Of a stretch of 64,000 nucleotides of DNA, positions 1-64,000 are shown one piece after another. Positions within the stretch are counted from its first letter, which is position 1. Every line of letters starts with the position of its first letter. Made by a program: the position numbers and the translations under genes. Under the pieces are notes generated by a model. That model was not told the origin of the DNA and did no database searches. It worked only from the letters and a program-made list of their open reading frames with translations. Source of the DNA: Natrinema gelatinilyticum. Its GTDB lineage: Archaea; Halobacteriota; Halobacteria; Halobacteriales; Natrialbaceae. The stretch spans positions 1,488,001 to 1,552,000 of the forward strand of contig NZ_CP100757.1 in NCBI RefSeq assembly GCF_024266705.1. The letters run 5' to 3'.

Positions 1-2025
1 GCCGACGGGATGGATGCCCGCGACGACGACGTCGTCGTCCACGAGTCCGTAGGGACGAACGTCGTCGACAACGAACACCTCGAGTTCGGCGATCCCGATG
101 CGGCCTTCGCGGACGCCGACCGCGTCGTCGAAGGGGAGTACACGTGGGGGCGCATTTCTGGGGTCCCGCTCGAGACGGCCGGCGCCGTCGCCCGCTACGA
201 CGACGAAACCGACTCGTTCGACATCGACTGCAACATCCAGTTGCACACCCTCGTCGACGACATGATCTACGAGACGCTCGGCTACGCGGCCGACGATGTA
301 CGGGTGAACGTCCCCGCCGACGTCGGCGGCAGCTATGGGACGAAAATCGGGATTCACCGCTACTGCTGTCTGACCGCGATGGCGAGCCAGCAACTCGAGC
401 GGCCGGTGAAGTTCGAGGAGGACCGAATCGAGAACCTCCAGGGCGGCGACATGCACTCCTCGGACCGCACGTACGAGGTCCGGATGGCCGTCGACGACGA
501 CGGCACAATGCGAGGCCTCGACGTCTGGTTCGTCGACGACTTCGGCGCGTACCCGCGGTACCCGATCAATCAGGTGCTCAAGCCGCTGTCGGTGCTGACG
601 AACTCCTACGAAATCGCCGACGTCAGTTACGAGTACGACCTCGTGCTAACGAACAAGACGTCCCAGACCGCCTACCGCGGGTTCGGCGTCGACCCCCACA
701 TCTACGCCCTCGAGATGATCGTCGACAAGGCCGCCCGCGAACTCGACATGGATCCGAGCGAATTCCGGCGTCGAAACCTGATCACGCCCAACCAGATGCC
801 CTACCGGCTCCCGTCACACAACCTCTACGACTCGGGCGACTACCCTGCGACGCTCGACCGAATCGAGGAGATCATCGACGACGAGCGCGACGGCGGCATG
901 CTGGACCCCGAAGTCGTCGCCGAGAAGCGCGAGGAGGGGAAGTACCGCGGCGTCCAGCCAAGCGTCATCATCGAACCCGGGGCGAGCGGCTCCGACTGGA
1001 CCGACCGCCAGCGGACCGACAAGGACGACCTCGAGGAGCGCTCGCGCGACGAGGTCGACGAACTGCCCGAACACCTTCGCGCCGAAATCCGCGAGGACGG
1101 GTCGGTTCGCGCGTACCTCGCGACCGACTCCTCCGGACAGGGCCACCAGACGCTGGTCTCCCAGCTGCTCGCGGACGAACTCGGCGTCCTGCCCAGCGAC
1201 ATCGAGGTCGACTACCTCGACAGCGTCGACGCGCCAACCGAGTACGGGAGCGCGGCCTCTCGCATGGCCGTGATGCTGTCGGGGGCGACCGTCGGCGTCA
1301 CAGAGCGGCTCGTCGCCAACCTCGAGGCGCTCGCGGCCGATCACTGGGACGTCTCGACCGACGACGTCTCTTATCAGGACGGCACAGTCGATCGGCTCGG
1401 CACCAACGACTCGCTCTCGCTGGCCGAGCTCGCCGAACTCGACGCGGCGGTGAATGACGCCGGCGACCGGCGGACCCGCGTAAGATACAACTACGACCAC
1501 CCCGCGACGAACCTCGAGGAGTTCGACGAGGCGCTGACGCGGAAGTATCCGGTCTACCCGACCGCCGCGTTCGGCGCGAACGCCCCCATCGTCGAGGTCG
1601 ACGCGGAGACCGGCGAAGTCGAGATCCTCAAGTTCTACACCGTCCGCGACTGCGGGACGATGCTCAACCCGATGATCGTCGAGGGACAGGCCCACGGCGG
1701 GATCGCCCAAGGGATAGGTGCTGCGCTGCTCGAGGAGTTCGGCTACGAGGACGACGGCCAGCCTCAGGCGATCACACTGTTCGATTACCTGTTGCCGTCG
1801 ATCGAGGAGATGCCGGTGATCGAGATGGAACACACCGAGACGCCGTCGCCGTTCACCGAGACGGGCGCGAAGGGCGTCGGCGAGGGTGGGATGATCGACG
1901 CCCCCGCGAGCATCGCCACGTCGATCAACGCGGCTCTCGAGCCGCTCTCGGCCGACGAACCCGCCGACCGGATCCCGGTCGCACCGGACCACCTCCGGAA
2001 GAAGCTGCGGGAGCGCGACAAGTAA
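1..2025 (+). CDS. Molybdenum hydroxylase large subunit (xanthine dehydrogenase/CoxL family), 5'-partial
   Basis: This is the molybdopterin-binding catalytic subunit of a xanthine dehydrogenase-family enzyme, which hydroxylates N-heterocycles or aldehydes using water. The reading frame is open from the first base, so roughly the first 100 residues of a usual 750-800 aa protein lie outside the window; the ATG at 10 is probably internal. Visible motifs are a GQGHQT stretch near codon 380, an AYRGFG loop near codon 224, and GAKGVGEGG near codon 625 carrying the catalytic Glu. The AYRGFG loop is xanthine dehydrogenase-like; CO dehydrogenases have a Cys-containing VAYRCSFR loop there. The FAD subunit and a CoxG-like protein lie convergently downstream. 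No 2Fe-2S subunit is visible. The family is certain; the substrate is not, although the nucleobase genes nearby favour a purine or pyrimidine. Confidence 0.93.
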   Translation, partial: ADGMDARDDDVVVHESVGTNVVDNEHLEFGDPDAAFADADRVVEGEYTWGRISGVPLETAGAVARYDDETDSFDIDCNIQLHTLVDDMIYETLGYAADDVRVNVPADVGGSYGTKIGIHRYCCLTAMASQQLERPVKFEEDRIENLQGGDMHSSDRTYEVRMAVDDDGTMRGLDVWFVDDFGAYPRYPINQVLKPLSVLTNSYEIADVSYEYDLVLTNKTSQTAYRGFGVDPHIYALEMIVDKAARELDMDPSEFRRRNLITPNQMPYRLPSHNLYDSGDYPATLDRIEEIIDDERDGGMLDPEVVAEKREEGKYRGVQPSVIIEPGASGSDWTDRQRTDKDDLEERSRDEVDELPEHLRAEIREDGSVRAYLATDSSGQGHQTLVSQLLADELGVLPSDIEVDYLDSVDAPTEYGSAASRMAVMLSGATVGVTERLVANLEALAADHWDVSTDDVSYQDGTVDRLGTNDSLSLAELAELDAAVNDAGDRRTRVRYNYDHPATNLEEFDEALTRKYPVYPTAAFGANAPIVEVDAETGEVEILKFYTVRDCGTMLNPMIVEGQAHGGIAQGIGAALLEEFGYEDDGQPQAITLFDYLLPSIEEMPVIEMEHTETPSPFTETGAKGVGEGGMIDAPASIATSINAALEPLSADEPADRIPVAPDHLRKKLRERDK

Positions 2026-2117
2026 CGACGCGCCGTTCCGTATTTGTCCGTTCTCCGTTCGAATCGACCGAATCCCTCGAGGATCGCCGTCGCTCGAGCG
2101 AACCGTCTTCGACGGAC

Positions 2118-2123
2118 AAAAAA
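2118..2123 (-). terminator. T-run terminator of the CoxM/CoxG operon
   Basis: Six T residues in the minus-strand transcript lie about 17 nt after the CoxG-like stop codon. U-tracts are the usual archaeal intrinsic termination signal. No strong hairpin precedes it. Confidence 0.4.
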
Positions 2124-2139
2124 GGATGCGAGTTCGAGT

Positions 2140-2646
2140 TCAGTTGTCCGACTCGAGCGCGGCGTCCTCTTCGGGCGCGGCCTCGAGTTCCGATTCGGCC
2201 GGGACGCCCTCGTTGGCTTTCTCCTGCATCTGTGAGAAGAACTTCTCGACCAAACGGTTGGTGACGCTCTTGAGCGCGCGGCCGCCGAGGCTGGCGATCG
2301 TCCCTGAGACGTCGGCGGACGCGGACCAGACGACCGTCGTTCCGCCGTCGTTTTCCCGGAGTTCCATCTCCGCGACCGTCTCGAACTCGTTTCGCGGCGC
2401 GTGACCGGTCGCCTTCATCTCAAGCACGTCGGGACGGTCAGTGCGGGTGACCACGACGTCGACGTCAAACTCGGGCTTGACGCTCCCGACGCCGACGGCC
2501 ATGACCGCCTCGATTTCGTGGGGGGAGACGAGGTTCATCTCCTTGCATCCGGGCGCGCACTCGGCGAGGATATCGGTGTCCGTGAAGTGCGGCCATAGTT
2601 CTTCTTTCGACTGTCCCATCTCGTTTTCGCCGGTGAATTCTAACAT
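2140..2646 (-). CDS. CoxG-like SRPBCC family protein
   Basis: This 168-residue protein starts MLEFTGENEMGQSKEELWPHF and has the CoxG/SRPBCC pattern, with a conserved early segment (DTDILAECAPGC) in which a Pro-Gly turn precedes the second strand. In carbon monoxide dehydrogenase CoxG anchors the enzyme to the membrane; related proteins accompany many molybdenum hydroxylases. The C-terminal tail after about residue 145 is very acidic and low in complexity. The ATG overlaps the end of the FAD-subunit gene by 7 nt, so the two are translationally coupled. A longer upstream start in this frame would run through the FAD-subunit gene and was not used. A second CoxG-like gene is at the right end of the window. 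Confidence 0.85.
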   Translation of the reverse strand: MLEFTGENEMGQSKEELWPHFTDTDILAECAPGCKEMNLVSPHEIEAVMAVGVGSVKPEFDVDVVVTRTDRPDVLEMKATGHAPRNEFETVAEMELRENDGGTTVVWSASADVSGTIASLGGRALKSVTNRLVEKFFSQMQEKANEGVPAESELEAAPEEDAALESDN

Positions 2647-3542
2647 TGTGTCTCCGTTGCTACCGCGCGTTCGTACGACGTTTCGAGCGAGCGCTTGGCG
2701 TACTCGCCGGCCACTTCCTCCTTGTAGTCTCGATCGGCGTGCATCTCCGACTCGGGCGTGACCGCCCCGGAGACGGTCTCGACGACTGCCTCCAGTCCCT
2801 CCACCGAGAGGGGAGTCCCCTCGACGTGGGCCTCGGCCTCCTCGACGCGAAGCGGGACGTCCGCCGCGTTGGCCAGTGCGATCCGGGCGTCTTCGATGAC
2901 GGGGTCGTCCGCAGTCGGATCGTCGACCCGGATCGCGGTAGCCGCGCTGACCGTCGGGAAGGTCTGAGCCGCCCGCTTCAGTTCGACGAATGCCATGCCG
3001 GTCCGCTCGGGAGGGAACGGGCCCGTCGGTATGGAAACGGACTCGATGAGTTCCTCCTCGCGGAGGTCCGTGAACATGTAGGCGATGAAGTAGTCGTCGA
3101 CGGGGACGTCCCGACTCCCCTCGGTCGACCGGAGATGGAGCGTTCCCTCGAGCGCGACCAGCGCCGCGGGGTAGTTCCCCGCCGGATCGGCTTCGCCGAT
3201 GCTCCCGCCCATCGTCCCCTGATTGCGCACCGACGGGCCGGCGATCTGCTCGGCGGCCTCGGGGAGCATGGAGAGGCGCTCGGCGAGTCGGTCCGAGCGC
3301 TCGATCGTCCGGTGGCGCGCCATCGCACCGATTCGGACCGCGTCGTCGTCGACGTCGATGAACTCGAGTTCGTCGACGCCGTTGAGGTCGACGAGGTGAT
3401 CGGGAGTTGCCAGTCGGTTCGCCATCACGATGCCGAGCGACTGGTTCCCCGCGAGGAGTTCGGCCTCCTCGAGTTCGTCGAGGAGCTCGAGCGCTTCCTC
3501 GACCGTCCCCGGTCGGTGATGGGTGAACGGTGCCGGCTTCAT
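2640..3542 (-). CDS. Molybdenum hydroxylase FAD-binding subunit (CoxM/XdhB-like)
   Basis: This is the 300-residue FAD subunit that passes electrons from the molybdenum and iron-sulfur centres to the acceptor. The N-terminal FAD-binding half has the hallmark AGNQSLGIVMANRL segment (the family AGGxSLxPxMxxRL motif) near residues 32-45 and VRNQGTMGGSIGEADPAGN near 106-124 (family RNxGTxGGN). The C-terminal CO_deh_flav_C domain follows from about residue 175. It starts an operon with the CoxG-like gene and is convergent with the large-subunit gene. In many operons the order is CoxM-CoxS-CoxL; here the small 2Fe-2S subunit is not between them. Confidence 0.92.
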   Translation of the reverse strand: MKPAPFTHHRPGTVEEALELLDELEEAELLAGNQSLGIVMANRLATPDHLVDLNGVDELEFIDVDDDAVRIGAMARHRTIERSDRLAERLSMLPEAAEQIAGPSVRNQGTMGGSIGEADPAGNYPAALVALEGTLHLRSTEGSRDVPVDDYFIAYMFTDLREEELIESVSIPTGPFPPERTGMAFVELKRAAQTFPTVSAATAIRVDDPTADDPVIEDARIALANAADVPLRVEEAEAHVEGTPLSVEGLEAVVETVSGAVTPESEMHADRDYKEEVAGEYAKRSLETSYERAVATETQC

Positions 3543-3745
3543 ACTCCCTCGAGGCGAGCGAGCGTCGGGCCAACGGCTGCCCGTCGACGGTCGGAACCGT
3601 ACCGATACTCGTGGCTGGTATGTGTGATCATTGGGCTGTCACGCGGTATCATACGATTTGATCGACCGGACTAATAAATGTTGTTACGGGTCACCAAGAG
3701 ATAGCGGACGTTCGGCGTAGCGTCCGACTGGCCTGTTCACGTACG

Positions 3746-3750
3746 TTTAA
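3746..3750 (+). promoter_or_regulatory. TATA-like box of the cyclase gene
   Basis: TTTAA centred about 29 nt before the ATG at 3777 fits a leaderless or nearly leaderless haloarchaeal promoter. The 234-bp gap to the divergent FAD-subunit gene must hold both promoters. Confidence 0.45.
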
Positions 3751-3776
3751 GTGAGACGCAACGAAAGGATAGATCC

Positions 3777-4535
3777 ATGCTCGACGGTTACGAGATGTAC
3801 GACCTGACGCAGCCGTGGTCACAGGACACGCCGGCCTGGCCGACGTACGACAATCCCAAGGTCTGGTACGAGAAGAGCCTGGACACGGAGAAGGTGAACG
3901 GACAGAAGATCGAATTCATGAATCACACCGGAACGCACCTCGACGGCGAGAAACACTTCGTCGCGAGCGGGCGGGACATCGAGGAGGTCGGCCTCGACGA
4001 ACTGGTCGGCGACGCGGTGGTCGCCGACATCTCCAACAAGGTCGGCGACTACGACGTCTACACCAGCGAGATGATCGAGGACGTCTGCGACGTCCGGGAG
4101 GGCGACATCCTGTTCATCCACACGGGATACCAGGACCACGCGTGGCACACCGAGGAGGCGGACCCGCACCGGTACTTCTGCAAACACCCCGGTCCGAACG
4201 CCGAGTTCGCCGAGTGGTGCAAGGAGATGAACCTGAACTACCTCATCCTCGACTGCGGCAGCGCGGACCACCCGATGAACACGGTCATCCGTGACGTCCG
4301 CCCGGAACTCGCCGAGGAAGCCGCCGACCACCTCGGCGTCGACGACCTCGACGAGATCTTCCCGCCCGAGGGGTATCAGATCATGCACACCGAGCTCTTC
4401 CCAGAGGGGATCATCCACGTCGAGAACGCTCAGGTCCCCGCGGAACTGCTCAACGAGCGCGTTCAGATCGGAACCTTCCCGTGGCGGTTCCGCGGCGGCG
4501 AATCCAGCGTCTCCCGCGTCGTCGCGTTCGAGTAA
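3777..4535 (+). CDS. Cyclase family hydrolase (kynurenine formamidase-like, PF04199)
   Basis: This 252-residue metal-dependent hydrolase has the family signature HTGTHLDGEKHF at residues 51-62 (HxGTHxDxxxHF), which supplies the metal ligands and the catalytic His. The family includes kynurenine formamidase, isatin hydrolase and 'polyketide cyclase'-type enzymes that open cyclic amides or hydrolyse formamides. The start is the first ATG after a TATA-like box, and the length is normal. It lies between the molybdenum hydroxylase genes and cytosine deaminase, so a role in opening an oxidised heterocycle is reasonable, but this is inference. Kynurenine formamidase proper is the main alternative; no kynureninase is visible. 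Confidence 0.88.
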   Translation: MLDGYEMYDLTQPWSQDTPAWPTYDNPKVWYEKSLDTEKVNGQKIEFMNHTGTHLDGEKHFVASGRDIEEVGLDELVGDAVVADISNKVGDYDVYTSEMIEDVCDVREGDILFIHTGYQDHAWHTEEADPHRYFCKHPGPNAEFAEWCKEMNLNYLILDCGSADHPMNTVIRDVRPELAEEAADHLGVDDLDEIFPPEGYQIMHTELFPEGIIHVENAQVPAELLNERVQIGTFPWRFRGGESSVSRVVAFE

Positions 4536-4547
4536 CGGACTCGACAG

Positions 4548-4552
4548 TTTTT
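4548..4552 (+). terminator. Possible T-run terminator after the cyclase gene
   Basis: Five T residues occur 13 nt after the stop codon, just before the convergent codA-like gene. Confidence 0.3.
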
Positions 4553-4674
4553 GCTTCGGATTCGAAGTCGTGAGATATGTACCGCGATTCTCCTCGTATC
4601 CGAGGGGAAAATTGGGGCCGAAAACGACGTAGCATCGACCGTCCGGTACTAACGGGACAGTCGTTCAGACGATG

Positions 4675-5967
4675 CTAGCGCTGGAAGTCGATTGGCCGAT
4701 CGCCTTCTTCTTCGCGGACGACCCGGGTGCTCGCGGGCTCCGTCCGCGCGATTTCGCGTCCCTCCTTGAGGACCAGCGTTCGCGGTGCTCGCGTCCGGAG
4801 CGTGTTGAACGGGTCCGGAGCGTCGTAGACGACGAGCGATCCCTCCGCCCCGACGGAGAGCCCGTACTCGTCGACGCCGAAGGCGCTCGCGTTCACCGTT
4901 GTGAGCATCTCCCAGATCGGTTCGACGTCACCGCGACCGCTCATATGCGCGTAGTGGAGCAGCACGAACGCGGCGTCGAGCGGATCGCCGCGGCCGTAGT
5001 GATACCACGGGTCCATCACGGAGTCGTGACCGAGCCCGACGGTGACCCCGGCCGCCCGCAGTTCGTCGATTCTAGTGTGACCACGGCGGCGGGGGTAGTC
5101 GTCGTGTCGCCCCTGCAACACCGAGTTGTCCGGCGGGTTGGTTATCACGTCGACGCCGCTCTCGGCGAGCAGCGAAATTACCTTCGCCGCGTAACTGTTG
5201 GGATACGAGTGCATCGCCGTCGCGTGGCTCGCCGTCACGCGGTCGCCGATCCCGCGCTTGCTCGCCTCGCTGGCGAGCACTTCGGTGAATCGCGACCCCG
5301 GATCGTCCGTCTCGTCGATGTGGAGGTCAGCGGGTCGATCGTACGCCTCCGCGAGGTCCATCGCGAGTTCGACCGACGCGACGCCGTCCTCGCGAGTGTG
5401 TTCGTTGTGCGGAATCGCGCCCACGACGTCCGCCCCCATCTCGAGGGCCTCCCGGAGCAGATCCTCGTGAGTCGGGTCGGTGAAGATCCCGTCCTGCGGA
5501 AACGCGACGACCTGTAGGTCGACCAGGTCCGCGACTTCTTCCCGGAGCTCGAGCAGGGCCTCGACGCCGGTCAGCGACATCTCCGTCGTATCGGCGTGGG
5601 TCCGGACGCGGGTGACGCCATGGGCCGCGAGCCACTCGACCGTCCGTTCGGCCCGCGATTTCACGTCGTCGGCCTCGAGAGCGTCCTTCCGATCCCCCCA
5701 GATCCGGATTCCCTCGGCGAGCGTGCCCGACTCGTTCCACGTCGGGTTGCCGGCGGTGAGCGTCGCGTCCAGATGGATGTGCGGTTCGGTCAGCGTCGGC
5801 GTCACGAACCGGCCGGCGGCGTCGTACCGCCGGGACTCCGGGACGGCCGTCGGATCGATCGATCCGGTCGACTCGAGGCGCGAAATACGTCCGTCTTCGA
5901 TCGCGATGTCGATCGACGATCCGTCGACGGCGGTGGCGTCGGTGACGATCCACGAGGTCATATGCAT
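4675..5967 (-). CDS. codA: Cytosine deaminase (CodA-type amidohydrolase)
   Basis: The product is a 430-residue amidohydrolase-superfamily enzyme expected to convert cytosine to uracil and ammonia. Metal and substrate motifs follow E. coli CodA closely: HIHLD (H63, H65), FPQDGI (E. coli FPQEGI), HIDETDD, SHATAMHS and GHDSVMDPW. Long stretches between them also match, such as WNESGTLAEGI and RRRGHTRIDEL. One difference stands out: the residue after the metal-binding Asp is Ser, where E. coli has Asp314, a specificity residue. An ATG two codons later is an equally good start. The gene is divergent from a CodB-type permease, as expected for a cytosine uptake and deamination pair. Isoguanine or another aminopyrimidine is an alternative substrate. 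Confidence 0.92.
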   Translation of the reverse strand: MHMTSWIVTDATAVDGSSIDIAIEDGRISRLESTGSIDPTAVPESRRYDAAGRFVTPTLTEPHIHLDATLTAGNPTWNESGTLAEGIRIWGDRKDALEADDVKSRAERTVEWLAAHGVTRVRTHADTTEMSLTGVEALLELREEVADLVDLQVVAFPQDGIFTDPTHEDLLREALEMGADVVGAIPHNEHTREDGVASVELAMDLAEAYDRPADLHIDETDDPGSRFTEVLASEASKRGIGDRVTASHATAMHSYPNSYAAKVISLLAESGVDVITNPPDNSVLQGRHDDYPRRRGHTRIDELRAAGVTVGLGHDSVMDPWYHYGRGDPLDAAFVLLHYAHMSGRGDVEPIWEMLTTVNASAFGVDEYGLSVGAEGSLVVYDAPDPFNTLRTRAPRTLVLKEGREIARTEPASTRVVREEEGDRPIDFQR

Positions 5968-6105
5968 GGATTCCAGTCCACGATAATAATAGTACCGAGG
6001 GTGCCGTTGTGAACAGGCAGTAGATCGAACAACCGGTGGACGAATAGCCGAAAGTTGGCGGATCTATTCCACTTCTATCAGAAAGATTGATTATTGTGGG
6101 ATAGA

Positions 6106-7506
6106 ATGTCACGCTATATGGCAACATCTGACGATAGATTCGACTGGTATCGCATTGTGTTCGGCGACGACGACCTATCGGATCCCGACTACCCACTCGA
6201 TCACGTCCCGAAGGACGAGCGGAAGGGATTGATCAGCCTCTCGGCCGTCCTACTCGGACTCGTCTTCTTCGCGGGGACGATGTGGGCGGGCGCGGAAGTC
6301 AGCGCGGCGATGGGCTTTCAGGAGATGCTGACCGCGATGGTCGTGGGCCACATCATTCTCGGGGCGTACGTCGCCCTCCTCTGTGCAATCTCCGCGAACG
6401 CGGGGCTCACGACCGTCCTGCTCGCTCGCTACTCGTTCGGCCGGATCGGTGCCAAGTGGGCAGATCTCCTGTTGGGCGGCACGCAGGTCGGCTGGTTCGG
6501 CGTAACGATCCCGATGGTTGCTATTCCGACGGCAACGTATCTGGGCCTCGAGAGCGCGACGATGGTCGGCGCGGTAATTCTTATCTGGGGCCTGTTACAC
6601 ATGTCGACCGCGTACTTCGGATACGACGGCATGGAGAAGCTCTCGTACGTCGCAGTACCCTTTCTCGTGATTGTAGGGCTGCTTTCGATCGCTCTCGCAG
6701 CCGGCGACGCCGGCGGGATCGACGGCCTCATGTCGCAGACCGGCGGCGGCGAGATGTCGTTCGGTCTCGCGGTAACGATCGTCGTCGGGACGTTCATCAG
6801 CGCGGGTACGCAGGCCCCGAACTGGGCGCGGTTCGCGATCAACTCGCGCATCGCCTTTTGGGCCGGGTTGATCGCGTTCCTCGTAGGCAACAGCTTCCTC
6901 TTTCTCAGCGGTGCGGTCGGCGGGACCGTCTACGACGTGACTCCTTCGGGCGACCTCTACGAGGTGCTGGTCGCACAGGGGCTCGCGTCCGTCGGCCTGA
7001 TTGCGCTGATCTTGAACATCTGGACGACCAACGACAATGCGGCCTACGCGTTCAGCGTCGCCGGAGCCGAGGCCTTCGAGTTCGATCGAAAGCGGCCGTT
7101 CGTCATCGCTGGGTGTGCGATCGGGATCCTCCTCGCGCTGGCCGGCGCCGACGAACTTCTCCTGCCGTGGCTCGAACTCCTCGGGCAGTACATTCCGCCC
7201 CTCGGTGCGGTCATTATCGCCGACTTCCTACTCTGTTGGCGGGGATCGGTTCCCCGCATGGACGGCGTTCAGTTCACAGGCGTCCGGTGGGTTGGCGTAT
7301 TCGCCTACGCCGCCGGCTGTCTCGTCGCGATCCTGACCGCCGGATCGGTGCTGCCGGGCGTCACGGCACCGGCTCTGATTCCGGGAATGGCCGCTCTCAA
7401 CGGGATGATCACCGCTGTGGTCGTTCACGTCGTCGGCTACTACGCCCTCGAGGAAACCGGTCTGCTTCCGGCTCACCGGGTTCACGAGGACGCCGACCGA
7501 GTCTGA
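6106..7506 (+). CDS. codB: Cytosine permease-like NCS1 transporter (CodB-type)
   Basis: This is a 12-helix nucleobase:cation symporter-1 protein of 466 residues from the chosen ATG. It carries family segments also seen in E. coli CodB: a Lys-Gly pair opening helix 1, FFAGTMWAGAEV, GLTTVLLARYSFG and LLLGGTQVGWFG. It should import cytosine or a related base at the cytoplasmic membrane. Three in-frame starts are possible: TTG at 6094, ATG at 6106 and ATG at 6118. The AT-rich stretch at 6083-6095 looks like promoter sequence, which argues against the TTG. The 138-bp gap to the divergent deaminase gene contains both promoters. Confidence 0.9.
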   Translation: MSRYMATSDDRFDWYRIVFGDDDLSDPDYPLDHVPKDERKGLISLSAVLLGLVFFAGTMWAGAEVSAAMGFQEMLTAMVVGHIILGAYVALLCAISANAGLTTVLLARYSFGRIGAKWADLLLGGTQVGWFGVTIPMVAIPTATYLGLESATMVGAVILIWGLLHMSTAYFGYDGMEKLSYVAVPFLVIVGLLSIALAAGDAGGIDGLMSQTGGGEMSFGLAVTIVVGTFISAGTQAPNWARFAINSRIAFWAGLIAFLVGNSFLFLSGAVGGTVYDVTPSGDLYEVLVAQGLASVGLIALILNIWTTNDNAAYAFSVAGAEAFEFDRKRPFVIAGCAIGILLALAGADELLLPWLELLGQYIPPLGAVIIADFLLCWRGSVPRMDGVQFTGVRWVGVFAYAAGCLVAILTAGSVLPGVTAPALIPGMAALNGMITAVVVHVVGYYALEETGLLPAHRVHEDADRV

Positions 7507-7554
7507 CCGCCGCGAAAACGTGGGTTGATTTCGGCGTCGATTTCTCGAGACGAC

Positions 7555-7980
7555 CTATCGAACGACGAGGACGGGCATCGACGACCGCCGCATGACTTTT
7601 TCCGCGACGCTCCCGAGGAGGACGCGAGTGACGCCGTCTCGACCGTGGCTGCCGATGACGATCATGTCGTAGTCGTCGTCCTCGGCACGCTTGACGATCA
7701 GTCGGTCCGGTCGCCCTCGGCCGCGTTCGGTCTCGATCTCGGTGCCACGGTCCGCCGCGAGCTCGCGGGCCGACTCGAGGATCTCCTCGGATCGTTCGCG
7801 TTCGGGCCGCTCGTCGGGAATGTCGCCGGTCATCCCGGAGAGCGTCCCGATGTCGCCGCGTCCGACCTCGAGGACGTGAATGGCCGTGATCGAGGCGTCC
7901 GGGAACGTTTCGATCGCGTACTCGAGTGCTTCCACCGATCTGTTCGAACCGTCGACGGGTACCAGGATCCGTTCGGGCAT
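7555..7980 (-). CDS. Universal stress protein, UspA family
   Basis: This 141-residue protein has a single Usp domain. It opens with MPERILVPVDGS and ends with the ATP-binding signature near residues 106-120 (GSHGRDGVTRVLLGS, family G2xG9GS) followed by a hydrophobic VPVLVV-like strand. Usp proteins bind ATP and influence stress responses; the specific role is unknown. It converges on the CodB-type permease gene. An upstream in-frame start at 8028 would add a non-conserved 16-residue leader and was rejected because Usp proteins begin almost directly with the first beta strand. Confidence 0.9.
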   Translation of the reverse strand: MPERILVPVDGSNRSVEALEYAIETFPDASITAIHVLEVGRGDIGTLSGMTGDIPDERPERERSEEILESARELAADRGTEIETERGRGRPDRLIVKRAEDDDYDMIVIGSHGRDGVTRVLLGSVAEKVMRRSSMPVLVVR

Positions 7981-8089
7981 AGCCGATAGTTGGGCGGCAA
8001 GCGACGTAGTAGTTCCCCGATCTCCCACGATTCGGGAACGACTGCCGCGAGGGGAGCGCTATTACCGGTCCGTACACACTACCGTAGCC

Positions 8090-8327
8090 ATGAAGGCTCC
8101 GGGATTCCGTTCGGCCCCCTGTTCAGTCTCGCGTTCTCGGAGCTGGCCGACGATCCCGGGTGACGCTGTCCGGAATGCTGCTCGTGGGAAACGGTGGCGC
8201 GCTGGCGTACCCGTGGCTCGTGGGCTGGCTGTTGGCCGCAACGGAGAGCTACGCTGCGGGGTTCGCGGCGATGGGGTTGACCGTCGCGGCGGTCTGGCTC
8301 CTCTGGGCGCTGACGATCGGTCGATAA
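8090..8327 (+). pseudogene. Remnant of an MFS transporter, C-terminal part, frameshifted
   Basis: From 8101 one frame reads GIPFGPLFSLAFSELADDPG and then meets a stop. A second frame, from about 8160, continues VTLSGMLLVGNGGALAYPWL and ends after two hydrophobic segments at 8327. Together they look like the last helices of a major facilitator protein split by a frameshift, with the rest of the gene missing. The second part would be a 50-residue ORF from the ATG at 8175. It lies between the Usp gene and the convergent hydrolase gene with no upstream transporter body. Confidence 0.55.
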
Positions 8328-8352
8328 AACAGGACCCCTTCAGTTCGATTCG

Positions 8353-10242
8353 TTACCGCGGCTTGACGGGCAGTTCGACGTGCGTCGAGTACTCCGCGTC
8401 GTGGTGCACGGCGTTGGTCGCGACCTCGTACTCGCGGTCGCCGTAGAGCGGGCCACCGGTGTTGTAGTTCACATCGAACCGCGGGTAATTCGACGAGGAG
8501 ATGTCGAGCCGGATGCGGTGGCCCGCATTGAAAACGTTCGCCGTCGGGTACGGTTTCATGTAGAACTCGTATACTTCGCCGGGTTCGAGCAGGTCAGGTT
8601 CGTCGCGGTAGCCGCGATATCGCCCGCGACAGATCGAGTCAGCGAGGTTTACCGCGAAGCCGTTCGGATGCTCCTCGCTGGGCGGGTACTCGTCGATCAC
8701 CTTCGCCGTGAAGTCGGTGTCGGGTGCGTCGGTCGAGCCGTAGACGCGCACGCGGATTGGGCCCACGATCTCGAGATCCTCTTCGAGGGGCTCCGTCCGG
8801 TAGACGAGGACGTCGTTGCGCTCCTCGAGCGGGCCGTAGGGCGCCTCGGCACCGAAGGTGTCGGGTCGGGTGCGCTGGTCGAACCCGCCGCGGCCGGTGA
8901 TGTCCTGCAGGTTGCGCTCGGAGAGGGGGTACTCGATCAGGTTCTCGTCTCTGGGCTCGTAGGTGATGTACGACGAGCAGTTACCGCCGAGGGTCGGCAC
9001 GGGATCGTGCGGATCGAACTCGTAGCTCGTCGCGGCGTCCTCGACGGTGGGCTCGTTCGTCGACAGTCGGCCGTCGCCGTGGGCGTAGTAGGTCTCGAAC
9101 TCGGTCTCTGGCAGCGGCCACTCGTCGCCGGAGCGCCACTCGCCGCCGTGGAACAGCCGCTCGTCGCGGGTTTGGGAGCCGTCGCCGGTCCCCATCTGGA
9201 AGTACTCCACCGTCGGCTGATCCGCCCAGGTGTCCGCGCCCTTCAGGTAGTGGTCGAAGAAGCGCAGCCGTGTCTCCTGATAGTCGCGCAGCGCCTGTTC
9301 GCCGAACTCGAGTTCGCCGGAGTAGGGCTTGTTCCACGATGGGAGGGGATAGGTGTTCCAGCCGTGAGTCCACGGTCCCATCAGCAGGTAGTGGTCGCTG
9401 TCTTTGCGCTCGGCGAGCGCCTCGAAGTTGTCGCAGGTCGCCTTCGTATAGGAGTCGTACCACGCGCCCGAGTAGACGGTCGGGACGTCCGCCATCTCGT
9501 CGTAGTAGGCCTCGAAGTTGAGCCCGGGTTCCTGCCAGAGTTCGTCGCTCGCGGCCCCTCGCGTCATGATGTCGAACGCCCACCCCTCGTAGTCGGGGAT
9601 GTGTCGCAACGGCGACTGTCCCGGCTGGACAGGGCCGTTCGCGAGCACATCCCGGACGTCGACGTTGGCGAGCCGTTGCTGGATATCCGAATCCTCGAGT
9701 GCCCGCTTCGCGAAGCCGCCGCCGAGGGTGTACGCCCAGCAGAGCCAGCGGAGTTCGAAGGCGCCGTTGTGGCGGAACGTCGCCTCGCGGCCGTTCGCCG
9801 CGCCCTGGTTGACAAACATGGCCTCGAGGTGTGGCGGGTCCTGCGTGGCGAGCGCCGTCTGGACCCATGCGCCGTAGGACGTGCCGATCGTGCCGACCTG
9901 GCCGTCGCAGTAGGCCCGGTCGGCGAGCCACTCGACGGTGTCGTAGCCGTCTTCGGGCTCGTTGACGAAGATGTAGTACTCGCCCTCGCTGTCGAATCGC
10001 CCGCGACAGTCCTGAATAGCGACGACGTAGCCGCGCTTGGCGAACCACTCGCCGTGGCGCTCCATTCGGCCGCGCTTCCCGTAGGGGGTCCGGTCGAGGA
10101 GCGCGGGCTTCGGATCGTCGATCGGCTCCCCCGTCTCGGGGTCGGTCGGCCGATAAATGTCCGTCGCGAGTTCGGTACCGTCTCGCATCTCGACCATCAC
10201 GTCTAACTCAGCGGTGACTGCGTAGTCCGGATCAGCTGCCAT
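8353..10242 (-). CDS. CocE/NonD family hydrolase (X-Pro dipeptidyl-peptidase S15 fold)
   Basis: This 629-residue alpha/beta hydrolase of the S15/CocE family comprises acyl esterases and acyl-peptidases. The nucleophile elbow is GTSYGAW, near residue 125. Strand and oxyanion segments (DRTPYGKR, YVVAIQDCRGRFDSEGEYY) are present, as is the C-terminal jelly-roll domain (from about residue 400) with RIRLDISSSNYPRFD. Cocaine esterase and glutaryl-7-ACA acylase are known members; the substrate here cannot be told. The ATG at 10242 was preferred over the GTG immediately upstream. It is divergent from the uracil/xanthine permease, with 346 bp between them. Confidence 0.9.
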   Translation of the reverse strand: MAADPDYAVTAELDVMVEMRDGTELATDIYRPTDPETGEPIDDPKPALLDRTPYGKRGRMERHGEWFAKRGYVVAIQDCRGRFDSEGEYYIFVNEPEDGYDTVEWLADRAYCDGQVGTIGTSYGAWVQTALATQDPPHLEAMFVNQGAANGREATFRHNGAFELRWLCWAYTLGGGFAKRALEDSDIQQRLANVDVRDVLANGPVQPGQSPLRHIPDYEGWAFDIMTRGAASDELWQEPGLNFEAYYDEMADVPTVYSGAWYDSYTKATCDNFEALAERKDSDHYLLMGPWTHGWNTYPLPSWNKPYSGELEFGEQALRDYQETRLRFFDHYLKGADTWADQPTVEYFQMGTGDGSQTRDERLFHGGEWRSGDEWPLPETEFETYYAHGDGRLSTNEPTVEDAATSYEFDPHDPVPTLGGNCSSYITYEPRDENLIEYPLSERNLQDITGRGGFDQRTRPDTFGAEAPYGPLEERNDVLVYRTEPLEEDLEIVGPIRVRVYGSTDAPDTDFTAKVIDEYPPSEEHPNGFAVNLADSICRGRYRGYRDEPDLLEPGEVYEFYMKPYPTANVFNAGHRIRLDISSSNYPRFDVNYNTGGPLYGDREYEVATNAVHHDAEYSTHVELPVKPR

Positions 10243-10588
10243 CACGTTTATTGATTCGGTCGGAGTGTAATAGTTTATTCCCCGGTTACGCTTCGATCGC
10301 CGCCGAAACAGGGTCTCTCGATACGGCGGTTCGACTGAACCTCTCGCGGGCGCGAACCGTCGGAATTTCAGATCCGATATTTTCCACGAGTCTCCAGACC
10401 GATTATCTTGTCTGGCAATGAGAGTCGACGAACGCTACGGAATCGTTCATCGAACAGCCCTACTAATTGATGACCAAGCGGACATTGTTCGCAGCGATAT
10501 CTTTATGTGTATTCGCTCTGCCAATCATGCTATACCTGTACAAGTGTAAACGCTCGACACACGCACTACGGTACAGGTGGTGATATCA
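10243..10588. other. Intergenic region with two divergent promoters
   Basis: No gene is visible. It is clearly more AT-rich than its surroundings and has TATA-like stretches on both strands, for example CTTTATG near 10500 and CTATACC near 10529 pointing at the permease, and TTTATTG near 10247 close to the hydrolase start. Which is used cannot be decided by eye. Confidence 0.5.
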
Positions 10589-12154
10589 ATGACGGATCAC
10601 AGCGACACATCGGATGAGATCACTACGGACGGGGGGGAAATCTCCCGGGATGAGGCATCGTTCGTCGAATACGGCATCGAAGACAAACCGCCGCTGGGCA
10701 CGTCGATACTGCTCGGGTTACAGCACTATCTGACGATGATCGGCGCGACGGTCGCGATTCCGTTGGTCCTCGCGGGTGCGATGGAGATGCCCGCAGCAGA
10801 GACGGCTCGACTCGTCGGCACGTTCTTCGTCGTCTCGGGGATCGCGACCCTGTTACAGACGACGGCCGGGAACCGGTATCCGATCGTTCAGGGCGGGACG
10901 TTCGCCCTGCTCGCACCGGCGCTTGCGATCATCGCGGCGATGGGCACCGGGTGGGAAGCAACGATCCTCGAGTTACAAGGCGCGGTCATCGCGGCTGCCT
11001 TGGTGCAGGTTCTGCTCGGCTACGTCGGTGCCCTGGGCAAACTCAAGTACTACCTCTCGCCGGTCGTCATCGCGCCAGTGATCGTGCTGATCGGTCTCTC
11101 GCTGGTCGGCACCGCAGACGTCACGAGAGCAGATCAGAACTGGTGGCTGCTCGGGTTCACCCTGTTCCTGATCGTACTGTTCTCGCAGTACCTCGACCAA
11201 TACAGTCGCTACGCGAAACTGTTCCCCGTTCTGCTGGGGGTGGTCGCCGCTTGGATCACTGCTACAGTCCTCTCGGTGACCGGCATCTACGGTCCAAATA
11301 CGCTCGGTTACGTCGATACCGGAGCGATCGCCGACGCGTCCGCGATACAGATAATCACGCCGCTGCAGTGGGGGATGCCGCAGTTTACCGCCGCCTTCGC
11401 GATCGGGATGTTCGCCGGCGTCATGGCGTCCATGATCGAAAGCATGGGTGACTACTACGCCGTCGCCCGGATCGCCGGCGTCGGTGCGCCGAGCGAAAAA
11501 CGGATCAACCACGGTATCGGAATGGAGGGAATCGGGAACGTCATCGCGGGGATCATGGGGACGGGCAACGGCTCAACTTCCTATGGTGAAAACATCGGCG
11601 CGATCGGTATCACCGGTGTTGCCTCCCGATACGTCGTCCAGATCGGCGCGATCGTCATGCTGATCGTCGGATTCGTCGGCTACTTCGGCGCCCTGATCAC
11701 GACGATTCCGGGCCCTATCGTCGGTGCGTTGTACATTGCGATGTTCGGACAGATCGCCGCGGTCGGCCTATCGAACCTCAAGTACGTCGACCTCGACGCG
11801 TCGCGTAACGTCTTCATCATCGGGATCGCGCTCTTCCTCGGACTCGCCATTCCGGAGTACATGGCGAACGTTGGGAGCGCCGCCGCGTTTCAGGATATTA
11901 CCTCGGGTGCGACGCTGATCGGACCGGTCCTCGGGCAACAGATCGTCTCCGACACGATCTACGTGTTCGGATCGACCACGATGGCCGTCGGCGGCACCAT
12001 CGCCTTCGTGCTCGACAACACGATTCGCGGAACCCGCAAAGAACGCGGTCTCGAGCACTGGGAACAGCTCGCCGAGGACGACGAGGAGTTCGTCACGTTC
12101 TTCGAGCGGATCGGGTCGTCCGAAAAACCGAAACCGGTCGACAAGGCCGACTAG
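10589..12154 (+). CDS. Uracil/xanthine permease (NCS2 family)
   Basis: This 521-residue membrane protein belongs to the nucleobase:cation symporter-2 family, like UraA, UacT and PbuX. It has an N-terminal acidic tail, the helix-1 QHYLTMIGATVAIPL segment (His in the conserved QH), the YPIVQGGTFALLAP half-helix, and the signature GNGSTSYGENIGAIGITGVASR region (family NxG, QNxGxxxxT). The residue after the Glu is Asn, as in UraA-type proteins. It should import uracil, xanthine or uric acid. The ATG at 10589 was chosen over the GTG four codons earlier. Two nucleobase permeases of different families beside cytosine deaminase and a molybdenum hydroxylase support a salvage or degradation block. Confidence 0.92.
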   Translation: MTDHSDTSDEITTDGGEISRDEASFVEYGIEDKPPLGTSILLGLQHYLTMIGATVAIPLVLAGAMEMPAAETARLVGTFFVVSGIATLLQTTAGNRYPIVQGGTFALLAPALAIIAAMGTGWEATILELQGAVIAAALVQVLLGYVGALGKLKYYLSPVVIAPVIVLIGLSLVGTADVTRADQNWWLLGFTLFLIVLFSQYLDQYSRYAKLFPVLLGVVAAWITATVLSVTGIYGPNTLGYVDTGAIADASAIQIITPLQWGMPQFTAAFAIGMFAGVMASMIESMGDYYAVARIAGVGAPSEKRINHGIGMEGIGNVIAGIMGTGNGSTSYGENIGAIGITGVASRYVVQIGAIVMLIVGFVGYFGALITTIPGPIVGALYIAMFGQIAAVGLSNLKYVDLDASRNVFIIGIALFLGLAIPEYMANVGSAAAFQDITSGATLIGPVLGQQIVSDTIYVFGSTTMAVGGTIAFVLDNTIRGTRKERGLEHWEQLAEDDEEFVTFFERIGSSEKPKPVDKAD

Positions 12155-12226
12155 TCGGCCGATCCACCGCGGATTTTACGCTTGACCGGGGAAAGTTTGA
12201 ATACGAGCGCTCGTCGAGTGACGGTA

Positions 12227-12709
12227 ATGCCGAGCCGAACTGGCCTCGATCTCGAGACCGGAGAGCGACTCAACTTCCGAGGCGGGCTTCGATCCGGCGA
12301 CGAGATCGCGGTGACCGACCGCCGCGTCCTCGTCCGCCGCGACGACGAGACGACGAGCGTCCCCTACACCAACGTCAGCGAGATCAGCAACGAATCGTTC
12401 GACTGGTTTCTCGCGATACTGAGCCTCACGTTCGCCGGTTTCGGCGTCTACTCGATCGCCGAGAACGCCTTCGTCGGGATCGGAATCGTCCTGTTCTCTC
12501 TCTGGAGCGTCTATCGCACCTACCGCCACCGTGATCGCGTCCGCATCCACACGCACAGTCAGCCCAAACCCGTCGAGGTGTTCCCCGAGGACGTCGAGGC
12601 GCTGTACGAAGAACTCGAGGCGGCGATCGAGACGGTCCGAGCCGAACGAGACGAAATGGCCGGCGCGGACGACACTGACAACGGCGGGCGATCAGCAAGA
12701 GCGGAGTAG
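12227..12709 (+). CDS. PH-like domain membrane protein, haloarchaeal hypothetical
   Basis: The product is 160 residues. The N-terminal part resembles a bacterial PH-like domain (ERLNFRGGLRSGDEIAVTDRRVLVRR, then YTNVSEI). Two transmembrane helices follow at about residues 64-80 and 84-100, and then an acidic helical tail (DVEALYEELEAAIETVRAER). Such small proteins are common in haloarchaea and have no defined role. The ATG at 12227 was preferred to a TTG 45 nt upstream because the domain begins right after it. Confidence 0.75.
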   Translation: MPSRTGLDLETGERLNFRGGLRSGDEIAVTDRRVLVRRDDETTSVPYTNVSEISNESFDWFLAILSLTFAGFGVYSIAENAFVGIGIVLFSLWSVYRTYRHRDRVRIHTHSQPKPVEVFPEDVEALYEELEAAIETVRAERDEMAGADDTDNGGRSARAE

Positions 12710-12774
12710 TCAGTCGCCCGATCGCGAGAGTTCGTCACAAGGACTTTCTCTCTCCGCGTCGAACTCCGAGCATA

Positions 12775-13206
12775 TCCGACCACGAAAACCTCCTTCCGCT
12801 GGACGACGCGATCGACCGGACGCTCGCCTGTCGCGACGCCGCGCTCGAGGACCAGCCGACGACGACGGCGTCGCTCGAGTAACTGTCCGGCCGAGTACTC
12901 GCCGAGGACGTGACCGCCGAGACCGACCGGCCGTCGAACGACCGCGCCACGATGGACGGCTACGCCTTCGCCGCGGCCGACGAGGGGCCACTCGAGATCG
13001 TTGAGCAGCGCGTGTTCCCGGAGACGGAACCGCCGACGATCGAGGTCGGGCAGGCGATCGAGATCGCGACGGGCGCGCCGCTGCCCGGGGGTGCGGACAC
13101 CGTCTGCAAGCGTGAGGACGCGACGGTCGACGACGGTCGGCTTGCGCGTCCCGAACTTGAGGCGGGAGCGCAGGTCGACGTGATCCCGACGACCGTCTTC
13201 GAGTGA
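12775..13206 (+). pseudogene. moeA: Broken N-terminal fragment of molybdopterin molybdenumtransferase
   Basis: One continuous frame reads SDHENLLPLDDAIDRTLACR, hits an in-frame TAA at 12880-12882, then continues LSGRVLAEDVTAETDRPSND, the MoeA motif ATMDGYAF, and IATGAPLPGGADTV, ending at a stop after VIPTTVFE. It matches the first ~140 residues of MoeA, which inserts molybdate into molybdopterin. The remaining ~260 residues are absent, as is a start codon in good context. The gene is dead by both a nonsense codon and truncation. Its position near molybdoenzyme genes may be a relic of a larger molybdenum-cofactor block. Confidence 0.8.
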
Positions 13207-13231
13207 CGATAGGAAGGCTTTTGTCGACTGA

Positions 13232-13241
13232 ACTGATCAGT
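13232..13241. promoter_or_regulatory. Perfect 10-bp palindrome before the CoA-transferase gene
   Basis: ACTGATCAGT lies 11 nt before the ATG at 13253 and just after a TATA-like GGCTTTTG at 13217-13224. This is the expected place for a repressor operator. No binding protein can be assigned. Confidence 0.3.
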
Positions 13242-13252
13242 CGTGGTACTAT

Positions 13253-14458
13253 ATGACTACCGGCGATCGAATTCTCGACGGCGTGAGAGTCCTCGATCTA
13301 ACCACGTTCGTCACCGGCGGCTTCTGCTCGTTGATGCTCGCCAATCAGGGCGCGGACGTGATCAAGGTCGAACGGCCCGGCGTGGGCGATGACAATCGGC
13401 ACTCGGGGCCGCCGTTTATCGACGGCGAGTCGCCGTACTTCTGGACCGTCAACTACGGCAAGCGGAGCGTCGAACTCGACCTCAAGAGCGAGGCCGGACA
13501 CGAGGCGCTGTATGACCTCGCGAGCGAGGCCGACGTCTTCATTCAGAACTACCGACCGGGGACGGCCGAGCGGCTCGATGTCGACGAGGAGACGATCCGT
13601 TCGCACAACGAGGAGATCGTCTACTGCGCGATCTCCGCGTTCGGTCAGACGGGGCCCTGGCGCGAGCGGCCCGGCTACGACCTGATGGTTCAGGGGATGA
13701 GCGGCATCATGAACGTCACCGGCGAACCGGACGGACCGCCGGTGAAAGTCGGCCTCCCGATGACGGACCTCATCACGGCGATGTGGGCGTCGTTCGGCAT
13801 CTCGAACGCCCTCTACCGCCGGGAATGGACCGGCGAGGGAGAGTACATTGACCTCGGAATGCTCGACGCCGCGCTGCCGTGGCTGACCAAACAGGCCGGG
13901 AAGGTGTTCGCGGGCGAGTCTCCCTCGCGGATGGGAACGATGGATCCGGTGCTCGCCCCCTACCAGACGTTCGAGACCGCCGACGGCCACATCAACGTCG
14001 CCTGCCTCAACCAGAAGCTCTGGCGGAGCCTGTGCGACGCGATCGATCGGCCCGACCTCGTCGACGACGACCGCTTCGAGACGAATGCGGACCGCGTCGA
14101 GCACATGTCCGAACTCGAGGCCGAACTCGAGGCGATGTTCACGGAGCTGACGACCGACGAGTGGATGGCGCTGCTCGTCGAGGAGGCCGGGGTCCCTGCC
14201 GGCCCGGTCCACGACGTCGAGGAGGCCCTGTACAACGAGCAAACGGCGGCCCGCGACACCGTGACGACGATGGACCATCCTGACCACGGGGAGATCCCCG
14301 TGATCGAACACCCACTGAAGTACGACCGCTCGAGCAGCGGCTTCGAGTCCCCGCCCCCGAAGCTGGGCGAGGACAATCGGGACGTCTTCCGGGAACTGGG
14401 CTACAACGGGGACGAACTGGACGCGCTCGCGGAGCGAGGCGCGTTCGGGACGGAGTGA
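13253..14458 (+). CDS. CaiB/BaiF family (family III) CoA-transferase
   Basis: This 401-residue formyl-CoA-transferase-type enzyme moves CoA between carboxylic acids. Conserved blocks are VLDLTTFVTGGFCSLMLANQGADVIKVERP at the N-terminus (CoA-binding Rossmann part), YCAISAFGQTGPW, and GLPMTDLITAMWAS near residue 167, whose Asp is the expected acyl-anhydride nucleophile. It heads an apparent operon with a thiolase-fold protein (16-nt gap) and a DUF35 protein (4-nt overlap). The trio suggests activation of an acid to its CoA ester followed by C-C cleavage. A second member of the family is encoded at 33.7 kb. Confidence 0.9.
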   Translation: MTTGDRILDGVRVLDLTTFVTGGFCSLMLANQGADVIKVERPGVGDDNRHSGPPFIDGESPYFWTVNYGKRSVELDLKSEAGHEALYDLASEADVFIQNYRPGTAERLDVDEETIRSHNEEIVYCAISAFGQTGPWRERPGYDLMVQGMSGIMNVTGEPDGPPVKVGLPMTDLITAMWASFGISNALYRREWTGEGEYIDLGMLDAALPWLTKQAGKVFAGESPSRMGTMDPVLAPYQTFETADGHINVACLNQKLWRSLCDAIDRPDLVDDDRFETNADRVEHMSELEAELEAMFTELTTDEWMALLVEEAGVPAGPVHDVEEALYNEQTAARDTVTTMDHPDHGEIPVIEHPLKYDRSSSGFESPPPKLGEDNRDVFRELGYNGDELDALAERGAFGTE

Positions 14459-14474
14459 TGGGGCGCCGATCGAG

Positions 14475-15614
14475 ATGACCGACGCATTTGTCACCGGTGT
14501 CGGAATGACCCAGTTCGAATCCGAGGGTCCCGAGTCCGCCCTCGAGTTGGCCGAGCAGGCGGCGTGGCGGGCTCTCTCCGACGCCGCCGTCGAACCGGCG
14601 GACGTGACCTCCGTTCACGTCGGCAACATGGCGGCGGAGGCGTTCGAGGGGCGAACGGGGATCGAAAACGCGCTCTGTGGTGCCCTCGGCGTCGAAGGGG
14701 CGATCGTGGATCGGATCGAGAACACCAGCGCAAGCGGCGCGAGCGCCGTCCTCCGCGCCGTCCACGCGCTCGAGGCGGGCGCGTCGTCCTGCGCCCTCGT
14801 CGTCGGCGCCGAAACGATGACGTCGGCCGAGACCGACGAGGCGACGGAACTCATCAGTCAGCTCGTCCACGACCGGGAGTACGCGCAGGGCGTGACCCTT
14901 CCGTCGTTCGCGGGACTGGCGGCCGACCGCTACCTGCGGACGTACGACGTCGATCGGACGGCGCTCGCGCGGGTTGCGGTCAAGAACCACCGTAACGCCG
15001 CGGCGAACCCGTACGCGCAGTTTCAGGAACCGATTACCCTCGAGGAGGCGCGAGCCTCGCCGCCCGTCGCGGACCCCCTCCGACTGTACGACTGCTGTCC
15101 GACGAGCGACGGCGCCGCCGCCGTTGTTCTCGAAACGGCCGGTGACGGCGTTCGGATCGCCGGCATCACCGGCGCGACCGGCACGCACGCAGTCGCCGAA
15201 CGATCGAGTCCGCTCGAGATCGAGAGCGTCGAGCGGGCCGGGCGCGGGGCGCTCGACGCCGCCGGCGTCGCGCGCGACGACGTGGAAGTCGCCTGCGTTC
15301 ACGACGCCTTCACGATCCTCGAGTTACTTGAACTCGAGGAACTGGGATTCTACGACCGCGGCGAGGCCTGGCAAGCGACGGTAGACGGCAGTACGGCCGT
15401 CGACGGCCGGCTGCCGGTCAATCCTGGCCGCGGGCTCAAGGCCCGCGGCCACCCCCTCGGCGCGACCGGCGTCGCGCAGGTGGTCGAACTGACCTGGCAG
15501 TTGCGCGGCGACGCCCCCGAAGAGCGACGTGTCGACGATCCGCGGACGGGGCTCGCGCTCAACGTCGCCGGATTCGGAAACAACGCGGTCTGTACCGTTC
15601 TGCAGAGATCATGA
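14475..15614 (+). CDS. Thiolase-fold enzyme (SCP2/aldolase-like) lacking the canonical nucleophilic Cys
   Basis: The protein has 379 residues and a thiolase fold. The His motif GLKARGHPLGATG is near residue 320 and HDAFTILELL near 277. At the usual nucleophile position the sequence is IENTSASGASA, where a catalytic thiolase has (E)NACASG, so Ser replaces Cys. The C-terminal CxG motif is also missing (NVAGFGNNAVCTVL). It is translationally coupled (ATGA) to a DUF35 protein. Thiolase-fold partners of DUF35 proteins that lack the Cys include Ltp2, which with ChsH2 performs a retro-aldol cleavage of steroid side-chain CoA esters. By analogy this may be an aldolase rather than a thiolase; that is inference. 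Annotation pipelines would probably call it acetyl-CoA acetyltransferase. Confidence 0.85.
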   Translation: MTDAFVTGVGMTQFESEGPESALELAEQAAWRALSDAAVEPADVTSVHVGNMAAEAFEGRTGIENALCGALGVEGAIVDRIENTSASGASAVLRAVHALEAGASSCALVVGAETMTSAETDEATELISQLVHDREYAQGVTLPSFAGLAADRYLRTYDVDRTALARVAVKNHRNAAANPYAQFQEPITLEEARASPPVADPLRLYDCCPTSDGAAAVVLETAGDGVRIAGITGATGTHAVAERSSPLEIESVERAGRGALDAAGVARDDVEVACVHDAFTILELLELEELGFYDRGEAWQATVDGSTAVDGRLPVNPGRGLKARGHPLGATGVAQVVELTWQLRGDAPEERRVDDPRTGLALNVAGFGNNAVCTVLQRS

Positions 15615-15952
15615 CTCGAGACGTTCCGATCGACCATGCGTTCACCTGTGAATCGTGCGGAGACTGCTGGTATTACACGCGCGGGCGGTGCCCAACGTGT
15701 CGGTCCGAGGCGGTCGACACCTACCGGATCCGGCGGGGAGAGGTCGTCTCCGCGACGACCGTCCACGCGACGCTGCCGGGCGTTCGCTCGCCGAGCCGGC
15801 TCGGACTGGTCCGGTTCGACTACGGCGTGACGCTCGTCGCCCAGCTCGACGACGACAGTTCGGCCGGAGATACCGTCCGCTTCGGCGCCGTCGCGGTCCT
15901 TCGAGACGGCGAGCGAGCCGTCTCCGGTCCGCGGCTCAGCAGCTTCGAGTGA
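15611..15952 (+). CDS. DUF35 Zn-ribbon/OB-fold acyl-CoA binding partner
   Basis: This 113-residue protein has a rubredoxin-like zinc ribbon (CESCGDCWYYTRGRCPTC, about residues 13-30) followed by an OB-fold (VSATTVHATLPGV and LVRFDYGVTLVAQL). DUF35 proteins bind acyl-CoA and form complexes with thiolase-fold enzymes, for example in archaeal mevalonate synthesis and in steroid aldolases. Its ATG overlaps the TGA of the preceding thiolase-fold gene, so stoichiometric co-translation is likely. It is the last gene of the CoA-transferase operon. Confidence 0.85.
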   Translation: MTRDVPIDHAFTCESCGDCWYYTRGRCPTCRSEAVDTYRIRRGEVVSATTVHATLPGVRSPSRLGLVRFDYGVTLVAQLDDDSSAGDTVRFGAVAVLRDGERAVSGPRLSSFE

Positions 15953-15957
15953 CCATT

Positions 15958-16505
15958 CGTAGTAGGCTATGCGCCCCTCTCTGACCTCTGTACTCGGGTC
16001 GACGGTCTCGATCTCGTCGCGGTTCTCGCTGGTGTGGGTGTGAATGCGGACGCCGTCGTAGGCATCGGCGTGCTCGCGGGCCCCGCGCAGACACACCTCA
16101 CTACGGGAGACGGCGAACCGTGGCGTGACCGCGTACCGGATTCGATCGTCGAACGCCCCGTGGTACCGCTGGATCAGCCGCTCGCTCTCGGCGAGTCCCT
16201 CGTCGGCGTCCTTGAGGAGCCCGCCGGTGACCGCTGGTCCACTCCTTGCCGAGCACCCCGCGGATACCGGTCTCGCCAGCCGCCTCGAACGTGCGGTCGG
16301 CGTAGTTGACCGAGAGGTGGTCGACGCAGGTCGTCGTCCCGCTCTCGATCATCTCGAGGTAGCCCAGTTTCGCCGCGATTTCCATCTCTTCGAACGACAG
16401 CGACGCCTCTAACGGGGGGACGTACTCGAAGAGCTACTCGAGCAACTCTGCGTCGCCGGCGATGACCGTTCCGAAGAGTAGCATACCGCGCGAGCATCAG
16501 TCGGC
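15958..16505 (-). pseudogene. Truncated amidohydrolase (TrzA/AtzA-like), cut by the IS630 element
   Basis: Read on the minus strand, the remnant begins near the IS end with LLFGTVIAGDAELLE, meets an in-frame TAG where a Trp is expected, and continues LFEYVPPLEASLSFEEMEI and LGYLEMIESGTTTCVDHL. It then shifts frame within the GVLGKEW region and resumes with FDDRIRYAVTPRFAVSR and VRIHTHTSENRDEIE. These are blocks of the chlorohydrolase/deaminase type of amidohydrolase (HTH metal-binding motif included). Both ends of the gene are missing. The 5' portion ends where the IS630 element begins, so the insertion probably caused or followed its loss. Confidence 0.7.
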
Positions 16506-16509
16506 AGTG

Positions 16510-16523
16510 TCTCATAGTGATTA
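16510..16523 (+). repeat. Left terminal inverted repeat of the IS630 element
   Basis: TCTCATAGTGATTA matches the reverse complement of 17628-17641 at all 14 positions. Confidence 0.85.
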
Positions 16524-16560
16524 AGGAGGTTATTTACCGATAGACGTAGTAGAGTTGGTA

Positions 16561-17070
16561 ATGGGTCGGCTCGACGAGATTACGCTTGAGGAACTCTACG
16601 AGCTCAAAGAGCAGATAGACGAAGGGAAGCCGCGAGAACGTGTTCTCGCGGCGATCGGGCGCAAGCAGGGCGATCAACTCGATACGTTGGCTGAACGCCA
16701 TGGAGTCGTCGAGAAAACGATCCGCAACTGGCTCGATCGGTTCGAGGAAAAACCGATCGAGCAAGCCCCCTACGACGCTCCTCGACCAGGAGGTCCAGCA
16801 AAGATCGAGGGACAAGACCGTGAGCAGCTATTCGAACAGTTGCAACAGCCGCCAACCGAACTTGGCTACGATCAGCAAGCGTGGTCAGCCAAGCTCCTGC
16901 TTCACCACGTCAAAGAGGAGTACGGCGTCGAATACCACGAAAACTACGCGTACGAGTTGCTGAGAGAGGCCGGGCTGTCCTTGCGGACAGCACGGCCTCG
17001 ACACCACGAGGCTGATCCCGAAGAGAAGGACGAGTTCCAAGAGACAGTCGAAAAAAACAGCTCGAACTGA
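16561..17070 (+). CDS. IS630 transposase, upstream frame (DNA-binding part)
   Basis: This 169-residue first frame starts at the ATG beginning MGRLDEITLEELYELKEQI. It has a helix-turn-helix (LDTLAERHGVVEKTIRNWLDRFEE) and a second winged-helix-like part (AKLLLHHVKEEYGVEYHENYAYELLREAGL), the usual bipartite DNA-binding domain of IS630 transposases. It ends shortly after A_AAA_AAC at 17052-17058, which is in the correct phase for a -1 ribosomal frameshift into the DDE frame. Without frameshifting it would give a DNA-binding protein only, a potential transposition inhibitor. Confidence 0.85.
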   Translation: MGRLDEITLEELYELKEQIDEGKPRERVLAAIGRKQGDQLDTLAERHGVVEKTIRNWLDRFEEKPIEQAPYDAPRPGGPAKIEGQDREQLFEQLQQPPTELGYDQQAWSAKLLLHHVKEEYGVEYHENYAYELLREAGLSLRTARPRHHEADPEEKDEFQETVEKNSSN

Positions 17071-17600
17071 ACGAGAAGACCGTCGTTGTTGTCGATCAAT
17101 TCACCAAGCACGTTGGAACCGTCCAGCGGCGTGGCTGGTACCCGATCGGTTCGAACCCGACGATAGAGACGGCAACTTCCTGGAAGTCGGTGACAGTGCT
17201 GGGCGCTGTCACCGACGACGGTGACAGCTTCTACTGCTGGACAGAAGAGAATTTAACCAGGCCCTACGGGATTCGGCTGTTAGAGACGTTGTCCGACAAG
17301 TTCGGTGAGGAATTAGTGGTATTTCTGGACCGAGCGGGCTACTTCTACGCGAGGGATCTCTGGGAGCACGTGAGCGGAGAGCGCGAGACCGAAACTGTCG
17401 GAGACAGTTCGGTCTCGTGCGTGCGCGGCGACAATCTCGAAGTGTGGTACTTCCCGTCGAAACTCCCCGAATTGAACGCCGTCGAAGGGTGTTGGGACCA
17501 ATTGCAGGAATGGTTCAAGTATCGACTCATTCCAGATCTCTCGACGCTGAAAGACTACATTCCACGAGGACTGAGCGTGATCAACGAACCAAACATCTGA
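17058..17600 (+). CDS. IS630 transposase, downstream DDE frame (reached by -1 frameshift)
   Basis: This frame carries the RNase H-like catalytic domain. The first Asp is in VVVVDQFTKHV, soon after the frameshift; the second is in VVFLDRAGYF and the Glu is in LNAVEGCWDQL, so the DDE triad looks complete. An internal ATG at 17190 would lose the first Asp, so translation is expected only as a fusion with the upstream frame after slippage at 17052-17058. The fused product would be about 346 residues, normal for IS630. No stop codon interrupts the -1 frame across the overlap. Confidence 0.8.
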   Translation, partial: QLELNEKTVVVVDQFTKHVGTVQRRGWYPIGSNPTIETATSWKSVTVLGAVTDDGDSFYCWTEENLTRPYGIRLLETLSDKFGEELVVFLDRAGYFYARDLWEHVSGERETETVGDSSVSCVRGDNLEVWYFPSKLPELNAVEGCWDQLQEWFKYRLIPDLSTLKDYIPRGLSVINEPNI

Positions 17601-17627
17601 CCATATCTTACTGGTAAAGATTCATCC

Positions 17628-17641
17628 TAATCACTATGAGA
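17628..17641 (-). repeat. Right terminal inverted repeat of the IS630 element
   Basis: Exact complement of the left 14-bp repeat. The 220 bp between here and the aminotransferase gene show no recognisable gene. Confidence 0.85.
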
Positions 17642-17861
17642 TGGTCGGCCTACTCTGCCTATAACTGGGCGTGTCACAATGCTAGCTATGCGTGTTCTGC
17701 CGTTATCTCGCTTTCTCGCCCGGAAAGACCAACGATTGGTGGTTGAACTCGAAATCGCCCGCTCCCGACTCTCGTGGCACTCGACGGCTGAGAGAGCATC
17801 CCGGCGATAGCAAACCCGTCGAATCCCGCGTTCACAGTCCGCCACGGGGAGGGTGGGGCGG

Positions 17862-19049
17862 CTACGCCTCGAGTTCGTCCTCGACCATGGCCTCGATGCG
17901 GTCGAAGCCGAGTTCGAGGCGATCACGGCTATTAGCGAAACTGATCCGGAGGTAGCCGCAACCGGCCTCGCCGAAGCCCTCACCGGGGGCCGTGACAACG
18001 CCGTAGTCGTCGAGGAGGCGATGGGCGATCTCGACGCTCGTGCCCGCCAGGTCGGCGACGTCGATGAATGCGTAGATTGCGCCCTCCGGCGTGGGGGCTG
18101 AGATACCGGGGATCTCGGCGATGCGGTCGACGACGTAGTCCCGGCGATCGGCGAAGGCCGCCGCCATTCGCTCGGCCGGTTCTTGTGGGCCAGTCAGCGC
18201 GGCGATAGCGGCGTGCTGGGAGACGCTGGGGGCGCACGACGAGGTGTAGCCGTGGACCTGCGCCGCTGCCTGGACGACGTCCGCCGGGCCGGCGAGCCAG
18301 CCGATCCGCCATCCGGTCATCGCGTAGGTCTTCGAGCAGGAGTTGATGGTGATCACGTTCTCGTCGTGGTCCGCGTATGTCGAGATGCCCGTCGAGTGGT
18401 CGCCGTAGGTGAGGCGGTCATACACCTCGTCGGCGATCACGTAACAGCCGTGGGCCGCCGCGGCCTCGAGGACCTCGGTTACGGCGTCTCGGGAGAACAC
18501 CTGGCCCGTCGGGTTGCACGGCGACGAGAGGATGACCGCTACCGTGTTCTCGCCGATCTGTTCGATGACGCGGTTCGGTTCCAGGTCGAAGCCGTCCGAC
18601 GCTGGAAGCGCCACCTCGACCGGGGTCGCGCCCGCGAGCCGGATCTGCGTCAGGTAGTTCGGCCAGCTGGGAGTCGGGACAACGACCTCGTCGCCGTCCT
18701 CGGCAATCGTCTGGAGGGTGAGGTACAGCGCCTCCATGGCGCCAGTCGTGACGGCGACTTCGGTCTCCGGGTTGAACTGTGCGTTGCTGCCAGTCCGGTC
18801 AGCGATGGCCTCCCGTAGCTCGGGCATCCCAGCTGAGGAGGTGTAGTGCGTGCCGCCGTCCCGCGCTATCATGAACGCGTCCTTGACGATGTGTTCCGGC
18901 GTGTCGAAATCCGGTTCACCGATCTCCAGGTGGACCAGGTCCCGGTCCGGGTACTCGGCTGCTCGCTCGAACATCTCTCGGATCGCGGAGTGTTCGACAG
19001 ATCTAGCCCGCTCCGTGAGACGGCTCGACGAATCGTCACCTGCAACCAT
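17862..19049 (-). CDS. PLP-dependent class I aminotransferase (aspartate aminotransferase family)
   Basis: The protein is a 395-residue fold-type I aminotransferase. The PLP Lys is in SCSKTYAMTGWRIGW near residue 230, preceded by SPCNPTGQVFS and YVIADEVYDRLTY (the Asp and Tyr that bind the cofactor). The C-terminal Arg that binds the substrate carboxylate is in GYLRISFANS. The ATG at 19049 (MVAGDDSSSRL) was chosen because the extra 45 codons upstream look non-coding. It would interconvert an amino acid and a 2-oxoacid, feeding the 2-oxoacid dehydrogenase complex encoded at 26.9-30.6 kb. The exact amino acid cannot be assigned. Confidence 0.9.
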   Translation of the reverse strand: MVAGDDSSSRLTERARSVEHSAIREMFERAAEYPDRDLVHLEIGEPDFDTPEHIVKDAFMIARDGGTHYTSSAGMPELREAIADRTGSNAQFNPETEVAVTTGAMEALYLTLQTIAEDGDEVVVPTPSWPNYLTQIRLAGATPVEVALPASDGFDLEPNRVIEQIGENTVAVILSSPCNPTGQVFSRDAVTEVLEAAAAHGCYVIADEVYDRLTYGDHSTGISTYADHDENVITINSCSKTYAMTGWRIGWLAGPADVVQAAAQVHGYTSSCAPSVSQHAAIAALTGPQEPAERMAAAFADRRDYVVDRIAEIPGISAPTPEGAIYAFIDVADLAGTSVEIAHRLLDDYGVVTAPGEGFGEAGCGYLRISFANSRDRLELGFDRIEAMVEDELEA

Positions 19050-19285
19050 ACCCACGAGCCGAGCCCAGGGGTAATAAAATGTTCCACACGAGCCGGCGGT
19101 CCGCGAGACGGAACATAGTTGGCGCAGCTCGCCACCGTCTTCGCTGGCACGCAACCGCTCGGAACGACTCGCACGCCGGGACAATGGTCACACTGCGAAA
19201 TAATTCCATCCCCTAGACACCCGTCCGTATGGCGGACTGACCCGATACCCCCCGAAACGCTCCCATCACCTCGGCGGGCTGTCGC

Positions 19286-19750
19286 TCACCGCGGTACGAA
19301 CACGTGGATCGGCCAGTCGGTCTCGTACGAGAGCGCAGTCGATAGCTCGGCCTGGGTGGGCTCTCGAGTCCTGAGTGTGACGGGGTCGCCGATGTCCACG
19401 TCCTCGTAATCGGCGTCGAGCCGGCCGGGCAGCCGGCCGCCAGAGGCGAGTTCGACCACCGCGACGGTATACGGCGCATCGTCCGCCAGCGCAGGTGGCG
19501 GTGTGTGAACCGCGGTGTAGCTGTAGACCTCTCCCTCGCAGGGTTGGGGACGAAGCGCCACATCCCGACTGCCACAGGCAAAGCAGGCCGGTCGGGGCGG
19601 CAGGAGCACCTGGCCGCAGTCCTCGCAGACGCCGGCGAGAAGGTCGCCGTCAGAAAGCGCATCGAAGAAGCCGGGCAGCGTCAGCGGGCTGTCGGCGTCG
19701 AGGTCGCGAGTGTCACTCCCGTCACACCCCGCTCGGTCGTCGTCGCTCAT
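19286..19750 (-). CDS. DUF35 Zn-ribbon/OB-fold acyl-CoA binding partner
   Basis: The product is 154 residues: an acidic N-terminal tail, then a zinc ribbon (CEDCGQVLLPPRPACFACG, about residues 42-60), then an OB-fold (EVYSYTAVHTPPP, APYTVAVVELASGGRLPG). Its ATG overlaps the end of the upstream thiolase-fold gene by 4 nt. It is longer than the DUF35 protein at 15.6 kb and only distantly similar, so the two pairs are not a recent duplication. It is expected to hold the acyl-CoA for its partner enzyme. Confidence 0.87.
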   Translation of the reverse strand: MSDDDRAGCDGSDTRDLDADSPLTLPGFFDALSDGDLLAGVCEDCGQVLLPPRPACFACGSRDVALRPQPCEGEVYSYTAVHTPPPALADDAPYTVAVVELASGGRLPGRLDADYEDVDIGDPVTLRTREPTQAELSTALSYETDWPIHVFVPR

Positions 19751-20916
19751 CCCGCCACCTCCGCTTCGAGGACGTGGGCAACGGTCATCGCGTCGGCGAT
19801 GCCGCCCTCGTTCACCAGCAGCGCCGTGTCGGCGTCCGGTCGGGCCCGCTTACCCGCCGCACCGGTGAGCTGCTCGTAGCCCTCGATGGCCTGGTAGAGC
19901 CCGGTTGCACCGATGGGGTGCCCGCGTGCCTTTAGCCCACCGCTCGTCGAGAGCGCGACGTCAGTCCAGCCGTTCGCCCGCTCGCCCTGGGATAGGTGGC
20001 TCTGGTAGCCGGTCCCCTTCGGCGCGAATCCGGCCGCCTCCGCCAGCAGCGCCTCGGAGACGGTGAAGGCATCGTGGATCTCGGCGATGTCGACGTCCGC
20101 TGCGGTGATGCCAGCCTCGTCGTAGGCCGTGTTGATGGCGACACGGGCGCCCTCAACCTCGGTCATGTCCCGCTCGGCGACGCCGATGTTGCTCGCGGCC
20201 GCGCCAGTGCCGGACACGGCGACCGCCGGTACGTCGAGGTCGGCGGCCACCTTGGGGGTCGTTACGAGCGCGACCGCGGCTCCGTCGCCGACCGGCGCGC
20301 AGTCGTAGAGCTTCAGCGGCGGGGCAACCGGTGGCGACCCCAGGACGGTCTCGGCGTCGACCTCCTTGCGGAACTGCGCGCGCGGGTTCGCTACCGCGTT
20401 CCGGTGGTTCTTGACGGCGATCTCGGCCAGGTCGCGCTCAGTCGCATCGGTCTCGTGGAGGTATCGTTGGGCCAGCAATGCGTACTGGCTCGGCGCGGTC
20501 ACGCCTGAGCGCTGCTCGAGCGGGCGGTCGAACGCCGCCGAGAGCGAGTCGGTCGTGCCACCGGTCCCCCCGGCGGACATTTTCTCGACGCCACAGGCTA
20601 GGACAGCGTCGTGCTCGCCATTTCGGACGTCCTTGACCGCGTGGCGGAGGGCGAGCGCGCCCGCGGCGGCACACGCCTCAACGCGCTCGGCGGGGACGTT
20701 GCGCAGCCCGGCCCACTCAGCCAGCAACGTCCCCTGCATAATCTGGTGTTCGTATTGCTCGGACTGGTTGCCGACGTACAACGCCTCTACCAGCGACGCC
20801 GGGTCAGGGAGGCCGTCGAAGGCCTCCGCCAGTGCCACCGAGAACAGGTCGCGTCCCGGGAGGTCCGCGTCGTCGACCTTGGAAGCCCCAACCGCTGCGA
20901 TGACTGGCTGTGTCAT
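19747..20916 (-). CDS. Thiolase-fold enzyme paired with DUF35; atypical nucleophile region
   Basis: This 389-residue SCP2/acetyl-CoA acetyltransferase-like protein has HDAFTVSEALL near residue 275 and GGLKARGHPIGATG near 325. In the nucleophile loop it reads RVEACAAAGALAL; aligned on the Gly, its Cys sits one residue before the usual place (VENACASG). The C-terminal CxG is replaced by VNEGGIADAMTV. It may therefore be a weak thiolase or, with its DUF35 partner, a retro-aldolase. A strong Shine-Dalgarno (GAGGAGGA) touches the ATG at 20916. Longer in-frame starts upstream are non-conserved. Confidence 0.87.
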   Translation of the reverse strand: MTQPVIAAVGASKVDDADLPGRDLFSVALAEAFDGLPDPASLVEALYVGNQSEQYEHQIMQGTLLAEWAGLRNVPAERVEACAAAGALALRHAVKDVRNGEHDAVLACGVEKMSAGGTGGTTDSLSAAFDRPLEQRSGVTAPSQYALLAQRYLHETDATERDLAEIAVKNHRNAVANPRAQFRKEVDAETVLGSPPVAPPLKLYDCAPVGDGAAVALVTTPKVAADLDVPAVAVSGTGAAASNIGVAERDMTEVEGARVAINTAYDEAGITAADVDIAEIHDAFTVSEALLAEAAGFAPKGTGYQSHLSQGERANGWTDVALSTSGGLKARGHPIGATGLYQAIEGYEQLTGAAGKRARPDADTALLVNEGGIADAMTVAHVLEAEVAG

Positions 20917-20940
20917 TCCTCCTCTGTTTGCCACGGACGC

Positions 20941-20946
20941 TAATAG
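20941..20946 (-). promoter_or_regulatory. TATA-like box of the thiolase/DUF35 operon
   Basis: CTATTA on the minus strand is centred 27 nt before the ATG at 20916, a normal distance for a short-leader haloarchaeal promoter. Confidence 0.35.
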
Positions 20947-21064
20947 GCTTTGTCTCGCCTGCCCGTTTCTGCCGTCACTCGCCGTCCAACATCTCCCCGG
21001 CCGGCCCACGTCTCGGAGCACGCCCGGACCACCCGTCTCGACGTGCCCGCCCAAAATCTTATCA

Positions 21065-21104
21065 ATATTATATTATATTATATTATATTATATTATATTA
21101 TATT
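21065..21104. repeat. Pentanucleotide microsatellite, ATATT x 8
   Basis: Eight perfect head-to-tail copies of ATATT (40 bp) lie in otherwise GC-rich DNA about 150 bp upstream of the thiolase start. A 5-bp unit changes helical phase by half a turn per copy and breaks any frame, so slippage here could alter promoter architecture. No gene reads through it. Confidence 0.95.
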
Positions 21105-21437
21105 GGTGGAGTGATACACTACCCGGGTATGGAGTCCTTCCCCACTCCCGACGCTATGGGGACGGGCAGCCACCGGCCCCTCGACCGGTCGCAAAACGCG
21201 TCCGACATCGTCGGACACACTGTCACGAACGCCAGCGATGTGTCACGTCCGCGCGTCGATAGGTCGGGCCGCGTCGAGAATCCTGGGTGGGGCCAGCTAC
21301 GGCGGTTCGTCCGCTCACAGTGAATTCGCTCGATCGGCGCTGTATAGTTTCTTGATTTCGCACGTTATGCTGTTAGAGCGCGTAGAGACCACGTGAACTG
21401 TTGAGGCTATCGATCACGTTGTTCTTGTCGTGTACTG
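21105..21437. other. Intergenic, no gene; contains a palindrome
   Basis: Nothing protein-like is convincing. GTCCGAC-ATC-GTCGGAC (21200-21216) is a 7-bp-arm palindrome similar to others near the IclR gene. The stretch from about 21320 is AT-richer and runs into IS630 debris. Confidence 0.5.
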
Positions 21438-22024
21438 ATGCTAGTGGCTAAATTTTTTTCAAGCAAGAGTGTCTCATATCGGTTCGCCTACTCTCGACAA
21501 CGTATTTACCGACGGCCTCCACAACGTGCTCGCAGAGGACGGGGAAAGAAGCCAGCACAGCGGCTGATGACGGCGACCAACTACCTCGAGGAGGATAGTG
21601 CTACCCTGAAAGAGATCGCTGAACGTTATCGGTACACCGCTGGATGGCTCTCACTGTGGCTTGACCGACTCGAACGGATCGTCAGCGAGCCGTTCGAGGA
21701 CGTCGTCTACGATGACCACCGTTCCGGTAGACCGTCTGAACTCTCTGAAAAGCATGAACAGTTCGACAAGTCACTCCACAAGTCTCCGCAGAACGTTGGG
21801 TTGGGTTTGACGCGCCTACGTGGTCTGTTCCGGTCGCGAGCGCGTACCTTCGTGACAAGTTCGACGTAGAATACCGTGACCGCCACGTCCGTCAATTGCT
21901 CTTCGAGACCGGGCTGTCCTAGAAGACAGTCCGGCCAAAGTTTCACACGTCTGACGAACGGGCCCAAGAGGCCTGGCAAGACGGAGTCAAAAAAGCGCGA
22001 CGACCTGGACGACGACACGATCCT
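21438..22024 (+). pseudogene. IS630-type transposase remnant, frameshifted
   Basis: Fragments GKKPAQRLMTATNYLEED, LKEIAERYRYTAGWLSLWL and FEDVVYDDHRSGRPSEL match the better-preserved element at 52.5 kb, but frames change at the start and again after LHKSPQNVG, and a TAG interrupts the GLS region near 21920. The left side (TTTCAAGCAAGAGTGTCTC) is shared with the 52.5-kb copy and probably includes the element's left end. The DDE part is missing. Confidence 0.75.
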
Positions 22025-22171
22025 CATATAGATTTAATCACTTATGTCTGTAAGTGTAATTCGATCGACCAGTCCGAGTGTTTCTCGACGAGGCAGAAAC
22101 ACCAAACCAAGACCGTTCAGGATATCTCGGACATCGTTTCAGTAGTATTCAGATGTGTTCTGAAATCAATC

Positions 22172-22838
22172 ATGCCGCGAACCCACCAGTTTGCTGTCGA
22201 TCTGTCTCCCGACGAACGAGCTGAACCCAAAAAGATGTTAGCAGCTGGGACGCACAAAACGCGCTGGTCTCACGTGTGTTGTCCCTTGCACGCGGATGAC
22301 GCTTGCGGCGTTGCGGCGATCAATTGCCATGAGGCTGATTGCTCCGCGAGGCCGATCGTGTCTACGAGCGCAAACTCGACGGACGAGTGAACCCCATCTC
22401 ATCGCGTACAACTCGATGAGATGGCGAGTGGAGTCGTTCTTTAGGGATACCAGGACCAGGCAGGATCTTGGTTTTCGAGGCTGCGAATTACAGCATGCCG
22501 CAGATGCCAGTGTGAATGGTCTGCGTCACTTCTGAATCGTGGCTGCATCGGTACGCTATTCGAATCCGGCAACTCGAGCGAACGCTTCCGAAACGAGTAT
22601 TCAAACCAAACCCCGATCACTCCAACTGACACCTACTGATGCTGGCATACAGTCTTCTCGAGTTCGGTGCTGTACACAGCGCCCTTGGAACGGTTCTCGC
22701 ACACGCAGGTCCACTCCGTACCGACGTCAAACGATCCTTCTGCGAGAGCGTTCAACCCCTTTCCTCTTGGGCACTCACCAGTCCAAACCGTAGTATCAAC
22801 GAGCTAACGCACCAGATTGAGGGTATGTCCGTCTAACG
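22172..22838 (+). pseudogene. Mosaic of at least two further transposase remnants
   Basis: At 22172 an ORF begins MPRTHQFAVDLSPDERAEPK, matching the first residues of another IS630-type transposase, and decays after about 30 residues. From about 22410 the text changes to YNSMRWRVESFFRDTRTRQD and, after a ~100-bp insertion, MLAYSLLEFGAVHSALGTVL and ends at 22838. That pattern is the C-terminal YREK-like part of halophile IS4/IS701-type transposases. None of the pieces could be functional. Confidence 0.65.
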
Positions 22839-23076
22839 TGCGAAGTCAAGGAACTAGACAGTGCCGGAATTCCGTATATTAATGTGCATTAACAAAGGTT
22901 AGGTCGGGTTACGGACCCTCCTTTCGGATTATGGATCCATTCCTAGAGATGGTATGGCCCAGCCGCCGGACGGTCCATACCGGGACATGATAGGCGAATT
23001 CCGGTCGCCCGCCTTGGGGCCACTGCGGCCGCTCGGCGGCGACGTTCCGGTTGGCGGAGGTTCCCCTGACGGGTCG
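22839..23076. other. Intergenic upstream of the SMC-related gene, no gene seen
   Basis: The stretch contains AT-rich sequence at 22875-22900 and a GC-rich part with short inverted repeats (GGCCCAGCC..., CCGGACGGTCC). No coding signal is convincing on either strand. Confidence 0.4.
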
Positions 23077-23132
23077 TGACCTTGCGTATGAACACAACAA
23101 GGACTGACCTTGCGTATGAACACAACAAGGAC
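23077..23132. repeat. Perfect 28-bp tandem duplication abutting the SMC-gene promoter
   Basis: Two identical 28-bp units, 23077-23104 and 23105-23132, lie head to tail. Each holds CCTTG and CAAGG 13 nt apart, and the junction forms CAAGG-ACTGA-CCTTG. The second copy ends exactly where the TATA-like TATACA begins, the place of an operator or activator site. Confidence 0.95.
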
Positions 23133-23138
23133 TATACA
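23133..23138 (+). promoter_or_regulatory. TATA-like box of the SMC-related gene
   Basis: TATACA is centred about 26 nt before the ATG at 23161. A Shine-Dalgarno-like GGAGG is also present at 23155-23159. Confidence 0.45.
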
Positions 23139-23160
23139 TGCCAATCCCAAACCAGGAGGC

Positions 23161-25101
23161 ATGCAAAAAGAGAGGACAAGGGTGAATGTCGAAGTCGAGA
23201 ATATCGGAGGAATCGACGAGACGCACGTCGATCTTTCTCCGGGAGTAACCGTCCTCTCCGGGAGGAACGCGACGAACCGAACATCGTTTTTACAGGCGAT
23301 ACTGGTCGCGTTGGGGGGCAACGAAACCGTGCTCAAGGGCGACGCGGATGAGGGGAGTGTTGAGCTGACGGTTGACGATAAGACTTACACGCGGACACTG
23401 AAGCGCAAGAACGGGCGGGTCGTTACCGGCGGAGACCCGTACCTCTCGGACCCAGAGATCATGGACCTCTTTGCGGCGCTGCTAGAGGACAACGAGGCGC
23501 GCCGAGCCGTCGAACAGGGCGCCGACCTCCGGGAAATAATCATGCGGCCGGTCGACACCGACGAAATCCAGCGGCGCATCGACCAGCTCCTCGACGAAAA
23601 AAAGCGGATAACCGAGGAACTGGAGGAGATCGACTCGCTGGCCGACAAACAGACCAAACTCGAAAGTGAGCGCCAGCAGATCGATTCTCGGATTGAGGAA
23701 ACACAGGAGCAACTGACGGCGAAGCGCGAGGAGATCGAGGCCGCGGACGGCAGCGTTGAGGAGACTCGCAAGGAGACGGAGGAACTCGAGGAGTACATGA
23801 GCGACCTGCAGTCGGCCCGTTCGCGCCTCGAAGACGTCCGTCACAACATCGAAATCGAGCGCGAGAGCCTCGCCTCCCTACGCGAGGACAAGGCGGACCT
23901 TGAGGACGACCTCGACTCGCTCCCAGAGGCCCCGGAGAGCGAGATAAACGAGATAAACGCCCGGCTTCAGCGCCTGCGTGGTCGGATGGAGGAACTAGAC
24001 TCGACCATCTCCGAGCTCCAGAATGTCGTCTCGTTCAACGAGGAGATGCTCGAGGACGGCGACAACGACATCATTGATGCGCTCACGGAGAACAGCGATT
24101 CGGGCGACGTCACGGATAAACTCCTCGACGACCAGCAGTCAGTAACCTGCTGGACATGCGGATCGAACGTTCAGATGGCCGAGATCGAGGAGACTGTCAA
24201 CCAGCTCCGGTCGCTCCGCCAGGCTAAGTTCGAGGAGCGCAACGAGATCGACGCAGAGATAGACGACCTCAAGGCCAAACAGCAGGAGTACCGAAACGAA
24301 CAGCAGCGCCGCGAGGAGATCACGCAGAAGCTCGACCAGATCGCGGAGGAGATCGACAACCGCGAGGACTCGATCGAGCGCCTGACTGAGGACCGCGAGG
24401 AGTACGAAGCGGAAGTCACAGATCTCGAGGAGACAGTCGAAGCCCTCCAGGACGAGACCGAAAGCAAGATCCTCGGTCGGCACAAGGAGGCCAACCAGCT
24501 CGAGTTCGAACTCGAGCAATACCAGTCCGAGCGCGACCAAGTGGACGAACGCCTCGAAGAGATCGAAGCGCGCCTCGACAGCCGCGAGGAACTCGAGGCT
24601 GAGCGCGCCCACATCAAAGAGAAACTGGCCGACCTCCGGACACACGTCGAGCGCATCGAGGAGCGCGCGATCGAGGAGTTCAACACCCACATGGACAACG
24701 TCCTCAATGTCCTCGAGTACGGCAACATCGAGCGGATCTGGATCGAGCGCAAGGAGCAGAAGGTCCGTGAGGGACGCCGGAAAGTCCAGAAGAGCGTGTT
24801 CGACCTCCACCTCGTTCGGACCTCCGAGTCGGGGGCGACCTACGAGGACACGGTCGACCACTTAAGCGAGAGCGAACGCGAGGTGACCGGGCTCGTGTTC
24901 TCGCTTGCTGGCTACCTCACCCACGAGGTCTACGAGGAGGTGCCGTTCATCATGCTAGACTCCCTGGAAGCCATCGACTCGGACCGAATCGCCACGCTCA
25001 TCGAGTACCTCGAGAACTACGCCGACAACCTTATCGTCGCCCTGTTGCCCGAAGACGCCGCCGCACTCTCGGAGGACTACCACTACGTCGAGGCCGTCTG
25101 A
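23161..25101 (+). CDS. Archaea-specific SMC-related protein (Sph3/HVO_2175-like)
   Basis: This 646-residue protein is built like a small SMC/Rad50. It has an N-terminal nucleotide-binding half, a long coiled coil (about residues 130-530) broken by a CxxC zinc hook (C330-W-T-C333), and a C-terminal half with LSESEREVTGL (ABC signature position) and VPFIMLDSLEAID (Walker B). The P-loop is degenerate: GRNATNRTS at 34-42 has Arg instead of the Walker Lys, as I recall being usual for this archaeal family, so ATP use is uncertain. In Haloferax volcanii the relative Sph3 is encoded beside RdfA, a rod-shape determinant; an rdfA-like gene is convergent here. The start was chosen by the adjacent Shine-Dalgarno and TATA box; upstream in-frame codons run through the tandem repeat. 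Confidence 0.87.
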   Translation: MQKERTRVNVEVENIGGIDETHVDLSPGVTVLSGRNATNRTSFLQAILVALGGNETVLKGDADEGSVELTVDDKTYTRTLKRKNGRVVTGGDPYLSDPEIMDLFAALLEDNEARRAVEQGADLREIIMRPVDTDEIQRRIDQLLDEKKRITEELEEIDSLADKQTKLESERQQIDSRIEETQEQLTAKREEIEAADGSVEETRKETEELEEYMSDLQSARSRLEDVRHNIEIERESLASLREDKADLEDDLDSLPEAPESEINEINARLQRLRGRMEELDSTISELQNVVSFNEEMLEDGDNDIIDALTENSDSGDVTDKLLDDQQSVTCWTCGSNVQMAEIEETVNQLRSLRQAKFEERNEIDAEIDDLKAKQQEYRNEQQRREEITQKLDQIAEEIDNREDSIERLTEDREEYEAEVTDLEETVEALQDETESKILGRHKEANQLEFELEQYQSERDQVDERLEEIEARLDSREELEAERAHIKEKLADLRTHVERIEERAIEEFNTHMDNVLNVLEYGNIERIWIERKEQKVREGRRKVQKSVFDLHLVRTSESGATYEDTVDHLSESEREVTGLVFSLAGYLTHEVYEEVPFIMLDSLEAIDSDRIATLIEYLENYADNLIVALLPEDAAALSEDYHYVEAV

Positions 25102-25174
25102 TGCCACCGACCGCGTGACGCTGGCATCCCATTACGGTTGTAGTGATGTAATGGCCCCGTCGCCCGACGGCAGC

Positions 25175-25792
25175 TTACACGTCGCACTCACAGCCCTGTT
25201 CGTCGAGGAGTTCCGTGACGGACCTGTGCGCGCCACAATCCGTACAGACTACGTCGACTGTGATCAGTACCTCAAACTTGCCGAGGGCGATCACACCCGC
25301 GTCGCGGAGCTGTGAGAGGGAGGTCTCCGTGACCGCGCTCAGCCGGCTCTGCAGGCGCTTGATGGTACCGCGGGCCGACTCGACCTGGTCGGCGTTGCCG
25401 GTCTCTTTGCTAACACCCCGGCCCTTGGTCAGGTACGTGTATATCGCCTGGTGGGTGACGAAGTCTCCTTCGAGGCGGTCGACGTCAATTCCGTTGCGCT
25501 CAAGCGTCCGGCGAACCTGCGTTCGGTCGCCGCTGCTCACGTCCTCGTCGACGAGCGCGCGGTAGGCGGTCTCGACCTCCCCGGTGAGTGGCTGATCGCC
25601 GCTCGCCCGGAGTGCCGCTTCGAGGACGGCGAGGTTGAACTCCTCTGCCAGCTTGCGGAGGCTATGGGCCTCGCCGTCAACGCCCAGCCAGCGCCGCTCC
25701 AGCCGCTCACCCATCCCCTTGAGGTCGTAGCGTTCGATGACTTTTCCTGCCTTGTAAGTCGGCTCATCCACTCCAGCGTTTGTTCGCGTCAT
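25175..25792 (-). CDS. rdfA: RdfA-like protein (rod-determining factor family)
   Basis: The 205-residue protein matches the haloarchaeal RdfA pattern: KAGKVIERYDLKGMGERLERRWLG at the N-terminus, a helical middle, and SLSQLRDAGVIALGKFEVLI before a C-terminal Cys-rich tail (VCTDCG...CEC) that could bind zinc. RdfA is needed for rod-shaped cells in Haloferax volcanii and is genetically linked to an SMC-like gene. Here the two genes are convergent with a 73-bp gap. Neighbouring DNA is IS debris, so this is likely an accessory copy rather than the core locus. The name follows family recognition; function in this strain is untested. Confidence 0.8.
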   Translation of the reverse strand: MTRTNAGVDEPTYKAGKVIERYDLKGMGERLERRWLGVDGEAHSLRKLAEEFNLAVLEAALRASGDQPLTGEVETAYRALVDEDVSSGDRTQVRRTLERNGIDVDRLEGDFVTHQAIYTYLTKGRGVSKETGNADQVESARGTIKRLQSRLSAVTETSLSQLRDAGVIALGKFEVLITVDVVCTDCGAHRSVTELLDEQGCECDV

Positions 25793-26147
25793 TTTAATGC
25801 GGGTACGTACTCACCTGCACTACTAAAGCATTGGCTCGTACAGTCCAGGCGCGATTGTCCCGAAAACCCCAGACGGATGGTTTTCGGGTCCTCGCTGGCT
25901 GAGTCCTGCGGTGACGGTTTCACAGCGACATATCTGTCCGACGATGTCGAACGCGTTGGACAGTCTCGAGGTTCCCCGTGTGCTGATAGGTCGGTCAACT
26001 AGATATCGGAAACCCAGTTATGGCACGGTACGTGGCCGAATTTCCGGAAAATCGCTCAATCTCCAGTGGGTGGGTGACTGCGTGGACCAGCAATCGGTCC
26101 GACGATACCGGACAGATTTATGATGGGGCCGGCCCAATACGGTGGGT
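25793..26147. other. Divergent intergenic region with palindromes (rdfA-like / iclR-like)
   Basis: No gene is seen. It contains TCCGACGATGTCGAA (25937-25951), a near-palindrome resembling the one after the IclR gene, and the perfect TTTCCGGAAA (26041-26050). ATTTATG near 26117 is the likely TATA box for the IclR gene; TTTAGTA (minus strand, near 25824-25830) is placed for rdfA. Confidence 0.5.
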
Positions 26148-26912
26148 ATGGCGACCGATGATCCCGTCAACATCAAGGCGACACGGACGAGCTTCCGCGT
26201 CGTCGAACTCCTTCACGAGCTCGACGGCGCCGGCGTGACCGAGTTAGCCGACCACTTAGACGCGCCCAAGAGCACGGTCCATGATCACCTGCGGACACTG
26301 CACGACCTGGAGTACGTCGTCAAGTTGGACGGCAGCTACCGTATAAGCACGAAATTCCTCGAACTCGGTGAGTACGAGCGCGAAAACATGCTCGTCTACG
26401 AGATCGCGAAGCCGGAACTGGACCGTTTGGCCGAGCAAACGGGCGACCACGCGAACCTGATGATCGAGGAGCACGGCAGAGGGGTCTACATCTACAAGAG
26501 CACGGGCACTGACGCCGCACGGCTCGACACGTACCCCGGATTCCGGACACCGCTACACTCGACCGCCCTGGGGAAGGCCATCCTCTCGGAGATGCCCGAC
26601 GATCAGATCCGCGAGATCGTCGACGAGGTCGGCCTCCCGCGGATCACTCGGTACACGATCACCGATCCGGACCGCCTGTTCGAGGAGATCGAGACGATCC
26701 GCGAGCAGGGCTACGCCCTCGACCGCCAGGAACGCGCGGAGGGCATCCAGTGCGTCGGCGCGCCGGTCAACGCCGACGGCGGCGACCGCCTGGCGGCCGT
26801 CAGTGTCTCCGGCCTCGCCAGCAAGATGCGCGGCGACCGCCTCACCGAGGAGGTGCCGGAGCTGGTCAAGCGAACGGCCAACAAGATCGAAGTCGCGCTA
26901 AAGTACTCCTGA
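26148..26912 (+). CDS. IclR family transcriptional regulator
   Basis: This 254-residue repressor/activator has an N-terminal winged helix-turn-helix (RVVELLHELDGAGVTELADHLDAPKSTVHDHLRTLHDLEYV, residues ~18-57) and a C-terminal effector domain with HSTALGKAILSEMP and a final AAVSVSG strand. IclR proteins often control aromatic, acyl or sugar-acid catabolism by binding short palindromes. The ATG at 26148 was preferred over the GTG two codons upstream. It is convergent with the 2-oxoacid dehydrogenase operon. That operon, the nearby thiolase/DUF35 operon and its own gene are plausible targets. Confidence 0.92.
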   Translation: MATDDPVNIKATRTSFRVVELLHELDGAGVTELADHLDAPKSTVHDHLRTLHDLEYVVKLDGSYRISTKFLELGEYERENMLVYEIAKPELDRLAEQTGDHANLMIEEHGRGVYIYKSTGTDAARLDTYPGFRTPLHSTALGKAILSEMPDDQIREIVDEVGLPRITRYTITDPDRLFEEIETIREQGYALDRQERAEGIQCVGAPVNADGGDRLAAVSVSGLASKMRGDRLTEEVPELVKRTANKIEVALKYS

Positions 26913-26917
26913 CGGCC

Positions 26918-26938
26918 CCGTCCGACAATGTCGGACGG
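26918..26938. terminator. 21-bp palindrome between convergent genes
   Basis: Ten-base arms CCGTCCGACA and TGTCGGACGG flank a single A. It sits in the 27-bp gap between the stop codons of the IclR and E2 genes, so it may act as a bidirectional terminator stem. It has no U-run. The core TCCGACAATGTCGGA also resembles palindromes at 21200 and 25937, so an operator is an alternative. Confidence 0.45.
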
Positions 26939-26939
26939 A

Positions 26940-28529
26940 TCACTCCAGGAGCAGAAGGTTGGGGTCCCGAAGGTATGCCTTGACGGCGTTGACGAACCGG
27001 GCCGCGTCCGCGCCATCGGCGACCCGGTGGTCGAACGACAGCGAGAGGGTCAGGACGTGCCGGGGGACGACCTCGCCGCTCACGCCGTTGCCGTCGGCCG
27101 CCCCGTCGGTCTCGACGACCCTGGGCTTCTTCTTGATAGTCCCGAGGCCGAGGATCGCGGTCTCGGGGTAGTTGACGATCGGCGTCCCGTACTCGCCGCC
27201 GACGGCGCCGAAGTTGGTGACGGTGAACGTCCCACCCTGGAGCTCGTCGTGGCCGATCGTCCGGTCGCGGGCCTTCTCGACCAGTTCGTTCGTCCGCTCG
27301 GCGACTTCCAGCACTGACTTCTCGTCGACAGCCTCAACGACCGGCACCATGAGCCCGGCGTCGGTCGCGGTGGCCACGCCGATATTATACTCATCCAGTA
27401 GGACGATCTCCTCGGCCTCCTCGTCGAGGCGCGCGTTGAAGCGGGGAAACTCCCGCAGCGCGACGGCGACGGCCTTCAGGATCAGTGGCATGTAGGTGAG
27501 GTCAACGCCACGCTCGGTCGCCCGTTCGCGGAGTCGCTTGCGGGTCGCCACAAGCTCCGTCACGTCCACCTCGTCGTGATGAGTGACGTGAGGGACGGTG
27601 AACTTCGAGCGCTCCATCCGCTCGCCGATGGTCCGCCGGACGCCCTCGTACAGGACGCGGTCCCCGGCCGCAGGTCCCTCGTCGGGGCTCGGCGCCGCTG
27701 CCGACCCGCCTGCCGTGGCGAACGCCGATCCGCTCGCCGCCGCTCCGGCGTCGCCCTCGCTCGCTTGGGCAGCGCCGTCGCCAGCGGCGAACTCCCGGAC
27801 GGCCTCGGCGGTGACGAACGCCTCACCGTTCTGCTTTTCAACCGCCGGCACCCGGTTCAGGTCGACGTCCAGCTCGTAAGCTTGCCCGCGAGTGGCCGGC
27901 ACAGCCAGCGTCCGCTCGCGGTCGGTCGGGGCCGTCCCGGACGCAGGCTGCGAGCCAGTCGCGCTCGACTGCCCTGCGGTCGTTGCGGGGATCGATTCCA
28001 CTGCCGCGCCGTCGTCGCTCGGTTCACGGCCTGCCGTGCCCTGTGCAGCGTCCGTGTCACCGTCGTCCGCGTCGTCCGCCGCCGCGCGCACGTCGCCCTC
28101 GGTGACGCGCCCGCCCGCATCGGAGCCGGCGACCGACCCGAGGTCGACGCCCAGCTCGCGGGCGAGCCGGCGCACGCGAGGCGGGGCGAACGTCCGGCCG
28201 TTGGTGGCCGTCCCGCGGCCGCCGTTCTCGCGCGTATCGTCGCTCGTAGCGGTGACCGCTTCGTCCACTTCGGCTGCGTCAGCATCCCCGCCGTCCGTCG
28301 CGAACGTGACGAGGACGTCACTGACGGCGACGACGTCGCCGGCCTCCGCGTGCAGTTCCTGCACGGTCCCGGTGACGGGGGCAGGCACCTCGACGATCGC
28401 CTTGTCGGTCTCGACCTCGACGACGGGCTGGTCCTCGGCGATCGGATCGCCGGGTTCGACGAGCCACCGGACGACCTCCGCCTCGGTCAGCCCCTCGCCC
28501 ACGTCGGGGAGTACGAACTCGACCGTCAT
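26940..28529 (-). CDS. 2-oxoacid dehydrogenase E2 (dihydrolipoamide acyltransferase) with two binding domains
   Basis: The 529-residue protein carries a lipoyl domain (ETDKAIVEV, lipoyl-Lys K43), an acidic linker, and a peripheral subunit-binding domain (APPRVRRLARELGVDLGSV, ~118-155). A second such domain follows (VPATRGQAYELDVDLNRVPA, ~215-255), and a C-terminal catalytic domain ends with DHRVADGADAARF containing the active-site His and Asp. It transfers the acyl group to CoA. The ATG lies one base after the E1-beta stop. The longer in-frame start overlaps E1-beta and was not used. Substrate range (pyruvate, branched-chain or other) is open; nearby amino-acid dehydrogenase and acyl-CoA genes favour branched-chain oxoacids. 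Confidence 0.92.
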   Translation of the reverse strand: MTVEFVLPDVGEGLTEAEVVRWLVEPGDPIAEDQPVVEVETDKAIVEVPAPVTGTVQELHAEAGDVVAVSDVLVTFATDGGDADAAEVDEAVTATSDDTRENGGRGTATNGRTFAPPRVRRLARELGVDLGSVAGSDAGGRVTEGDVRAAADDADDGDTDAAQGTAGREPSDDGAAVESIPATTAGQSSATGSQPASGTAPTDRERTLAVPATRGQAYELDVDLNRVPAVEKQNGEAFVTAEAVREFAAGDGAAQASEGDAGAAASGSAFATAGGSAAAPSPDEGPAAGDRVLYEGVRRTIGERMERSKFTVPHVTHHDEVDVTELVATRKRLRERATERGVDLTYMPLILKAVAVALREFPRFNARLDEEAEEIVLLDEYNIGVATATDAGLMVPVVEAVDEKSVLEVAERTNELVEKARDRTIGHDELQGGTFTVTNFGAVGGEYGTPIVNYPETAILGLGTIKKKPRVVETDGAADGNGVSGEVVPRHVLTLSLSFDHRVADGADAARFVNAVKAYLRDPNLLLLE

Positions 28530-28530
28530 G

Positions 28531-29526
28531 TTAGAACTCGACGGTCTCACGGATGCCGTCCTCGATGCGGGCGGCCTCCGGCAAGTAGTAGTCTTCCAGG
28601 GCGTACAGCGGGTAGGGCACGTCGAAGCCCGTGACCCGGGTGACCGGTGCCTCCTGGTAAAGCAGCGCCTCTTCCTGGATAAGCGCCGTGATCTCGCCAG
28701 CCAGCCCGCCTGTCTTGGGCGCCTCGTGGACGACGACCGCCCGCCCGGTCTTCCGGAAGGAATCGACGATAGCGTCCCGGTCGATGGGCGAGAGGGTCCG
28801 CAGGTCGATCACCTCGCAGTCGATCCCTTCGGCGTCCAGGTTCTCAGCGGCCTCCATCGTCGGGCGGGTCATCGCGCCCCAGGTGAACACCGAAACGTCC
28901 TCACCTTCACGACGGACGGCGGCCTCGCCCAGCGGAACCGTGTACGGCTCTTCGGGGACCGTCTCGCGGAACGACCGGTAGATCAGCTTCGGTTCGAGGA
29001 AGATCACCGGGTCGGGATCGCGGATGGCCGACGCGAGCAGGCCTTTCGTGTCGTACGGCGTCGAGGGAACGACCACCTTGAGGCCGGCTTCGTGGACGAA
29101 GAAGGCCTCCTTGGACTCGGAGTGGTGCTCCGGTGCGCGGATGCCGCCGCCGAAGGGTACCCGGACGGTCAGCGGGCAGGTATACTGGCCGCGGCTCCGG
29201 GTGCGCAGGCGTGCAGCGTGGTTGACGATCTGGTCGAACGCGGGGTAGACGAACCCCATGAACTGGATCTCCGGAACCGGACGCATACCGTTGGCGGCGA
29301 GCCCGACCGCGGTGCCGATGATCCCTGACTCAGCCAGGGGCGTGTCGACGATGCGATCGCGGCCAAACCGGTCGTAGAGGCCGTCCGTGGCGCGGAAGAC
29401 GCCGCCGTTCGCGCCGACGTCCTCGCCCAGGACGACGACGCTGTCGTCTTGCTCCATCTCGGTGTGGAGTCCGTCGCTTACCGCTTCGACGAGTGTTCGT
29501 TCAGGTGCCGTGTTGTCCGTGCTCAT
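28531..29526 (-). CDS. 2-oxoacid dehydrogenase E1 component, beta subunit
   Basis: This 331-residue transketolase-like subunit has the conserved LGEDVGANGGVFRAT, DTPLAESGIIGTAVGLA and PFGGGIRAPEHHSES segments; the last corresponds to the active-site His loop. The C-terminal transketolase domain includes DLRTLSPIDRDAI. It forms an alpha2beta2 E1 with the product of the next gene, which decarboxylates the oxoacid on thiamine diphosphate. The genes are spaced by one base on either side, indicating a tight operon in the order E1-alpha, E1-beta, E2. Confidence 0.93.
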   Translation of the reverse strand: MSTDNTAPERTLVEAVSDGLHTEMEQDDSVVVLGEDVGANGGVFRATDGLYDRFGRDRIVDTPLAESGIIGTAVGLAANGMRPVPEIQFMGFVYPAFDQIVNHAARLRTRSRGQYTCPLTVRVPFGGGIRAPEHHSESKEAFFVHEAGLKVVVPSTPYDTKGLLASAIRDPDPVIFLEPKLIYRSFRETVPEEPYTVPLGEAAVRREGEDVSVFTWGAMTRPTMEAAENLDAEGIDCEVIDLRTLSPIDRDAIVDSFRKTGRAVVVHEAPKTGGLAGEITALIQEEALLYQEAPVTRVTGFDVPYPLYALEDYYLPEAARIEDGIRETVEF

Positions 29527-29527
29527 A

Positions 29528-30628
29528 TCAGTCCACCAGCTCTTCATCGCCGAACTCCTCGCGAAGGCGACGCAGGTATTCCTGTTGCTCGGCGACGTTC
29601 CACGGCTGTTCGGCGTGGACGTGTTCGAACATCTCGTCAGGGGCTATCGTCACGTTCTCCGCGGCCTCGACGGCAGCCTCGACCTGCTCGGCGTTGCGGC
29701 CCTCGATGGCGTCTATCGCCTCGTCGTCGAGTAGGCCCCGCTCGCGGAGGAACGTCTCGAACCGCGGCAGCGGGTCCCGCTCGCGCCACTCCTCGACCTC
29801 CTCGTCCTCGCGGTAGGCCGTGGGGTCGTCGGAGGTGTTGTGCGCGCCGATGCGGTACAACAGCGTCTCGATAAGGGTGGGCCGAGCTTGGTCCTCGCCG
29901 GGGTCGAGCGCCTTCTCGCGGGCCTGCTGGGTCACCGTGTATACCGCCAGTGGGTCCATACCGTCGACGCGGATGCCGTCGAACCCGTACGCCTGGGCTT
30001 TCTGGGCGATGGTGTCGGCGGCGGTCTGCCGCTCGAACGGCGTCGAGATGGCCCACTGGTTGTTCATGCAGAAGAAGATGTTCGGCGTGTCCATCACGCC
30101 GGCGAAGTTCAGCCCCTCGTGGAAGTCGCCCTCACTGGTTGCGCCATCGCCGAAGTAACAGACGGTTGCGCTCTCTTCGCCTTTGAGCTTCGAGGCCCAC
30201 GCGATGCCCGTCGCGTGGGGGATGTGGTCCGCGATGGTGATGCAGATGGGCATCACGTTGAGGTTCTCGGGGATGACGCTTCCCTGCTCGTGGCCCATGT
30301 AGTACATCAGGATGTTCTCAAGCGGGAGCCCGTGGGTCACCGTCGCGCCCTGGTCGCGGTAGTAGGGCACGATCCAGTCCTCCTCGGACAGTGCGAAGGC
30401 GCTTCCGACAAGCGACCCCTCGTGGCCCAGCATCGTCGAGTAGGTGCCGCTGCGGCCCTGGCGCTGGAGGCTGACCGCCCGCTCGTCGAACGACCGGCAC
30501 AGCCGCATCTGCGCGTACATATCGACGAGTGTCTCGTCGTCGAGGTCGGGGACGGTTGCGTCGGGCAGCACCGACCCGTCCTTGTCAAGTACCTGCACGT
30601 CCATGTCTCTGCGTATCGATTTGCTCAT
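29528..30628 (-). CDS. 2-oxoacid dehydrogenase E1 component, alpha subunit (thiamine diphosphate-binding)
   Basis: The subunit has 366 residues. The thiamine diphosphate/Mg motif GDGATSEGDFHEGLNFA...NN runs from about residue 160 to 190, and YRIGAHNTSDDPTAYR (phosphorylation-loop equivalent) is near 265. ERQGRSGTY-type and YYRDQGATVTHGLPL segments are typical of the PdhA/BkdA family. It is the first gene of the three-gene operon, 21 bp after the Leu/Val/Phe-type dehydrogenase gene, which may be co-transcribed. E3 (lipoamide dehydrogenase) is absent from the window and must come from elsewhere. Confidence 0.93.
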   Translation of the reverse strand: MSKSIRRDMDVQVLDKDGSVLPDATVPDLDDETLVDMYAQMRLCRSFDERAVSLQRQGRSGTYSTMLGHEGSLVGSAFALSEEDWIVPYYRDQGATVTHGLPLENILMYYMGHEQGSVIPENLNVMPICITIADHIPHATGIAWASKLKGEESATVCYFGDGATSEGDFHEGLNFAGVMDTPNIFFCMNNQWAISTPFERQTAADTIAQKAQAYGFDGIRVDGMDPLAVYTVTQQAREKALDPGEDQARPTLIETLLYRIGAHNTSDDPTAYREDEEVEEWRERDPLPRFETFLRERGLLDDEAIDAIEGRNAEQVEAAVEAAENVTIAPDEMFEHVHAEQPWNVAEQQEYLRRLREEFGDEELVD

Positions 30629-30649
30629 GGTAATGTATGTGGTCCGTCG

Positions 30650-31747
30650 TTACCAGTCCGGCTGGCGGCGCTCGTAGACCTTCGAGCGAGACTGCTGGAT
30701 GGCCTCGATGCGCTCCTCGGCGATCTCGTCTGCGATGGTCTGGGTCGGCCGGTCCTCGCGCTCGGCGCGCTCCCCAATGGTCACCATGCGGTCGTAGATG
30801 TCGTCGATCATCGCCCGCGCTCGGTCGTGCTTGTAGCCGCCCTTCCGGAGCAGGTCCGTGTCATCGATGGTCCGGCCGGAGTTGGCCAGGTAGTCCGGCG
30901 CGTAGAGGATGCCCGCCTCGCGGAGCATCTCGTCGTGACGCTCGACATCGTCGAGTTGGTTGTTGGCCGCGCCGCAGACGATGTCGCACTCCAACCTCGG
31001 TATGGTGTCATCGTTGAGGATCATTCCGAGCGCACAGGGCGCGAACACGTCACAGTCGACGTCATAGACGTCCTCGGGGTCGACCGAGCCGACGCCATAC
31101 TCGTCCTCCATGTAGTCGACCTGCGCCTCATCGACGTCAGCGAGCGTCACCTGGACGCCGTGGTCGGTAAGGTACTTGATGAGGCTTGCACCCATATCGC
31201 CGGCCCCCTGGACGGCGACGTGCAGGTCGCTCAGGTTGCGGTCGCCGTCGTAGGCGAGGTCACAGCAGGCCTCCATCGCGCGGAGCACCCCCAGGCCGCC
31301 CCCGTGGAAGCCCTCGGGGTGGTCGAACTGCTCGGGTAGCCCAATGATATAGTCGGTCTCCATCCCGATCCAGCGCATCTCCTTGGCGTCGGTCCCGACG
31401 TCACCGCCCGTAACGAACCGGCCCTCGAAGCTGTCGACGATGCGGCCGTACGACCGGTAGAGGTCCTCGCTGTCGTGGTCGTCATCCTCGACCCAGATGA
31501 CTCCCTTGCCGCCGCCCATGTTGATACCCGAGATGGCGTACTTGTAGGTCATCGCCTGAGAGAGTCTGAGGACGTCCTCGAGGGCCTCTTCCTCTGACTC
31601 GAAGGCGTATCGGCGCGTCCCACCGGCGGCCGGACCGAGAGTCGTGTCGTGGATGCCGATGATGCCGCGGAGGCCGGTCGCGTCGTCCCTGAAGAACTTT
31701 ACCTCGTTGTGTCCGTATCTGCCCATCTGCTGGTGTAAGTCACCCAT
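30650..31747 (-). CDS. Leu/Phe/Val dehydrogenase (Glu dehydrogenase superfamily)
   Basis: This 365-residue NAD(P)-dependent amino-acid dehydrogenase converts hydrophobic amino acids to 2-oxoacids. It has LGPAAGGTRRYAF, the catalytic-Lys segment INMGGGKGVIW (near residue 93), VTGGDVGTDAKEM, and a Rossmann VAVQGAGDMGASL. The length fits leucine dehydrogenases, which are shorter than glutamate dehydrogenases. The ATG at 31747 (MGDLHQQMGRYG) was chosen; 49 upstream codons are not family-like. Its place directly before E1-alpha suggests a route from branched-chain or aromatic amino acid to oxoacid to acyl-CoA within one transcription unit. Confidence 0.88.
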   Translation of the reverse strand: MGDLHQQMGRYGHNEVKFFRDDATGLRGIIGIHDTTLGPAAGGTRRYAFESEEEALEDVLRLSQAMTYKYAISGINMGGGKGVIWVEDDDHDSEDLYRSYGRIVDSFEGRFVTGGDVGTDAKEMRWIGMETDYIIGLPEQFDHPEGFHGGGLGVLRAMEACCDLAYDGDRNLSDLHVAVQGAGDMGASLIKYLTDHGVQVTLADVDEAQVDYMEDEYGVGSVDPEDVYDVDCDVFAPCALGMILNDDTIPRLECDIVCGAANNQLDDVERHDEMLREAGILYAPDYLANSGRTIDDTDLLRKGGYKHDRARAMIDDIYDRMVTIGERAEREDRPTQTIADEIAEERIEAIQQSRSKVYERRQPDW

Positions 31748-31847
31748 GGCGATACTATTGAACTGCCCAGGCACCCCGTTATAGCTTTCGGTGGTTCTGC
31801 GGGCGATCGCGGAAAATTTATCCCGCTGACGGTCGCTATTCCTGTCG

Positions 31848-32159
31848 ATGACGGACGAGCACTTCGAGGACGCGCGTATCGGAAAGCAGGCCAATATCTA
31901 CTACGACGGCGAGGTCACCAGCCGCGACGTCGAGACGGCCGACGGCCAGCGGAAGACGCTGGGAATCATGCTCCCCGGGGGGTACACCTTCGAGACCGAC
32001 GACGAGGAGGAGATAGAGATCGTCGCCGGGGAACTCACGGTCGACGTCGACGGCAACGTGAACAGCTACGAGGCCGGCGACGTGTTCACCGTCCCGTCGG
32101 ACACTACGTTCGGCCTCGACGTCGAGACGGTCGTGGACTACTGCTGTACCTACCGCTGA
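31848..32159 (+). CDS. ppnP: Pyrimidine/purine nucleoside phosphorylase, PpnP (DUF1255) family
   Basis: This is a 103-residue single cupin. The segments LGIMLPGGYTFETDDEEEIEIVAGEL and YEAGDVFTVPSDTTFGLDV line up with E. coli PpnP (YaiE), which phosphorolyses several nucleosides to base and ribose 1-phosphate. It is a complete protein of normal length. The link to its neighbours is through the nucleobase genes elsewhere in the window rather than the amino-acid genes beside it. It starts 100 bp from the divergent amino-acid dehydrogenase gene. Confidence 0.85.
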   Translation: MTDEHFEDARIGKQANIYYDGEVTSRDVETADGQRKTLGIMLPGGYTFETDDEEEIEIVAGELTVDVDGNVNSYEAGDVFTVPSDTTFGLDVETVVDYCCTYR

Positions 32160-32185
32160 GTCGGGGTCCACACCGGTATCTGTCG

Positions 32186-32434
32186 CTACCGCCCTTTCGA
32201 GCCCCAGCCGAAGGCGAGCCAGCTGCCGTCGGTGTGCACACCTCGCCGGTCACATAGTCGTCGGGCGTCAGCCGGTAGTTCAGCGCTACCTGGATAGCGC
32301 CCAGCTGGGTCGAAGCGTACAGCATCTCGAGGAACCAGTGGGTGTTCTGCAAGAGGACCGCCACGCGGTCGCCCTGTCGACACCAGGTCGGTAGCGCGGT
32401 CGAGAAAGACCGACGCGAGCAATTCCTCCTTCAT
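32186..32434 (-). pseudogene. Chimeric scar: acyl-CoA ligase N-terminus joined to an SDR C-terminus
   Basis: The minus strand begins MKEELLASVFLDRATDLV, shifts frame, and reads VAVLLQNTHWFLEMLYASTQ and LGAIQVALNYRLTPDDY, the N-terminal part of an AMP-binding ligase. It then passes directly into VTGEV and, one frame over, HTDGSWLAFGWGSKGR, which is the C-terminus of a short-chain dehydrogenase almost identical to that at 48.1 kb (ADGGWLAFGWGSKSR). The join lies at the similar DDYVTGEV/DHYMTGEI text, so a deletion fused two unrelated genes. It is not functional. Confidence 0.75.
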
Positions 32435-32537
32435 TGCTACGTGTTCGCATATCTTGCGGAGGGTGGGAGAGTGACTTTCATTGGTTCGGCGTTCGGTCCG
32501 GTGACGGCCGCTTGTCCAGCCTCACGGGGCGAACGCT

Positions 32538-32543
32538 TATTAT
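32538..32543 (+). promoter_or_regulatory. TATA-like box of the GH88/105 gene
   Basis: TATTAT is centred about 30 nt before the ATG at 32571. Confidence 0.4.
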
Positions 32544-32570
32544 CGCGGGCGGAGAGAAAACCACTGACTC

Positions 32571-33590
32571 ATGAATGACGCGACGGCGGCGGTAGTCGAA
32601 CGTGTAGCGCATAAAACGTACCATCGGGACATGCAGGGCGAGGACTGGGAGATGTCGCTCGCCATCGACGGCCTCATCTCGACCGGAGAGTCGGAGTTCG
32701 TCGAAGCGGCGCGGAACCTCATTGACCGACAGATCGAACTCCAAGGCAGCGAAGGGAAGCTCGGCTACGACGACCCGAAGCCGTGGCTCGATGACGGTGC
32801 CCGCGCTCAGTCGGAGTCGTCGGCCCTGGTCAACGGCTGCCTGGAGTTCTACGAGCGAACCGGCGAGGAACGGTACCTCGACGCCGCGCGGAAACAGGTC
32901 GAGTTCCTGCTCGAGGACGCCACGCGGCTCGAGGACGGGACCATCTCCTTCGCCTCGGAACCCATCGAACTCTGGGTCGACTCCATCTACCTGGTCGCAC
33001 TACCACTCGCGCGCTACGGCGATGTGACGGACGACGAGGCCGCGCTTGAGGAGGCAATCGACCACGTCGTCGCCCAGGAGAAGCTGCTCCAGGACCCCTA
33101 CGAGGACCTCTTTCGCCACGAGTGGCGTGAGACGCCAAATACCTACCCCGAGAGCACCTTCTGGCTCCGGGGTAACGGCTGGGCCGCTGCGGGCATCCTC
33201 AACATGCTCGAGTACGTCCCCGACGACCACGAGAACTACGACACCCTGGTCGATAGCTTCCAGCGGGTCTGCGCTGCCATGCTCGACCTGCAGGACGCGA
33301 GCGGCTTCTGGCATCACATCCCCGACGATCCGTGGACCGCGAAGGAGGCTTCCGGCACCCTCCAGTTCGCGTACACCTTCCACAAGGGCGTCGAGCAGGG
33401 GCTGCTCGGCGCAGACGAGGGCTACGTCGAGGCCGCCGAGCGCGCCTTCGAGGTCTGCAAGGGCGTCATCGACGACGAGGGTGCGGTGACCCGCGTCGCA
33501 GTCCCGCCGGGTGGCCCGGACGTCCCCCTCGAAGTCGCCTCCTATGGCCAGGGCTGGTTCCTCTTGGCGGCCGAGCAGCTCCACGGCTAA
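32571..33590 (+). CDS. Glycoside hydrolase family 88/105-like protein (unsaturated uronyl hydrolase type)
   Basis: This 339-residue all-alpha (alpha/alpha)6-barrel protein has repeated helices and motifs of the GH88/GH105 group: LWVDSIYLVALPLARYGD near residue 133, STFWLRGNGWAAAGILNMLEYVP near 194, and FWHHIPDDPWTAKEASGTLQFAY near 243. Such enzymes remove unsaturated uronic acids from pectin or glycosaminoglycan oligosaccharides by hydrating the double bond through an Asp. The DSIYL and RGNGW segments fit that chemistry. No polysaccharide lyase or sugar transporter is nearby, so the gene stands alone. An unusual hydratase acting on another unsaturated substrate is an alternative. Confidence 0.75.
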   Translation: MNDATAAVVERVAHKTYHRDMQGEDWEMSLAIDGLISTGESEFVEAARNLIDRQIELQGSEGKLGYDDPKPWLDDGARAQSESSALVNGCLEFYERTGEERYLDAARKQVEFLLEDATRLEDGTISFASEPIELWVDSIYLVALPLARYGDVTDDEAALEEAIDHVVAQEKLLQDPYEDLFRHEWRETPNTYPESTFWLRGNGWAAAGILNMLEYVPDDHENYDTLVDSFQRVCAAMLDLQDASGFWHHIPDDPWTAKEASGTLQFAYTFHKGVEQGLLGADEGYVEAAERAFEVCKGVIDDEGAVTRVAVPPGGPDVPLEVASYGQGWFLLAAEQLHG

Positions 33591-33659
33591 AACCGCTCGA
33601 GGGGGCCGTTTGGCCGCCTCACCGTTAACTCTTTGTCGCTGCCCACGATTCGGAGACGT

Positions 33660-34847
33660 ATGCCTGGAGCGTTAGACGACGTTACCGTTGTAGACTTCTC
33701 GCAGCTAGTACAAGGGCCGCTGGCGACGCAGTTCCTCGGCGATATGGGCGCCGACGTCATCAAAATCGAGGCACCCGGCGGCGAGTGGATGCGCCAGTCG
33801 TGGTCAATGGCCAACGCCTACGAGGACGGCGTCAATCTTACCTTCCTCACGGCCAACCGGAACAAGCGCAGCGTCGAACTCAACATCAAGGACGACGAGC
33901 AACTGGAGGTCCTCTACGACGTCATCGCGGACGCGGACGTGTTCGTCGAAAACCTCCGACCGGGCGTGGTCGACCGGCTCGGCCTCGGCTACGACGACCT
34001 CTCGGAGATTAACCCCGGCATCGTGTACTGCTCGGCGTCTGGCTACGGCGAGGAGGGCCCCTACACCGACCGGCCGGGCCAGGACCTCATCATCCAGGGT
34101 GTCTCCGGCCTGGCGACGCTCAATGGCCGCGCCGACGACCCGCCGACGCCCGTTGGCCTCCCGCTGAACGACTTTTACTCGGCGGCCATGCTCGCGTTCG
34201 CGGCTGTCTCCGCGTTGTACCATCGCGAGCAGACCGGCAATGGACAGCACATCAAAACCGATCTGTTGAGCGCGTCGGTCCACCTCCAGTCGATGGAGAT
34301 AGACACGTACCTCAATACCGGCGAGCTGCCCGAGCGCAGCAAGACCGGCATCTCCCACCCGTACTATCAGGCCCCCTTCGGCGTCTACGAGACTGCCGAC
34401 GGACACATGACCCTCTCGTTGACCACGCCCTCCGTCGTCGGCGATGCCCTCGGGATCGATTCGCTCGAGGGCTACGACTCCTGGGAGACCGCCTACGAGC
34501 ACCGCGACGAGATAAAGCCGCTCATCGAGGACGTCCTCCGCGAGGAGCCGACCGACTACTGGATCGACAAGCTCGTCGAACACGATATCTGGGGCGGTCC
34601 CGTCCAGACGATGGAAGAGGTTGTCGACGATCCGCAGGTCGGAGTGAACGACATGATCCGGACCGTCGAGCACGAGGAACTGGGCGAGATAGAGCTCACC
34701 GGCGTCCCCTTCCGGATGACCAAGACGCCGCCGGACATCCACGAGGCGCCGCCGGCGCTGGGCAACGCGACCGAGGAGGTCCTGCGCGAGTACGGTTACT
34801 GCGAGGCGTTCATCGAGGAACTACAGATGCGAAACCAGGACCGCTGA
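33660..34847 (+). CDS. CaiB/BaiF family (family III) CoA-transferase
   Basis: The enzyme has 395 residues. Family blocks are VVDFSQLVQGPLATQFLGDMGADVIKIEAP, NRNKRSVELNIK, YCSASGYGEEGPY, GLPLNDFYSAAM (nucleophilic Asp near residue 167) and QTGNGQHIKTDLL. It is similar but not close to the protein at 13.3 kb. The ATG at 33660 was chosen because MPGALDDVTVVD is the usual N-terminus. Next to it are an MDR dehydrogenase, an enoyl-CoA hydratase and an acyl-CoA dehydrogenase, so it probably activates a catabolic acid using another CoA ester as donor. The acid is unknown. Confidence 0.9.
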   Translation: MPGALDDVTVVDFSQLVQGPLATQFLGDMGADVIKIEAPGGEWMRQSWSMANAYEDGVNLTFLTANRNKRSVELNIKDDEQLEVLYDVIADADVFVENLRPGVVDRLGLGYDDLSEINPGIVYCSASGYGEEGPYTDRPGQDLIIQGVSGLATLNGRADDPPTPVGLPLNDFYSAAMLAFAAVSALYHREQTGNGQHIKTDLLSASVHLQSMEIDTYLNTGELPERSKTGISHPYYQAPFGVYETADGHMTLSLTTPSVVGDALGIDSLEGYDSWETAYEHRDEIKPLIEDVLREEPTDYWIDKLVEHDIWGGPVQTMEEVVDDPQVGVNDMIRTVEHEELGEIELTGVPFRMTKTPPDIHEAPPALGNATEEVLREYGYCEAFIEELQMRNQDR

Positions 34848-34899
34848 CCGGCGGCGAATGGCCATCTCGAATCCCATGCGACCGCTTTTTCGACCGCGG

Positions 34900-36006
34900 T
34901 CAGTCTCCGTGCGAGGGGATGAGCGAGGCCCGCCCGACCTCGCGGGCGTCGGACTTCTCCAGGGCCGTGCTCACGTCCACTAGGTCGAACTCTGCGTCGA
35001 TGAGTTCGGCGTAGGGGTAGTCGTCGACGGTCTCTGCGAGGAAGTCCAGCGCCTTCCCGAGGTACCATGGGTCGTAGCGCATCGTCGAGACGACGTCGAT
35101 GTTCTTCCGGGTGAGCAGCGCCGGATCGAACTCAGCGGTGTGCCCGGGGGTGATATTGCCGATCTCGAGGTACCGGCTGCCGTTCCGGAGCAGGTGCGGA
35201 CCCTCGGCGAACGCTTGCGGGATGCCTGCGAGTTCGATGGCCACGTCAGCGCCGAGGCCGCCGGTGAGTTCCGCGACGCGCTCGCCGCGGGCTTCCGGCG
35301 TCTCGTACTCGCGGAAGTCGACGACGTGGTCGACGCTGAAGCGACGGGCGCGTTCGATGCGGTCGTCGACCCCCTCGACGAGGATGGTCTCGGCGCCGTA
35401 CTCGTTGGCGACGGCGATGGCGTTCTGTCCGAGGCCGCCGCCGCCCTGGACGACGAGTGACTCGCCGCAGGAAAGGCCGACTTCGTCCAGTCCGAACAGG
35501 ACCTGCGAGAGCGCGCAGTTGGCCGCGGCGGCGACGCCTGGCGGAATCTCTGTCGGAACCTTGTAGAAGTGCTGCTCGGGGTGGATGTAGTAGTGTGTCC
35601 CGAAGGTGCCGTGGAAGTGCGGCCACTGATCAGGGTCCTTCAGCCAGTGCTGGAGCGCGTTCTCGCAGGAGCGGAACTCGCCCGCACCGCAGAACTGGCA
35701 CTTCCCGCAGGCGATGAAGTACGTCGGCGAGACGAGGTCGCCTTCTTCGATGGGTTCGCCGGCGTAGTCGGTCTCGACGCCCTCGCCGAGGTCGCTCACG
35801 TGGCAGAGGGCCTCGTGGCCCAGTACCATCTGGTCGAGCACCGGGTGATTGCCCTTCCAGATGTGCAGTTCCGATCCGCAAACGTTGGCTTGCTCGATTT
35901 CGGTCACCAGCGCCCCGGGTTCCGGATACGGGACCTCGTACTCCTTTATCTCGACAGTTTCGGGGCTCTGTAGATACGCGAGCCTACCGGTGGGGCTATC
36001 TGCCAT
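34900..36006 (-). CDS. Zinc-dependent alcohol dehydrogenase (MDR family)
   Basis: This 368-residue protein has catalytic-zinc residues in NVCGSELHIWKGNHP (Cys43) and VLGHEALCHV. Structural-zinc Cys are in CGKCQFCGAGEFRSC (about 99-113), and the NAD-binding turn is GGGGLGQNAIAVANEYGAETI. An unusual segment (HWLKDPDQWPHFHGTFGTHYYIHPEQHF) follows the structural zinc and is rich in His and Trp, possibly shaping the substrate pocket. The neighbours are CoA-ester genes. A related group acts on hydroxy- or cyclohexanol-type intermediates; the substrate here is open. Confidence 0.9.
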   Translation of the reverse strand: MADSPTGRLAYLQSPETVEIKEYEVPYPEPGALVTEIEQANVCGSELHIWKGNHPVLDQMVLGHEALCHVSDLGEGVETDYAGEPIEEGDLVSPTYFIACGKCQFCGAGEFRSCENALQHWLKDPDQWPHFHGTFGTHYYIHPEQHFYKVPTEIPPGVAAAANCALSQVLFGLDEVGLSCGESLVVQGGGGLGQNAIAVANEYGAETILVEGVDDRIERARRFSVDHVVDFREYETPEARGERVAELTGGLGADVAIELAGIPQAFAEGPHLLRNGSRYLEIGNITPGHTAEFDPALLTRKNIDVVSTMRYDPWYLGKALDFLAETVDDYPYAELIDAEFDLVDVSTALEKSDAREVGRASLIPSHGD

Positions 36007-36098
36007 AGTACCAACCGAGCCCGCCCCGAGACATATACTCTTCGCCGCAGGGTACTCGTGTGGAGAGCCCGCCCGTCCCCGCGGACCCCCACGACCGC

Positions 36099-36863
36099 TC
36101 AGTCGCGCTGCCAGTCGGCCTCGCGCTTCTCCAGGAAGGCGCTGGTCCCCTCGACCCGGTCTGCCGTCATGAAGGTGTTCGCGAGGACGGTGGCCGCCTC
36201 GCTAGCCCCCTCGCGCTCCCCGTTGACGAGGTTCTTCGTCAGTTCGACGGCCAGCGGCGCGCTCTCGATTATCTCCTCGATGCGCTGGTCGACGACGTCA
36301 TCGACCTCGTCCGCCGGGACGACGGCCGAGACCAGGCCGACGCGGTGGGCCTCTGCGGCGTCGAGCGTCCGGGCGGTCACCATCATTTCGCGGGCCGGCT
36401 TGGTCCCGATGAGGTCGGGGAAGCGGAACAGGCCATTCAGCGAACTGACGCCGATCTTCGGCTCGATGAGGCTGAACGCGGCGTCCTCGGTGGCGACGGT
36501 GACATCACATAGTCCTGCGATCTCGCAGCCGACGCCGTAGGCGATCCCGTCAACCTTGGCGACGACCGGAGTGTTGATGCGCTCGATGGTGCCGCTGGCC
36601 TCGCGGATGTACTCACAGTAGTCTAGCACGTCCGTCGCCGTCTCCAAGTCACGGATGTCCTGGATGTCATCGCCGGCGCAGAAGGCGTCGCCCTTCCCTT
36701 CGATCAGCACTGCCCGAACGTCGGGGTCGTCATCAGCGGCCAGCAGCGCCTCGCGGAATTCCTCCCACATCTCGACCGAGACGGCGTTTAGGTGCTCCGG
36801 GCGGTCAAAGGTGACACGGCAGACTGGACCGTCGATGTTGCGTACGATGTGCTCGTAAGCCAT
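36099..36863 (-). CDS. Enoyl-CoA hydratase/isomerase family protein
   Basis: The protein is a 254-residue crotonase-fold enzyme. The oxyanion-hole strands are GDAFCAGDDIQDIRD (near 62) and KVDGIAYGVGCEIAGLCDV (near 104-122), and the substrate loop is FSLIEPKIGVSSLNGL. It would hydrate or isomerise an enoyl-CoA. It is divergent from the acyl-CoA dehydrogenase gene (116 bp), a normal pairing for beta-oxidation. The residue normally contributing the second catalytic Glu of hydratases is not obvious by eye, so isomerase or hydrolase activity is possible. Confidence 0.9.
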   Translation of the reverse strand: MAYEHIVRNIDGPVCRVTFDRPEHLNAVSVEMWEEFREALLAADDDPDVRAVLIEGKGDAFCAGDDIQDIRDLETATDVLDYCEYIREASGTIERINTPVVAKVDGIAYGVGCEIAGLCDVTVATEDAAFSLIEPKIGVSSLNGLFRFPDLIGTKPAREMMVTARTLDAAEAHRVGLVSAVVPADEVDDVVDQRIEEIIESAPLAVELTKNLVNGEREGASEAATVLANTFMTADRVEGTSAFLEKREADWQRD

Positions 36864-36979
36864 GGATGGACGTCACTCGCGACGGTCAAATCACTTGTGA
36901 TGAGGCCGCTGGCCGACGCGATGGGGCGATGTCGGTGGGCGTCGAAAAGCATAAACCCGCACCCACGCACAGCTTTGCT

Positions 36980-38149
36980 ATGGCATCCCAAACCAGCGGA
37001 CAGTTCATGCTGAACGACGAGCAGCAGGCGATTCGCGCTGCCGTCCGTGAGTTCGGTGAGGCGGAGATCGAACCTGTCGCCAGTGAGTACGACGAGAGCC
37101 ACGAGTACCCGTGGGACGTCGTCGAGAAGGCGGCCGCCGCCGACCTGGTCGGCCCGTTCATCCCGGCCAAGTACGGTGGGGCCGGCATGGACGTCCTTGA
37201 GACGGCCATCGTCACCGAGGAGCTGTGGCGCGCGGACCCCGGCATCGGGGCCGCCATCGACCTCATGGCGTTCAACTCGACGCTATACGTCATGAACAAC
37301 TACGCCACAGAAGAGCAGAAAGAGGAGTGGTTCTCGGGTATCGCCGCGGGCCAGAAGTCCATCGCCATCGGCATCAGCGAGGCCGCTCACGGCAGCGACG
37401 TCGCGAGTATAGAGACCCGGGCCGAGCGGAACGGCGACGAGTACGTCGTCAACGGCGAGAAGATGTGGATCTCCAACGGGTCGATCGCCAATGCCGTCCT
37501 GCTGGTCTGCAAGACGGACCCCGGAGCAAGATACGACGGCATCAGCACCATCCTCGTCCCGCTCGATGCCGATGGCGTCACCACGAGCAAGATAGACAAC
37601 AAGCTCGGGCTACACGCCTCGGACACGGCCGAGATCGTCTTCGACGACGTGCGCGTCCCCGCAGAAAACCTAGTCGGCGAGGAGAACCGCGGCTGGCAGT
37701 ACTTCAACGAGGCCATGGCACCCGCTCGGGTCCAGGTCGCCGCGCAGGCACTCGGTGCGGCCCAGGGCGCGCTCGACGCCGCCATTGACTACGCACAGGA
37801 ACGCGAGCAGTTCGGCCAGAAAATCGGCGAATTTCAAGCGATCCGCCACAAGATCGCCGAGATGGCGACGAACGTCGAGGCGGCCCGCTCGCTGACCTAC
37901 CGCGCTGCGGGCCTGTACGACGCCGGCGAAATCGAGCTGTCCGAGCGGTTCGCGAGCATAGCGAAGCTATTCGCCAGCGACCGCGGGTTCGAGGTGGCCG
38001 ACGAAGCCGTCCAGGTGTTCGGCGGAGCCGGCTACGTCACCGACCACCCCGTCGAGCGGTACCTCCGGGACGTCCGCGTCACCAAGATATACGAGGGCAC
38101 CAACGAGATACAGAAGGAGATTATCGGCAACCGCCTGCTTGGGCTGTAA
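36980..38149 (+). CDS. Acyl-CoA dehydrogenase
   Basis: This 389-residue FAD enzyme of the short/branched-chain acyl-CoA dehydrogenase type has an N-terminal helical domain (MLNDEQQAIRAAVREFGEAEI). The FAD/substrate strand IAIGISEAAHGSDVASIETRAER and KMWISNGSIANAVLLVCKT lie in the middle domain. The C-terminal IYEGTNEIQKEIIGNRLLG carries the Glu that aligns with the catalytic base of MCAD. The ATG at 36980 gives the normal start; the 38 upstream codons extend into the intergenic region. With the adjacent hydratase and thioesterase it forms a beta-oxidation unit. Confidence 0.92.
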   Translation: MASQTSGQFMLNDEQQAIRAAVREFGEAEIEPVASEYDESHEYPWDVVEKAAAADLVGPFIPAKYGGAGMDVLETAIVTEELWRADPGIGAAIDLMAFNSTLYVMNNYATEEQKEEWFSGIAAGQKSIAIGISEAAHGSDVASIETRAERNGDEYVVNGEKMWISNGSIANAVLLVCKTDPGARYDGISTILVPLDADGVTTSKIDNKLGLHASDTAEIVFDDVRVPAENLVGEENRGWQYFNEAMAPARVQVAAQALGAAQGALDAAIDYAQEREQFGQKIGEFQAIRHKIAEMATNVEAARSLTYRAAGLYDAGEIELSERFASIAKLFASDRGFEVADEAVQVFGGAGYVTDHPVERYLRDVRVTKIYEGTNEIQKEIIGNRLLGL

Positions 38150-38196
38150 GGGCCGAACCACAACAGTCACGTGACTGCCGGGCGAGCGAGCTAACC

Positions 38197-38589
38197 ATGT
38201 CCGATTACGAGATGGAACTCACCGCTCGATACGGCGACAGCGACGCGATGGGCCACATCAACAACGCCGTGTACTCTACGTACATGGAACACGCCGCCAC
38301 GGCCATGTTCGGCGAACTACTCGACGTTCAGATCGACGAGGTCCCGCTCGCTATCGTCCGCCTCGAACTCAACTTCGAACGACAGATCGAAATCTGCGAC
38401 ACGGTCACGTCGGCAGTCACGGTCACGGAGGTCGGCGAGAAGAGCATAGTCTTCGACCACGAACTCTCCGTCGACGGCGTAACCGTCGCCACCGCCAAGG
38501 CCGTCCGCGTGGCGTTGGACGACGACCGCGAGGGCGCGATTCCCGTCCCCGACGAGTGGCGCGAACGGCTCGAATCCAACCGGGAGTGA
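38197..38589 (+). CDS. Acyl-CoA thioesterase (4-hydroxybenzoyl-CoA thioesterase/YbgC hot-dog family)
   Basis: This 130-residue hot-dog protein has the family hallmark YGDSDAMGHINNAVYSTYMEHA at about residues 12-33, with the catalytic Asp of the YxDxDxxGHxNNxxY motif. It hydrolyses an acyl-CoA to acid and CoA. It follows the acyl-CoA dehydrogenase gene by 47 bp on the same strand and is probably co-transcribed, perhaps releasing CoA from dead-end intermediates. Confidence 0.9.
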   Translation: MSDYEMELTARYGDSDAMGHINNAVYSTYMEHAATAMFGELLDVQIDEVPLAIVRLELNFERQIEICDTVTSAVTVTEVGEKSIVFDHELSVDGVTVATAKAVRVALDDDREGAIPVPDEWRERLESNRE

Positions 38590-39143
38590 TCACCCCAAAG
38601 TCGACGTGGCCGTCGCCACCTGGCAGCGCCATCCGACTATTAGGCGTCGTGACCTCAACCCGCCCGCATAGCCACGATACCCGCCGAGCGGCGGTAGCTA
38701 GCCGGACCACGCGGGTCCGGCTAGCTACCGCCGACGCGGCCGAGCACTCCCACGCCGTCCCCTGCTGTTTCGCCTCCTCAAGGACGTCCCTGGACGAGAA
38801 ACCGAAGGACGTCGACCGGCGCGACCTCCACCGGGTCCGCGACGTCGGCCAAGTCGCCTCTTTGGGCACGCTGTTCCCTGCCGAGGCGGGATGACCGCCA
38901 CCACAGCGTTCCGCATCGAGGATAACAGTTCCGTCGACCCGTCCTCCGAAAATAACGAAAATCGAGTGAGGGCGCGCGAATGAATCACTCCTTGCAGTAT
39001 CCCAGTGAGCTACTCTGTTCCGCGGTGCGGAAATCGGGCGAGGCGTCACCCGGTTGATTGTCGGCCGCTGCCCATGTGGCGTTCGCTGGTCGCGCGGCTG
39101 TCGCTGGTCCGGTGGCGTCGCTTCTGGGTCGACGGCGGCACAG
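38590..39143. other. 554-bp gene-free region with a large hairpin
   Basis: No convincing gene is present. Plus-strand text near 38740-38890 (AEHSHAVPCCFASSRTSLDE) and minus-strand alternatives are open but have no family pattern or start signal. The region follows the thioesterase gene and precedes the stop of the convergent PLP enzyme gene. Confidence 0.45.
38691..38731. repeat. Perfect 18-bp inverted repeat with a 5-nt loop
   Basis: GCGGTAGCTAGCCGGACC (38691-38708) is followed by ACGCG and then its exact complement (38714-38731). It lies about 100 bp after the thioesterase stop with no T-run, so it is either a strong RNA hairpin or a protein-binding or recombination dyad. Confidence 0.97.
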
Positions 39144-40112
39144 TCAGCAGATGCAGACCGACGACCCTTCCAGGCCGTCGTAGAGATCGTCAGAGAGATA
39201 CTTCAGGCCGGTGTCGCAGGCCACCGTGACGACGGTGTCCTCGGGATCTCGCTCGGCCGCGACCTGCCGTGCAGCCGCGACGTTCATCCCGGAACTCGTG
39301 CCGACGAGCAGCCCCTCGTCGCGCGCGAGGTCTCGGACGCATTCGATTCCCTCCTCTGAGGGGATTGTGTGGACCGCGTCGTAGCGCCCCTGCTTGACGA
39401 GCGGCGGATAGCTGACGATGGCGGTTCCCTCGACGGCGTGGCCACCCGCGCGCCCCTTTGTGAGGACGGGCGACTCCGCGGGCTCTACGAGCGAGACGTC
39501 CACGTCCGCGCCACGTTCGGCCAGCGCATTCGACGTCCCCATCGCGCACCCGCCTGTGCCGACTATCATGACGAACTCGTCGACGCCGGGCCGCTGGTCG
39601 AGTATCTCCGCGCCAAGTTCCTGGTACCCCGCCAGCTGGTCGGGGTTGTCGAACTGGTTCGTGAAATACGCGCCGGTGCGTGCCTGGAGGTCCTCGGCCG
39701 CCGCCTGCAGGTCGTCGAACAGGCCGTCGTAGGACTCCCCGTTCGGCGTCTCGACGACCTCGAGGTTCGCTCCCAGCGCCGACATCGACGCGCGTTTCTC
39801 CTCAGCCACGCAGTCGGCGGTCACGACGTGCATCGGGTGGTCGAGGACCGCGCAGACGAACGCGAGGCTCGTCCCCGTGCTCCCGCCGGTGAACTCTACG
39901 ACCGGGTCGCCGGGTTCGAGGTCGCCGCGCTTCCGGGCCGCCTCGATCATCGCCAGCGCCATCCGGTCTTTTAGGCTGCCCGTGGGATTGGCGCCCTCCC
40001 ACTTCACATAGATCGACGCGCCGCCGTCGGGCCTCATCGAGGGCAGTTCCACTACCGGCGTCTCACCGATCGCTTTGAGCGTGTTGGCGTACTCCATGGT
40101 ATCTAGTCGCAT
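39144..40112 (-). CDS. PLP-dependent cysteine synthase family protein
   Basis: This 322-residue fold-type II enzyme resembles cysteine synthase and cystathionine beta-synthase. The PLP Lys is in WEGANPTGSLKDRMA near residue 48, the phosphate-binding loop is TGGSTGTS near 95, and GTSSGMNVAAA is C-terminal. The protein ends SSVCIC, an unusual double-Cys tail. It may make cysteine from an activated serine, or act as a beta-elimination or substitution enzyme on another amino acid. The ATG at 40112 and another five codons later are both possible starts. There is no visible functional link to the acyl-CoA genes around it. Confidence 0.88.
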   Translation of the reverse strand: MRLDTMEYANTLKAIGETPVVELPSMRPDGGASIYVKWEGANPTGSLKDRMALAMIEAARKRGDLEPGDPVVEFTGGSTGTSLAFVCAVLDHPMHVVTADCVAEEKRASMSALGANLEVVETPNGESYDGLFDDLQAAAEDLQARTGAYFTNQFDNPDQLAGYQELGAEILDQRPGVDEFVMIVGTGGCAMGTSNALAERGADVDVSLVEPAESPVLTKGRAGGHAVEGTAIVSYPPLVKQGRYDAVHTIPSEEGIECVRDLARDEGLLVGTSSGMNVAAARQVAAERDPEDTVVTVACDTGLKYLSDDLYDGLEGSSVCIC

Positions 40113-40216
40113 AAATCGGTCGTAATGGTCATCAAACTACCGGGGCGAACCACGTCACGCGATGCAACGCCGGGTCCAAGCAACCTTTTTGAACGGGCCA
40201 GTCGACTACTTAGGAA

Positions 40217-41254
40217 ATGAAAGCAGTTGGTTTCCACGAGCACGGACCGCTCTCGAACTACGACCTCCTTACCGTGCCGACCCCTGAGGTCGACGACGAC
40301 GAGGTCCTGGTGGACGTGAAAGCGTCGGCGCTGAACTACATGGACCTGTTCGCTGTCCGTGAACTCGACCACTACGTCCCGCAGTACCCCTTCTGGGGTG
40401 GCGGCGACGTGGCCGGGGTCGTCGCCGAGGTCGGGGCCAACGTCACCAGGTGGTCGGAGGGAGACCGCGTCGTCGCCGTCCCTTTCATCTCCTGTGGCGA
40501 CTGTCGGTTCTGCGTCCGTGGCGAAGAGATGCTCTGTGAGGAGTTCACGATGATGGGTGAGATGCGACGAGGCGGCCACGCTGAATACGTCGCCATGCCC
40601 GAAAAGAACCTGATTCCGATCCCGGACGACACCGGCTTCGTGACGGCGGCCTCAGTCCCGGTCGCCGGCGGCACGGCCTGGCGCGCACTCGTCCCCCGGG
40701 CGGCGGTCCAGCCAACGGAAGACGTCCTCGTCGTCGGCGCGACCGGCGGCGTTGGCACCTTCTCCGTTCAGATCTGCAAGAACGTCCTCAACGTGGACAC
40801 CCTGTACGCGACGACCAGCAGCGAGGAGAAGGCCGAGTTCCTCCGGGACCTCGGCGTCGACTACGTCGTGAACTACACCGAGGAGCGCTTCGACGAGGCC
40901 ATCTGGGAGCTGACGGACAAGCAGGGCGTCGACGTCTGCTACAACAACGTCGGCGGCGACACGTGGGTCAAGTCGATGCGGACGCTGCGCTGGGGCGGTC
41001 GGCTCGTCACCTCCGGGGCGACCGTCGGCCCGAACCCGGCGACGGAGATCCGCCAGCTCTTCATGCGCCAGCTCGATGTGGTCGGGAGTTCCGGGGCCAA
41101 TTCCTACGAACTCGCCGAACTCTACGAGTACGTCTGGTCGGGCGACGTCGAGCCGGTCATCGACGACACGTTCCCCCTCGAGGAGTACATGACGGCCTTC
41201 GAGCGGATGGACGACCGCAAGCTCTACGGGAAGGTCGTGTTGACCCAGGAATGA
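40217..41254 (+). CDS. MDR family NAD(P)-dependent oxidoreductase (quinone reductase-like)
   Basis: The protein has 345 residues. A structural-zinc Cys set is present (CGDCRFCVRGEEMLC, about 95-109), but the catalytic-zinc Cys is absent (ALNYMDLFAVREL), as in quinone reductases and enoyl-CoA reductases. The nucleotide-binding turn is VVGATGGVGTFSVQ. A close paralogue on the opposite strand at 54.9-55.9 kb shares long stretches such as GVDVxYNNVGGDTWV and TTSSEEKA. It overlaps nothing and is followed 44 bp later by a VOC gene. Probable substrates are enones or enoyl-CoAs; this is not resolved. Confidence 0.9.
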   Translation: MKAVGFHEHGPLSNYDLLTVPTPEVDDDEVLVDVKASALNYMDLFAVRELDHYVPQYPFWGGGDVAGVVAEVGANVTRWSEGDRVVAVPFISCGDCRFCVRGEEMLCEEFTMMGEMRRGGHAEYVAMPEKNLIPIPDDTGFVTAASVPVAGGTAWRALVPRAAVQPTEDVLVVGATGGVGTFSVQICKNVLNVDTLYATTSSEEKAEFLRDLGVDYVVNYTEERFDEAIWELTDKQGVDVCYNNVGGDTWVKSMRTLRWGGRLVTSGATVGPNPATEIRQLFMRQLDVVGSSGANSYELAELYEYVWSGDVEPVIDDTFPLEEYMTAFERMDDRKLYGKVVLTQE

Positions 41255-41298
41255 GCGCCGGGCGAACTGTTTTTGTGGCGGGCCGCCGTCCCGCCGGT

Positions 41299-42144
41299 AT
41301 GAACGACGCTATCGACCACGTCGTCTACGCCGACCGGGACATCGAGCGCATGCGCGACGCCTTCGCGGCGGCGGGCCTGCCGCCGCAGTATGGCGGCGAG
41401 CATTCCAACGGCGTGACCCACAACTACACTGTCGGCTTCGAGAACGGCTCGTACGTCGAACTCATCTCGAAGCTTGACCCTAACGTGGAGTCGCCGTGGT
41501 GGGACGTCCAGATCGACGGGGACGCCGGCCCCGCCGCATGGGCGCTGTTCGTCGACGACATCCACGAAAATACCGAGCGCATCGCCGACCAGGGCATCGC
41601 TGTCGACGGTCCCACTCACTACCAGCGCGAGCGCCCGGATGGCAAGCTCGTTGAGTGGGACCTCACCATCGTGGGCGACCGTGAACTCGGGACCGCCGTC
41701 CCCTTCCTCGTCAGCGACCGGACGCCCCGCGAGCGCCGGGTGAACATCTCCGACGAACTAGCTGCCCTCCCGCTGGACGGAGTTGTTGAGGTCGTGGTCG
41801 GCGTGCCCGAGATCGACGACCACGTGGACCACTACCGCTCGCTGTTCGACTGCGGCGCCCCGACCCGGGTCGACCACGACAGCCTCGACGCAACGCTGGC
41901 GCGGTTCCCTGAGACGCCCGCGACCCTCGCCGAACCGCATGGGGCCGATGGCTGGCTCGGTGAGCGCGTCGCGGAGTTCGGGCCGCTACCCTGCGCGTAC
42001 CTCCTCGGGACGGACGACCCGGTCGCAGCGGCCGACCACGTGGATTGCGGAGACCCGACCGCCTGGGGTGACGACGAAATGCGGTGGGTGGACCTCGAGC
42101 TACCCGGACGGGTCGGCGTAATTGATCGCACGACGCCCTGGTGA
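41299..42144 (+). CDS. VOC family protein (glyoxalase-like domain)
   Basis: This 281-residue protein starts MNDAIDHVVYADRDIERMRD, a classic first VOC strand with a metal-binding His. NYTVGFENGSYVELIS gives the metal Glu of the first module. A second, divergent module begins near residue 157 (VVEVVVGVPEIDDHVDHYRSLF). It resembles the Glyoxalase_3 group. VOC enzymes include dioxygenases, epimerases and lyases; nothing visible chooses between them. It probably shares a transcript with the preceding oxidoreductase. The ATG at 41299 was chosen; the frame is open upstream, inside the previous gene, without support. Confidence 0.82.
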   Translation: MNDAIDHVVYADRDIERMRDAFAAAGLPPQYGGEHSNGVTHNYTVGFENGSYVELISKLDPNVESPWWDVQIDGDAGPAAWALFVDDIHENTERIADQGIAVDGPTHYQRERPDGKLVEWDLTIVGDRELGTAVPFLVSDRTPRERRVNISDELAALPLDGVVEVVVGVPEIDDHVDHYRSLFDCGAPTRVDHDSLDATLARFPETPATLAEPHGADGWLGERVAEFGPLPCAYLLGTDDPVAAADHVDCGDPTAWGDDEMRWVDLELPGRVGVIDRTTPW

Positions 42145-42415
42145 CCACCCTCCTCTCTGACGCGAATCCTGACGTTCGGTCGCCGTCCCGCGCGTCCAGG
42201 TACTCCCGGGCGGCGAGGTGAATGGGCTCCTCAGGGCCCTCCACACGGTCGACCCGGAGCGGCGTAATCTGCCCGTCAAAGAGATCGAGGGCGTGCCCAG
42301 TCGTACCGGGCAATGAATGCTAAGCGGACTATTGTCTCGAACTCCCGACCGATCGCAAGCTACTGGCGAAACGACGCGACCGTCGCAGGCCCAGCGGGCG
42401 GATACTTATATTAGG

Positions 42416-42423
42416 CCTCCGGA
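42416..42423 (+). promoter_or_regulatory. TATA-like box of the MFS gene
   Basis: TTATATTA is centred about 26 nt before the ATG at 42446, strongly TATA-like and appropriate for a leaderless transcript. Confidence 0.5.
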
Positions 42424-42445
42424 CGCAGGTGCCGAAGAGTACACG

Positions 42446-43714
42446 ATGGAACAGAAGGAACTCGGTTTCTCGCCCTGGTGGCTCGTCCTCGTCGCGGCCG
42501 CGGCAATGGGAGTCGCCGGCACCTACCAGTTTGCCTGGTCGTCGATCAGGCTCCCGCTGGAGACGCGTCTTGGCGCGTCGGAGGCGGCCATTGGGACCGT
42601 CTTCACGCTGTTCGTCGTCTCCCAGACGACCGTCCAGTTTCCGGCCGGCTGGGTCCGCGACCGCTGGGGCCCGAAGCTCCCGATGCTCGCCAGCACCGTG
42701 CTACTCGCTGGCGGATACGCGGGGACGGCCCTCGCCGATTCCATCTGGGGCGTCTACCTGTTCTACTCGCTTGGCGGTATGGGCGTCGGCATCGTCTACT
42801 CTGTCGCCGCCAATACGCCGGTAAAGTGGTTCGATGACCGTCGCGGGCTGGCGACCGGCATCGCCATGGTCGCCTATAGCGGCTTGAGCTTCGTCCTGAT
42901 CCCGTTCGTCCGCCAGTTCATCGTCACGGACTTCGTCGGGACGCTACTCAGTCTCGGTGCGCTGGCGGGCCTCGTCGCGCTCGTGGCGGTCCCCATCCTC
43001 CGCGACCCGGCGGCGCTCACGGCCGGCGACGCGGAGACCGACGGCGGTGCTGACGCGACCGGCGCAGACGCCGAGCCCGCGACCGAACCGGGTGACGCGG
43101 ACACGACTGACAACGTGGACAAGGGGTACACCTGGCGTGAGGCCGTCCAGACCTGGCAGTTCTGGCTGCTGTACGGCATCTTCGTGATCGTCAACGGCGT
43201 GACGCTGATGCTCATCGGAAAGATCATCGCGTTCGCCGCGAACGCAGGCATCTCCGCCGGGGCGGCCACCGGCGCCGCCTCGTTGGTCGCACTCGGCGAC
43301 GCGTTTGGCGTCGTCATCGTCGGCGGGCTCTCCGACCAGTTCGGCCGCGAGCGGACGGTCGGCGTCGCGCTGACCCTCTGCGGCGTGGCGCTCGCCGGCC
43401 TGGTCACCGTCGCCGAGGCCGGGATCGCGCCGACGTTCGTCGCCCTCGCTGCCGTCGCGGCGTTCCTGCGCGCACCCCCGTACGCCATCTTTCCGAGCCT
43501 CGTCGGCGAGTACTACGGGCGGGCCCACTCCTCGGCGAACTACGCAGTGCTATACTCCGCGAAGCTCTGGGGCGGCGTCGCCGGCGGCACCGTCGCCAGC
43601 GGTCTCGTCGTCTCCATCGGCTGGAACGCCACCTTTCTGCTGGGCGGCGTCCTCATCCTGGCCGCGGGCCTGGCCACCTTCCTCCTCCGCCCGGTCCGGG
43701 CCAGTCCGGCCTGA
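42446..43714 (+). CDS. MFS transporter, oxalate/formate antiporter-like
   Basis: This 422-residue, 12-helix major facilitator starts MEQKELGFSPWWLVLVAAAAM. It carries the helix 2-3 motif GWVRDRWGPKLPML (MFS motif A, DRWG), a long acidic central loop (~residues 190-225, rich in Asp, Ala and Thr), and the C-terminal repeat motif GGLSDQFGRERTVG. The pattern matches the OFA group of organic-acid antiporters. It should move a carboxylate used by the CoA-ester pathway. The start was set by the TATA-like box 26 nt upstream; the 43 preceding codons are not membrane-like. Confidence 0.88.
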   Translation: MEQKELGFSPWWLVLVAAAAMGVAGTYQFAWSSIRLPLETRLGASEAAIGTVFTLFVVSQTTVQFPAGWVRDRWGPKLPMLASTVLLAGGYAGTALADSIWGVYLFYSLGGMGVGIVYSVAANTPVKWFDDRRGLATGIAMVAYSGLSFVLIPFVRQFIVTDFVGTLLSLGALAGLVALVAVPILRDPAALTAGDAETDGGADATGADAEPATEPGDADTTDNVDKGYTWREAVQTWQFWLLYGIFVIVNGVTLMLIGKIIAFAANAGISAGAATGAASLVALGDAFGVVIVGGLSDQFGRERTVGVALTLCGVALAGLVTVAEAGIAPTFVALAAVAAFLRAPPYAIFPSLVGEYYGRAHSSANYAVLYSAKLWGGVAGGTVASGLVVSIGWNATFLLGGVLILAAGLATFLLRPVRASPA

Positions 43715-43747
43715 GGGCGGGCCGGTCCAGCCGTTCCCTGGCGACCC

Positions 43748-44587
43748 TCAGTAACTCAGCCCCAGCGAGTCGCCGTCGTCGCTGCGCTGGGCCTCCCGGA
43801 ACGCCCGGAGGTCGTCGAAGAACTCCTCGGCGTTGTCGCACAGGCGCTCGATCAGTTCCTCTCCCTTCTCGGCGCTGGCCTTGGTGGGGTCGCCCTGGTG
43901 GCCGAGAGCATCCTCGGGCCAGTCGTGGCGCGACTTCGCGGTCATCACCTTGTCGTCGAGGTTGATGTAGTCGTTGGAGGTGAAGCGCGTCCATCCTCCG
44001 CCGGACTGCTCGACGAACTCCTCTTCCTTGAGGAGACTGGGGTGCTTGTGCATGATGAACGAGGTCTCGAACTCGCCACCGTGGAACCCGGCCTCCGGGT
44101 CACACTCGCGCATCTCGCGGTAGATCTGCACTCCGAACAGCACGAGGTCGATCGTCGCGAGGAACGCGTCGGGGTGATCATCCTTGACCGCGTCTGACGC
44201 CAGCTCGATCGCCGAATTGTTGGCCATCCGGTGGCCGTTGACCGTAATTATGTTCTCGACGCCGTGAGAGAGCAGGCTCTCGTAGACGTCTGTCAGGACG
44301 GCGACGACGGTCTCGCTCGACAACGAGATGGTCCCGGGGAACGCCAGGTGGTGGTCGGCGTCGCCGTACCAGATGGGCGGCGCGGCGAGCACGCCCGTCC
44401 GCTCGGCGATCTCCTCGGCCATGTCCTTCGCCTGGTAGGCGTCCACCCCCAGCGGGAGATGTGGGCCGTGCTGCTCGGTCGAGCCGATCGGGACGATCAC
44501 CGTCGGGTGGTCGTCGGTCTCGACGTACGCCTCGAAGTCCTGCCACGTCAGTTCCTGCATCCAGACCGTGTCGTCGGATACTGCCAT
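43748..44587 (-). CDS. Creatininase family protein
   Basis: The product is 279 residues with metal-binding motifs of the creatininase fold: VIVPIGSTEQHGPHLPLGVDAYQA (Glu, His and Asp ligands, residues ~31-54), VNGHRMANNSA, and FHGGEFETSFIMHKHP. Members hydrolyse small cyclic amides (creatinine, 3-dehydro compounds, formamidopyrimidine intermediates), so it could serve the N-heterocycle theme of the window. The usual NGHGGN loop is NGHRMANN here, which may change specificity. It is convergent with the MFS gene (33-bp gap) and lies 45 bp after the ligase gene. Confidence 0.9.
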   Translation of the reverse strand: MAVSDDTVWMQELTWQDFEAYVETDDHPTVIVPIGSTEQHGPHLPLGVDAYQAKDMAEEIAERTGVLAAPPIWYGDADHHLAFPGTISLSSETVVAVLTDVYESLLSHGVENIITVNGHRMANNSAIELASDAVKDDHPDAFLATIDLVLFGVQIYREMRECDPEAGFHGGEFETSFIMHKHPSLLKEEEFVEQSGGGWTRFTSNDYINLDDKVMTAKSRHDWPEDALGHQGDPTKASAEKGEELIERLCDNAEEFFDDLRAFREAQRSDDGDSLGLSY

Positions 44588-44632
44588 AGGGGCCCCGACG
44601 CGCGCAAGCAGGTAAAAGCTACGGCGGGGACG

Positions 44633-46309
44633 TTACTCCTCCGGTTCGAGGTTCGTCTCGACGTCGTGGTCCCTGTAGGCGTCGCGCAGCGTTATCTTGT
44701 CAAACTTGCCCGTCGCAGTCCGGGGAATCTCGTCGACAAACCGGATCTCGTCGGGCGTCCACCACTTCGGGTAGTCCGCCCGGATCCGCTCGCGCAACTC
44801 CTCGCGGAGCACGTCGGGGTCGATCGTCGCGCCCTCGGCAGTGACGACGAACCCCAGCGGACGCTCCTGGTAGCGATCGTGAGGGACGCCGACGACCGTC
44901 GCCTCGCTGACGGTGTCGTGGCCCATCATCGCGTTCTCCAACTCGACGCTGGAGATCCACTCGCCACCGCTGTTGATGATGTCGTTGTCCCGGTCAACGA
45001 GCGTGACGTACCCCTCGGCGTCCACTGTGACGAGGTCGCCCGTCGCCAGCCACTCGCCGCCCTCGCCGCCCCTATCGCCCCCGGGGTCAGCGGTTAAATC
45101 CTCGGCGTTGGCTTCGGGACACCGATAGTACTCGGTCGTCACCGACGGCCCGCGGACGTACAGCTCGCCCACCGTCGCATCGTCCCACGGCACCTCGTCG
45201 CCGTCCTCACCGACGACCTGGAACTCCAGCCCGGGGACGATCCGGCCCTGCTTCTGGCGCTTTGTGTACCGCGTCTCGGCGTCGGCGGCCGCGATGTCCG
45301 GCGGCAGGTGGGCAACCGTCCCGATGGCGGTCAGCTCGGTCATCCCCCACGCGTGTAGCACCTCGACGCCGTGTTCCTCGTCGAGCCGGCGGATGAGGCT
45401 CTCAGGAACCGGTGCGCCGCCGGCGACGATCTGCTCCAGCGACGAGATGTCCGCGTCGTGGGTCTCCAGGTACTCCAGCAGGTCGATCCAGATGGTGGGG
45501 ACGCCGGCGGTCAGCGTCACGCCTTCCTCCTCGATGAGCCGGGTGAGGTCGGCCGAGTCTGGGGATGGCCCCGGGTAGACCTGCTTTGCGCCGGCGGCCG
45601 TCGCGGCCCAGGAGAACCCCCAGCCGGTCGAGTGGAACATCGGGACCAGCGGCATCACCACGTCGGCGTCCGTGATGCCGAGCATCTGGGGCGTCAGCGT
45701 GCTCATCGTGTACGACCAGATCATCTGCTGGGTGTACTCGACGCCCTTTGGCTTGCCCGTGGTGCCCGAGGTATAGCACATTCCAGCCGGCTGGTCCTCG
45801 TCCACGTCGGGCCAGTCGTAGGACGGCTCGTGGTCCGCGAGGAACGACTCGTAATCGACGACCGGGTCCAGGGAGGTCTCGGGGACTTCGTCGCCCATTA
45901 CCACGTACTGCTGGACGCTCTCGAAGGCCTCGCTGTCCGCCAGCGCCTCCAGGGTCTCGCGCTCGTGGGGGTCAACGAACAGCAGGTCGTCTTCTGCATC
46001 GCCGACGATGTACTCGACGTGGCTCTTTGGCAGATTCGGATTGATCGTGTGCAGTTGCGCGCCCATGCATGGGACTCCGAAGTACGTCTCGAAGTGGCGG
46101 TGATGGTTCCAGCATAGCGATGCGACGCGGTCGCCAGGGCCGATATCCGCGGCCGCGAGCGCATTCGCCAGCCGTGCGACGCGGTTACCGTAGGTGCCGT
46201 AGTCGTAGCGGTGGACCGCGTCGTCGGTCCGGGAAACGATCTCGACGTCGGGGTACAGCCGCTCCGCACGCCAGAGGAACGGGCGAATCCGCTGATCAGT
46301 ACCGACCAT
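44633..46309 (-). CDS. Long-chain-type acyl-CoA ligase (AMP-binding)
   Basis: This 558-residue adenylate-forming enzyme activates a carboxylic acid with ATP to an acyl-AMP and then acyl-CoA. The P-loop is YTSGTTGKPKGVEYT near residue 190. The adenine-binding GGAPVPESLIRR and HAWGMTELTAIG are present, as are VTLVDRDNDIINSGGEWIS (hinge Asp) and the C-terminal RTATGKFDKITLRDAYRD with catalytic Lys. It is complete, unlike the ligase at 53.1 kb. It probably forms an operon with the creatininase-like gene and lies 52 bp after the MBL hydrolase gene. Confidence 0.93.
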   Translation of the reverse strand: MVGTDQRIRPFLWRAERLYPDVEIVSRTDDAVHRYDYGTYGNRVARLANALAAADIGPGDRVASLCWNHHRHFETYFGVPCMGAQLHTINPNLPKSHVEYIVGDAEDDLLFVDPHERETLEALADSEAFESVQQYVVMGDEVPETSLDPVVDYESFLADHEPSYDWPDVDEDQPAGMCYTSGTTGKPKGVEYTQQMIWSYTMSTLTPQMLGITDADVVMPLVPMFHSTGWGFSWAATAAGAKQVYPGPSPDSADLTRLIEEEGVTLTAGVPTIWIDLLEYLETHDADISSLEQIVAGGAPVPESLIRRLDEEHGVEVLHAWGMTELTAIGTVAHLPPDIAAADAETRYTKRQKQGRIVPGLEFQVVGEDGDEVPWDDATVGELYVRGPSVTTEYYRCPEANAEDLTADPGGDRGGEGGEWLATGDLVTVDAEGYVTLVDRDNDIINSGGEWISSVELENAMMGHDTVSEATVVGVPHDRYQERPLGFVVTAEGATIDPDVLREELRERIRADYPKWWTPDEIRFVDEIPRTATGKFDKITLRDAYRDHDVETNLEPEE

Positions 46310-46361
46310 GTCTCCCCATCGCAGGACTGGACGAAGAAAGTATGGGTCCCAGCCGCTGGCG

Positions 46362-47261
46362 TCAGCGCAGCTCCAGCGAGTTGAGGACGCAGTCGGTTGC
46401 CATCCGCGACTGGGTCTCGTGCTCGCGCGCCGAGTACTCCGGCTGGAGGGCGACCAGCTCCTCGCCGACCGCCTCGCGGGTGGCCGCCAGGTCCTCGTCG
46501 TTGGCCGCGTACAGCTCCGGCACCCGCTCGCGGAACGTTGCCAGCCGATCGCGTGCCCGCTCGAACGCCCGGTCCACGTCCGGTCGTACGCCGACGTGCG
46601 AAAGCACCAGCATCTCCGCGTCGAACGCCGCTAGCCGGTCCATGCTCGCCGCCACCTGGTCGAAATCGAACTTCGGCAGGGTCGTCGGCGGCACCCAGGT
46701 GTCGGCCGCCGGGTAGTACCGCCCCAGCGCCTCGTTGGCGAACAGCAGGCCCGCCTCGGGGTCCCAGACGGAGACGTGGTCGGGCGAGTGCCCCGGCGTA
46801 TGGACGATCTCCAGCGTCCGGTCGCCCGTGTCTATCTCGGTCCCTGAGTCGGGGACAGCTTGGACGCGCTCGGCCGGAAGCGGCCCGTCTGGGGCGCCTA
46901 CCTCCGGGAAAGCCTCGGCCAGCGCTTCGCGGGAGCTCTCGACGAGGCGGTCGAACCGGCCGGGGTTGGTGAGCCATTTGGTCATCGACTCGTGGAGGTA
47001 CACCGTCGCGTCCGGAGCGGCGTCGACCAGCGCCTGCGCACCGCCGGAGTGATCGAGGTGGGCGTGGCCCAGCACGACGTGTTCGACGGCCATCGGATCG
47101 ACGCCTGCCTCGCGGATCCCGTCAAGGAGCGTCTCCGACGCAGCCGCGACCCCAGTCTCGATCACCGTCGGCCGCTCGTCGTCGAGGAGGTAGGCCACAA
47201 TCGTCCCCTCGAAGGCGAGTTCGATCCCGTAGACATCCGGTGCGACGCTGAATGTGTCCAT
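46362..47261 (-). CDS. MBL-fold metallo-hydrolase
   Basis: This 299-residue metallo-beta-lactamase-fold protein has the zinc motif HVVLGHAHLDHSGGAQAL (HxHxDH) near residue 60-77, then VHTPGHSPDHVSVWD (third His) and LSHVGVRPD. The protein opens FSVAPDVYGIELAFEGTIVAYLLDDERPTV, a common beta-strand pair. Neighbouring genes suggest a thioesterase or lactonase role; some MBL proteins hydrolyse CoA thioesters. The call to function is weak. It is divergent from the SDR gene with 81 bp between the starts. Confidence 0.9.
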   Translation of the reverse strand: MDTFSVAPDVYGIELAFEGTIVAYLLDDERPTVIETGVAAASETLLDGIREAGVDPMAVEHVVLGHAHLDHSGGAQALVDAAPDATVYLHESMTKWLTNPGRFDRLVESSREALAEAFPEVGAPDGPLPAERVQAVPDSGTEIDTGDRTLEIVHTPGHSPDHVSVWDPEAGLLFANEALGRYYPAADTWVPPTTLPKFDFDQVAASMDRLAAFDAEMLVLSHVGVRPDVDRAFERARDRLATFRERVPELYAANDEDLAATREAVGEELVALQPEYSAREHETQSRMATDCVLNSLELR

Positions 47262-47310
47262 GTACCACGGGTTCGCGCAATTGGCTGAAAATCCTTTCGC
47301 CGCCCCATAG

Positions 47311-47317
47311 TTTTATT
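47311..47317 (+). promoter_or_regulatory. TATA-like box of the SDR gene
   Basis: TTTTATT lies 26 nt before the ATG at 47343, with a purine-rich AAGAGGTGA closer to the start. Confidence 0.45.
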
Positions 47318-47342
47318 CTGGATCCTTCGCAAGAGGTGACGT

Positions 47343-48164
47343 ATGCAAGACTCCCTCAACGGGAAGACAGCCATCGTAACGGGTTCGAGCAGCGGCATCG
47401 GCATGGGCATCGCGGAGGCGTACGCTGAGGCGGGCGCGAATGTCGTGACGAACTCACGTTCCCAGGAGCGCGCCGAATCGACTGCCGAGGACATCCGTGC
47501 GGCCGGCGGGACAGCGCTGGCCGTCGAGGGCGACATGAGTGATCGGAAGGACGCTCAGGCTCTCGTGGACGCCGCCGTCGACGAGTTCGGCGGCGTGGAC
47601 GTGATGGTCAACAACGCCGGCGTCTCGAACATAAGCCCGGCCCTGGAGATGACCGAGGAGGAGTGGCGTGAGGTCATCGATGTGAACCTGACCGGCGTGT
47701 TCTTCGGCGCACAGGCCGCCGGCCAGCAGATGGTCGAGCAGGACGGCACCGGCCAGATCATCAACATCTCCAGCATCTTCGGGAGCATCGGTGTCCAGGG
47801 CCGCGGTCCCTACAACGCCTCGAAGGGCGGCGTCAACAACCTCACGCGGGCACTGGCGGTCGAACTCGCCGAGCACGACATCCAGGTGAACGCCCTCGCG
47901 CCCGGGTTCATCCGCACGGAACTGGACGCCCAGACCCGCAAGTCCGGCGATGACGACGAGACCCTCGACGAAGACGACTGGCCCTACTACGGCTACGATG
48001 ACCAGCACATCCACAACCGCAACCCGATGGGCCGGTTCGGGACGCTGGAGGAGATGGCCAACTGCGCGCTGTTCCTTGCCGCCGGCGACCACTACATGAC
48101 CGGCGAGATCATGCACGCCGACGGTGGCTGGCTCGCCTTCGGCTGGGGCTCGAAGAGTCGGTAA
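47343..48164 (+). CDS. Short-chain dehydrogenase/reductase (SDR)
   Basis: This 273-residue classical SDR has the cofactor motif TGSSSGIGMGIA (residues 14-25), NNAG at ~95, the catalytic Ser in INISSIFGSIG and YNASKGG as the Tyr-x-x-x-Lys pair near 158. The end is DHYMTGEIMHADGGWLAFGWGSKSR. A 20-residue acidic insertion (RKSGDDDETLDEDDWPYYGY) precedes the C-terminal helix. Glucose 1-dehydrogenase and 3-oxoacyl reductase are the usual labels. Part of the same C-terminus is fused to ligase debris at 32.2 kb, implying that a second, similar copy once existed there. Confidence 0.92.
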   Translation: MQDSLNGKTAIVTGSSSGIGMGIAEAYAEAGANVVTNSRSQERAESTAEDIRAAGGTALAVEGDMSDRKDAQALVDAAVDEFGGVDVMVNNAGVSNISPALEMTEEEWREVIDVNLTGVFFGAQAAGQQMVEQDGTGQIINISSIFGSIGVQGRGPYNASKGGVNNLTRALAVELAEHDIQVNALAPGFIRTELDAQTRKSGDDDETLDEDDWPYYGYDDQHIHNRNPMGRFGTLEEMANCALFLAAGDHYMTGEIMHADGGWLAFGWGSKSR

Positions 48165-48188
48165 GTCGGTCGCGGACGCTCGGCACCG

Positions 48189-48560
48189 CTAGTTCGTGTT
48201 GATACGTTCGCCGTCGACCACGAGCGACTCACCGTTGACGTACCCGGCCATGTCACTCGCAAGGTAGAGGGCGGCATCGGCGACGTCCTGCGGTTCGTCT
48301 CACCGCCCGGGTGGGGCGACCTCTCTGGGCGACCTCCCAGTAACGTTCGCTCATCTTCGAGCCAACGATAGGGACGTCCTCGGTCGTCGTGGGCATCTCG
48401 ATGACCCCAGGATGGCGTTGGTCCGCATCCCTTTGGGACCCAGCGCGACGGCCAGCGAGTAGGTTAGCAGCCGCACCGAACCCTTCGACACGCAGTAGTG
48501 GGTGCTCAGCCGAATCTCGGAACTCGGCGTCACTGGAAAGGGTCGCGATAGCGCTGCCGT
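48189..48560 (-). pseudogene. Decayed short-chain dehydrogenase
   Basis: On the minus strand the text STHYCVSKGSVRLLTYSLAV (with the Tyr-x-x-x-Lys pair) and ALGPKGMRTNAI appears near 48410-48510. Frames shift twice, and the last block is DVADAALYLASDMAGYVNGE followed by SLVVDGERINTN and a TAG at 48189. These are SDR C-terminal elements; the cofactor-binding N-terminus is gone. It faces the intact SDR gene tail to tail. Confidence 0.7.
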
Positions 48561-48695
48561 TGCCCGCGTCGAGGATGGCGCTCGGCTGCGACCGGCGTGC
48601 CGACGAACGTTAGTAATCCCGTACGTTCATATCAATAGTTTGGGAGCCGAGATACGTCTCGGCTTTCGGGCGTGTCCCGGGGGTCCGGAGGGAAG

Positions 48696-48700
48696 TATAA
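48696..48700 (+). promoter_or_regulatory. TATA-like box of the VOC gene
   Basis: TATAA is centred about 29 nt before the ATG at 48727. It supports the ATG over the longer open frame. Confidence 0.45.
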
Positions 48701-48726
48701 GTGCTACCGTAGCGAATCCGGAGTGT

Positions 48727-49215
48727 ATGTCTCAGGAGCGAGATCTGCGCATCCTGCTCGACCACGTCGGGCTGGCGGTCGAGGATGCCGACACCATCGA
48801 ACCGATCCTCAAACTGCTCGGGGCCAAAACGCTGGTCGACGAGGAACTGGACTTCCTCGGCTCCCGGTGGCTTTACTACGAGATCGGTCCAGAGAGCCGA
48901 GTGGAATTGCTCGTCCCGATTGAGGAGGGGACCTTCCTGACCGACTTCATCGAGAAGTCCGGACCGGGCCTGCACCATGTCACCTTCGAGGTCGCCAACA
49001 TCGACGACTTCACCGCCCACCTCGAGGAGAACGGCGTCAGCCTGGTCGACCGGACCCAGCGGCCCAAGTACGACGAGGCGTTCATCTCGCCGCGGGAGAC
49101 GGGCGGCATCCTCCTCCAGCTGATCGAGTACGAGGCGGGCTACGCCGAGAAGTACGCCGCCGACGAGGTCGGTGCGACCATCTTCCCGCAGGGCGAGCGC
49201 CTCTCGGACCGGTAG
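48727..49215 (+). CDS. VOC family protein, methylmalonyl-CoA epimerase-like
   Basis: The protein is 162 residues. LLDHVGLAVEDADTIEPIL opens the first VOC strand (metal His), GPESRVELLVPIEEGTFL gives the first Glu, SGPGLHHVTFEVANIDDF is the second module His, and GGILLQLIEYEAG the last Glu. This arrangement is that of methylmalonyl-CoA epimerases and close relatives, which act in propionyl/branched-chain degradation. That role would fit the branched-chain oxoacid dehydrogenase genes, but no mutase is in the window. Start supported by a TATA-like box. Confidence 0.85.
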   Translation: MSQERDLRILLDHVGLAVEDADTIEPILKLLGAKTLVDEELDFLGSRWLYYEIGPESRVELLVPIEEGTFLTDFIEKSGPGLHHVTFEVANIDDFTAHLEENGVSLVDRTQRPKYDEAFISPRETGGILLQLIEYEAGYAEKYAADEVGATIFPQGERLSDR

Positions 49216-49400
49216 TCCTCACCCTCGTGGAACGCGGCGACGAGCCGCTCGCGCTTCTCGGTGGCGAACTTCTCCCACCAGAGGTCGGCCTCGCGCTCGG
49301 CGGCCGTCTCGGGGTCCGCGTCGGGACGCGTCGTTGAGTAGCCCCCGCGCTAGCGCCTGCTCAGCGTCTACGTAGTCGGCCGTATAGACGAACTCCCTGG
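49216..49400 (-). pseudogene. C-terminal scrap of an enoyl-CoA hydratase-like gene
   Basis: One minus-strand frame reads PETAAEREADLWWEKFATEK and RERLVAAFHEGED, and another, adjoining, REFVYTADYVDAEQALARGL. Both fit the tail of a crotonase-family protein split by a frameshift. No start or fold core remains. Confidence 0.45.
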
Positions 49401-49413
49401 CCACGGTCTCCCC

Positions 49414-49560
49414 GAGCAGAACGTTGAGACGATCGCCGACAGCGTCAAGACGACCAACGAACGCATCAAGCACGTCGCCGCGACCAACGAAGAACAGACG
49501 GCGATGATCGATCAGATCGCCCAGAGCATCACGACGCTCGAAGACGAACTTGAAGACCCC
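49414..49560 (+). pseudogene. Scrap of a methyl-accepting transducer signalling domain
   Basis: The plus frame reads EQNVETIADSVKTTNERIKH and VAATNEEQTAMIDQIAQSI before merging into antisense aldehyde dehydrogenase sequence. The heptad pattern and AATNEEQ segment are characteristic of the cytoplasmic tip of haloarchaeal transducers. No complete domain is present. Confidence 0.5.
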
Positions 49561-49569
49561 TATGTCCCG

Positions 49570-51093
49570 TCAGTCCTCGTCGGTCTTGATGTCCGCGGAC
49601 AGGCCCTGTGCCATCTCGATGTCTTTGGAGTTGTTCACCGTCCAGGCGGTACGGTCGGTGACGGCCTCGATGGCCTCACGGGCACTGGGCGAGCCCTTTC
49701 CGGATTTCTTGACGCCGCCGAAGGGGAGCTGGACCTCCGCGCCGATGCAGGGCAGGTTGGCGTAGGCCAGGCCGACCTCTGCGTGGTCGCGGTAGTAGTT
49801 GATCTGTCGGTAGTCCTCGCTGACGATGGCCCCGGAGAGGCCGTAGGGCACGCTGTTGTGGATCTCGACCGCGTCCTCGATGTCACCGTCGTACTCGACG
49901 AGCGCGACGTGCGGGCCGAAGACCTCCTCCTTGATGCAGCGCAGGTCCGGGCTGTACTCGGTCTCGTAGACGAATGGACCGACCCAGTACCCCTCCTCGT
50001 GGCCGTCGGGAATCTCCGAGACGTCAAGTTCACTACGGTCGACCAAGACGTTCACGCCCTCCTGGCGCGCCAGGTCATTGCACTTGTGGAACTTCTCGAC
50101 CTGCCCCCGGTCGACGACAGGACCCATGAAGGTGTTCTCGTCAAGCGGGTCGTCGACGGCGACCTGCTCGGCCATCTCGACGAATCGCTCTTTGAACTCG
50201 TCGTAGACGTCCGTGTGGACGATGAGGCGTTCACTGGAGACGCAGCGCTGGCCGGTCGTCTTGAACGAGGACATGACCGCCGAGTGGACGGCGACGTCGA
50301 GGTCGGCCTCGTCGGTGATGATGATGCCGTTCTTCCCGCCCATCTCCAGGGAGACCTCGCGGCCCGCTTCGCCGCCAAGCTTGTCGCCGATCTCGTGGCC
50401 GACCTCGGCACTGCCGGTGAACAGGACAGTCGGCACACGGTCGTCCTCGACGATGGCCGCACCGGCGTCGCCGTACCCCTGGACCATGTTGAATACGCCG
50501 TCGGGAATGCCGGCGTCGTCGAACATCTCGGCGATGATCTGGCCGCACCACGGTGTCTGCTCGGCGGGCTTCCAGACGACGGTGTTGCCTTCGACCAGCG
50601 CGATAGCCATGTGCCAGAATGGGATGGCGACGGGGAAGTTCCAGGGGGTAATGCAGCCGATGACACCCCGCGGCTGGCGCCGCATGTACGAGTCCTTGCT
50701 TGGAATCTCGCTCGGGACCACGTCGCCGTGAGGGTGCCGGGCGTTGCCGGCCGCCCATTCGACCATGTGGTAGGCCTCGACCACGTCGGCCGTCCCCTCA
50801 CTTATTTCCTTGCCGCACTCCTTAGTGACGATCTCCCCGAGTTCGTCCGTGCGCTCGCGGAGTTCGTGGTAGATATCCCACAGGTACTCGGCACGGTCAA
50901 TGTAGGAGAGGTTGCGCCACTCCTCGAAGGCCTCATCCGCTGCGTCGACCGCCCGGTCGACGTCCGACGGCGTCCCCCGCTGGAACGTTGCAATAGCCTC
51001 GCCGGTTGCCGGGTTGACGCTCTCGAAGGTCTCAGGGCCGTCGCCGGCTACCCATTTGCCGTCGATGTAGTGTTTGTAGGAGTCGTCTGCCAT
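49570..51093 (-). CDS. NAD(P)-dependent aldehyde dehydrogenase
   Basis: This 507-residue ALDH-superfamily enzyme has PWNFPVAIPFWHMAIAL (cofactor pocket), WKPAEQTPW, the VLFTGSAEVG Rossmann loop and the catalytic Glu in SLEMGGKNGIIITDEAD. The catalytic Cys is in FKTTGQRCVSSERLIV near residue 300, with KEEVFGPHVALV in the C-terminal half. It oxidises an aldehyde to the acid. The length and all motifs are intact. Related proteins act on ketoglutarate semialdehyde and similar intermediates; the substrate is open. The gene's 3' end abuts the transducer scrap. Confidence 0.93.
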   Translation of the reverse strand: MADDSYKHYIDGKWVAGDGPETFESVNPATGEAIATFQRGTPSDVDRAVDAADEAFEEWRNLSYIDRAEYLWDIYHELRERTDELGEIVTKECGKEISEGTADVVEAYHMVEWAAGNARHPHGDVVPSEIPSKDSYMRRQPRGVIGCITPWNFPVAIPFWHMAIALVEGNTVVWKPAEQTPWCGQIIAEMFDDAGIPDGVFNMVQGYGDAGAAIVEDDRVPTVLFTGSAEVGHEIGDKLGGEAGREVSLEMGGKNGIIITDEADLDVAVHSAVMSSFKTTGQRCVSSERLIVHTDVYDEFKERFVEMAEQVAVDDPLDENTFMGPVVDRGQVEKFHKCNDLARQEGVNVLVDRSELDVSEIPDGHEEGYWVGPFVYETEYSPDLRCIKEEVFGPHVALVEYDGDIEDAVEIHNSVPYGLSGAIVSEDYRQINYYRDHAEVGLAYANLPCIGAEVQLPFGGVKKSGKGSPSAREAIEAVTDRTAWTVNNSKDIEMAQGLSADIKTDED

Positions 51094-51219
51094 GCACGTC
51101 TCATAGGGTAATGACCTGATAATGGTTGTGATTTCGAACGTCTGACCACCTGTTTGCGGACTGGATAGTCACCGGCCGTCCGGCGGCCGCGGGCTGGTCA
51201 ACGCGCTCATGCTGATCGT

Positions 51220-51624
51220 TCAGGCTGCGACGACAGGGATGGCCTCCTCGGGGTTGATGCGGACCACCAGCCGGGTCTCGCCCTCGCCCATCTCGGCCAT
51301 ATAGTCGTCGATGTCCATGTACCGCTTGCCGAGTTCGTTGATATGTTCCTCAGCCCCGTCCTCGGTGATTTCGATGACCTTACCTCGGACCGTGAGGTAG
51401 CGGTATGGGTTCTCGGGGTCGATGACAGTAAGCGCAACCGTCGGGTCGTTGCGCATGTTCCGGACCTTCCGTCGGCCATCGGCCGTGTTGACGAGGAGGT
51501 GCTCGCCGTCGTAGTCCACCCAGACCACGGTCGGGTGCGGGGTGCCGTCCGGGTCCACAGTCACCAGCACGGTGTGTGACGGGCGCTCGAATAAGTCGGT
51601 GAAATCGTCGGGAATGATCGTCAC
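51220..51624 (-). CDS. Pyridoxamine 5'-phosphate oxidase-fold (F420/FMN-dependent) protein
   Basis: This 134-residue split-barrel flavoprotein begins TIIPDDFTDLFERPSHTVLVTVDPDGTPHPTVVWVDYDG and contains RRKVRNMRNDPTVALTVIDPENPYRYLTVRGKV. This is the PPOX class F420-dependent pattern, in which the cofactor lies in the barrel. The GTG at 51624 was chosen because the family starts near IPDDF; an ATG 30 nt upstream adds a Cys-containing leader (MMTPPCERH) not expected in the family. Redox role unknown. Confidence 0.82.
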   Translation of the reverse strand: MTIIPDDFTDLFERPSHTVLVTVDPDGTPHPTVVWVDYDGEHLLVNTADGRRKVRNMRNDPTVALTVIDPENPYRYLTVRGKVIEITEDGAEEHINELGKRYMDIDDYMAEMGEGETRLVVRINPEEAIPVVAA

Positions 51625-51877
51625 GGTATGCCTTTCACACGGGGGGGTCATCAAGGTTGCATTTTACCGTGTTGAACAAGAGACTGTATCGGGGTAAGGT
51701 CGATTGCTTGGGCTTTCAGGGCGTCAGTGACGGATTCAGGATATCAGAAGAGGAAGTAACTGTCACTAGCAGTATTTGCTAAACGGTCAGAACTATGGTA
51801 TTTGAGCTGCTTTGATTAGGTGACGACGGTAATGCTTCTCCCGGATACGTCCGAAGAAGAGGAGCAGGCGGTAAGCC

Positions 51878-52479
51878 CTAACTCGCCGCCTGCGTGAAGT
51901 TATGGCCGATACATTTCCGTGTCTGCTCGCCGTCGTCTTGCTTCAACAGCGAGAAGCCCCTCTTACTCATCCAGTGCTGGTAGTAGTCGTTATCGTCCAT
52001 TCATGCGTTGTGTGCCTTCTGCAACGGCGTCTGTTCGCGATGCTTGATCAATGGCCGCGTTGATTCGGAGCGACACTCCTCGCGGAGGACGCTCTACAAA
52101 TAATTCGCGTCAGCAGCTAGTACTCGCAGGTCTTATGTCGGAGCACGGAAGACCTGCATCCCGACGTGACCGTCCCAACTCTTCCGTGTCGTGGGCATCC
52201 TTGATCGCCAGCGAGTTCACGTCGATCAAGTCGTCGTCTTCAGCGTCTGCAACGAGTGATTTGATCGGTTTCGGTAATGGTGGCTGGTTGGCCTCGCTGA
52301 AATCCACTGGCGTCGATGGTGACTTCTCCGGTCCAGCCAGCCTGTTCCGCCGAAGTGCGGAGAGGCTGTGCGGAGAGGCTGCGTAGTTCGCGCATGTCGA
52401 ATTTCCGCTCCCACCGACAGAGTATCTGATCGGGCAGTTTGTCGAGATTTATACTATCGGCTGAATCTTTTTCAAGCAA
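51878..52479 (-). pseudogene. IS5-type transposase remnant
   Basis: The minus strand begins MLEKDSADSINLDKLPDQIL and continues WTGEVTIDASGFQR, then DVNSLAIKDAHDTEE. Later come HNA (stop) MDDNDYYQHWMSKRGFSLLK, then HNFTQAAS and a stop at 51878. These blocks follow halophile IS5-family transposases in order, but stops, frameshifts and deletions separate them. About a third of the usual protein is missing. Confidence 0.72.
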
Positions 52480-52496
52480 GAGTGTCTCGTATCAGT

Positions 52497-53120
52497 ATGC
52501 CCACTCTCGATAACGTATCTACTGACGACCTTCGCAACGTACTCGCGGAGGTCGAGGGAAAGAAGCCAGCACAGCGGCTGATGGCGGCGATCAACTACCT
52601 CGAGGAGGACGATGCTACCCTGAAAGAGATCGCCAATCGCTACGGGTACACCGCTGGATGGCTCTCACGGTGGCTTGACCGACTCGAACGGCTCGCCGAC
52701 GAGCCGTTCGAGGACGTCGTCTACGATGAACACCGTTCCGGCAGACCGTCCAAACTCACTGAAGAAGAGCATGAGCAGTTCGTCGAGATACTTCATGAGT
52801 CTCCACAGGACGTTGGATTTGAGGCACCCGCGTGGTCTGTTCCACTCGCGAGCGCATACCTCCGTGACGAGTTCGACGTGGAATACTGTGATCGCCACGT
52901 CCGACGATTGCTCTCCGAGGCCGGGCTATCTTCCAGGACAACCCGGCCAAAGTTTCACACGTCCGACGAACGGGCCAAAAAGGCCTGGCAAGACAGGGTC
53001 AAAAAAAGCGCGACGACCTGGACGACGACACGATCCTCACGTCAGTCCACGATCGAGCGAACGCGGGGGTACATCGTCTGCCCCGACTGTGGGTTCACGT
53101 CCCCGCACAGCGCGGATTGA
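52497..53120 (+). pseudogene. IS630-type transposase, DNA-binding frame only
   Basis: From the ATG the product reads MPTLDNVSTDDLRNVLAEVE, GYTAGWLSRWLDRLERLADE and RRLLSEAGLSSRTTRPKFHT, a full IS630 N-terminal region. A run of seven A (53001-53007) would allow a shift into a frame reading RDDLDDDTILTSV, but the sequence then runs into unrelated text (CPDCGFTSPHSAD) and the DDE domain is missing. The first 30 nt upstream match the remnant at 21.4 kb. The element was cut and now abuts a truncated ligase gene. Confidence 0.75.
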
Positions 53121-53122
53121 GA

Positions 53123-54619
53123 TTACGGAACCTCGGGTAGCTCGTCGACAAAGTGGATCGCACGCGGCCGCTTATAGTCCGCCACGGCCGTCTGCTCGTA
53201 GCGCCAGTAGTCCTCGATGTCGTCCTCGGTGAGTGACTCGTCGGCCGGAACAACGTACGCGACGATGCGCTCGCCCAGGTCGTCGTCCGGCTCGCCAGTC
53301 ACGGCGCAGTCCGCGATGTCCGAATGGGTCCGGAGCGTGCGCTCGACTTCGAGGGGGTAGACGTTCTCGCCGCCGGAGATGACGACGTTGTCGATGCGGT
53401 CAAACATGTAGTAGCGACCGTCCTCACCCAGTAGCGCGATGTCGTTGGTGTAGAGCCACTCTCCGTGGAGCGTCGCCTTGGTCTTCTCCGGTTGCTCGTA
53501 GTAGCCGTGCATGAGCTTCGGCGCGCGGACGATGAGCCGGCCGCGTTCGCCCGTCTCGACAGTGTCCGTCGGCGCAGCGTCCTCGCCCAGTTCGATCAGG
53601 CGCACGTCTACGTTGAGGAACGGCTTCCCGATGCAGTAGTCGTCCGGTCGGGCTGCGGGTATCGTCGGGTCCCGGAGGGTTACCATTCCCGTCGTCTCCG
53701 TGAGCCCGTAGACGTTGTAGTTGTGCTCGCTGAGTTCGGTTGTGATCCACTCGGTGACGTCGTCGGGGACGGGCGCGCCGGTGCTCAGGACGAGGCGTAG
53801 CGACGAGCAGTCGTACCCATCCGCGCCGACGGCCATCAGCCGCTTGAGGTGGGTGGGCACCCCCAGCATGACGGTGATCGATTCCGACTCGAACAACTCG
53901 AGCGTCCGCTCGGGATCGAACTGTGGCTGCATGACGTTCGTCGCGCCGACGAGCACGTTCGGCACCAGCACATTCAGGTAGTCTGCCGAGTGGAACATCG
54001 GCGCGACGTGCAGCACCCGATCCGTGTGCCAGTAGTCGAACTCGCTCAAGCAAGCCATCGCGTTGGCCCACACGCTCCGATGGTCGGTCTCGACAAGCTT
54101 CGGCCGCCCTGTCGTCCCCGAGGTGTGCATCATCACCGCGAGGTCCGTCGGGTCGACGTCGCCGTCGTCCGGTGCCGTCGCCGGCGCGTCCGTGCCCAGA
54201 GCTGCAAAGGGTTCGCCCAGGTCCGGATTGGCTCCCGTCGAGAAGTAGTATTCGACGGGTGTCAGGTCGGACCGGACGTCCGCGACGCAGTCTGCCACTT
54301 CCTCGTCGTACAGCAACACGGACGTCTTGGCCGTCGTCACCAGGTGGACGAGGTCGTCAGGCGAGAGCCGGAAGTTCATCGGGACCGCGACGGCCCCGCG
54401 TCTCTGGGCCGCGAAGTACGCCGTAGCCTGTTCGATACGGTTACGGGTCAGGATTCCCACTCGGTCGCCCGGGTCGACGCCCCGGTCTGCCAGCGCAGTC
54501 GCGACACGGTCGACGCGGCGGTTCCACTCGTCGTAGGTGAGCAGGCGCTCGCCCTGGACCATCGCGTCGGCGTCCGGCCAGCGCGTCGCCGCTTGGTCGA
54601 GGATTCGTCCAAGGAGCAT
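53123..54619 (-). CDS. AMP-binding acyl-CoA ligase, 3'-truncated by IS debris
   Basis: This 498-residue adenylate-forming enzyme has the P-loop MMHTSGTTGRPKLVETD near residue 165, STGAPVPDDVTEW and VYGLTETTGMVTL in the adenine region, and RIDNVVISGGENVYPLEVE at the hinge. It stops at FVDELPEVP. The usual C-terminus, including the TGK motif with the catalytic Lys for adenylation, is missing. The stop codon lies two bases from the IS630 fragment, so the last ~25-30 residues appear to have been removed by that element. It may still catalyse the thioester half-reaction but is probably impaired. The ATG at 54619 was chosen over a longer, non-conserved leader. Confidence 0.88.
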   Translation of the reverse strand: MLLGRILDQAATRWPDADAMVQGERLLTYDEWNRRVDRVATALADRGVDPGDRVGILTRNRIEQATAYFAAQRRGAVAVPMNFRLSPDDLVHLVTTAKTSVLLYDEEVADCVADVRSDLTPVEYYFSTGANPDLGEPFAALGTDAPATAPDDGDVDPTDLAVMMHTSGTTGRPKLVETDHRSVWANAMACLSEFDYWHTDRVLHVAPMFHSADYLNVLVPNVLVGATNVMQPQFDPERTLELFESESITVMLGVPTHLKRLMAVGADGYDCSSLRLVLSTGAPVPDDVTEWITTELSEHNYNVYGLTETTGMVTLRDPTIPAARPDDYCIGKPFLNVDVRLIELGEDAAPTDTVETGERGRLIVRAPKLMHGYYEQPEKTKATLHGEWLYTNDIALLGEDGRYYMFDRIDNVVISGGENVYPLEVERTLRTHSDIADCAVTGEPDDDLGERIVAYVVPADESLTEDDIEDYWRYEQTAVADYKRPRAIHFVDELPEVP

Positions 54620-54869
54620 GGATACTGGCACCTCCAGCCGAACGACATTAACAATAGTGTTTCGTATCGACTCGCCGAACGATCGCTGGCCGCCGGCGAC
54701 CGGCCCGGACAGAGGTGGTGGTTTAGATAGTCGCCAGGCATAGGTCCCGGCGTGCTTTCCGGATGATACTGTACAGCGAAGCAATCCTCAACGAGCTAGG
54801 GGCCACAGCGTTCGTCGAGACGCTGCAAACCATCGACGGTGCCGGCTTCGCCAGGGCGGGAACCGCTGC
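54620..54869. other. Intergenic, no clear gene
   Basis: A short plus-strand ORF from 54763 (MILYSEAILNELGATAF...) overlaps the 3' end of the next gene and has no family pattern or start signal. The remainder is promoter space for the truncated ligase. Confidence 0.35.
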
Positions 54870-55922
54870 TCAGTCCTGCGTCAGGACGACCTTTCCATAG
54901 AGCTTTCGCTGGTCCATCAGCTTGAAGGCGCGCTCGTACTCTTCGAGTGGCAGTCGCTCCTGGACGACCGGCTCGACGGTCTCGTCGAAGATGAACCCCA
55001 TCGCCGTCTCGAAGGCGGTGCGGCTGTGGGTTGTACTGCCGTAAATTTCGAGCTGGCGGACGAACATCAGACGGAGTTCGGAAGCGGGGTTTGGTCCGGC
55101 CGTCGCCCCGGACAGGACGAGCCGGCCGCCGTGGGTGAGCGAGCGCATCGACGGGACCCACGTGTCGCCGCCGACGTTGTTGTAGACCACGTCGACGCCG
55201 CGCTTGTCCGTCAGCTCCCAAATGCGGCTGTCGAAGTCCTCCTCGGTGTAGTCGATGACATGGTCGACGCCGAGGTCCCGGAGGAACGTGGCTTTTTCCT
55301 CGCTGCTCGTGGTCCCGTACAGCGTCTGGACGTTCAGCACCTCTGTGGCGTACTGGACTGCGTAGGTGCCGACCCCACCGGTTGCGCCAACGAGGAGGAC
55401 GTCGTCGTCCGGTCGAACCTTGGCGCGGTCGGCCAGCGCCCGCCAGGCGGTTCCGGCGGCCATCGGCGCCGCCGCGGCCGTCCGCAGGTCGTAGTCGTCC
55501 GGGACCGAAAGCAGGTTCTCCCGGGGGACCGGGACGTACTCGGCGAACCCACCTTTCCGATGTTCGCCGAAGACCTCGTAGTCGGCGCACATTGACTGCT
55601 CGCCCTGCAGGCAGAACTCGCACTCGTCACAGGAGAGTGCGGGGTTGACGACGACGCGATCACCGGCCGTCCAGTCGTCGACGCGCTCGCCGCACTCGGC
55701 GACGACGCCAGCGATACCCCCGCCGCCCCAGAATGGGTAGTCGGGAATGTAGTGATCGAGCTCTCGAACGGCGATGAGGTCCTGGTGGTTGAGGGCCGCA
55801 GCCTTCACGTCCACGAGCACCTCCTCTGGCCCCGGGTCAGGTTTCGGGACCGACAGCAACTGGAGATTGTCGATGCCGCCGTGTTTATGGAAGCCGACCG
55901 CACGCATTTCGTCTGTGGACAT
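54870..55922 (-). CDS. MDR family NAD(P)-dependent oxidoreductase (quinone reductase-like)
   Basis: The protein is 350 residues and a clear paralogue of the one at 40.2 kb: ELDHYIPDYPFWGGGGIAGVV, a structural zinc set (CDECEFCLQGEQSMC), VGATGGVGTYAVQYATEVLN, TTSSEEKATFLRDLGVDHVI and YNNVGGDTWVPSMRSL are shared with small changes. The catalytic-zinc Cys is replaced (AALNHQDLIAVREL), so a quinone or enone reductase is likely. The ATG at 55922 was chosen because a TATA-like TTTATCC lies about 27 nt upstream, inside the longer frame. Confidence 0.9.
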   Translation of the reverse strand: MSTDEMRAVGFHKHGGIDNLQLLSVPKPDPGPEEVLVDVKAAALNHQDLIAVRELDHYIPDYPFWGGGGIAGVVAECGERVDDWTAGDRVVVNPALSCDECEFCLQGEQSMCADYEVFGEHRKGGFAEYVPVPRENLLSVPDDYDLRTAAAAPMAAGTAWRALADRAKVRPDDDVLLVGATGGVGTYAVQYATEVLNVQTLYGTTSSEEKATFLRDLGVDHVIDYTEEDFDSRIWELTDKRGVDVVYNNVGGDTWVPSMRSLTHGGRLVLSGATAGPNPASELRLMFVRQLEIYGSTTHSRTAFETAMGFIFDETVEPVVQERLPLEEYERAFKLMDQRKLYGKVVLTQD

Positions 55923-55945
55923 CCTTACCCCAGAGAGAGGAGCCT

Positions 55946-55952
55946 GGATAAA
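55946..55952 (-). promoter_or_regulatory. TATA-like box of the MDR gene
   Basis: TTTATCC on the minus strand is centred 27 nt before the ATG at 55922. Confidence 0.45.
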
Positions 55953-56201
55953 GTAAGTTCTCGTCATTCACCGGACCGTCAGAAGCACATACCAGTCATC
56001 GACCACGTGGCTTTCTATTCAGCCGTCCGACCGCCAAACCGGCCACCAACCCCAGTTGTACGGACTCTAGTGAGGACACAGCGCGGAAGAAACGGAGTGA
56101 ATTACCAATAGAGCCGGCTGCTCGAGGAACACCTCTGAGAGCTGTCAGGTGACGGTGCGCCCGTGGCGGGCGCGCTGGCCGTGTCAGCGGCGGATAAAAA
56201 G

Positions 56202-56209
56202 TTTTTTTA
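56202..56209 (+). promoter_or_regulatory. TATA-like box of the acyl-CoA synthetase gene
   Basis: TTTTTTTA ends 25 nt before the ATG at 56234. The rest of the 311-bp gap to the divergent MDR gene shows no gene. Confidence 0.4.
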
Positions 56210-56233
56210 CGCCTCTTCGTACACGAACGGACA

Positions 56234-57919
56234 ATGTCAAACGTTCCCAGACTGGATGCCTACTACTTCTACGAGGCGGAGTGGAGCGGATACAACGAGC
56301 TGTTCGAGGCCTTCGAGTGGGAGATCCCCGAGCAGTTCAACATGGCCGACTACGTCTGCGACCGCTGGGCCGAGGACGGCGACCGGGTCGCCATCTACAC
56401 CCGACGCGCCGACGGCACCGAGACTGCGATCACGTTCGCCGAACTCCGCGAGTACACGAACGCGCTGGCGAACTACCTGGCCGACCAGGGGGTCGAACGG
56501 GGTGACCGTGTGGCAGTCAACACGCCGCAGAAGCCCGAGACCGTCGTCGCTCACGTCGCCGCGTGGAAACTCGGGGCTGTCTCCGTCCCACTGTCGGTCC
56601 TCCACGGGCCGGACTCGGTTGCCTACCGCCTGGAAGACGCCGGCTGCGTCGCCGCCGTCGTTGACGCGGGCAACGTCGAATCGTTCCGCGAAGGCTGCGC
56701 CCAGGTCGACGGCTGCGACACTGTCCTGACCGTCGCTGTCGACGACCCGGAGCCGGGTGAACGCGACCTCTGGGACGTCGTCGAGGGCGGTGACTCCGAG
56801 TTCGAGCCCGTGACGACCGACCCCGAAGAGACCGCCATCATCCTCTACACCAGCGGGACGACCGGCGACCCGAAGGGCGTCGTCCACGCTCACCGCCTCC
56901 TGCTCGGGTTCTTGCCCATGCTCGTCAACACGATCGGCAACCACGACGTTCGGGACGACGACGTGTTCTGGTCGCCGACCGAGTGGGCGTGGATCGGCAC
57001 GCTCTACCTCGTCGTATTCCCGCCGCTGTTCTACGGCCAGCCCACCGTCGCGGTCGAGAGCGACAAGTTCGACTCCGAGGAGGCCTTCGACGTCATCGAG
57101 ACCTTCGACGTCTCGGCTTTCTTTGCGCCACCGACCGCCCTGAGGATGATGATGCAGGTCGAAACGGACGACCTTGACGTGGACGTCAGCAGCATGCGCG
57201 CCATCTCCAGCGGCGGGGAGTCCGTTGGCGAGAGCATCAAGAAGTGGGCCAACGACGTGTTCGACGGCGCGGCAGTCAACGAGGTGTACGGCCAGACCGA
57301 GGCCGACCCCATCGTCTGCGAGTGCGAGGCAATCGGCGTCTCTCGCGAGGGCTCGATGGGCAAGGCGACGCTCGGCGCCGACGTAGTGATCGTCGACCCC
57401 GAGACGGGCGAACCTTACGAGGAGCGCGACAAGCTCGGCGAGATCGCCGTCGACTACGAAACCAGCTGGCCCATCTGCTTCAAGGAGTACTGGAATAAGC
57501 CGGAGAAGACCGCCGCGAAGATCCAGGACGGCTGGCTCCTCACCGAGGACCTCGGCCGAATGGACGAGGACGGCTACCTCTACTTCGAGAGCCGCAAGGA
57601 CGACGTCATCATCTGCTCGGGCTACCGGATCAGCCCCGAGGAGATCGAGGAGTCGCTGGCCGGCCACGACGCCGTGGTCGACGCCGGCGTCATCGGCGTG
57701 CCCGACGAGCGCCGCGGCGAGATTCCCAAAGCGTTCGTGATCCTCGCGCCGGGGTATGAATCCAGCGACGACCTAGTCGAGACGCTCCAGAACCACGTCA
57801 AGGACCGGCTGGCGAAGTACCAGTACCCCCGAGCAATCGAGTTTGTCGACACCCTGCCCCAGACGGCGACCGGGAAAATACAGCGCTTCGAACTCCGCGA
57901 GTACGAAGGGGTAGAGTAG
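56234..57919 (+). CDS. Acyl-CoA synthetase (acetate/medium-chain type, AMP-binding)
   Basis: This 561-residue complete enzyme has the P-loop ILYTSGTTGDPKGVVHAH near residue 205 and SPTEWAWIGTLYLVVFPPLFYGQPTV, the motif of acetyl/medium-chain synthetases. It also has NEVYGQTEADPIVCECEAIG and YFESRKDDVIICSGYRISPEEIE (hinge). The end is PQTATGKIQRFELREYEG with the catalytic Lys. The start has an appropriate TATA-like sequence. It converts a short or medium acid to its CoA ester for the surrounding pathway. The downstream Usp gene is convergent, with 4 bp between stops. Confidence 0.93.
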   Translation: MSNVPRLDAYYFYEAEWSGYNELFEAFEWEIPEQFNMADYVCDRWAEDGDRVAIYTRRADGTETAITFAELREYTNALANYLADQGVERGDRVAVNTPQKPETVVAHVAAWKLGAVSVPLSVLHGPDSVAYRLEDAGCVAAVVDAGNVESFREGCAQVDGCDTVLTVAVDDPEPGERDLWDVVEGGDSEFEPVTTDPEETAIILYTSGTTGDPKGVVHAHRLLLGFLPMLVNTIGNHDVRDDDVFWSPTEWAWIGTLYLVVFPPLFYGQPTVAVESDKFDSEEAFDVIETFDVSAFFAPPTALRMMMQVETDDLDVDVSSMRAISSGGESVGESIKKWANDVFDGAAVNEVYGQTEADPIVCECEAIGVSREGSMGKATLGADVVIVDPETGEPYEERDKLGEIAVDYETSWPICFKEYWNKPEKTAAKIQDGWLLTEDLGRMDEDGYLYFESRKDDVIICSGYRISPEEIEESLAGHDAVVDAGVIGVPDERRGEIPKAFVILAPGYESSDDLVETLQNHVKDRLAKYQYPRAIEFVDTLPQTATGKIQRFELREYEGVE

Positions 57920-57923
57920 CGCT

Positions 57924-58316
57924 CTAGTCCCGGATTGGGACAGAGACGACGGGGATCGATGTGTTCAAAAGCACTTGTTGTGCGGTGCTCCCGAAGATTA
58001 CCTTCCCTGTTGGGTTGCGCTCGTGGATGCCGATGACGAGCTCATCGGCGTCGTGCTCGCTTGCGAACGCGAGGAGTTCCTCGGACGGGTCCTTGTCCCG
58101 GATGAACTGGTGGGTCTCGACGTCGAGGTTTCCGAGGGCCGACTCGAGTTCGTCGGCCGCCCGCTTGCCGGCCTTGACGAGGTCGGTGTCGTCCGACCCG
58201 TCCGCGAGGGCGTTGACGACGAATATCTCATCGTCCCCTGTCGCTCGCTCGGCGAGGTACTCACCGATTCGTTTGCTGTCCTTTACACTCTGTGTCCCGA
58301 CGACGAAACGTGTCAT
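57924..58316 (-). CDS. Universal stress protein, UspA family
   Basis: The protein is 130 residues. The short N-terminal strand MTRFVVGTQSVKDSK is followed by a helical region and ends HDADELVIGIHERNPTGKVIFGSTAQQVLLNTSIPVVSV. The GIHERNPTGKVIFGS segment replaces the classic GSHGRxG motif, so nucleotide binding may differ from the Usp at 7.6 kb. No specific function is assigned. Confidence 0.85.
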   Translation of the reverse strand: MTRFVVGTQSVKDSKRIGEYLAERATGDDEIFVVNALADGSDDTDLVKAGKRAADELESALGNLDVETHQFIRDKDPSEELLAFASEHDADELVIGIHERNPTGKVIFGSTAQQVLLNTSIPVVSVPIRD

Positions 58317-58404
58317 GCACGAACGTGCAGTTCGTGGTTACAAAAAGATTCCTACGGAATTTCGGCGACTGGGACTCCAGCGACTGGACTCTGTTGCCGT
58401 CGTC

Positions 58405-58782
58405 ATGGCCGACCTCGCGCTCGCGATACCGACCGCGTTCGAACGACCCTTCGCCCCCGAGGCCGATGTCGTCGTCGCACCGGGGCGGCGCGGCGGCACA
58501 GCACCCTCGTCATCCGGTCGCTCGTGTTCCGGGTCGACTACCACGGCGCCTTGTTCCATGACCACCGGGGCCATCGCCGAGCGGATGGGCCCGGAGGTGG
58601 CGGCGATCGACTCGTTCCGACTCGCGATGGACGGAGACAAACCAGCCGATCTCATCGAGGTACTCCTCCATGGCGACAGCCGCGCCCGCAAGTACCTCGG
58701 CGGGACCGTCGAACTCGACGTGGACGAGAGCGGAGTCGACGTCGCCAGGGCCGATGGGGAGAACGCTTTTGTGAATCAGTGA
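58405..58782 (+). CDS. Unrecognised small protein before the XdhC gene, possibly decayed
   Basis: The 125-residue frame begins MADLALAIPTAFERPFAPEA and ends AFVNQ eight bases before the XdhC start. The middle (APGRRGGTAPSSSGRSCSGS) is of low complexity and unlike a haloarchaeal protein. The C-terminal half (AIAERMGPEVAAIDSFRLAM, then LGGTVELDVDESGVDVARAD) has normal acidic composition. This suggests a frameshift inside an older gene. The adjacent frame offers HSTLVIRSLVFRVDYHGALF over the same bases. I do not recognise the family. Position suggests a partner of XdhC. Confidence 0.45.
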   Translation: MADLALAIPTAFERPFAPEADVVVAPGRRGGTAPSSSGRSCSGSTTTAPCSMTTGAIAERMGPEVAAIDSFRLAMDGDKPADLIEVLLHGDSRARKYLGGTVELDVDESGVDVARADGENAFVNQ

Positions 58783-58790
58783 TCCTACCT

Positions 58791-59927
58791 ATGGACATGG
58801 AATCCGACTGGAGCGTCCCGGAAGCGGACGTCATCGACGGCATCAGGGACGCCCTCGCGGCCGAACGGTCGGCAGTCCTCGTGACCATCGTGGATATCGA
58901 GGGGAGCGCCTATCGCCGCCCAGGGGCGAAGATGATCATCGATGCCGACGGCGACGGCGTCGGCAACATTACCGCAGGCTGTCTCGAAGACGAAGTGCGA
59001 CGGCTCGCGGCCGAGGTACTCGACACTGGCGAACCCCGCGTCGAGACCTATGACCTGATGAACGACGAGGACGACGTTTGGGGACTCGGCGTCGGGTGCA
59101 ACGGCATCATTGACGTGCTGCTCGAACCGATCGACGAGTCGTTCCGTCCGGTCGTCGAGGCGAGTGCGGCCGGGGAGGGCATCGCGACGGTCACCATCCT
59201 CGACGGCGACGCCCCCGCCGGTGCACGGGCTGTCTACCGCCCGGACGTGGGGTTCACCGACGACGAGAACCTGCCCGAGTGGATCCACACGGAAATCGAG
59301 GGGACCGTCACGGCGCTACTCGACCAGGACCAGTCTGCGACCGTGACCGTCGAGACGGCCGAGGGAACAGTGACCGCGTTTGTCGACGTCATGGCCGCGC
59401 CGCCAGAGCTGGTCGTCCTCGGCAGCGGCCCCGACATCAGACCGGTGACGGAACTCGCGAACAACTGCGACTTCCGCGTGACCGTCGTCGCGTTCCGCGG
59501 CGCAGCCGCGGACCCGGACCGGTTCCCCCATGCCGACGAGGTCCTATCGACCTCCCCGGCGGACCTCCGGTCTGCCGTCGAGTTCAATAAGTCCACCTAC
59601 GCCGTCTTGATGACGCACAACTTCGTTGACGACCGACTCGCCCTCGAGGAACTGCTCGCGACGCCGGTGCCCTACGTTGGGCTACTTGGCCCGCGCGACC
59701 GCTTCGAGGAGGTTCGCGACGACATGGCCACGGACGGGGTCGACCTCGGCGAGCGCGACCGCGAGCGGATATACACCCCAGTCGGGCTCGACCTCGGGAG
59801 CGGCACGCCCTACGGCATCGCCCACAGCATCGTCGCCGAACTCCTCGCGGTCCACAACGACCGCGACCCGAAACACGTCAAGGAACGGGAGGGACCGATA
59901 CACCCACGCATCGACGAATCGGTCTGA
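58791..59927 (+). CDS. XdhC/CoxI family molybdenum hydroxylase maturation protein
   Basis: The protein is 378 residues. The N-terminal XdhC domain has AVLVTIVDIEGSAYRRPGAKM, ITAGCLEDEVRRLA and WGLGVGCNGIIDVLLEP (the GxGCxG motif). The C-terminal Rossmann-like XdhC_C domain has LVVLGSGPDIRPVTELAN, YAVLMTHNFVDDRLALEELL, YVGLLGPRDRF and GLDLGSGTPYGIAHSI. XdhC/CoxI binds and sulfurates the molybdenum cofactor for xanthine dehydrogenase-like enzymes, so it probably serves the enzyme at 1-3.5 kb or another outside the window. The ATG at 58791 (MDMESDWSVPEAD) is the first in context; the longer frame is antisense to the Usp gene. Confidence 0.93.
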   Translation: MDMESDWSVPEADVIDGIRDALAAERSAVLVTIVDIEGSAYRRPGAKMIIDADGDGVGNITAGCLEDEVRRLAAEVLDTGEPRVETYDLMNDEDDVWGLGVGCNGIIDVLLEPIDESFRPVVEASAAGEGIATVTILDGDAPAGARAVYRPDVGFTDDENLPEWIHTEIEGTVTALLDQDQSATVTVETAEGTVTAFVDVMAAPPELVVLGSGPDIRPVTELANNCDFRVTVVAFRGAAADPDRFPHADEVLSTSPADLRSAVEFNKSTYAVLMTHNFVDDRLALEELLATPVPYVGLLGPRDRFEEVRDDMATDGVDLGERDRERIYTPVGLDLGSGTPYGIAHSIVAELLAVHNDRDPKHVKEREGPIHPRIDESV

Positions 59928-60139
59928 CCCGGCGCGGACGATCGCCGGTGAATCGAAGAGAGAACCGCTAAGAGGGACCGAACGAGGATGTGGGTTCGTC
60001 TCGTCCGTCGGCTCTGTCACGTCAAGGGCTTCTCCGCGGGCGATGGTCTCGAAGGCGCTCACCCGGTCACCCGTCTCTAGGGCGATGTGGCACGTGAGTT
60101 GCAGCAATCTATCGGAAATTTCCTACGGTTTTCGCCGCC

Positions 60140-60928
60140 CTACAGGTCGTAGGAGAGGTCGAACCGTCGGTCGGCCAGCGCGGGGAAGTCGTCGCGCGCC
60201 TCCGCGACCATGTCCATGTCGACGTCGGCCACGACGGTTCGCTCGTGGAACCCAGCGTTGGCGAGCGGCGTCGCCCACGGGTCCACGACGAGGCTGTGGC
60301 CCGCAAGTTCGACGCCCTGGTTCTGTCCGACGAGGTTCGAGGAGGCCAGGAACACCTGGTTCTCAACCGCCCGCATCCGGTTGAGCATCAGCCAGTGCTC
60401 CAGCCGCGGGATGGGCCAGGCCGAGGTGACCAGGAACAGGTCCGCACCCTGGTCAACCAGCGCCCGGAACAGCTCCGGGAACCGGAGGTCGTAGCAGGTA
60501 ACCAGCCCAACGGTGCCGAACTCCGTCTCGACTGTAACGACGCGCTCGCCGGGCGTCAGCAGCTCCTGCTCGCGGGAGCCGTATCCATAAGTGTGTATCT
60601 TCCGGTACGTGTCGAGGAGTTCGCCTTCGGGCGAGACGAGCCCGCTTGTATTGTAAAGGTCGTCGCCGTCCGCCTCGACGATACTCCCCGTGTGGAGGTA
60701 GAGGTCGAGTTCGTCCGCCAGCGACTGGAGGCGAGTCATCGTCGGGCCGTCGATCGGCTCCGCGCCCGACTCGTAGTCGTCGAACGCGAAGTACCCGAGG
60801 TTCCATATCTCCGGGAGAACGACCAGATCCGCGCCGCTGTCGGCGGCGTCGCGGATCCGTTCCTCGGCGTTCGCCACGTTGTCTTCCGCATTCGCTCCTG
60901 CCTCTAACTGAACGCTCGCGATTTGCAT
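60140..60928 (-). CDS. Carbon-nitrogen hydrolase (nitrilase superfamily)
   Basis: This 262-residue amidase-type protein carries the Glu-Lys-Cys triad in DLVVLPEIWNLGYF (Glu near 41), LLDTYRKIHTYGYG (Lys near 110) and GLVTCYDLRFPELFR (Cys near 145). It is closest in appearance to omega-amidase/N-carbamoyl hydrolases and should hydrolyse an amide or carbamoyl compound. Beta-ureidopropionase would fit pyrimidine breakdown, but that is inference from context. The 212 bp between its stop and the XdhC gene show only weak coding text. Confidence 0.92.
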   Translation of the reverse strand: MQIASVQLEAGANAEDNVANAEERIRDAADSGADLVVLPEIWNLGYFAFDDYESGAEPIDGPTMTRLQSLADELDLYLHTGSIVEADGDDLYNTSGLVSPEGELLDTYRKIHTYGYGSREQELLTPGERVVTVETEFGTVGLVTCYDLRFPELFRALVDQGADLFLVTSAWPIPRLEHWLMLNRMRAVENQVFLASSNLVGQNQGVELAGHSLVVDPWATPLANAGFHERTVVADVDMDMVAEARDDFPALADRRFDLSYDL

Positions 60929-61043
60929 ACAAACACAACGGGCGGGTCTGCCCTTAACTGTTGCTCGCTGTCACGCCGGCGCAGCGAGGCCGCGACCATC
61001 GTCGCCGCACCCGCTCACCAGGCACGACCCCGCCGACCACAAC

Positions 61044-61050
61044 TTATAAT
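61044..61050 (+). promoter_or_regulatory. TATA-like box of the cupin gene
   Basis: TTATAAT is centred about 31 nt before the ATG at 61078. Confidence 0.5.
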
Positions 61051-61077
61051 AACCGGTACAGACAACTTTGAGATCGA

Positions 61078-61434
61078 ATGCCAACCGAAGACAAGGAGCT
61101 GTTCGACCCGTTAGCGGAGGGTAGCGACATCGAGTGGGAGCCCGTCGAAGGGTACCCAGACGGAATCTACGAGAAGGTCCTCTACATGGACGAGGACGGC
61201 AGCCACAGCCGCATCCTCAAGTTCGAGCCGGGCGTCGAGACCGACGAGGTCCTCAGCCACGACTTCTACGAGGAGGTTTACGTCATCTCGGGCGGCCTCA
61301 TCGACACGACGCTCGACGAGGTCTTTCAGGCCGGCACCTACGCCTGCCGAACGCCGGGCATGAAACACGGCCCCTACAAGACCCCCATCGGCTGCATGAC
61401 CTTCGAGACGCGCTACTACGAAGACGGTAACTGA
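61078..61434 (+). CDS. Single-domain cupin protein
   Basis: The protein is 118 residues. LKFEPGVETDEVLSHDFYEEVYVISGGLIDTTLDEVFQAGTYACRTPGMKHGPYKTP has the first cupin motif (HDFYEEVYVISGG; His and Glu metal ligands) and the second with a His (MKHGPY). It resembles the ChrR-type cupins found next to catabolic operons, which can be metal-dependent enzymes or sensors. No substrate is evident. It lies between a nitrilase-family gene and DUF2848, so a step in the same catabolic route is possible. Confidence 0.83.
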   Translation: MPTEDKELFDPLAEGSDIEWEPVEGYPDGIYEKVLYMDEDGSHSRILKFEPGVETDEVLSHDFYEEVYVISGGLIDTTLDEVFQAGTYACRTPGMKHGPYKTPIGCMTFETRYYEDGN

Positions 61435-61492
61435 CTCCGTTTCCCGGCGCCTCGCATCCCGATTGATCGGCGCGTTCACTGACTACTGCGAT

Positions 61493-61498
61493 TTTTTC
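61493..61498 (+). terminator. T-run terminator after the cupin gene
   Basis: Six T residues occur about 60 nt after the cupin stop codon. Confidence 0.35.
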
Positions 61499-61610
61499 GG
61501 GTGCCGCGAACGGACAGCGGCGCGTCTGTCATACGGTCTGCTGTACCGATGTACCGGTGCAACCGCAGGACGGTCGCGGCTGCACCGGCAGTGACGTACA
61601 GTAGTCCGTA

Positions 61611-62321
61611 TCAGTCGTCGACGACCCAGCCGAGCCGCGAGACATCGTACTCGGCGCGCATGGTGCGGTCGAGGACAGGATCGTGCAATTCCACCTCGAA
61701 GAAGTCGCCGTGGATGAGGTCACCGGTCTCGGTCCCGACGCTGCCCGAGAAGACGGCGGTGTGCTTGGTAGGCTCGGTCGTCTTCTCCTCGACGAGGTCG
61801 AAGAGGTCCGCCGGCGAGAGGATGGCCTCCAGGGTCGCGTCCTGGTAGAGCACACGCTCGCCGTCGCTGCCGGTCCAGCTGCGGAGTTCGATCTGATCCC
61901 AGTGGTCGATGATGTCGTCGAGCACCCAGAGGTTCTCGCCGACGACGTTCGGGCAGAGGCCCTTGGCGACGACGATGCTCTCGGTCTCCATCTCCCGGTC
62001 GGTGTGATCGCTCCCGACGCCGACGTATACCTCATCAGTTTTTTCTTGGGGAAAGAGAACGAACTCGGCCTCGCCGGAGGTCTCCGCAGAGAGGACCTCG
62101 ATGTCGTCGCTCGTTGTGATGAGGTGGTACGGCTTGGGGTAGATGACCGGGAACTCGTCGGGCGCCTCGATGCCCTCTTCCTCGAGTTCCTCGATGTGCT
62201 TGCGGAGTTCCTCCTCGTTGCGGCCCGTCCACCCGCAGTTAGCGATGCGGTCGACGGTAACGCTCACGGTTTCGGAACTCGAAACTCCCTGTCGCTGAAG
62301 CTGTAGGTCGAGGGTTGTCAC
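61611..62321 (-). CDS. DUF2848 family protein
   Basis: This 236-residue protein contains the family's recognisable blocks: NCGWTGRNEEELRKHIEELEEEGI (residues ~28-51), a PVIYPKPYHLITT segment, SGEAEFVLFPQ, EVYVGVGSDHTDREMET (near 99-115) and IDHWDQIELRSW. DUF2848 is an uncharacterised family related to fumarylacetoacetate hydrolase-like proteins and usually sits in gene sets for heterocycle or amide breakdown. The invariant GSDHTDRE segment is a likely active site. No closer function can be given. Confidence 0.85.
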   Translation of the reverse strand: MTTLDLQLQRQGVSSSETVSVTVDRIANCGWTGRNEEELRKHIEELEEEGIEAPDEFPVIYPKPYHLITTSDDIEVLSAETSGEAEFVLFPQEKTDEVYVGVGSDHTDREMETESIVVAKGLCPNVVGENLWVLDDIIDHWDQIELRSWTGSDGERVLYQDATLEAILSPADLFDLVEEKTTEPTKHTAVFSGSVGTETGDLIHGDFFEVELHDPVLDRTMRAEYDVSRLGWVVDD

Positions 62322-62391
62322 AGGTTGAGATTACGAGCGAAGAATATAAATCTACGGCTCGGATGGCCGCGAATCGGGACGCGCCGGGGAG

Positions 62392-63096
62392 TCAGCCTGC
62401 GAGGAACTTCTGGCGGATCTCCTCGTCGGCCAGCATGCCATCGGCGGAGTCCTCGCGCTGGATCTGGCCGTCGGTCAGCAGGTAGCCGCGGTCGGCCCGG
62501 TGGAGGATCTCCTCGGCGTTCTGCTCGACGATGAGGACGGCCGTGCCGTCGGCGTTAATCTCGTCGATCTTGTCGAAGAGATCGTCGACGAGGTGCGGGG
62601 CCAGCCCCGAGCTCGGCTCGTCCAGCAACAGGAGGTCCGGCTCCGAGATGAGTGCACGGCCGATGGCGAGCATCTGCCGCTGGCCGCCGCTCATGGTCTC
62701 GGAGATCTGGGCCGTCCGCTCCTCCAAGACGGGGAACCGCGAGTAGACGTCTTGGAGCTTCGCGTCGGAGAGTTCACCCTCGGTGTACGCGCCCATCTTC
62801 AGATTCTCGATGACCGAGAGCTTCTCGAAGATGCTGTCATCCTGGGGGACGTAGTTCATCCCCTGTCGGATGCGCTCTTCGGTCTCAAGGGCGGTGATGT
62901 CTTCCCCGGCGTACGTGACCGTCCCGCCCTTGTGGTCGGTCAGGCCGAATATCGAGTCCATCAATGTGCTCTTGCCGGCTCCGTTCGGGCCGATGATAGT
63001 GACGTACTCGCCGTCTTCCACGGAGAGGTCGATTCCATCCAGAATCTGCAGATCTCCGTACCCAGTGCGGAGATCCGAGACCTCGAGTAGCGTCAT
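62392..63096 (-). CDS. livF: ABC transporter ATP-binding protein, LivF type
   Basis: This 234-residue ATPase belongs to the branched-chain amino-acid/urea/amide uptake family. It has Walker A GPNGAGKST (residues 36-44), the Q-loop in VPQDDSIFEKLSV, the signature SGGQRQM, Walker B LLLLDEPSSGLAP and the His switch region IVEQN. The other parts of the system (LivG, LivH, LivM and the binding protein) are not in the window, so either the operon continues elsewhere or this is a left-over gene. A short ORF overlaps its start by 4 nt and may be the last piece of a lost livG. Confidence 0.9.
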   Translation of the reverse strand: MTLLEVSDLRTGYGDLQILDGIDLSVEDGEYVTIIGPNGAGKSTLMDSIFGLTDHKGGTVTYAGEDITALETEERIRQGMNYVPQDDSIFEKLSVIENLKMGAYTEGELSDAKLQDVYSRFPVLEERTAQISETMSGGQRQMLAIGRALISEPDLLLLDEPSSGLAPHLVDDLFDKIDEINADGTAVLIVEQNAEEILHRADRGYLLTDGQIQREDSADGMLADEEIRQKFLAG

Positions 63097-63173
63097 CGCG
63101 AATCACCCACGTAACGCCGCCACTGTGTTCGGCCGCCCGCCCCCAATTCAGAACGTTGGATTAGCGTGACCAT
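63093..63173 (-). CDS. 26-residue ORF coupled to livF, possible livG remnant or leader
   Basis: An ATG at 63173 opens MVTLIQRSELGAGGRTQWRR and YVGDSR, and the TGA overlaps the livF ATG (ATGA). The terminal YVGDSR resembles the end of LivG proteins (YLGD...). A TATA-like GTTATAC lies about 33 nt upstream of the ATG, so the ORF might be transcribed as the first, leaderless gene. The rest of LivG is absent. It is equally possible that the frame is accidental. Confidence 0.3.
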   Translation of the reverse strand: MVTLIQRSELGAGGRTQWRRYVGDSR

Positions 63174-63205
63174 GGCAAATGTAGTTATATTCAATCAGCT
63201 ACTGA

Positions 63206-63212
63206 GTATAAC
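63206..63212 (-). promoter_or_regulatory. TATA-like box upstream of livF
   Basis: GTTATAC on the minus strand, in an AT-rich patch, is about 33 nt before the small ORF and 110 nt before livF. Confidence 0.35.
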
Positions 63213-63598
63213 CTTTTTCATTGATTGATAGTCATGAGCCGCTTGCCGGTCAACGGTAGAAGGGGAGAACCAGGGCAGTGTTAAGCCCAGAATTCGATCA
63301 CCAGCTGGCTAATTGGGATCGTCCCCGGTGCCGCAGGCACCGTCGCGAACTTCCTCTCGTACCTTTAGAACTGCTTCAGCTCCCGGAACAGAATTGCTAT
63401 CAGTGTCCGAAGCATATAGAAATTCATCACGTCCACAGGATCGTACGTCCGACGTTGTCAAAGCCGTTCTCAACGGACCAGTAAATGACTTGTAGCCTTT
63501 GCGGCGGCCAGTTTGCATGGTCGACCGGGCCGGGAGCCAGACCGCGTCCGCTGACGCTTTCGTTCTGAGGAAGCGGTAGTCCGAGCAACGGTAAAACC
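63213..63598. other. Intergenic between livF and the second CoxG-like gene, no gene
   Basis: Short frames on both strands (for example a 69-codon minus frame ending at 63309) lack acidic composition and family pattern. The stretch has lower GC than its surroundings. Confidence 0.4.
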
Positions 63599-63603
63599 TT
63601 TAG
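63599..63603 (+). promoter_or_regulatory. TATA-like box of the second CoxG-like gene
   Basis: TTTAG follows an A-rich stretch and is centred 27 nt before the ATG at 63628. Confidence 0.35.
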
Positions 63604-63627
63604 TCGTCCGGTGTGAGGTCATACCAT

Positions 63628-64000
63628 ATGCAATTCGATGGAGAGGTCGGTATCGGTACCGACCAGCAAACGGTATGGAAGACGATCTCTGACCCGGAAG
63701 CGCTCGTCCTGTGTGTTCCGGGCGCCGAGGAGGTCGAACGGATCAGCGAGACGCACTACAACGGGACAATCAAACGCGGCATCGCCGGCGTCAACGTCGA
63801 GCTCAACGGAGAGGTCGAGATGACCGAACTCACGCCGCCCGACCGGATGGTCGCCGACGTCACGGGCGAGGACGAACTGACGGGGAGCATTATGACCGCG
63901 GACGCCCAGATGGGCCTCTCGGAGAACGGCGACGGCACGGAACTCGCCTACACCATGGACGTCGAGTTCACCGGCAAGCTGGCGACGCTTGGCTCGCGCA
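63628..64000 (+). CDS. CoxG-like SRPBCC protein, 3'-partial
   Basis: The first 124 residues are inside the window. MQFDGEVGIGTDQQTVWKTISDPEALVLCVPGAEEVERI is the classic CoxG N-terminus (the SDPEALxxCxPGxE pattern), followed by VNVELNGEVEMTELTPPDRM and a conserved FTGKLATLGSR near the cut. It probably anchors or assists a molybdenum hydroxylase whose genes may continue beyond the right edge. It is more canonical than the CoxG-like protein at 2.1 kb. Confidence 0.85.
   Translation, partial: MQFDGEVGIGTDQQTVWKTISDPEALVLCVPGAEEVERISETHYNGTIKRGIAGVNVELNGEVEMTELTPPDRMVADVTGEDELTGSIMTADAQMGLSENGDGTELAYTMDVEFTGKLATLGSR

Follow-up and report, generated by a model that had tools for sequence, protein, structure and literature searches.

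KSQ-type decarboxylating ketosynthases have a thiolase fold without a nucleophilic cysteine and decarboxylate a malonyl thioester. Other proteins of this fold work with a DUF35 partner. The acetoacetyl-CoA thiolase of the archaeal thiolase/HMGCS/DUF35 complex (6ESQ) has both catalytic cysteines, and the benzoylsuccinyl-CoA thiolase BbsAB (7PXP), also a thiolase fold with a DUF35 protein, has the nucleophilic one in an SACSAG motif. Ltp2–ChsH2 (6OK1) and Sal–Shy (9MYR), from steroid pathways, are Cys-less thiolase folds working with a DUF35 protein; they carry a glycine at the nucleophile position and use tyrosine catalysts. The catalytic tyrosine of Ltp2 (YDHF) and of Sal (YDCY) has been established by mutagenesis, and the second catalytic residue is Tyr344 in Ltp2 or Cys304 in Sal (PMC12329534). 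TbSLP (5AB7, crystallised with malonyl-CoA), a related fold without the nucleophilic cysteine, decarboxylates malonyl-CoA slowly, with very low activity (PMC12329534); the literature searched gave no other malonyl-CoA-decarboxylating thiolase. In PhlC, an acylase with a DUF35-type thiolase fold, the C88S substitution abolishes acyl transfer (PMC6392133). Finally, for the Cys-less ST0096 from Sulfolobus tokodaii (4YZO) we found no published function in the literature searched.

A thiolase fold without its catalytic cysteines

The window analysed here is a stretch of 64,000 nucleotides of Natrinema gelatinilyticum (NZ_CP100757.1, positions 1,488,001 to 1,552,000). One of its genes (Table 1) encodes a protein in which both the Thiolase_N and the Thiolase_C_1 domain are complete (PF00108 and PF22691; Pfam). 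The AlphaFold2 model of this protein (mean pLDDT 93, pTM 0.94) superposes best on 6ESQ (Z 61.4, 1.3 Å across 377 residues). Other top matches are 4YZO (Z 55.6), 7YVY and SCP2 thiolases; Ltp2 and Sal score lower, at Z 48.6 and 47.9, respectively. The dN/dS ratio against Natrinema orthologues is 0.16-0.19, which indicates that the gene is under purifying selection.

The first-pass annotation had read a serine in place of the nucleophilic cysteine, and this is borne out: Ser85 is matched, with no gaps, to the nucleophilic cysteine of 6ESQ, 7YVY and SCP2 thiolase (RIENTSASG in the window protein, RVEAACASG in 6ESQ and KIEAACASG in 7YVY). The GHPLGATG histidine, said to be retained, is indeed there. 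The C-terminal CxG, said to be lost, is absent as described, but it is not a special second loss: a cysteine occurs at this place in none of the 30 related archaeal/SCP2/DUF35-type Cys-containing thiolases, so its absence, common to all relatives of this thiolase type, is uninformative and was rejected as a special feature of the protein. The informative second loss, which that annotation did not mention, is the clade-specific change of HDCF to HDAF, by which the acid/base cysteine becomes Ala278. The window protein thus resembles 6ESQ in its DUF35 partner and in the GHP and HD.F histidines, and differs from it in both cysteines; no HMG-CoA synthase partner is seen beside the window gene.

Table 1. 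Features of the window discussed in the text (window coordinates).
Feature	Position	Strand	Basis or remark
Mo-hydroxylase large subunit (CoxL/XdhA type)	1..2025	+	start lies upstream of the window
CoxG-like (SRPBCC-like) gene	2143..2649	-	named from position and appearance
Mo-hydroxylase FAD subunit (CoxM/XdhB type)	2640..3542	-	
Cyclase-family (arylformamidase/isatin-hydrolase-like) hydrolase	3777..4535	+	50-52% identity to bacterial-cluster copy
Cytosine deaminase CodA	4675..5967	-	NF005748, above cut-off
Cytosine permease CodB	6094..7506	+	NF008241, above cut-off
CocE/NonD (S15) hydrolase	8353..10245	-	conserved in haloarchaeal nucleobase-type clusters
NCS2 nucleobase permease	10577..12154	+	NCBIfam; best model xanthine permease, below cut-off
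MoeA-like gene remnant, about 135 of 403 aa	12772..13206	+	tblastn; MoeA Pfam in L014
CaiB family III CoA-transferase, 401 aa	13253..14458	+	ends 16 bases 5' of the thiolase-like gene
Cys-less thiolase-fold protein, 379 aa	14475..15614	+	Pfam/NCBIfam, PDB alignment, AF2, conservation
Ser85, codon AGC	14727-14729	+	nucleophile position
His276	15300-15302	+	alignment position
Ala278	15306-15308	+	alignment position
His326	15450-15452	+	alignment position
Asn369-Asn370	15579-15584	+	alignment position
DUF35/ChsH2-type partner, 113 aa	15611..15952	+	PF01796; ATGA overlap with thiolase-like gene

Active-site residues across the clade

Residues were counted in 79 members of the clade and in 30 related Cys-containing DUF35/SCP2-type thiolases. 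The nucleophilic cysteine of the (A)C(A/S)(S/A)G motif is found in all 30 thiolases and in none of the 79 clade members, where position 85 is a serine (66/79) or a proline (13/79). Serine occupies it throughout the haloarchaeal/Sulfolobus branch (66 sequences), and proline in the Chloroflexota (Anaerolineae), GMC4 and Hadarchaeota orthologues. Position 278 is alanine in 76 and methionine in two of the 79, compared with cysteine in 27/30 thiolases. His276 is present in all 78 clade members that align there and is replaced by tyrosine in Ltp2, Sal and 4U4E; His326 (the GHP histidine) is invariant wherever aligned. Altogether, loss of the cysteine at both sites with retention of both histidines holds for 78-79 of the 79. 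Unlike in the thiolases, Asn369 never varies in the clade, and at Asn370, Tyr153 and His238 conservation is complete or almost so. The loss of the cysteine in close homologues, named earlier as a check, is therefore complete, and the protein is not a normal thiolase, as had been proposed.

Since bacterial orthologues with a similar gene context have a proline at position 85, Ser85 is probably not a nucleophile, and the proline in the Chloroflexota, GMC4 and Hadarchaeota orthologues argues that none is needed. The constancy of the serine in the 66 sequences of its branch, with both histidines retained, would suit a weaker nucleophile in a haloarchaeal thiolase-fold acyltransferase or thioesterase; however, with proline in the sister branches, the acid/base cysteine gone as well and the related DUF35-type acylase PhlC killed by C88S (PMC6392133), we consider such an activity distinctly unlikely. 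A role as non-catalytic or structural partner in another thiolase/HMG-CoA synthase complex would also suit the loss of the nucleophile, and DUF35 proteins do belong to the thiolase/HMGCS complex of 6ESQ. Yet both histidines, the KNH and GHP motifs and the clade-specific residues are near-invariant, and no Cys-containing thiolase is conserved beside the gene, which makes a purely structural role very improbable. Judged from its residues, the clade is unable to form an acyl-enzyme and keeps the histidines predicted to stabilise a thioester enolate.

Phylogeny and comparison with Ltp2 and Sal

In an IQ-TREE phylogeny of 54 proteins the window protein falls in a clade (support 100/99) that includes 4YZO and the haloarchaeal (TSASG), Chloroflexota/GMC4 and Hadarchaeota (GPASG) and Asgard (GPSSG) proteins. 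ST0096 (4YZO), which is joined to the haloarchaeal group at 98/96, shares with the window protein the fold, the lack of cysteine and an NTS.SG motif, and differs from it by HDMA instead of HDAF and by an identity of 35-38%; a haloarchaeal chromosomal paralogue (L002) groups with it inside the Cys-less clade. BbsB groups with the SCP2 thiolases, and membership of its family was rejected on this placement and on the NF053628 score of the window protein (153 bits against a cut-off of 750).

Ltp2, Sal and 4U4E form a separate clade (100/100), so that the kinship with Ltp2 that the first-pass annotation suggested did not hold up; it is rejected on the tree and on the active-site residues His276, Ala278 and His326. 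The position of the second tyrosine of Ltp2 (Tyr344) is His326 in the window protein and that of Cys304 of Sal is Ala278: the clade, having kept both thiolase histidines and with serine or proline where Ltp2 and Sal have glycine, is without the tyrosine that these enzymes use. Together with the tree, these replacements indicate that the cysteine was lost independently of that in Ltp2/Sal, and the retro-aldolase mechanism published for those enzymes is thus not transferable. No steroid-catabolism genes lie near the window gene.

Several paralogues were also observed. A second thiolase-fold/DUF35 pair lies only 4 kb away in the window (19286-21054, minus strand); its RVEACAAAG motif has a cysteine one position early and an alanine at the nucleophile position, with HDAF, and the paralogue L008 (G000:C2:69715-70797) has the same features. 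Two more paralogues in the same genome, L011 (G000:C2:731469-732551) and L009 (G000:C2:747733-748767), belong to the Ltp2/Sal/4U4E clade and have YDCF and YDSF motifs, a glycine at the nucleophile position and an adjacent DUF35 gene; they are the better candidates for Sal-like aldolases in this genome. A chromosomal Cys-less paralogue with TSSSG and HDMF (L112:9208-10754) stands beside housekeeping-looking genes and is overlapped by a partner resembling the OB domain of DUF35 without its zinc-ribbon cysteines.

Partner genes and genomic contexts

Both neighbours named in the first-pass annotation are in place, namely the DUF35 gene coupled through ATGA (overlap at 15611; PF01796) and the upstream CaiB CoA-transferase (ending at 14458), and the pairing extends much further than this locus: among 55 haloarchaeal loci, DUF35 is found in 53 and CaiB, mostly immediately upstream, in 50. 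The DUF35 partner has the CxxC..CxxC zinc-ribbon cysteines and an OB domain, and its closest solved relatives are 6ESQ_E and PhlB. The closest models for CaiB are of enzymes for the dicarboxylates glutarate, mesaconate and oxalate, and every one of them scores below cut-off. A degenerate motif search found the Ser-type motif in 57/391 haloarchaeal genomes (22/86 genera) and the reversed control pattern in none, so that the motif is due neither to sequencing error nor to chance.

The haloarchaeal loci occur in three types of context. The first, that of the window, combines the NCS2 permease, the MoeA-like gene, the CocE hydrolase, the cyclase, the Mo-hydroxylase and a hydantoinase/dihydropyrimidinase-like gene; the window shares such nucleobase-breakdown surroundings with about a dozen relatives. 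The second has an MFS transporter, a TPP enzyme, a second CaiB and an enoyl-CoA hydratase in Natrialba and Natronococcus, and TctABC transporters with a tartrate-dehydrogenase-like gene in its Halorubrum version. The third, common and chromosomal, has an amidohydrolase and an FAH-type hydrolase.

Loci with a hydratase keep a retro-aldol reading alive. The two histidines would then replace the tyrosines of Ltp2 and Sal: CaiB would activate an acid, the hydratase would make the hydroxyacyl-CoA, and the thiolase-like enzyme would split this 3-hydroxyacyl-CoA into an aldehyde and an acyl-CoA. The lack of a nucleophile, the DUF35 partner as in Ltp2–ChsH2 and Sal–Shy (PMC12329534), and the second CaiB and enoyl-CoA hydratase near the gene in Natrialba, Natronococcus and Halorubrum loci are all consistent with this. 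It is nevertheless unlikely, given the separate clade, the loss of the catalytic tyrosine (His276) and of the acid cysteine of Sal (Ala278), and a window cluster without any hydratase.

The genome upstream of the window cluster continues with a hydantoinase-like gene, a RihA-like (pyrimidine) nucleoside hydrolase and an adenine deaminase-like gene. The CoxG-like gene, which has no NCBIfam match, matches its N. ejinorense counterpart at 86% identity across 169 aa (tblastn). The MoeA-like gene is intact in the N. zhouii, N. ejinorense and Halostagnicola clusters, and its remnant in the window is a possible sign that the Mo-hydroxylase there relies on another MoeA. Just 3' of the DUF35 gene (16101-17600), amidohydrolase-like fragments on the minus strand precede a transposase-like gene that is itself split, which suggests that a mobile element has broken the cluster on its right side. 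A query with the amidohydrolase of the third context type gave no match in the window. Related loci have additional hydantoinase and carbamoylase genes (L140, L149 and L152) and, after the DUF35 gene, urease genes recognised from their translations (L149 and L152).

In bacteria, the Anaerolineae and GMC4 orthologues adjoin the Mo-hydroxylase, the cyclase-family hydrolase and DUF35, with the NCS2 permease in Anaerolineae, and have FdrA/AllG-like genes where haloarchaea have CaiB. These FdrA and AllG-like genes (oxamate carbamoyltransferase type) were seen in L024-L026, L110 and L111. The bacterial clusters also have a conserved gene, about 229 aa long, immediately 5' of the thiolase-like one; it is GNAT-like by eye and has no family match.

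Possible decarboxylation of malonyl-CoA

The oxidative pyrimidine route leads via barbiturate to malonate and urea. Uricase and OHCU decarboxylase were absent from 13 of the 14 cluster genomes (the positive control, Haloferax volcanii, has both), and the uricase-type purine route is accordingly disfavoured; the reductive pyrimidine dehydrogenase stayed below cut-off in all haloarchaea searched, which speaks against the reductive route there. These two results favour the oxidative pyrimidine route. A canonical malonyl-CoA decarboxylase was found in none of seven cluster genomes by a search that was positive in three of six bacteria. AtzD-type barbiturase gave no match in a search where no positive control gave one either, so that ring opening would have to be assigned to other hydrolases. 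The literature searched offered nothing useful on haloarchaeal uracil or thiolase pathways.

As its residues and neighbours suggest, the window protein most likely performs enolate chemistry on a CoA thioester that CaiB provides; CaiB, with dicarboxylate-acting enzymes as its nearest models, could activate malonate. For substrate, reaction and pathway we infer from residues and context, tentatively and at somewhat less than an even chance, that CaiB makes malonyl-CoA and that the thiolase-like protein decarboxylates it. CaiB would transfer CoA from acetyl-CoA to malonate; the thiolase-like/DUF35 complex would remove CO2 from malonyl-CoA, or a close malonyl-type thioester, through the enolate-stabilising histidines; and the resulting acetyl-CoA could serve to charge another malonate. 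The source of the malonate would be the oxidative breakdown of cytosine/uracil, which would also yield urea and would be carried out by the permeases, deaminase, Mo-hydroxylase and cyclic-amide hydrolases encoded nearby.

The decarboxylation reading draws on the loss of both cysteines with both histidines kept, the proline orthologues, the frequency of CaiB, the nucleobase genes, the ureases, and the lack of uricase, reductive dehydrogenase and canonical decarboxylase in the searches above. TbSLP, with YDCF in place of HDAF, offers a precedent by analogy of working, and PhlC one for the loss of acyl transfer on Cys-to-Ser exchange. Against it stand the nucleobase-type locus L118, with no CaiB within 20 kb (in L177 one lies further away), the bacterial clusters, where FdrA/AllG-like genes take the place of CaiB, the NCS2 permease, whose best model is for xanthine and not uracil, and the AtzD-type barbiturase, for which the search above gave no match. 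The differing neighbours of other haloarchaeal loci (TctABC, TPP enzyme and hydratase; amidohydrolase and FAH-type hydrolase) imply that the substrate may differ there or be broader.

The Asgard members share an operon with genes for biotin carboxyltransferase, a 5S/OadA-like protein and a biotin carrier, and such carboxyltransferase subunits, which handle malonyl-type thioesters, agree with decarboxylation. The same operon, with its malonyl/methylmalonyl-CoA-forming enzymes, would fit the forward direction of enolate chemistry, that is, an aldol or Claisen-type condensation that depends on malonyl-CoA or acyl-CoA, proceeds with no acyl-enzyme and perhaps involves lineage-specific partners, as would the retained histidines and the wide and varied contexts. 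But the window context is catabolic and its neighbours suggest no acceptor substrate, and a condensing role seems quite improbable. In the Asgard loci L028, L032-L041 and L048 the GPSSG gene is the end of the operon and the DUF35 gene is not adjacent.

Implications for the family

Members of the clade occur in Halobacteria, Sulfolobus, Asgard archaea, Hadarchaeota and Chloroflexota, and 4YZO is the single solved one. Databases label these genes thiolase or acetyl-CoA acetyltransferase; without the cysteines, either activity is very unlikely. More broadly, archaea and some bacteria might use the thiolase-fold/DUF35 complex as their physiological malonyl-CoA decarboxylase, as the last step of an oxidative pyrimidine route with Mo-hydroxylase, cyclase-type ring-opening hydrolase and the CaiB malonate CoA-transferase; this generalisation is less likely than not. 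If true, the clade would be one of the few branches of the thiolase superfamily to live entirely without a nucleophile. A function for the clade would correct many annotations, would define a second independent loss of the cysteine in the thiolase fold and would possibly supply the terminal steps of haloarchaeal nucleobase catabolism.
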